DNA of 35,969 nucleotides from an uncultured Bacteroidota bacterium (lineage in GTDB: Bacteria; Bacteroidota; Bacteroidia; Flavobacteriales; Flavobacteriaceae). This document shows, piece by piece, positions 1-35,969 of this stretch. Within the stretch, counting starts at the first letter, position 1. Each line of letters opens with the position of its first letter. A model generated the notes under the pieces. That model was not told the DNA's origin and searched no databases. It worked only from the letters and a program-made list of their open reading frames with translations. The position numbers and the translations under genes were made by a program. The stretch covers positions 1 through 35,969 of the forward strand of contig CAIMBK010000113.1 in the NCBI GenBank assembly GCA_903839195.1. Reading direction: 5' to 3'.

Positions 1-845
1 GCACTAACTGATTTCCAATTTGTGGCGGTTCCAATTTGATTAGGCGTATAATTTTGTATTGTTGTGCCATTACCTAATTCTCCAAAGTTATTCATTCCCC
101 AGCTCCAAAGTGTTCCATCAGTTTTTATAGCCAATATATGTGTTGAAACAGATATGTTTTTCCAATTGTTTAAAGTTCCTAATTGTGTCGGTATACTTTT
201 ATTAATTGTAGTACCATCTCCAAGTATACCAGTAGTATTATCTCCCCAAACCCATAGTGTCCCATCCGTTTTTATTGCAAAGCAACTAGTGTAGTATGTA
301 GATGCAACTAACCAATTATTTGCAGTACCAATTTGTACAGGAGTATAATTTTCTACAGTAGTACCAATTCCTAGTTGCCCTTTGTTATTGTATCCCCAAC
401 TCCAAAGTGTTCCATCAGTTTTTACAGCAATATTGAAATCGTATCCTGAGGATACAGATTTCCAGTTGGTTGAGTTTCCGATTTGAGTAGGAGTATAGTT
501 ATTTATCGTTGTTCCATTGCCCAGTTGACCTCTAAAATTATCTCCCCAAGTCCAAAGTGTACCATCTGTTTTAATGGCTGCTATATGATAACTACCATTA
601 CTAATAGACTTCCAATTATTTGCTGTACCAATTTGAATTGGAGTTGGTGTACTATATCCATTACCTGTATTTGGGTCGAATAGCCCATTTATTAGTGTAC
701 TATCTCCATTAGACCACAAAGTACCATCAATTCGTATCTTAAAACAATTATAACCATATCCACCCTCATAAATTGAATTCCAACATTGGGCATTTATGTT
801 TAAACTTAGAAACAAAATTGTTATTAATAATAGTAATTTTCTCAT
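1..845 (-). CDS. Secreted RCC1 (regulator of chromosome condensation)-repeat protein, C-terminus cut by window edge
   Basis: Minus-strand frame open from the left edge to ATG at 845: MRKLLLLITILFLSLNINAQC... (signal peptide), followed by repeated 'IKTDGTLWSWGDNxxGQLGNGTTxNxxTPxQIGTxxNWKSVS' units typical of RCC1/ATS1 beta-propeller repeats. Absent from the ORF track because it has no stop inside the window. Confidence 0.9.
   Translation of the reverse strand, partial: MRKLLLLITILFLSLNINAQCWNSIYEGGYGYNCFKIRIDGTLWSNGDSTLINGLFDPNTGNGYSTPTPIQIGTANNWKSISNGSYHIAAIKTDGTLWTWGDNFRGQLGNGTTINNYTPTQIGNSTNWKSVSSGYDFNIAVKTDGTLWSWGYNNKGQLGIGTTVENYTPVQIGTANNWLVASTYYTSCFAIKTDGTLWVWGDNTTGILGDGTTINKSIPTQLGTLNNWKNISVSTHILAIKTDGTLWSWGMNNFGELGNGTTIQNYTPNQIGTATNWKSVS
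100..740 (-). repeat. ~150-bp tandem coding repeats (RCC1 blades)
   Basis: The 'agtgt(t/c/a)cc(a)tc(a/c/t)gtttt(t/a)a' block (encoding KTDGTLW) recurs near 108, 256, 405, 555 and, diverged, 716, a spacing of ~148-161 bp. Confidence 0.85.
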
Positions 846-868
846 AATTTATTTTTTTAAATTCAATT

Positions 869-897
869 CAAATGTAAGTAAATTAATTAAAAACCAA
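869..897 (-). promoter_or_regulatory. Candidate Bacteroidota sigma-ABfr-type promoter for the RCC1-repeat gene
   Basis: On the minus strand TTG (897-895), 18-nt spacer, TACATTTG (876-869), matching the known Bacteroidota TTG...TAnnTTTG consensus, ~24 nt upstream of the ATG. Confidence 0.6.
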
Positions 898-958
898 GTT
901 GTTAAATACGTTTTATAAAAAAATACTGCTTTTAGCCGTCAGCTGTTTGCCACTTCAC

Positions 959-1035
959 AAATCCCAAATCCCAAATCCCAAATCCCAAATCCCAAATCCC
1001 AAATCCTAATTCCCAAATCCCAAATCCCAATTCCT
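959..1035. repeat. Heptameric tandem repeat (AAATCCC)n, about 11 units; minus strand reads (GGGATTT)n
   Basis: Six perfect AAATCCC units at 959-1000, then AAATCCT, AATTCCC, AAATCCC, AAATCCC, AATTCCT. Confidence 0.95.
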
Positions 1036-1094
1036 TTCTTTTATTACAATTCAAAAAAAATCCTATCTTTATCCAAACCAAAAAACCAAAAAAG

Positions 1095-2507
1095 ATGCAA
1101 GACAACAACCAAGACGATTTTAAACGCGAACTCGGATTACTCGACGGAACCATGCTGGTAGTGGGTTCGATGATTGGCTCAGGAATATTTATTGTGAGTT
1201 CGGACATGATTCGGCAAGTGGGTTCTGCGGGTTGGCTCACGCTAATTTGGGTGCTTACGGGATTGATTACCGTAATTGCCGCCGTGAGTTATGGCGAGTT
1301 GAGCGCGATGTTTCCCAAAGCCGGTGGACAATATGTTTACCTGAAAGAGGCCTACGGAAAACTGACTGGGTTTTTGTATGGTTGGAGTTTCTTTGCGGTA
1401 ATTCAAACGGGTACCATTGCGGCTGTTGGCGTGGCTTTTTCTAAGTTTTCGGCCTATTTATATGAGCCTTTGAGCGATGAAAATATTCTGTTTGAAATGC
1501 GGAGTTTTAAGCTAAATGCGGCACAAATCGTATCAATTATTACGATTGTTTTTCTGACGTATCTGAATAGTCGTGGGGTAAAAAACAGTAAGATTCTGCA
1601 AACAGTGCTTACGATTATTAAAATATTATCGCTTCTTGGCTTGATTTTTTTCGGTTTTACTTTGGCAGCAAAAACAGCAATTTGGGATGCCAATTGGGCG
1701 GATGCGTGGTCCACTCGTTCGTTTGTGAAAGACACATGTTCGTGGTTACCCATTAGCGGAACGGCATTAATTACTGGGATTTCGGCGGCCTTTGTGGGAT
1801 CGATATTTTCTAGTGATGCTTGGAATGGCGTGACGTTTATTGCAGGCGAAATAAAAAACCCAAAGCGAAATGTGGGTTTGAGTTTGTTTTTGGGAACCTT
1901 AATCGTAAGTGTGATTTATGTTTTGGCCAATTTGATGTATTTGGCGGTTATTCCGTTGAACGAAATTGCTACCGCCCAATCGGATAGGGTAGCGGTGGTT
2001 GCGTCACAATATATTTTCGGAAATATAGGCACGTTGATTATCGCGGTAATGATTATGATTTCGACTTTTGCTTGTAATAATGGTTTGATTATGGCGGGTG
2101 CTCGGGTGTATTATACGATGGCAAAAGATGGTTTGTTTTTCAAAAAAGCCGCTAATTTAAATTATGCAGGCGTTCCGTCATGGGCGTTGTGGGCGCAATG
2201 TTTTTGGGCTTCTGCCTTGTGCTTGACCGGGAAATATGGCGATTTATTGGATTTTGTTGTTATCATTGTTTTAATATTTTACATCTTGACTATCTACGGA
2301 ATATTCATTCTACGCAAAAAAAGCCCAGATGCCGAAAGACCTTATAAAGCGTTTGGTTATCCTTTTTTACCAGCGTTATATATTCTTGCCGCCAGTGCCA
2401 TTTCGATAGCGTTGTTGGTTACGAAAACCAGCACCTGCGGTTGGGGCGTACTAATCATGTTGACCGGAATTCCGATTTATTATTTTACGAAATCGAAAGG
2501 GGAATAG
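1095..2507 (+). CDS. APC-superfamily amino acid permease
   Basis: Multi-TM protein with N-terminal '[24 protein letters not shown]', the APC-family substrate-binding motif, and '[27 protein letters not shown]'. Confidence 0.9.
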
Positions 2508-2523
2508 GAATGCTAGCTAACAG

Positions 2524-2560
2524 AAAAATCCGTTTCAAATTAATGAAACGGATTTTTTTG
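2524..2560 (+). terminator. Intrinsic terminator, possibly bidirectional
   Basis: aaaaatccgtttca-(aattaa)-tgaaacggattttt hairpin followed by a T run, between convergent genes. Confidence 0.8.
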
Positions 2561-2582
2561 TCGAATAATAAGTAAGATGAAA

Positions 2583-3980
2583 TTATAGTATTAATCGAAT
2601 TATTTGGCCCTTTTTGGTAATCATTTCCAACTGAATGGAATCGTTATTTTCTTTGTTGGATAAAATTTTAGAAACGGTTTCTAAATCTATCGCTTGTTGG
2701 TTGTCGATGCTAATGATGATGCCGCCAATTAAATCTTTGGCATATCCATTTAATTTTTCATTATCAATATCCGAAACTTTTACACCAAAGTTGATGTTGA
2801 ATCTTTGTTTATCAGAAGCGGTTATTTCTTGAAGTTGAAGACCCTTAAACTCCGAAATAGAATTTTCATTTTTTATTAATGTAACTGGAACGGTCATGGT
2901 TTTTTCATTTCTAATATAGGTAACTTTCACCACATCGTTTGGTCTTTTAGAATAAATATAACTGGTCAATTCCTCAAAAGTTGCAATTTTTTGATTGTCT
3001 AATTGGATAATAATATCGCCTTTTGCCAATCCCGCTTTTTCTGCCCCGGATTTTTTGTTGACTTTTTTGATATAAAAACCTTCCGTTTGTTTCACGCCCA
3101 ATTCTTTGGAAGCATTGTTGTTTAATTCGCCTCCTTCAACGCCTAAAATACCTCTTTGAACATTTCCAAATTCCATAATATCTTGAATGATTTTTCGAGC
3201 AATATTCGAAGGAACCGCAAAAGAATAACCCACATAGGAGCCTGTCGCAGAAGAAATCATCGTGTTGATTCCGATTAATTCGCCATTGGTATTTACCAAA
3301 GCGCCACCGCTATTTCCTGGATTCACAGCCGCATCAGTTTGAATAAAAGATTGAATGCCATTGGTTCCTAAATTCCGAGCTTTTGCCGAAATAATCCCAG
3401 CGGTTACAGTTGAATTTAAGTTATACGGATTTCCAACAGCCAAAACCCATTGTCCGACTTTTACATTATCCGAATCGGCAAAGGTTGAATAAGGTAATTT
3501 TTCGTCAGCATCTATTTTTAATAAAGCAATATCCATTTTGGAATCGCTTCCAACGAGTTTGGCTTTGTACGCTTTTTTATTGTTTAAGGTAATTTCAATT
3601 TCGGTGGCGTCTTTGATAACATGATTATTGGTAACGATATAACCATCTTCCGAAATAATAACGCCCGAACCGGTTCCAACTTGTTCTTGTTGTTGCTGCC
3701 CTTTAAATCCATAGAAAAATTCCATTATTGGATTAGAAATGGTGGTGTAGGAAACGTTTTTTACGTGGACAACTGTGTGAACGGCTTTGTCGGCTGCCAC
3801 TGTAAAATCAGAATCTTCAGGAACAAAACCGACGTTTTTTCCGTAATTTTCCGGAGCCATTGTTACAATTGATTTTGGTTTCGAAAAGTAGCCGTCGCTA
3901 TCAAAAAGAAGTTTGTAAGCTCCGAGGGTTGTGGCGCCACTCAACAACGACACTAAAAATAAGTTTGAAAATTGTTTCAT
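2583..3980 (-). CDS. Trypsin-like periplasmic serine protease, Do/DegQ/HtrA family with PDZ domains
   Basis: Signal-anchor N-terminus; catalytic motifs TNNHV (His), MDIALLKID (Asp), NPGNSGGALVN (Ser); PDZ-like region 'LGVKQTEGFYIKKVNKKSGAEKAGLAKGDIIIQLDNQKI'. Confidence 0.93.
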   Translation of the reverse strand: MKQFSNLFLVSLLSGATTLGAYKLLFDSDGYFSKPKSIVTMAPENYGKNVGFVPEDSDFTVAADKAVHTVVHVKNVSYTTISNPIMEFFYGFKGQQQQEQVGTGSGVIISEDGYIVTNNHVIKDATEIEITLNNKKAYKAKLVGSDSKMDIALLKIDADEKLPYSTFADSDNVKVGQWVLAVGNPYNLNSTVTAGIISAKARNLGTNGIQSFIQTDAAVNPGNSGGALVNTNGELIGINTMISSATGSYVGYSFAVPSNIARKIIQDIMEFGNVQRGILGVEGGELNNNASKELGVKQTEGFYIKKVNKKSGAEKAGLAKGDIIIQLDNQKIATFEELTSYIYSKRPNDVVKVTYIRNEKTMTVPVTLIKNENSISEFKGLQLQEITASDKQRFNINFGVKVSDIDNEKLNGYAKDLIGGIIISIDNQQAIDLETVSKILSNKENNDSIQLEMITKKGQIIRLIL

Positions 3981-4091
3981 CTTGTTTAAAATTATTTTTT
4001 GAATTATTGTATTGTAAAAATATAAAAAGAAATAAATTCAAAATCATCTTTAACGCACGTTTAACAATGATTAACATTTCATTAATATTCG

Positions 4092-4099
4092 TACTTTTG
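4092..4099 (+). promoter_or_regulatory. Candidate -7 element (TAnnTTTG) for dapF
   Basis: TACTTTTG ~19 bp upstream of the dapF ATG at 4118; a TTAAC element lies ~17 bp further upstream. Confidence 0.45.
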
Positions 4100-4117
4100 T
4101 ATCAATCAATATCAAAA

Positions 4118-4900
4118 ATGGAGCTAACTTTTTATAAATACCAAGGAACTGGAAATGATTTTGTGATGATCGATAATCGACAAGCCACTTTTCCTGTTAC
4201 CAATGTCAAACTTATTGAAAGTTTGTGCGACCGACGTTTTGGTATCGGAGCCGATGGATTGATTTTGCTCGAAAATGACACACAAGCCGATTTCAAAATG
4301 GTTTATTTCAATTCGGATGGCAATCAAAGTACGATGTGTGGCAATGGGGGAAGGTGTATTGTGGCTTTCGCCAAAAAACTTAAAATCATCGACAATCAAG
4401 CTGCATTTAATGCTATCGACGGGTTGCATCACGCTACAATTGCTGCGGACGAAACGGTTTCTTTACAAATGAAAAATGTAGAATCAATCAATGTTACGCC
4501 AAAATATGTTTTCTTAGACACGGGTTCGCCCCATCATGTTGAAATGGTTTCTGATCTTAAAAATTTTGATGTCAAACAGAATGGCGCTGAAATTCGTTAC
4601 AGCACTTTGTATGGAAAATCAGGAAGTAATGTCAATTTTGTGGAGCAAATAAATGAAAATACGTTTGCCATTCGAACCTACGAACGAGGCGTTGAAGACG
4701 AAACGTTGTCGTGTGGAACGGGTGCTACCGCTGTGGCAATTGCGATGAAAAAAATCGGAAAAACCGATTCAAACGACATTAATATCAACGTACAAGGTGG
4801 CAATCTTTCTGTTTCTTTTACGCCAATGGATACTATTTTTACCAATGTTTTTCTTAAAGGACCCGCAAAGTTTATTTTTGAAGGCGTTATTTCAATATAA
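4118..4900 (+). CDS. dapF: Diaminopimelate epimerase
   Basis: Start at MELTFYKYQGTGNDFVMIDN; both catalytic Cys motifs present (STMCGNGGRC and ETLSCGTGATAVA). The ORF-track start at 3860 is an upstream read-through extension. Confidence 0.95.
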   Translation: MELTFYKYQGTGNDFVMIDNRQATFPVTNVKLIESLCDRRFGIGADGLILLENDTQADFKMVYFNSDGNQSTMCGNGGRCIVAFAKKLKIIDNQAAFNAIDGLHHATIAADETVSLQMKNVESINVTPKYVFLDTGSPHHVEMVSDLKNFDVKQNGAEIRYSTLYGKSGSNVNFVEQINENTFAIRTYERGVEDETLSCGTGATAVAIAMKKIGKTDSNDININVQGGNLSVSFTPMDTIFTNVFLKGPAKFIFEGVISI

Positions 4901-4921
4901 ATAAATCACAAAACGATCAAT

Positions 4922-5452
4922 TTGAACACATTAAAAGGCAATACCATTTATCTTCGAGCGCTTGAGCCAAACGATTTGGATTTTGTTTACGAAATGGAAA
5001 ATGACGAATCTATTTGGGAAATTAGCAATACGCAAACGCCTTATAGTCGTTTTTTAATCCGACAATATTTGGAAAATGCCCATCAGGATATTTATGAAGC
5101 CAAACAATTGCGATTGGCAATTTGTAAAAATGACGATTTTTCGGCCATTGGATTGATTGATTTATTCGAATTTGATCCAAAAAATAACCGCGCTGGAATT
5201 GGCATTTTGATAAAAAATAGTGAAAACAGAACACAAGGATTTGGTTCTGAAGCACTTGAATTGCTTATTGATTTTGCTTTTCAACAATTAAATTTGAATC
5301 AATTATATGCAAATATTAATCCTGAAAATAAAGCCAGTTTGCGTCTTTTTGCTAAATTTGGCTTTGATAATATTGGCATAAAAAAACAATGGAATTTAGT
5401 GAATGGTCAGTACAAAGACGAAGCGCTTTTCCAATTAATTAATAAAAAATAA
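4922..5452 (+). CDS. GNAT family N-acetyltransferase (RimJ/RimL type)
   Basis: TTG start; 'IYLRALEPNDLDFVYEMENDESIWEIS' and 'RTQGFGSEALELLIDFAFQQLNLNQLYANINPENKASLRLFAKFGF' are RimJ/L-type GNAT motifs. Confidence 0.88.
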   Translation: MNTLKGNTIYLRALEPNDLDFVYEMENDESIWEISNTQTPYSRFLIRQYLENAHQDIYEAKQLRLAICKNDDFSAIGLIDLFEFDPKNNRAGIGILIKNSENRTQGFGSEALELLIDFAFQQLNLNQLYANINPENKASLRLFAKFGFDNIGIKKQWNLVNGQYKDEALFQLINKK

Positions 5453-5458
5453 AAGAGT

Positions 5459-6511
5459 TTGAAAGTTAAAAAAATTGTAAGCATTGCTTCTGTGGTAGTC
5501 ATTTTGGCGCTTTTGATTTATGGTGTTTATTTGTATCGCGCTATTTTTTCAGAGAATACCACTTTCTCAGAAACCGAATTTTATGTTCACATTCCTTCTG
5601 AATCCAACTATGAAGAAGTTAAAGCAATTATAAGTCCGTTTGTTAAAAACATGGAACATTTTGAAATGATTGCCAACAAAAGGTCGTATCCCGAGAATGT
5701 GAAATCCGGACGCTTTTTGTTCAAAAAAGGCATGAATAGTTTCGATTTGGTTTCGACTTTGCGACAAAATGTGCCGGTTAAATTGGCGTTTAATAATCAA
5801 GAACGTTTGGAAAATTTTGTTGGAAGAGTGGGTTCCCAAATTGAAGCCGATAGTATTTCTTTGCTAAAAACGTTCAAAGATTCAACTTTTTTAAAAGAAA
5901 ATGGATTTACTGAAGATAATGTTATAAGTATTTGCATTCCAAATACATATGAGTTTTATTGGAACACATCGGCATTGAAATTCCGTGATAAAATGATCAA
6001 AGAATATCGTAAATTTTGGAATCCTGCGCGGACTTCTCAAGCGGCAAAATTGGGATTAACGCCAATTCAAGCCACAATTTTAGCGTCCATTGTGCATAAA
6101 GAAACAGTAAAAAAAGATGAACGACCAAGAGTGGCGAGGGTTTATTTGAATCGAATGAATTTGCAAATGCCGCTTCAAGCGGATCCAACCGTTATTTTTG
6201 CTAAGAAAAAACAATTGGCCAATTTTGACACGATTATCAAAAGAGTCTATTTTAATGACCTAAAAATAAATTCGCCATTTAACACGTACGCCAACATTGG
6301 ATTGCCGCCAGGACCAATTGCCATGCCTGATATTACTGCAATTGAGGCCGTTTTGAAACCCGAAAAAAACGACTTTATCTATTTCTGTGCCAGCGTAACC
6401 AAATTTGGGTATCATGAATTTGCTTCCGATTTGAATCAACACGCAGCCAATAGAAAAAAATATGTAGAATGGCTCGAAAAGCAAATCGCTGAAAGCAAAA
6501 TGGCTAAATAA
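5459..6511 (+). CDS. mltG: Endolytic peptidoglycan transglycosylase MltG (YceG-like)
   Basis: N-terminal TM; 'LASIVHKETVKKDERPRVARVYLNRMNLQMPLQADPTVIFA' and 'SPFNTYANIGLPPGPIAMPDITAIEAVLKPEKNDFIYFCA' are the YceG/MltG signatures; TTG start. Confidence 0.95.
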   Translation: MKVKKIVSIASVVVILALLIYGVYLYRAIFSENTTFSETEFYVHIPSESNYEEVKAIISPFVKNMEHFEMIANKRSYPENVKSGRFLFKKGMNSFDLVSTLRQNVPVKLAFNNQERLENFVGRVGSQIEADSISLLKTFKDSTFLKENGFTEDNVISICIPNTYEFYWNTSALKFRDKMIKEYRKFWNPARTSQAAKLGLTPIQATILASIVHKETVKKDERPRVARVYLNRMNLQMPLQADPTVIFAKKKQLANFDTIIKRVYFNDLKINSPFNTYANIGLPPGPIAMPDITAIEAVLKPEKNDFIYFCASVTKFGYHEFASDLNQHAANRKKYVEWLEKQIAESKMAK

Positions 6512-6580
6512 TTCCGGGTAATTTCCCCTCTATAATTACTGATTTTTCTTACAATACTAGCACTTTAACAGCCTAAAAAG

Positions 6581-6608
6581 TTGTTTTAATTAAAATAATG
6601 TATATTTG
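6581..6608 (+). promoter_or_regulatory. Candidate Bacteroidota promoter upstream of the lysozyme-like gene
   Basis: TTG (6581-6583), 17-nt spacer, TATATTTG (6601-6608); implies a ~150-nt 5' leader before the ATG at 6762. Confidence 0.55.
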
Positions 6609-6761
6609 TGGCGTAGAAATTTCTTAACTCTGAAACTTATCTATAAAATAAAGACAATATTTTAAGTGTTTTTGTTTTACTAAGTTTTGTTGTTTTCAAT
6701 ATAAAAAGCAATTTAAATTTCTTTCTATTTTTGAAAACTTCGTTGAGAAGAAAAACAAAAC

Positions 6762-7397
6762 ATGTTAAAAAAAGGAATTTTTTATTCAATTCTGATTCTT
6801 GTTGTGGTGTTTTTAAGTTCCGGCTTTAAACCCTTTAAATCAGAAAACTTCGAATGGTTTCGTGTTGATAATAGTGAAAATAGAACTTATATTTTCCCAT
6901 CAATGAAACAAAATGATTACAAAACTATGAATGTTCCTTTCACCGGGAAATTTTTCATCGGTTACAAAGAAGCAATTGCATTTCGAGAATCACAAGGTAA
7001 ATATCACCGAATCAATTCGTTAGGTTATTTAGGTAAATATCAATTTGGTAAAGAAACCCTAAAAACCATCGGAATTCATGATAGCGCTGCTTTTATCGAA
7101 AGTCCAAAACTTCAAGAAAAAGCGTTTACCGCTTTGCTTTCCAGAAACAAATGGAAACTTAGAAAAGAAATCGAAAGATTTGAAGGAAAAATAATTGGTG
7201 GCGTCCGAATTACCGAATCTGGAATTTTGGCCGCAGCTCATTTAGGAGGCGTTGGATCGGTTAAACGATTTTTGTATAGCAACGGAAAACGGAAATGCAA
7301 AGACGGCTATGGAACTTCGATAAAATGTTATTTCAGGGAATTTGGCGGTTATGAAACGGCTGCCATTGAGCCGCATCGCAATCCGAAAGTTAAATAA
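6762..7397 (+). CDS. Secreted lysozyme/transglycosylase-like protein
   Basis: Signal peptide/anchor MLKKGIFYSILILVVVFLSSGF; 'EAIAFRESQGKYHRINSLGYLGKYQFGKETLKTIG' resembles the ES...GxxGxYQF catalytic region of the lysozyme-like superfamily. Confidence 0.65.
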   Translation: MLKKGIFYSILILVVVFLSSGFKPFKSENFEWFRVDNSENRTYIFPSMKQNDYKTMNVPFTGKFFIGYKEAIAFRESQGKYHRINSLGYLGKYQFGKETLKTIGIHDSAAFIESPKLQEKAFTALLSRNKWKLRKEIERFEGKIIGGVRITESGILAAAHLGGVGSVKRFLYSNGKRKCKDGYGTSIKCYFREFGGYETAAIEPHRNPKVK

Positions 7398-7406
7398 ATA
7401 CTGTTT

Positions 7407-7433
7407 AAAAACCTGTCAACCGGCAGGTTTTTT
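7407..7433 (+). terminator. Intrinsic terminator between convergent genes
   Basis: aaaaacctgtc-aacc-ggcaggttttt hairpin; its T run overlaps the stop codon of the convergent 7432-8154 gene. Confidence 0.75.
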
Positions 7434-8154
7434 ACATTTTATGAATAATGAAAATGGTGGGTCTATTGTGTAAATCCACTTTTGCGTTTTTCCAATCTGA
7501 GGCTCTTTTAGTTTTGATATATTCGGTCGGAAGGGTTATATCAGTGGCAATACAAAGCAAGGTTCCAGGTTGAATCGCTTGCAAAATATCCTCGAGCATT
7601 TTGTTATTTCTAAAAGGAGTTTCAATGAAAATTTGAGATTGATTTTTGTCTTGTGATAATTTCTCTAAATTTTTTAACGCCACTTTCTTTTCTCCTTTAT
7701 CAATTGGAAGATAACCATTAAAAGCAAAACTTTGCCCGTTCATTCCCGATGCCATCATGGCCAATAAGATGGACGAAGGTCCAACGAGTGGAACTACTTG
7801 AATGCCTTTTTCGTGGGCTAATTTCACGATAACCGCACCAGGATCAGCCACTCCAGGGCAACCTGCTTCCGACATTAGGCCAACATTTTTTCCTTCCAAA
7901 CAGGGTTTGATCATTTCGGCGTATTCGGATTTTTCGGTATGTTTATTTAGCGCACTCAATCGTAAAGTAGCTTGAACTTTTTCTGGATGAATACTTTTTA
8001 CAAAGCGTCTGGCCGTTTTTTCGTTTTCTACGATATAATCATCAATGAATTCAATGGTTCTTTTTACAGTTTGTGGTAAAACATCCAAGGGGTCGCTTTC
8101 GCCCAAAGTAGTTGGAATTAAATATAATTTGCCTAAAAACGGAATGGATTTCAT
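7432..8154 (-). CDS. SAM-dependent tetrapyrrole-methylase-fold methyltransferase, RsmI-like
   Basis: 'GKLYLIPTTLGE', 'NVGLMSEAGCPGVADPGAVIVKLAHEKGIQVVPLVGPSSILLAMMASGMNGQSFAFNGYLP', 'IFIETPFRNNKMLEDI' match the RsmI/YraL family; shorter than canonical RsmI. Confidence 0.9.
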   Translation of the reverse strand: MKSIPFLGKLYLIPTTLGESDPLDVLPQTVKRTIEFIDDYIVENEKTARRFVKSIHPEKVQATLRLSALNKHTEKSEYAEMIKPCLEGKNVGLMSEAGCPGVADPGAVIVKLAHEKGIQVVPLVGPSSILLAMMASGMNGQSFAFNGYLPIDKGEKKVALKNLEKLSQDKNQSQIFIETPFRNNKMLEDILQAIQPGTLLCIATDITLPTEYIKTKRASDWKNAKVDLHNRPTIFIIHKM

Positions 8155-8160
8155 AGGGAA

Positions 8161-8634
8161 TTATTTAAAAGAATATTGGGTAATAAGTTGATTTGCGATT
8201 TTGGCACAAGCTTTATCTAAAAGTTCGAAAACGGCATCAAAATCTTTTTCTTCTCCATAATACGGGTCTGGAACAGCTTTGTTTTGATTTGGATAAAGTT
8301 CATTTAGAATTAATTGTACTTTTTTTTGTTGTTCTCCAGTTTCGGCCAAATGCATCACATCTTGATAATTTGATGAATCCATAACATAGATATAATCAAA
8401 ATCTGTAAAATCGGAAATAGTAATTTGTCGACAAATTTGATTGGAAATTGTGATGCCTTTTTTGGAAGCCGCAGCAATCGAACGATAATCCGGTGGGTTC
8501 CCAACGTGCCAGTTTCCTGTGCCAGCGGAATCAACGATAAAATGTTCTTTAGGGAGTTTCGAAGCTAAAATTCCTTCTGCTAATGGTGAACGACAGATAT
8601 TTCCTAGGCAAACCATTACAATTTTAATTGGCAT
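8161..8634 (-). CDS. Low-molecular-weight protein-tyrosine phosphatase
   Basis: N-terminal P-loop VCLGNICRSPLAEG and C-terminal VPDPYYG. Confidence 0.95.
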   Translation of the reverse strand: MPIKIVMVCLGNICRSPLAEGILASKLPKEHFIVDSAGTGNWHVGNPPDYRSIAAASKKGITISNQICRQITISDFTDFDYIYVMDSSNYQDVMHLAETGEQQKKVQLILNELYPNQNKAVPDPYYGEEKDFDAVFELLDKACAKIANQLITQYSFK

Positions 8635-8636
8635 TT

Positions 8637-10064
8637 TTACAAGGATAATTTCTTGTGAATATCTTCCACAAACTTTTTAAATTGTTTGTCTGTAGATACT
8701 AAATTGTCAACGGTTTTGCAAGCGTGTAATACGGTTGCGTGATCTCGGTCGCCAATTTGTGAGCCAATATTTGCTAAGGAAGCTTTGGTAAATTTTTTCG
8801 CAAAGAACATGGCCAATTGTCTGGCTTGAACCACGTGTCTTTTTCTAGTTTTAGATTGTAATGTTTCTAAATCCAATTGAAAATAATCGGAAACTATTTT
8901 TTGGATGTAATCAATAGAAACTTCACGTTTCACATTTTTCACAAATTTTTCAACTACTAGTTTCGCCAAATCAATGGTTACTTCTTTTTTATTGAAAGAA
9001 GATTGCGCAATTAAAGATATTATCGCTCCTTCAAGTTCACGAACATTTGATTTGATATTTCGTGCTACATATTCAATTATTTCTTCTGGAATTTCAACAC
9101 CATCTCGATAAAGAATATTTTTCAAGATAGAAATTCTAGTTTCATAATCCGGTTGGTGTAATTCTGCAGAAAGTCCCCATTTGAAACGAGATAAAAGACG
9201 TTGCTCTATATCTTGCATATCAACTGGTGCTTTGTCTGAGGTAAGAATAACTTGTTTGCCGTTTTGATGCAGGTAGTTAAAAATGTGGAAAAACACATCT
9301 TGAGTTCCGGTTTTTCCTGATAAAAACTGAACATCATCGATAATCAAAACATCAATTAATTGATAAAAATGAATAAAATCATTTCTATTGTTTTTCTTAA
9401 CGGAATCTATATATTGTTGTGTGAATATTTCTGCCGAAATGTACAACACGGTTTTTTCTGGATATTTGTCTTTTATTTCAACCCCAATAGCGTGAGCCAA
9501 ATGCGTTTTTCCTAGTCCAACACCACCAAAAATTAATAAAGGATTAAATGATGTTCCGCCCGGTTTGTTGGCAACAGCCATACCAGCCGATCGAGCCAAA
9601 CGATTGGAATCACCTTCAAGGAAATTTTCAAAACTATAATTAGCATTAAGCTGTGATTCGATTTTTAAATTTCTAATTCCTGGAATAACAAACGGATTTC
9701 TTAATTCAGGGTTTAGGTTTTTAAAAGGAGCGTCAACTTCTTGTGATTTCATAGGACTTCTATGAGCGCTTGGCAATTGTTCGGTAAATGGTTGTTTATT
9801 TCCATAAGTGTTCTCCATTTTAATTTTATAGAGTAACTTTGCGTTTTTTCCGAGTTCTTTGGTAAGCGCAACTTTTAATAATTTCACATAATGTTCTTCA
9901 AGCCATTCGTAGAAAAATTTACTTGGTACTTGAATGTACAACGCGTTATCGGTTAGTTCAACTGATTTTATCGGTTCAAACCATGTTTTATAGGCTTGAT
10001 CTTGAATGTTGTCTTTTATAAAAGACAGACAGTTTTCCCATACTGATTCCGCAGTTTTACTCAT
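8637..10064 (-). CDS. dnaA: Chromosomal replication initiator protein DnaA
   Basis: Walker A GGVGLGKTHLAHAIG, Walker B LIIDDVQFLSGK, C-terminal DNA-binding signature 'IGDRDHATVLHACKTV'. Confidence 0.98.
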   Translation of the reverse strand: MSKTAESVWENCLSFIKDNIQDQAYKTWFEPIKSVELTDNALYIQVPSKFFYEWLEEHYVKLLKVALTKELGKNAKLLYKIKMENTYGNKQPFTEQLPSAHRSPMKSQEVDAPFKNLNPELRNPFVIPGIRNLKIESQLNANYSFENFLEGDSNRLARSAGMAVANKPGGTSFNPLLIFGGVGLGKTHLAHAIGVEIKDKYPEKTVLYISAEIFTQQYIDSVKKNNRNDFIHFYQLIDVLIIDDVQFLSGKTGTQDVFFHIFNYLHQNGKQVILTSDKAPVDMQDIEQRLLSRFKWGLSAELHQPDYETRISILKNILYRDGVEIPEEIIEYVARNIKSNVRELEGAIISLIAQSSFNKKEVTIDLAKLVVEKFVKNVKREVSIDYIQKIVSDYFQLDLETLQSKTRKRHVVQARQLAMFFAKKFTKASLANIGSQIGDRDHATVLHACKTVDNLVSTDKQFKKFVEDIHKKLSL

Positions 10065-10257
10065 TATAATATTAAAAGTTTATTTAGGTTAATTTAGGGT
10101 CTTAAGGCTCTGAAAAGTTGTAAAAAAGGCAGTGATTTTTCCAAGACACAAATATGTGAACAAAAATCGTTAAAAAAAAATAAATTAGTAGTTTATTTTT
10201 TAAAATTTTTGTTGTATGAAGAATAGTATATTTTAAAGCATTAATTAAATATTAAGT

Positions 10258-10662
10258 ATGAAAGAGCATCAAGTTCAAGTTCGCGTTCGGTATTCTGAAA
10301 CCGATCAAATGGGAGTTGTTTATCACGGAAATTATATTCCTTATTTTGAAATTGGAAGAGTGGAATGGTTAAGAAACAAAGGTGTTTCTTACAAAATGAT
10401 GGAAGAAAATGGCATTGCGCTCCCTATAGTTTCTATGCAAATTAATTATAAAAAACCAGCCCGTTACGATGAACTCTTAACTATAAAAACCACCTTCAAA
10501 AGCCAAACTTCGGTAAAGATTGAGTTTGAATGCGAAATTTTCAACGAAGCATCCGACTTGTTAACAACTGCAAATTTCATCCTTGTTTTTGTTTCCCTGA
10601 ATACGGGACGTCCCATTTCGCCACCGGATTATATTGAGGCGCTTTTGAGCGAATTAAAATAA
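10258..10662 (+). CDS. Acyl-CoA thioesterase, YbgC/4-hydroxybenzoyl-CoA thioesterase family (hot-dog fold)
   Basis: 'VRVRYSETDQMGVVYHGNYIPYFEIGRVEWLR' is the diagnostic YbgC/FadM active-site region. Confidence 0.93.
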   Translation: MKEHQVQVRVRYSETDQMGVVYHGNYIPYFEIGRVEWLRNKGVSYKMMEENGIALPIVSMQINYKKPARYDELLTIKTTFKSQTSVKIEFECEIFNEASDLLTTANFILVFVSLNTGRPISPPDYIEALLSELK

Positions 10663-10668
10663 AATAGA

Positions 10669-11280
10669 TTAATCCTTTATTTGTATGGAAACGCCGAATA
10701 TTTCGTTGAAAGCGGCAAAAACATTTGAAGCGTTTTTTTTACGAACGGCAATTTCAATTTTACAGGTTTCGGCTAAGTTTTGAGAAATTAGTTCTAGATT
10801 TTTTTCTTTAATAACGCGCATTACTTTATTGATATTTTGATAATCAAATTCAATAATATAGCTAATGTCAATTGTTTTTTCAATTATTTCGGAAGCTTCA
10901 ATTGCCATTTGGGCGCAAGTTTTATAGGCCGTTATCAAACCACCAACGCCTAATTTGGTTCCGCCAAAAAACCGAACAACTACAATTACTATGTTGGTTA
11001 ATCCAAAAGATTGTATTTGACCATAAATTGGCATTCCAGCACTATTACTGGGTTCGCCGTCATCATTTGCCCGATATTGAAACGAAGTTGTTCCTGTTTG
11101 AAATGCATAACAAAAATGAACCGCGCCAAAATGTTTCTTGCGCAAGGGTTCTAAGATGGATTTTATTTCGTTTTCGGAAGTTATTGGAAAAGCATAGCCA
11201 AAAAACTTGCTGCTTTTTTCTTTAAATAAGACTTCTTCGGAAGGGTTTTTGATGGTTTTGTACGAATCGGTTGTATTCAA
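10669..11280 (-). CDS. YigZ/IMPACT family protein
   Basis: 'FRANDDGEPSNSAGMPI'-like region (YRANDDGEPSNSAGMPIYGQIQSFGLTNIVIVVVRFFGGTKLGVGGLITAYK) is the IMPACT/YigZ signature. Confidence 0.93.
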   Translation of the reverse strand: MNTTDSYKTIKNPSEEVLFKEKSSKFFGYAFPITSENEIKSILEPLRKKHFGAVHFCYAFQTGTTSFQYRANDDGEPSNSAGMPIYGQIQSFGLTNIVIVVVRFFGGTKLGVGGLITAYKTCAQMAIEASEIIEKTIDISYIIEFDYQNINKVMRVIKEKNLELISQNLAETCKIEIAVRKKNASNVFAAFNEIFGVSIQIKD

Positions 11281-11303
11281 TAGATTGTGATTTTGGCTTT
11301 AAT

Positions 11304-11912
11304 TTACGGGATAAGTATCCGATTTTCAAATAGTTGAACAACATCTTCTTTTCCAACTTGTAAATTCCAAACATTTATTCCGAGCGCGGCAGCTGCATCG
11401 GTGTTTTCTTTTTTGTCATCAATAAATAAAGTCCGTTTTGGCGATAAATCATTTTTTTGAATAACATAATTAAAAATTTCGGCGTCGGGTTTTCGCATCC
11501 CTAATTCAAAAGAAAAATATACTTTTTCAAAACATTGATAAAAATCTCTATAAAAAGATTCGCCAACTTTGTGTTGAAACGTATCAATATGAATCGAATC
11601 GGTATTGCTTAAAAGAAAAAGTCGGTATTTTGAGGTTAATAATTGTAAAAATTCCAATCTATATAAAGGAAAATCCAACAAAATGGTGTTCCATGCAGCT
11701 CGAACCTCTTCATTTGAAGCGTTGGGTAAGTATTTTTGAAATCCTTCGATGAAATTCGATTCAGAAATTTGCCCTTTTTCGAATTGAGAATTAATTGTTC
11801 TTAGGTCATCATTCCAGTCATACAATCCCAATTTATTAAAAGCAAGCACAGGCGCTTCTTTATCAAGATTGATAAAAATGTCTCCAAAATCAAAAATTAT
11901 AGTGTTCACCAT
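11304..11912 (-). CDS. HAD-superfamily hydrolase
   Basis: 'IIFDFGDIFINLD', 'LFLLSNTDSIH', 'MRKPDAEIF', 'TLFIDDKKENTDAAAALGI' = HAD motifs I-IV, although motif I reads DFGDI rather than DxDGT. Confidence 0.9.
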   Translation of the reverse strand: MVNTIIFDFGDIFINLDKEAPVLAFNKLGLYDWNDDLRTINSQFEKGQISESNFIEGFQKYLPNASNEEVRAAWNTILLDFPLYRLEFLQLLTSKYRLFLLSNTDSIHIDTFQHKVGESFYRDFYQCFEKVYFSFELGMRKPDAEIFNYVIQKNDLSPKRTLFIDDKKENTDAAAALGINVWNLQVGKEDVVQLFENRILIP

Positions 11913-12966
11913 GGTTTCGATATTGTATTAATTCATCAGTAATAAGTGCCTTTTTTTCAAAAGGTTTTTGGTCAATTATTGGCGCTTTTGTCCCCGATTT
12001 TAAATCTATTTTTCCAACAAAAATGCGTGCTTCGTCCCAAAGGTTTTCATCAATAAAACGTTGTAATGTGTCTCTTCCGCCTTCAATTAGTACTGATTGA
12101 ATTTTGTTTTTATATAAAACATCTAAGATTTGGCGGGTACTATTGAAATGGAAGTCAATAGTTTCATAAACAATATTTTCTTTTTCTGATTCTTGTTTGG
12201 TTTCATAAATGAGTATTGTTTTAACTTCATTATCAAAGATATAACTTTCTTTTGATATACAATTTTTTCTGTCAATAACTATTCGAACTGGATTATTTCC
12301 CGTCCAATCCCGAACATTTAGTTTCGGATTATCTGCCAAAACAGTTGTTGTTCCAACCAAAATCGCCTGTTCTTCGCTTCGCCATTTGTGAACCAATTGT
12401 CTGGAATATGCATTTGAAATCCAAACGGGTGCTTGCGATTCTCTATTTTCGGGCGCAATAAATCCGTCTTGACTTTCGGCCCATTTCAAAATAATATAAG
12501 GTCTTTTTTGGATATGAAAAGTAAAAAAACGCTTGTTTAATTCATGACATTCTTTTTCTAAAATTCCAACGGTTACATTTTTCCCTGCTTCAATTAGTTT
12601 TTTGATGCCATTACCAGCTACTTTTTCGTTTGGATCGACGGTTCCAATTACCACATTTGGAATCTTATTTTGGATAATCAAATCGGCGCAAGGTGGCGTT
12701 TTGCCATAATGACTACACGGTTCTAAACTAACATATATCGTCGCTTTTGCTAATAATGATTTGTCTTTTACAGCACGAATGGCGTGTACTTCGGCATGAG
12801 ATTCACCCGATTTTTTGTGCCAGCCTTCGCCAATAATATGGTCGTTGTAAACAATAACACTTCCTACCAAAGGATTCGGATAGGTTGTTCCTAAACCATT
12901 TTTGGCCAATTCGATGCAACGTTTTATGTAAAATTCATGTATCTTCACACCACAAAAATAAGACAT
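11890..12966 (-). CDS. ribD: Bifunctional diaminohydroxyphosphoribosylaminopyrimidine deaminase / 5-amino-6-(5-phosphoribosylamino)uracil reductase
   Basis: Deaminase zinc motifs 'GESHAEVHAI' and 'EPCSHYGKTPPCAD'; 'GTVDPNEKVAGNGIKKLIEAG'; reductase 'ILVGTTTVLADNPKLNVR' and 'VLIEGGRDTLQRFIDENLWDEARIF'. A GTG start at 12948 is an alternative to ATG at 12966. The 3' end overlaps the HAD gene by 23 bp. Confidence 0.94.
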   Translation of the reverse strand: MSYFCGVKIHEFYIKRCIELAKNGLGTTYPNPLVGSVIVYNDHIIGEGWHKKSGESHAEVHAIRAVKDKSLLAKATIYVSLEPCSHYGKTPPCADLIIQNKIPNVVIGTVDPNEKVAGNGIKKLIEAGKNVTVGILEKECHELNKRFFTFHIQKRPYIILKWAESQDGFIAPENRESQAPVWISNAYSRQLVHKWRSEEQAILVGTTTVLADNPKLNVRDWTGNNPVRIVIDRKNCISKESYIFDNEVKTILIYETKQESEKENIVYETIDFHFNSTRQILDVLYKNKIQSVLIEGGRDTLQRFIDENLWDEARIFVGKIDLKSGTKAPIIDQKPFEKKALITDELIQYRNHGEHYNF

Positions 12967-12976
12967 TACTTTTAGA

Positions 12977-13477
12977 ATGACATCGATACGAATAAGAGAA
13001 ATCAAAAAGTCCGACAACCAACAAATTGCCGAAGTCATTCGTCAGGTTTTTATTTCTGATAATTATCCCAAATCGGGAACTGCTTTTGCCGACCCGCAAC
13101 TGGATTGTATGTTTGAAACCTATAACCAACCCAAATCCTGTTATTTTGTTGTTGAAAAAGACGGAAAAATCCTTGGTGGTTGCGGAATTAATCAATTGAA
13201 AAACTCGGATGAAAACATTTGCGAATTGCAAAAAATGTACTTTCTTTCTGAAATTCGTGGCAAAGGTATTGGGTATTCAATGATTCAGGAATGTTTGAAA
13301 AAAGCGATGGAATTTGGATATGAAAAATGCTATTTAGAAACCCTTTCCGAGATGCTTCCTGCCCAAAAACTCTATCGAAAAGTTGGGTTTGATTATCTGG
13401 AAAAATCCCTAGGAAATACGGGTCACACCAATTGTCCGGTTTGGATGATTAAAGAATTAGTAATAAAAAATGAATAA
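12977..13477 (+). CDS. GNAT family N-acetyltransferase
   Basis: 'LQKMYFLSEIRGKGIGYSMIQECLKKAMEFGYEKCYLETLSEMLPAQKLYRKVGFDYLEKSLGNTGH'. Confidence 0.9.
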   Translation: MTSIRIREIKKSDNQQIAEVIRQVFISDNYPKSGTAFADPQLDCMFETYNQPKSCYFVVEKDGKILGGCGINQLKNSDENICELQKMYFLSEIRGKGIGYSMIQECLKKAMEFGYEKCYLETLSEMLPAQKLYRKVGFDYLEKSLGNTGHTNCPVWMIKELVIKNE

Positions 13478-13483
13478 TTGAAA

Positions 13484-14344
13484 ATGCTTGTAAAAACGTA
13501 CAAATCCTTATTTCAAAAAGAACTTTCTTCGCTTTATGACGCTATGGAAATCGAGAGTTTCTTCTTTCTTATTTTGGAACAATTTAGGAATTTAAAACGA
13601 ATTGATTTGGCGTTACAACCGGATTTAGAATTTACAGAAGCTGAAATTTCGCAATGGAATCTAGTTTTAGAACAGTTAAAAATAGAAATTCCGATTCAAT
13701 ATATATTAGGAAAAACTCATTTTTATGGTTTAGAATTTCAAGTAAATCCCAATGTTTTAATTCCAAGGCCCGAAACGGAGGAATTGGTCGATTGGATCAT
13801 TAAAACGAATTCCAACGGTAATTTATCGCCGATAAAAATTATTGATATCGGAACAGGAAGTGGTTGTATCGCAATTTCATTGGCCAAAAACCTCCCAAAC
13901 GCTTCCGTTTTTGCGCTTGATGTTTCCAAAAAAGCTTTGGAAATTGCCCAAATAAATGCCCTTCAAAATGAAACTAAGATAACTTTTATCGAAAATAATA
14001 TTCTTGAAACTACTAATTTTGAGCAACAATTTGATGTGATTGTTTCCAATCCGCCGTATGTTCGAAATTTAGAAAAAGCCGAAATCAAGAAAAATGTTTT
14101 TGAGAATGAGCCTCATTTGGCTTTGTTTGTTGCTGATGATAATGCGTTACTTTTTTATAGAAAAATTGCTCAAATCGCTATGAAAAACCTCCAACCTAGC
14201 GGACAATTGTTTTTTGAAATTAATCAATATCTTGGAAAAGAAACGCTTGATTTGCTTGCCGATTTAGGGTTTCAAAATATAGAACTCCGTCAAGATATTT
14301 ATGGAAATGATCGAATGATTTCTTGTAGAAAAGAAACAAATTGA
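13484..14344 (+). CDS. prmC: Peptide chain release factor N(5)-glutamine methyltransferase
   Basis: 'IPIQYILGKTHFYGLEFQVNPNVLIPRPETEELVDWII', 'IIDIGTGSGCIAISLAKNLP', and the NPPY motif in 'DVIVSNPPYVRNLEKAEI'. Confidence 0.95.
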   Translation: MLVKTYKSLFQKELSSLYDAMEIESFFFLILEQFRNLKRIDLALQPDLEFTEAEISQWNLVLEQLKIEIPIQYILGKTHFYGLEFQVNPNVLIPRPETEELVDWIIKTNSNGNLSPIKIIDIGTGSGCIAISLAKNLPNASVFALDVSKKALEIAQINALQNETKITFIENNILETTNFEQQFDVIVSNPPYVRNLEKAEIKKNVFENEPHLALFVADDNALLFYRKIAQIAMKNLQPSGQLFFEINQYLGKETLDLLADLGFQNIELRQDIYGNDRMISCRKETN

Positions 14345-14351
14345 ACAAAAA

Positions 14352-15593
14352 TTATTCGTAGCGCAAAGCTTCAATCGGATCGAGTTTGGAAGCTTTTAAA
14401 GCGGGATAAGAACCTGAAACGACCGCTACAATAAAGGTGGTAATAAAAGCCGCCACAATAGCCGCCCATGGAATTACGAAACTAAAATCGATGGCCGACG
14501 AAATTCCGTAACCGATTAATATTCCAAATATAATACCTACCATTCCGCCAATTTGCCCAATGATTAATGTTTCTATAAAAAACTGAAAAGCGATGGTGCT
14601 TCTTTTGGCGCCCAGAGCTTTCCGAACTCCAATTTCCCGCGTTCTTTCGGTAACCGAAACTAGCATGATATTCATTAATGCAATAGAAGAACCAAAAATG
14701 GTAATAATTCCGATAATCCAGGCCGAAGCGCTTAAAACACTGGTCATTTCTGAAATCCGATTGATTAAATCATCACTTCTTGAAACGCCAAAATTGTTGT
14801 CTTGAACCGGGCTCAATTTCCGAACGCGTCGCATTGTATTGTTTGCATTGGCAATGGCTTCTTCCAATAATTGGTCTTTTGAAACCATTGTACTAATAGA
14901 ATAATTGATGCTTGGCGCCGTAAATAAAGAACGAGCCACTTGAATTGGAATTAATACTCGTAAATCTTGACTATTTCCAAAAGTGGAGCCTTTTTCTTTC
15001 AACATTCCGATGATTTTGAATTTGGCTCCCCGGATAGAAATTACTTTATCAATCGGATTGACGTCTTTTAATAATCCTTTTTCAAAATCGGAACCAACGA
15101 TACAAGTATAAGTATTATTGTCAACATCAAAACTCGTGAAATTTCTACCCATGGTTGTTTCTAAACCCGAATTTGCCAAAAAATGTTCGTCAACTCCCAA
15201 AACAGAAATTTCTGGATCCGTTTTTTGGGATTCAAATTTTACTTCGGCTTTTGAAGTCGCGGTAAATGATAGTGAGGTTTCTGTAAATGGATATTTGTAG
15301 GACTGTTTGAAGGCTTTTGCTTCAGGATAGGAAATAATCGGATTAGATCTTTCAATTTCATCTCCGCCACGTCTTCGGATGCTCGTTTCGTATTGACTTA
15401 TATTAAAAGTATTGGAACCCATGGAAGCAAAATTGGTTGACAACGTATTTTTTAAGGCCGAAACAACTGTTAATATTCCCACCAAGGCTGTAATTCCGAT
15501 GGCGATAATTAATATGGTAAGTATGGTTCGAAGTAATTGTGTTCGAATGGATCCTATGGCGATTCTAATATTTTCGGAAATTAATGTAAACAT
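14352..15593 (-). CDS. ABC transporter permease, MacB/FtsX family
   Basis: N-terminal TM plus MacB-PCD region, C-terminal FtsX domain 'ALMNIMLVSVTERTREIGVRKALGAKRSTIAFQFFIETLIIGQIGGMVGIIFG' and 'YPALKASKLDPIEALRYE'. Confidence 0.93.
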   Translation of the reverse strand: MFTLISENIRIAIGSIRTQLLRTILTILIIAIGITALVGILTVVSALKNTLSTNFASMGSNTFNISQYETSIRRRGGDEIERSNPIISYPEAKAFKQSYKYPFTETSLSFTATSKAEVKFESQKTDPEISVLGVDEHFLANSGLETTMGRNFTSFDVDNNTYTCIVGSDFEKGLLKDVNPIDKVISIRGAKFKIIGMLKEKGSTFGNSQDLRVLIPIQVARSLFTAPSINYSISTMVSKDQLLEEAIANANNTMRRVRKLSPVQDNNFGVSRSDDLINRISEMTSVLSASAWIIGIITIFGSSIALMNIMLVSVTERTREIGVRKALGAKRSTIAFQFFIETLIIGQIGGMVGIIFGILIGYGISSAIDFSFVIPWAAIVAAFITTFIVAVVSGSYPALKASKLDPIEALRYE

Positions 15594-15700
15594 CTTAAAA
15601 AGTTTGAGACGAAATTACGCTTTTTGTAACAAGTTTGGAAACGAAGTGGTTATATTTATATAAAAAATAAGATATTTGCATATTGATTTTGGTTTTTATT

Positions 15701-15727
15701 AAATCCAAATCCCAAATCCTAAATACT
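15701..15727. repeat. Short degenerate AAATCCC-type heptad array
   Basis: AAATCC AAATCCC AAATCCT AAATACT just upstream of hisS; same unit as 959-1035. Confidence 0.7.
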
Positions 15728-15736
15728 AATTGCACA

Positions 15737-17110
15737 ATGGCTTCAAAACCAAGTATTCCAAAAGGCACGCGTGATTTTTCTCCAGAAGAAGTAGCAAAAC
15801 GCCACTATATTATTCAAATTATGAAAACTAATTTTGAAAAATATGGTTTTCAACCTATTGAAACACCTTCTTTCGAAAATTCTGAAACCTTGATGGGCAA
15901 ATACGGAGAAGAAGGTGATCGATTGATTTTTAAGATTTTGAATTCAGGCGATTATTTGGCCAATGCCAATGAAATGGCTTTGCAAAATAAAGAAAGTAAT
16001 AAATTGACTTCAAGTATTTCCGAAAAAGCCCTTCGGTATGATTTGACCGTTCCCTTTGCTCGTTATGTGGTTCAACACCAAAACGAAATAGAATTTCCAT
16101 TTAAAAGATATCAAATTCAGCCCGTTTGGCGCGCTGATCGACCGCAAAAAGGACGTTTTAGAGAATTTTTTCAATGTGATGCCGATGTGGTTGGTTCAAA
16201 ATCATTATGGCAAGAAGTAGAATTAGTGCAACTTTATGATGCTGTTTTTGCTGAATTGGGATTGAAAGGCGTTGTCATAAAAATTAACAACCGAAAAATT
16301 CTATCTGGAATTGCCGAAGTCATTGGCGCATCTGATAAATTGATTGATTTTACGGTGGCTTTGGACAAATTGGATAAAATAGGAGAGGATGGTGTCAAAA
16401 AAGAAATGCTCGAAAAAGGGATTTCGCCAGAGGCGCTCAAAAAAGTGCAGCCTTTATTCAATTTCACTGGAACCATTACTGAGAAAATAGAAAAATTATC
16501 GCAGCTTTTAGCTACGTCTGCAGAAGGAATGAAAGGCATTTCCGAATTGCAATTTATTTGTGAAAACGCATTAAATATTGGATTAAACACTGCCGTTCTT
16601 GATCTCGATGTGACTTTGGCTCGTGGATTAAATTATTATACAGGTGCTATTTTTGAAGTTGCACCGCCTCAATCGGTGGCCATGGGGTCTATTGGTGGCG
16701 GAGGAAGGTACGATGATTTGACGGGAATTTTTGGATTGAAAGACATGAGTGGCGTGGGGATTTCATTTGGTTTGGATCGAATTTATTTGGTTTTAGATGA
16801 ATTAAATTTATTTCCCGAAACGGTGGCTTCTACTTCGAAGGCATTGTTTATTAATTACGGCGAAAAAGAAGCGTTTTATTGTATGAAAGCCATTCAAAAA
16901 CTTCGAAATTCAGGTTTAATAGTGGAAATGTATCCGGATGCGGTAAAAGTGGGAAAACAATTTCAATATGCCGATAAACGCGGAATTCCATTTGCCGTAA
17001 TTGTTGGTGAAACCGAAATGAATGAAGGAAAATTTGCTCTGAAAAACGTAGCTTCAGGGGAACAATTTTTACTCGATCTCGAAGCACTTCAAAAACATTT
17101 AGGAAACTAA
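15737..17110 (+). CDS. hisS: Histidyl-tRNA synthetase
   Basis: [18 protein letters not shown]; class II motifs '[12 protein letters not shown]', '[34 protein letters not shown]', '[14 protein letters not shown]', 'GGGGRYDDL'. The ORF-track start at 15683 extends upstream through the heptad repeat. Confidence 0.97.
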
Positions 17111-17270
17111 TTTGTATTAAATTTTGGTCTATTTTTCTCCAAATAAATAATTTTTATCTGTTAAACAATTGTTATTAATTTCGCTTAATATGTTAATTTT
17201 TTTATAAATTAATCATTAAGATTTAAATTTATCCACTTGTATTACTTTGATAAACAAATATTTAAATGAT

Positions 17271-18566
17271 ATGAAAACAAAACTATTTTTACTATTTTTT
17301 TTGATTTTTCAATTAACCGAGGCACAAAACATTACTTTTTCAGACCCAGTTCTTAAAGATTTTTTGCTGATTGCAACTACTAATTTTAATCAAGATCCAA
17401 ATAATTACATCACATATCCACCAATTGACGCTAATAGCGATGGCGAAATTTCGTTTTCGGAAGCTTTAAGTGTTATCGGTTTGGATTTATATTATTTGAA
17501 CATAACTGATTTAGAAGGTTTGCAATATTTCACTAATCTAAAAGTGATTACGACCTATTATGCTAATTTTCCGAATTTCAACCAACCTACTTTGGTAAAT
17601 CTGGAGCAATTAAGTCTCTTAAATTCGGTCGGTTATTCGTCATTGACTTCTGTGGATGTTTCTAATAACACTAATTTAGTTAAGTTACAATGTTCGAGCG
17701 ATTTAATAACTTCTTTAGACTTATCAAATAATACCCTTTTACAAACGGTTGACATTTATTGTCCATCGTTAACAGCAGTAAATTTCAGCAATTTGGTTAA
17801 TTTAAAAAACTTAAGTTATATAGGGAAATTACCAACAATTGATATTTCAGATGCTGTAAATTTGTTAAATTTAAATTGTATAGGTTCTTCGGGTACTTAT
17901 TCTTATCCGTTAGAAAATCGTTTAACTTCGATAGATTTATCCAATCAAACAAAATTGATAAATTTAGATCTAGCTGGTAATTTGTTATCCAGTTTAGATT
18001 TGAGTTTTTGTCCAAATCTAGAACGGATTTCCATTTCAAATAATCTACTTAGTACTTTAAATATTACTAATGTGGCTTATGTCAAAAACTTCTTTTGTGA
18101 AGGAAATTTACTTACTGATTTGAATGTGGATGCGATGTTTAATTTGAAGAATTTTTCTTGTAAAAATAACCAACTAACCAGTTTGTCAACTAAAAATAGA
18201 GTCATAGAAGAGTACATTGATTTTTCGGGGAATCCTGATTTAAATTCCATTTGTTGCGATGCCAATGAAGTTGTATATATGCAAAATCTATGTTTATTAA
18301 ACAATAATGATACGGTTGTTGTCAATTCAAATTGTGGCGCATCATCCAAAATAGCGATGTATCCGAATCCAGTTAAAGACATGCTTCATTTAAAATCTTC
18401 AATTAGCATTTCAAAAGTAGAAATTTTTAGTACTAGTGGATTATTAGTTATGAAGGATGAGTCTGAAAGCGATGTTATTGATATGAATGTTTTAAAATCT
18501 GGAATGTATTTCATTAGAGTTTACAGTAGCGATGGGGTTGCTGTCATGAAATTTATAAAGCAATAG
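17271..18566 (+). CDS. T9SS-secreted leucine-rich-repeat protein with EF-hand-like loop
   Basis: Signal peptide MKTKLFLLFFLIFQLTEAQ; DANSDGEISFSEAL EF-hand loop; repeated LxxLDLSNNTxL/LTSIDLSNQTKL LRRs; C-terminal 'IAMYPNPVKDMLHLKSSISISKVEIFSTSGLLV...LKSGMYFIRVYSSDGVAVMKFIKQ' type A T9SS sorting domain. Confidence 0.9.
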   Translation: MKTKLFLLFFLIFQLTEAQNITFSDPVLKDFLLIATTNFNQDPNNYITYPPIDANSDGEISFSEALSVIGLDLYYLNITDLEGLQYFTNLKVITTYYANFPNFNQPTLVNLEQLSLLNSVGYSSLTSVDVSNNTNLVKLQCSSDLITSLDLSNNTLLQTVDIYCPSLTAVNFSNLVNLKNLSYIGKLPTIDISDAVNLLNLNCIGSSGTYSYPLENRLTSIDLSNQTKLINLDLAGNLLSSLDLSFCPNLERISISNNLLSTLNITNVAYVKNFFCEGNLLTDLNVDAMFNLKNFSCKNNQLTSLSTKNRVIEEYIDFSGNPDLNSICCDANEVVYMQNLCLLNNNDTVVVNSNCGASSKIAMYPNPVKDMLHLKSSISISKVEIFSTSGLLVMKDESESDVIDMNVLKSGMYFIRVYSSDGVAVMKFIKQ

Positions 18567-18600
18567 CTTGAAATTTAAAAGACCTTTTTTACTTCAATAG

Positions 18601-18634
18601 GACTGTAGAATTTATTTTTCGCAGTCTTTTTTAG
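18601..18634 (+). terminator. Weak intrinsic terminator candidate
   Basis: ggactg ... cagtcttttttag inverted repeat with a T run downstream of the LRR gene. Confidence 0.4.
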
Positions 18635-18827
18635 TTTTATTTGCTATGGTTTTATAGATCGTTTTGATTTTTAATGTTTTACATAAATTAAACACCTTGA
18701 ATAAAAAGAAGCTACTTTAAATAAATTTCAATTGAAACAAATTAACCCTATAAATGATACTTTTTCGCCAAGACTAATTTTGGCTTTTCGTCTATTTTTA
18801 CAAAAAACATTACTTAAATAAAATATT

Positions 18828-20243
18828 ATGAAAACAAAAATTACTTATTTATTTTTATTACTTCCTTTATTAATATTTGCTCAAGGTCCATTCAATTTTG
18901 ACACTACAACAGAGGGGTTTACGTGCAATTCTAATGGAGGAGCTGCAGGCGCACACACAGTAACACAGTCAGCTGGGGATTTAAGGGTTGATTTTGTCAC
19001 AGGTACGGGTAATAACCCTACTATTAGAAAGACGGATGCCGGTATTGATGCGGATACAAATATCAACTTTATTGAAATACGATTGAAAAACGTAAGTACT
19101 ATAAGCTATTTAAGATTGTGTCCGGCAACAACTGGAACTAATTATGGAAATGTTCTAATTTCTTCCGCCGATACGGAATACCATACTTACTTTATTGATG
19201 TAACTGCATGGACAGGAAATCCTGTTGGTATTGATATAATGTGTAAAAAAAACACTGTAGCTTCAGGTAGTGGTCAGGCCTATACGCCTGCAGCAGGAGA
19301 ATATATTCTAATTGATTACATTAAGCCATTGGCTTACCTTGTAACGCCAGAAGTTAACGTTTTTAATTTTGATACAACAACCGAAGGTTTTACGAATCTT
19401 ACAAGATCAGCGGCTGTTCAAACAACGGAATCGTCAAGAGCAACTTTAATGATCAACTGTACAACTGTAGCCTCTACAAATGCTAAAGTAGCTTTATCAT
19501 CATTACTTGCTCATGTTGAAGGAACAAATAAATACGCGCACATCACTTTAAAAAATACCTCAACCAATACATTGTTTCAATTAAATGGAAAAGCAACCGT
19601 TTTAGGAATTGCTGGTGTAGCAACTACTTTTAATCCAATTCAAACCTATACTTCCTCGGATGCTGACTATAAAACCTATGATTTTGATTTAACTACTTGG
19701 GATAATGGTTATCAATTTCCGGAATTAAACTTTGCAGTTAAAGACACATGGTCAGCAACACCGGTAACTTATGCCGTAAATGATGAAGTTATTTCTTCAA
19801 ATAGCACGTACAAAAACTTAACGGGTATAAATACTGCAAACTCTCCAAGAGCTGATATAATAGCTAATGCTGCTGCGGTTCCAGCTCTTCCTCAAAATTG
19901 GGAATTAGTTGGAACAGAAGGAGCGCTTCTTGATCTTACTAATTCTGTATATGTTGATTCAATTGTTTTTGATAATGTAGTTCCTGCAGCTTTAGGTACT
20001 GCTGATTTTGGAAATACGAACAATACAATTTCATTATATCCAAATCCAGCACAAGAGGTTTTGAATATAACTTCATCTAATAGCATTACCAAAATTGAAG
20101 TATATGATATGCAAGGTAGAAACGTAGCATCTAACATCAATGCTTCAGTTGTGAATGTAGCAGCTTTAGTAAAAGGAGCTTATATTGTTAAAGTGGTTCA
20201 AGAAAATGGTAGTGTTGTTGCAAAACAATTTATTAAAAAATAA
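18828..20243 (+). CDS. T9SS-secreted protein with duplicated beta-sandwich-like (possible carbohydrate-binding) domain
   Basis: Signal peptide MKTKITYLFLLLPLLIFAQ; two copies starting 'FNFDTTTEGFT' (nt ~18891 and ~19363); C-terminal 'ISLYPNPAQEVLNITSSNSITKIEVYDMQGRNV...KGAYIVKVVQENGSVVAKQFIKK' T9SS sorting domain. Confidence 0.85.
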   Translation: MKTKITYLFLLLPLLIFAQGPFNFDTTTEGFTCNSNGGAAGAHTVTQSAGDLRVDFVTGTGNNPTIRKTDAGIDADTNINFIEIRLKNVSTISYLRLCPATTGTNYGNVLISSADTEYHTYFIDVTAWTGNPVGIDIMCKKNTVASGSGQAYTPAAGEYILIDYIKPLAYLVTPEVNVFNFDTTTEGFTNLTRSAAVQTTESSRATLMINCTTVASTNAKVALSSLLAHVEGTNKYAHITLKNTSTNTLFQLNGKATVLGIAGVATTFNPIQTYTSSDADYKTYDFDLTTWDNGYQFPELNFAVKDTWSATPVTYAVNDEVISSNSTYKNLTGINTANSPRADIIANAAAVPALPQNWELVGTEGALLDLTNSVYVDSIVFDNVVPAALGTADFGNTNNTISLYPNPAQEVLNITSSNSITKIEVYDMQGRNVASNINASVVNVAALVKGAYIVKVVQENGSVVAKQFIKK

Positions 20244-20275
20244 TTTCCTTTAATATTAAGAAATAATAAATTATC

Positions 20276-20319
20276 AAAAAGAGCATTCTAATTTATTTAC
20301 AATTGGGATGTTCTTTTTT
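20276..20319 (+). terminator. Intrinsic terminator
   Basis: aaaaagagcattc ... gggatgttcttttttaa stem with T run after the T9SS gene. Confidence 0.6.
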
Positions 20320-20424
20320 AATAAGCAAACCACTGGTTTTTGAGATGTATTTTTGTTCTAGTGTCACGTTTTAATATTAAGTTTTCCCATTAACTTTAAG
20401 TCCAAGCTAAATTAGTAAATCAAT

Positions 20425-22188
20425 TTGATTATGAAAGTTCATTATAAACATATCGCCTTAGTTGGCTTTTTTCTATTTTTTATTATAAAATCACAAGCAC
20501 AAAAAATAGCTGTGCCCATTAGTTCATATGGTGTTTGGGATCGTGGAGGAGGAGTTGATGATTATTCCGATTCAAAGGCCGACTTTGTTTTGGGCATAGA
20601 AGTCTCAGCTACATGGGCAGAAGTGCAATCCATGGGGCCCGGAAAATATGATTTTTCGCAATTTCAAGAAGTATTAAATACAGCAGCCAAATATCATAAA
20701 ATAGTAAAAATAAGTATAAATGTAGGGCCAAATTCTCCTTTATGGCTCTATGATAATGGTGTGCCATTGGTCAAAGTAATTAGCAAAAAACCTGAAAAAC
20801 ATGCAATAAAATTTTCCAATTACCCCTTTTATTTAAATGAAAATCATAAGAAATATTATTTTGAATTGATAAAACAATTCTCACTTTTTTTAAGAAATCA
20901 GCCTAAAGAAAAATTTGATTGTATTGCTTTTGTACAAGTAAAAACAGGCGCTACTGGTGACGAAGAACCCTACAAAGGAGAACCTGAAGATGAAAAATTT
21001 GCAATTGATAAAAAAAAGGTATGGGAAGAATATCGGATAGAAGCATTCGAGCAATTTAAGAAGTATTTTAATGATGTATCTGACCGTCAAATTGTGTTAA
21101 CATTTAATAATGTTGATCCTATAAAAAGTCCCGTTGCTAACAATTGGGTGATGAATACGATCGACCCGAAAATTGGATTTGGTATAAAAGGAGGCGCCTA
21201 CAATAGAGGACACCATTTAACTGGCGAACAATCATTCAAAGAACAATGGACGCCTTATCTTATTAATCCTAAAGGGATGAAACTTTTCTCAGCTTCTGAA
21301 ATGGATGAATCTTGGAGAAAAGAAATATTTAACATCAATACAGAATTGGCTTTTTATTGGTCAGCCCTTAGTGGAATTAATACAGGATTATCGTCTTATA
21401 ATTGCTCCAAAAGAGCAATCCAATATGCTATGGAGCATCAGGAAATTAGAGACATTTTTAAAATGTACAATAAATACGCACAGCAGGTTTATCCAGCTTC
21501 TGCCACTACGGCCTTTTCTGTATTTCACGAAGGTTTAAATGCCGCTGATACCATTAAATTCCCAGAGAAAAAATTCGGGAATGCAAAATCGAAAAACTTG
21601 GAACGCTATACTAACATTTGTAATGCCTATGCCTCAAGAGGGGCAAAAATGGATGATTTAGAAGCAGCCGATATAGGTCAAGTAAATCAAAGAGAGAGAC
21701 AAAAGGGATATAACGATGCTGGATGGGACATTGCCGAAGGAAATTTTGAACGTTTCTTGTATCAAATTAAACCCGACGAAACTTCCATAGGGCTTTTCAG
21801 GGTTAGAGGTGAGATAGACAAAACCTCCTCTAAATACGATCGTTTTGCTCGTTCTTTTGAAAATGCGACAGGAAAAAATACTATGTATTTTAAATTTGAT
21901 GACGAGATGTTTATCGCTTCAAAACCGAAAAGTTTAAAATTTACCATCACTTGGCTGGATAAAAACCCGGGTTCAACTTGGGCATTACAATACAATAAAG
22001 GAAAACAAATGAAAACGGCTCTTGATATAAAAGGAAAAGGCGATAACCAGTGGAAAACCGAAACAGTTGAGGTTTCTGACATGCAGTTAAACCATAGTGG
22101 AAAAATGGAGTCTGATTTTATATTGGTAAATACCGATTCAATCGATGATATTTTTAACGGCATTGAAGTAAATATTCAACGAAAATAA
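20425..22188 (+). CDS. Secreted TIM-barrel glycoside-hydrolase-like protein, family not recognised
   Basis: Signal peptide (IALVGFFLFFIIKSQAQ); 'GIEVSATWAEVQSMGPGKYDFSQFQEVLNTAAKYHKIVKISINVGPNSPLWL' resembles the GH42-like clan GH-A beta-barrel start; candidate acidic residues in 'FVQVKTGATGDEEPYKGEPEDE' and 'LFSASEMDESW'; C-terminal beta-rich region. Start may be 20431 (second Met). Confidence 0.65.
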   Translation: MIMKVHYKHIALVGFFLFFIIKSQAQKIAVPISSYGVWDRGGGVDDYSDSKADFVLGIEVSATWAEVQSMGPGKYDFSQFQEVLNTAAKYHKIVKISINVGPNSPLWLYDNGVPLVKVISKKPEKHAIKFSNYPFYLNENHKKYYFELIKQFSLFLRNQPKEKFDCIAFVQVKTGATGDEEPYKGEPEDEKFAIDKKKVWEEYRIEAFEQFKKYFNDVSDRQIVLTFNNVDPIKSPVANNWVMNTIDPKIGFGIKGGAYNRGHHLTGEQSFKEQWTPYLINPKGMKLFSASEMDESWRKEIFNINTELAFYWSALSGINTGLSSYNCSKRAIQYAMEHQEIRDIFKMYNKYAQQVYPASATTAFSVFHEGLNAADTIKFPEKKFGNAKSKNLERYTNICNAYASRGAKMDDLEAADIGQVNQRERQKGYNDAGWDIAEGNFERFLYQIKPDETSIGLFRVRGEIDKTSSKYDRFARSFENATGKNTMYFKFDDEMFIASKPKSLKFTITWLDKNPGSTWALQYNKGKQMKTALDIKGKGDNQWKTETVEVSDMQLNHSGKMESDFILVNTDSIDDIFNGIEVNIQRK

Positions 22189-22202
22189 ATTAATACACCA
22201 CC

Positions 22203-23810
22203 ATGGATCTAAAAAAAATGAAAAATAGTTTTTATTTATTGAACTCTTCTTTCTTGTTAATATTAAGTTTTTTCCATTCGATTGAAGGAGTTGCTCAAAA
22301 TAAGCGCCCAAATATTCTTGTTATTATGGGGGACGACATCTCAAGAAATAGTATGGGGGTGTATGGTTCTAAATATATTAAAACACCCAATTTTGATCGA
22401 ATTGCAAATGAGGGCGCGCTTTTTACCAATGCTTATGTTTGTAATCCAAAATGTTCACCATCCAGAGCTTGTTTCTTAACCGGAAGGTATTCTTGGCAAT
22501 TGGAAGAAGCGGCTAATCACATTCCTGTTATACCGCCCAAATGGAAATTTTATCCTAAATTATTAGAAGAAAGCGGTTATACAATAGGCTATACTGGTAA
22601 AGGCTGGGGTCCTGGAGTTTACTACGGGGAACACAATCCTGCTGGCTGGGAATACAATGACATCTCACTTATTCCCCCTTATAAAGGGATAAGTAAACAA
22701 GATTACGCATCAAACTTCGAGGCATTTCTAAGCAAAAGTGACACGGAAAAGCCATTTTGCTTTTGGTTTGGAACCCATGAGGCGCACCGTAAATATGAAA
22801 AAGATTCGTATAAAAAGGAGAATAAAGATTTGAGTAAAGTTACGGTTCAACCTTTTTTTCCTGACAATGAATTAGTTCGTGGTGATTTGGCTGATTATGG
22901 CGTAGAAGTGGAATACCATGATCGTCAAATTGGTTTAGCATTGGCTTCTTTAGAAAAGCGAGGTTTACTTGACAATACCATTATTATTGCTACCTCAGAT
23001 CAAGGAATGCCTTTTCCGTATGTAAAAGGACAAATTTACGATGAAGATTTTCATGAAGCTTTTGTAGTACGATGGGGAGACAAAATAATTCCAGGTAGAG
23101 TAGTGACCGATTTTATAAACTTTCCCGATGTAGCCCCAACGCTTTTGGAAGCAGCTGGGCTAAAACCTGATAAGCAAATGACTGGAAAGAGTTTTCTGGA
23201 CGCATTAGTTTCTGAAAAATCAGGGCGAATTGATGCCAAGAGATCGTATTCATTAATTGGAAAAGAACGTCACGATAATGGCACTACCGATGGGGATCAA
23301 ATTGCTGTTAGTTATCCCGTTAGAGCCATTAGAACGGATAAATATCTATACTCTCACAATTATAAACCGAACAGATGGCCTGTTGGAGATCCAGAATTTA
23401 ACTATAATAATTGCGACGATTCGCCAACAAAAAACTATCTGACGGGTTTAAAAGAAGGAGATAAAGATTATAATTATTTTAAGTTATCTTTTGGCAAACG
23501 CCCTGCCGATGAGCTTTTTGATTTAGAAAAAGATCCTGATTGCGTCAACAATATCGCATCTGACCCTCAATATGCGTCCTTAATTAAGGAGTTAAAGACA
23601 AAAATGGAAAAGGATTTAAGAAAACAAAAAGACCCAAGAGTACTTGGTAAGGGAGATGTTTTTGATTACTATCCACAGATTCGTGAGGAAAAAATAAAAA
23701 AATTGTATAAAGACAAGTATTATAGTATGTTTGACAAGTTTTTTGAGAAATTTGGAAAAAAAACAGTCCCAATACCTTCAGGTTTTGTTGAAAAAGACGG
23801 GGAGAATTAA
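22203..23810 (+). CDS. Secreted family S1 sulfatase (heparan N-sulfatase-like architecture)
   Basis: 'RPNILVIMGDDISRNSMGVYG', formylglycine motif 'CSPSRACFLTGRYSW', 'IIIATSDQGMPFPYVKGQIYDEDFHEAFVVRW'. Start could be 22218 (second Met). Confidence 0.93.
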   Translation: MDLKKMKNSFYLLNSSFLLILSFFHSIEGVAQNKRPNILVIMGDDISRNSMGVYGSKYIKTPNFDRIANEGALFTNAYVCNPKCSPSRACFLTGRYSWQLEEAANHIPVIPPKWKFYPKLLEESGYTIGYTGKGWGPGVYYGEHNPAGWEYNDISLIPPYKGISKQDYASNFEAFLSKSDTEKPFCFWFGTHEAHRKYEKDSYKKENKDLSKVTVQPFFPDNELVRGDLADYGVEVEYHDRQIGLALASLEKRGLLDNTIIIATSDQGMPFPYVKGQIYDEDFHEAFVVRWGDKIIPGRVVTDFINFPDVAPTLLEAAGLKPDKQMTGKSFLDALVSEKSGRIDAKRSYSLIGKERHDNGTTDGDQIAVSYPVRAIRTDKYLYSHNYKPNRWPVGDPEFNYNNCDDSPTKNYLTGLKEGDKDYNYFKLSFGKRPADELFDLEKDPDCVNNIASDPQYASLIKELKTKMEKDLRKQKDPRVLGKGDVFDYYPQIREEKIKKLYKDKYYSMFDKFFEKFGKKTVPIPSGFVEKDGEN

Positions 23811-23835
23811 TTTATTATATAAAACAACAACAACA

Positions 23836-25242
23836 ATGAATACAAAAAACATACTAACTTTTGCTATCCTACTAGCAGCATTTGGGATACAAGCCCAAGA
23901 AACAAAAAATACTAAAAAACCCAATATAGTTTTCATTTTAGCCGATGATATGGGATACAATGAGTTGGGGAGCTATGGCGGTAAAATAATAGAAACTCCA
24001 AACATTGATCAATTGGCAAAAGAGGGAATGAAATTTTCTAATCATTATTGTGGATCTAATATTTGCGCTCCTTCGCGAGGAACTTTAATGACGGGAAAAC
24101 ATACGGGACATGCTTATATAAGAGATAATAAACCACTTCCTTATGAAGGTAATGAGCCTATTCCAGCAAGTGAAATTACAGTTGCTGAAATCTTGAAAAC
24201 TGCAGGATATACAACTGGAGCTTTTGGGAAATGGGGACTGGGTTATCCAGCTTCAGAAGGATCTCCAAACAATCAAGGTTTTGACCAGTTTTATGGTTAT
24301 AATGGTCAAATTCATGCCCATAATTATTTCACTTCCTATTTGCGTAAAAATGACTTAGTGGAATTGAATTCAAATATAGACGCTCCCTATTCTGTGTATA
24401 GCGCTGATATTATTAAAGATAGAGCATTAGAGTTTGTTGAAGACAATAAAAACAACCCTTTCTTCTTGTATTTTTGTCCTACTTTACCTCATAATCCGTA
24501 TCACCAACCCGATGATAAAACATTAGAATACTATGCCGAAAAAACAGGATTTCCGATAGGAGATGCTCATTCTGAAGATTTCAGTGTTCCTAAATATGCG
24601 GCATTAACGTCGAGATTAGACCAAGAAGTAGGCGAAATTGTGGCGAAATTAAAAGAACTGAATCTGTTGGATGATACCTTAATAATTTTCGCAAGTGATA
24701 ATGGATCGGCACTTACTAAGGAAGAAGATAGTTACCTGCGTAGTGGTGGAGATTTAAGAGGAAGAAAATCTGAAGTGTATGAAGGTGGAATTAAAAGCCC
24801 CTTAATTGCTTTTTGGAAAGGGAAAATTATTCCTGGAAGCAGTAGTAATCATATCTCCGCTTTTTGGGATTTTTTGCCTACTTGTGCAGAAATTGTAAAG
24901 GCAAAAACACCTGATAATATTGACGGAATTTCTTATTTACCTACACTTTTAGGAAAAACTGACAATCAAAAACAGCACGATTATCTGTATTGGGAACGCA
25001 GCCAAAGTCAAGCCATCAGAAAAGGGGATATGAAGGCAAATTTTGTTTACGATAAGGCAACTCAAAAACAAAATATTGAAATTTACAATCTTGCTCAAGA
25101 TCCTTTTGAAAAAAATAATTTAGCCGAAACAATGCCAGATCTTAAAGCAGAGTTTATTAAAATAGCTCAAACCGCCAGAGTAGAATCTGAAATTTTTCCA
25201 TTGGTGAAAAAAGCAAAAAAAGCAAAGGTAAAAACCCATTAA
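23836..25242 (+). CDS. Secreted family S1 sulfatase (arylsulfatase A-like)
   Basis: Start MNTKNILTFAILLAAFGIQAQ (ORF-track start at 23731 is inside the previous gene); 'KPNIVFILADDMGYNELGSYGG', 'CAPSRGTLMTGKHTGH', 'LIIFASDNGSALTKEEDSYLRSGGDLRGRKSEVYEGGIKSPLIAFWKG'. Confidence 0.94.
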   Translation: MNTKNILTFAILLAAFGIQAQETKNTKKPNIVFILADDMGYNELGSYGGKIIETPNIDQLAKEGMKFSNHYCGSNICAPSRGTLMTGKHTGHAYIRDNKPLPYEGNEPIPASEITVAEILKTAGYTTGAFGKWGLGYPASEGSPNNQGFDQFYGYNGQIHAHNYFTSYLRKNDLVELNSNIDAPYSVYSADIIKDRALEFVEDNKNNPFFLYFCPTLPHNPYHQPDDKTLEYYAEKTGFPIGDAHSEDFSVPKYAALTSRLDQEVGEIVAKLKELNLLDDTLIIFASDNGSALTKEEDSYLRSGGDLRGRKSEVYEGGIKSPLIAFWKGKIIPGSSSNHISAFWDFLPTCAEIVKAKTPDNIDGISYLPTLLGKTDNQKQHDYLYWERSQSQAIRKGDMKANFVYDKATQKQNIEIYNLAQDPFEKNNLAETMPDLKAEFIKIAQTARVESEIFPLVKKAKKAKVKTH

Positions 25243-25245
25243 CCA

Positions 25246-26784
25246 ATGAAAATCAAATATATAGTTTTAAGCTTTTTAGCTTTTACAGTTAGTATAAAAA
25301 GCAACAGTCAAACAAATGATAAAACAGTAAAACCGAATATTGTTTTTATTTATTTAGACGATTTAGGATATGGAGATTTAAGTTGTTATGGAGCAACCGC
25401 AATAAAAACGCCCAATATTGATGCTTTAGCCAATGGAGGAGTTCGATTTACAAATGGATATGCCACTTCGGCAACTTGTACACCAAGCCGTTATGGTCTG
25501 CTTACCGGGGTTTATCCTTGGAGAAATAAAGACGCCAAAATACTTCCGGGTTCAGCACCCTTATTGATTGGTAAAGAGCAACTAACCATTCCTAAAATGT
25601 TAAAAGAAAAAGGATACCAAACTGCCGTTGTAGGTAAGTGGCATTTGGGTTTAGGGACAGGAATTGTAGATTGGAATCAACAATTAGATGCAGGTCCTAA
25701 TGATGTAGGTTTTGATTATTCTTATATTATGGCCGCCACACAAGATAGAGTTCCTACTATTTACATCGATAATGGTAAAGTAGTAAATCTAGATAGCAAA
25801 GATCCCATTTCGGTAAATTATGATAAAAATTTTCCCGGTCAACCCACAGGTAAAGAAAATCCTGAATTGCTTTCCATGAAATGGCATCATGGTCACAACA
25901 GTTCGATTATAAACGGTATTCCTCGAATTGGTTATGTTTCTGGTGGAGCCAGTGCCAATTGGAGTGATGTCGATTTAGCAGATGATTTCTTGGCCAAAGC
26001 ACAAACCTATGTAAAAACCCATAAAGAGAATCCGTTTTTCTTATATTATGCTTTAAATCAGCCCCATGTTCCTCGTACTCCGAACCCGAGATTTGTAGGT
26101 AAATCAGGAATGGGACCTCGTGGAGATGTTATTTTGGAAGCGGATTATTGCGTTGGCGAAATCATAAAAACTTTAAAAGAAGAAGGGGTTTTAGACAATA
26201 CTTTAATTGTATTTTCCAGCGATAATGGACCCGTATTGAATGATGGCTATTATGATGATGCTGTTGAAAAACTCGGCAATCATAAACCAAACGGTCCCTT
26301 GCGTGGCGGAAAATACAGTTTGTTGGAAGCGGGTACACGAGTGCCATTTTTCACCTATTGGAAAGGGCAGATTAAGCCTTTAGTTTCAGATGCATTGGTG
26401 TGCCAAATCGATTTATTGGAATCCATAGCCAAGTTGGTCAATGTTGATGTAAAAAGTACAGACAGTCAGGAACTTTTAGATGTTTTTACGGGTAAAAGCA
26501 ACAAAGGAAGAACGAACTTGGTTATTGAAGCCAACACTAAAACGGCTTTTCGTCAAGGTGATTGGATGATGATTCCGCCTTATCCTGGCGATCCAATTCT
26601 GGAAGAAGTTAATATTGAAATGGGAAATGATAAAGAGTTTCAATTGTATAATTTAAAAAAAGATATTGGTCAAAAAAATAATCTTGCTAAAGCCCAAACC
26701 AAAAAATTGAAAGAATTGATGAAAAATTTCGAATTAATTCGAGGCAACAGCTACAATAACGTAGAAAAAATAGAATTGAAATAA
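25246..26784 (+). CDS. Secreted family S1 sulfatase (arylsulfatase / GalNAc-6-sulfatase-like)
   Basis: 'KPNIVFIYLDDLGYGDLSCYGA', formylglycine motif 'CTPSRYGLLTGVYPWR', 'VVGKWHLGLG', 'LIVFSSDNGPV', 'LRGGKYSLLEAGTRVPFFTYWKG'. Confidence 0.94.
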   Translation: MKIKYIVLSFLAFTVSIKSNSQTNDKTVKPNIVFIYLDDLGYGDLSCYGATAIKTPNIDALANGGVRFTNGYATSATCTPSRYGLLTGVYPWRNKDAKILPGSAPLLIGKEQLTIPKMLKEKGYQTAVVGKWHLGLGTGIVDWNQQLDAGPNDVGFDYSYIMAATQDRVPTIYIDNGKVVNLDSKDPISVNYDKNFPGQPTGKENPELLSMKWHHGHNSSIINGIPRIGYVSGGASANWSDVDLADDFLAKAQTYVKTHKENPFFLYYALNQPHVPRTPNPRFVGKSGMGPRGDVILEADYCVGEIIKTLKEEGVLDNTLIVFSSDNGPVLNDGYYDDAVEKLGNHKPNGPLRGGKYSLLEAGTRVPFFTYWKGQIKPLVSDALVCQIDLLESIAKLVNVDVKSTDSQELLDVFTGKSNKGRTNLVIEANTKTAFRQGDWMMIPPYPGDPILEEVNIEMGNDKEFQLYNLKKDIGQKNNLAKAQTKKLKELMKNFELIRGNSYNNVEKIELK

Positions 26785-26786
26785 CA

Positions 26787-27935
26787 ATGAAGAAAAAATC
26801 TATTTTTTTAGGACTAATTACGTTATTCATTTGTTCGAAAGCTTTTAGTCAAAGTAACATAAACAATAGCGAATGCGTTACCCTTAATCCAGAAAATTTC
26901 AATAAAGTGATTGATGGAAAACAAGTGGGTTTGTTTTTTCTAAAAAATGGAAATCTTACGGCAGCCATAACCAATTATGGCGGTCGTATTGTTAGTCTTT
27001 GCGCTCCAGACAAAAACGGTCAAAAGGCCGATGTAGTTCTGGGCTTCAAAAGTATTGACGATTACTTAAAGGCAACCGGCGTGTATCATGGCGCTATCGT
27101 TGGCAGGGTAATCGGAAGAATTGCTGAAGGAAACTTTGAACTAGACGGAAAAATATATTCTCTTCCAATAAATAATGGTGCCAATCACCAACATGGAGGA
27201 TTAAAAGGTTTTCATAATCAAGTTTGGGATATGAAAACGGTAACAGATAGTACCCTTGTATTGTCTTATATTTCTGTTGATGGAGAAATGGGATATCCTG
27301 GGACTCTAAAAGTAGAAGCAACGTATCAGTTGACTTCAAATAATGAATTGAGCTTGAAATTATTAGCTACAACCGATAAAACAACTATTGTAAATTTGAC
27401 TAATCACGCTTTTTTTAATCTTTCTGGCGAAGGCAATGGATCTATTTTAGACCATATTCTAACGATTCCATCCAATTATTTTTGCAAAGTGAATCCCGAC
27501 AAAATTAAAACAGGAGAGATTCTAAAAGCTGCTGGAACCCCTTTTGATTTTAGAAAAGGAAAATCCATTGGTAAAGACATCATTTTAGAAAACACTAACG
27601 AACAGTTGAAAATAGCTGGCGGTTACGATCAAAGTTATGTTTTGAAGAAAAAAAAGTCCAATAAAATTGTTTTAGCGGCAACGGTTGTTGATCCTAAAAG
27701 CGGTCGCAAATTAGAAGTTTTGACTACTAATTTGGGAGTACATTTTTTTAGTGCCAATTTCTTTAAAGGAACCGATGTTGGAAAAATGGAAAAACCATTT
27801 AATTTCAGAGAATCGTTTGCCCTAGAAACCCAAGACTATAACACTCCAAATCAAAAATCTTTTCCAACGCTTCTTCTCAAACCTGGTGAAAAATATGAGA
27901 CCTTTACTATTTTCCGTTTTTCCAGCCTAAAATAA
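26787..27935 (+). CDS. Secreted aldose 1-epimerase (mutarotase)
   Basis: Signal peptide MKKKSIFLGLITLFICSKAFSQ; 'AAITNYGGRIVSLCAPDKNGQKADVVLGF', 'GAIVGRVIGRIAEGNFELDGKIYSLPINNGANHQHGG', 'VNLTNHAFFNLSGEGNGSILDH', 'GYDQSYVL' are GalM motifs. Confidence 0.93.
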   Translation: MKKKSIFLGLITLFICSKAFSQSNINNSECVTLNPENFNKVIDGKQVGLFFLKNGNLTAAITNYGGRIVSLCAPDKNGQKADVVLGFKSIDDYLKATGVYHGAIVGRVIGRIAEGNFELDGKIYSLPINNGANHQHGGLKGFHNQVWDMKTVTDSTLVLSYISVDGEMGYPGTLKVEATYQLTSNNELSLKLLATTDKTTIVNLTNHAFFNLSGEGNGSILDHILTIPSNYFCKVNPDKIKTGEILKAAGTPFDFRKGKSIGKDIILENTNEQLKIAGGYDQSYVLKKKKSNKIVLAATVVDPKSGRKLEVLTTNLGVHFFSANFFKGTDVGKMEKPFNFRESFALETQDYNTPNQKSFPTLLLKPGEKYETFTIFRFSSLK

Positions 27936-28109
27936 TAAAATAGCGCTAATTTTATTCTTGGCTATAATCAATAAATAAAAAATCTTCCTTTCGTATTTAT
28001 CTTACAGAATTTTATTAGTGATGCTTTTCATTTCAACTTTTAAAGTCCATAATGTTGATGCTTAATTGAGTACCAAAAAATAATGTTAACAACAAATCAA
28101 AAAAACATT

Positions 28110-28117
28110 TATCTTTG
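28110..28117 (+). promoter_or_regulatory. Candidate -7 element (TAnnTTTG) for the hybrid regulator
   Basis: TATCTTTG ~78 bp upstream of the ATG; a TTAAC lies ~20 bp upstream. Confidence 0.4.
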
Positions 28118-28194
28118 AATTATTAACTAAATACTCACGCAGAAAAAGTTCATTTTAGTTTGAAGACATACAACATTACCAATAAAAACAATAA

Positions 28195-35969: not shown

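Follow-up and report, generated by a model that had tools for sequence, protein, structure and literature searches.

An uncharacterised glycoside-hydrolase-like protein family with a predicted clan GH-A-type barrel, encoded beside sulfatases in a Bacteroidota genome

The gene at 20425–22188 of the window (the whole stretch of 35,969 nucleotides that was analysed) encodes a 587-residue protein that probably, though by no means certainly, belongs to a glycoside-hydrolase-like family, uncharacterised so far, whose predicted barrel is of the clan GH-A type, and that we read with the same moderate confidence as a candidate enzyme of galactosidase type, predicted to act on a sulfated galactose glycan. 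If confirmed, this would add a new glycoside-hydrolase family for sulfated galactose glycans and provide a tool enzyme for these substrates.

The gene and its sulfatase operon

The organization of the region is as follows (T9SS, type 9 secretion system; positions are those of the window).

18828–20243, forward strand: T9SS-tailed secreted protein of 471 aa, often beside the family gene
20425–22188, forward strand: candidate barrel glycosidase gene, TTG start, 587 aa, unclassified by Pfam and NCBIfam
20425–20502, forward strand: signal peptide-like N-terminus, about residues 1–26 (sequence inspection; helix 2–23 in the model, low pLDDT)
22203–23810, forward strand: sulfatase 1, CSPSR motif, closest solved relatives S1_11 and S1_8, both distant
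23836–25242, forward strand: sulfatase 2, CAPSR motif, S1_20-like (mechanical ORF from 23731; likely start 23836, from the signal peptide)
25246–26784, forward strand: sulfatase 3, CTPSR motif, S1_15-like by nearest solved relatives
26787–27935, forward strand: aldose 1-epimerase, GalM-like (Pfam and NCBIfam)
28195–32313, forward strand: hybrid two-component sensor/regulator, HTCS (Pfam)
32444–33238, reverse strand: lipoprotein-like protein (N-terminus; weak, sub-cutoff DUF5017 match)
33258–34994, reverse strand: predicted SusD-like glycan-binding protein (domain match)
35006–35965, reverse strand: probable SusC/TonB receptor, C-terminal part, beside SusD and cut by the window end; Pfam gives no match for this fragment

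An in-frame ATG at 20431 lies downstream of the TTG at 20425, so that the exact start of the barrel gene is uncertain by two residues; close relatives (L001) have ATG where the window gene has TTG. The N-terminus does read as the signal peptide claimed in an earlier sequence-only reading, the putative peptide ending by inspection in ...SQAQ, followed by K, and all motifs quoted in that reading are present in the 587-aa protein and conserved in relatives. The host genome is small and Flavobacterium-like. Since the next ORF (sulfatase 1) follows after 14 bp, and the 181-bp gap upstream holds a terminator-like inverted repeat with a T-run (AAAAAGAGCAT...ATGTTCTTTTTT, 20270–20325, found by eye) between the T9SS protein and the barrel gene, it is plausible that the latter is the first gene of an operon, as had been proposed. 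The T9SS protein itself was found in 13 gathered sources (window counted), in most cases directly before a family member; it carries two repeated FDTTTEGF-type segments and is possibly a surface glycan binder. Upstream of the operon, 17247–18566 encodes a leucine-rich-repeat protein that ends in a T9SS sorting tail.

The sulfatase partners named earlier are indeed present, all three carrying the C-x-P-S-R motif. The best solved relative of sulfatase 2 belongs to S1_20 (7ana, E 6e-96) and that of sulfatase 3 to S1_15 (7ozc, E 5e-193), which a review gives as 3S-Gal and 6S-Gal/GalNAc enzymes, respectively (PMC10154620); judged by nearest relative, the predicted specificities are thus closest to 3S-Gal for sulfatase 2 and 6S-Gal/GalNAc for sulfatase 3. 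These solved relatives are mucin galactose sulfatases of Bacteroides thetaiotaomicron, which differs from the source of the window in genus and habitat, and host mucin is not implied here; the open-access papers searched showed no counterpart of the barrel family. The genome of the window contains only 6 sulfatase-domain genes.

Searching 85,488 species genomes yielded 31 loci with a family gene. L001, L002 and L007 share the gene order of the window, as does L003 apart from one inserted ORF; a same-strand sulfatase is adjacent (<300 bp) in 17 of the 31 loci, many of the contigs being short. A melibiase-type cluster (c5) occurs in six loci, with further melibiase matches in L018, L121 and L123; since the genome of the window itself gave no melibiase, the α-galactoside link comes from the relatives. 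Sulfated galactans and glycosaminoglycans had both been put forward as substrates to assay: the partners of the relatives are galactose-oriented, not glycosaminoglycan ones, and a glycosaminoglycan substrate was ranked lower because the scanned neighbours include no lyase or glycosaminoglycan-specific partner.

In the scheme that we propose, the barrel protein, which has no T9SS tail and which we infer to be periplasmic, would be exported to the periplasm. The adjacent SusCD would import pieces of a sulfated glycan that contains galactose, and the barrel protein would cut a galactosidic bond in them; the three sulfatases (predicted as 3-O-, as 6-O- and, for the third, without assigned position) would expose sugars, and the epimerase would interconvert the freed galactose anomers. 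Several paralogues do carry the T9SS tail missing from the window protein, which suggests periplasmic versus surface roles for the different copies. A barrel of the same fold might instead attack another sugar (e.g. fucose, arabinose or a uronic acid) of a mixed sulfated glycan, leaving the side chains to its galactose-active partners. Indeed, clan GH-A spans many specificities, and since GH43 adjoins one relative and GH2 together with an MGH1/GH63-like protein another, the target glycans of the family may be mixed; nevertheless, the nearest structures are mostly galactosidases and the operon is shared with an epimerase and 3S/6S-galactose-type sulfatases, so that we hold this alternative to be unlikely, if worth serious attention.

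Predicted fold and relationship to GH42 and GH35

The galactosidase reading draws further on the predicted structure, whose two main domains are:

20530–21405, forward strand: (β/α)8 barrel, residues 36–327 (AlphaFold2 model; Foldseek matches to GH35/GH14 barrels)
21745–22185, forward strand: β-rich C-terminal domain, residues 441–587 (secondary structure of the model)

The AlphaFold2 model computed with a 43-row alignment (pLDDT 91.4, pTM 0.89) contains eight barrel strands in order (36–40, 55–63, 93–99, 167–171, 224–227, 252–255, 288–293, 324–327) with helices between them, the first being very short, as in the (β/α)8 barrel of clan GH-A. Both the TIM barrel and the β-rich C-terminus (from about residue 441) anticipated from the letters alone are therefore recovered in the model. 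A model of the L066 member made without alignment reached a pLDDT of 39.

Foldseek places GH35 β-galactosidases on top (E 7e-10, prob 1.00), and GH14 β-amylases (E about 1e-7) and GH30 structures also score; since global TM-scores are low (0.35–0.41) and the rmsd is about 12, this rank expresses clan-level resemblance, not family assignment. A core profile searched against the PDB finds GH42 first (5xb7, E 5.4e-7), with GH35 and GH10 weaker and all matches confined to the N-terminal part of the barrel. Comparison by hhalign gives a probability of 96.5 for GH42 (E 7.6e-10, 118 columns) and 87.5 for GH35 (110 columns), and similarity to both is lost beyond about 100–120 residues. The GH42/clan GH-A resemblance noted earlier is thus borne out, and profiles and Foldseek together point, at the level of weak homology, to the clan GH-A β-galactosidases GH42 and GH35 as nearest kin.

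It could then be argued that the protein is a divergent GH42 (or GH35) member and an ordinary β-galactosidase. In addition to the profile and Foldseek matches, the members in L012 and L028 pass the PF02449 (GH42) cut-off, with partial N-terminal matches only, and that in L025 falls just below it (20.6 vs 21 bits); the region of strands 2–3 (W...EP...FDF, P-x-W-L) aligns significantly with GH42, and the profile alignment to GH35 (e.g. Cellvibrio japonicus Bgl35A) reaches the VQV of β4. However, local GH42 alignments end after about 118 columns, and the window protein has no match to PF02449 at E<=1, to PF01301 (GH35) or to the trimerisation domain PF08532, which was detected in GH42 controls. 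Moreover, the Q-V-x-N-E acid/base motif of GH42/GH35 is missing (GH35 VQVENE reads VQVKTG here), the C-terminus differs from that of GH42, and the post-barrel region has invariant residues of its own. Membership in either family is, on balance, rather improbable. Against Pfam and NCBIfam the 587-aa protein gives no match even at E=1, in agreement with the earlier failure to recognise its family, and single-sequence phmmer against the PDB returns only a chance viral match. The family apparently lacks a model in Pfam/NCBIfam, and the designation "orphan" is appropriate in so far as no curated family exists there but not as to relatives, 54 of which were found.

Catalytic-residue candidates and their clade patterns

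In clan GH-A, the nucleophile is a Glu at the end of β7 and the acid/base a Glu, usually within N-E, at the end of β4. The corresponding features here are:

20935–20979, forward strand: loop after β4, Q171-V-K-T174-G-A-T-G-D179-E180-E-P-Y-K-G185 (D179 invariant; 174/180 clade-specific)
21298–21300, forward strand: E292, candidate nucleophile, end of β7 (strand 288–293), invariant
21604–21717, forward strand: post-barrel block with invariant R394, D411, N430 and D431 (alignment)

Conservation was assessed in a residue table of 56 rows (54 relatives plus the window sequence and a nearly identical copy), in which both D179 and E292 occur in 56/56; R394, D411, N430 and D431 are invariant in a 36-row alignment. 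E292, the second catalytic acid suggested earlier, is found at the end of β7 by both predicted strand and alignment and fits the GH-A nucleophile, a candidate role assigned from position. The first acid is not simply the Glu of VKTGATGDEEPY, as had been suggested: in that stretch D179 is invariant, E180 is seen in the query clade alone and E181 varies. The segment after β4 is gap-free across the family, and the canonical acid/base Glu is absent from the query clade, which has T174-G175 there.

In a tree of 54 rows (window included) computed without columns 174 and 180, the pattern T174/E180 of the query clade accounts for 42 rows and E174/G180 (type II) for 6, each group being set apart from the rest of the tree by a single branch (support 100/99 and 95/83, respectively). 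The remaining 6 of the 54 have Glu at neither position (L/F at 174, Y/Q/R at 180) and require one or two origins. By alignment, E174 of type II is on the canonical acid/base position or one residue off. For the query clade we take D179, perhaps jointly with E180, as the putative proton donor; E292 would act as nucleophile (or as base, if the enzyme is inverting) and D179, aided or replaced by E180, as acid/base from the post-β4 loop in place of the canonical Glu. Our broader proposal is tentative, and we would not yet rely on it: that this may be a glycoside-hydrolase family of its own, with a fixed β7 nucleophile and a post-β4 acid/base that shifts position or identity among subclades (E174/G180; T174/E180; neither, with D179 constant), and that it is largely tied to the use of sulfated glycans by rare bacteria, most of them aquatic. 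If confirmed, the relatives would form a natural series for comparing the proton-donor site against a constant nucleophile.

The absence of a conserved retaining acid/base site in the family, together with the GH14 β-amylases among the structure matches (E about 1e-7), would also suit an inverting enzyme of the GH14 type in which D179 would be the acid and E292 the base, but the sequence profiles indicate the retaining families GH42, GH35 and GH10, which makes this quite improbable. That the barrel is a pseudo-enzyme binding sulfated glycan, as the lack of a canonical acid/base Glu in most members might suggest, is very hard to reconcile with the strict invariance of D179, E292, R394, D411, N430 and D431 despite strong divergence.

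Distribution and architectures of family members

The 54 homologues come from Bacteroidota, Colwellia and Planctomycetota. Several loci contain tandem paralogues, up to a maximum of four in L010, and further copies were recovered by genome searches. In the phylum search, the full-length alignment (A1) matched mostly T9SS tails, and a core alignment (A2) was built instead. Members are rare: with a cut-off of E<=1e-20 they occur in 2 of the 399 genomes sampled from the phylum and in 2 of 301 genomes of the taxonomic family, the window's own included, and full-length members are present in 6 of 200 genomes of the genus, each assembly being 1.7–2.2 Mb in size. Viral contigs yielded no relative, and the open-access literature held nothing relevant on BAL38 or a matching enzyme family.

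Some members and neighbours show unusual architectures. In L123, whose genome was reached via the phylum to which the Phycisphaerae locus L030 belongs, a sulfatase fused to a melibiase-like domain (9309–12098, reverse strand) lies beside a type II family member; the fusion was seen in L123 only, Pfam showing the sulfatase alone in L030. No sulfatase motif was detected among the neighbouring ORFs in L063–L065; L064 encodes a family member of 2365 aa (1027–8121, reverse strand) with PKD_6 and SprB repeats and a T9SS tail, and four type III copies were seen in its genome. Finally, the members at 3779–8224 in L007 and 8742–13226 in L020, of about 1,480–1,495 aa, have Gly_rich_2 and fn3 domains appended.
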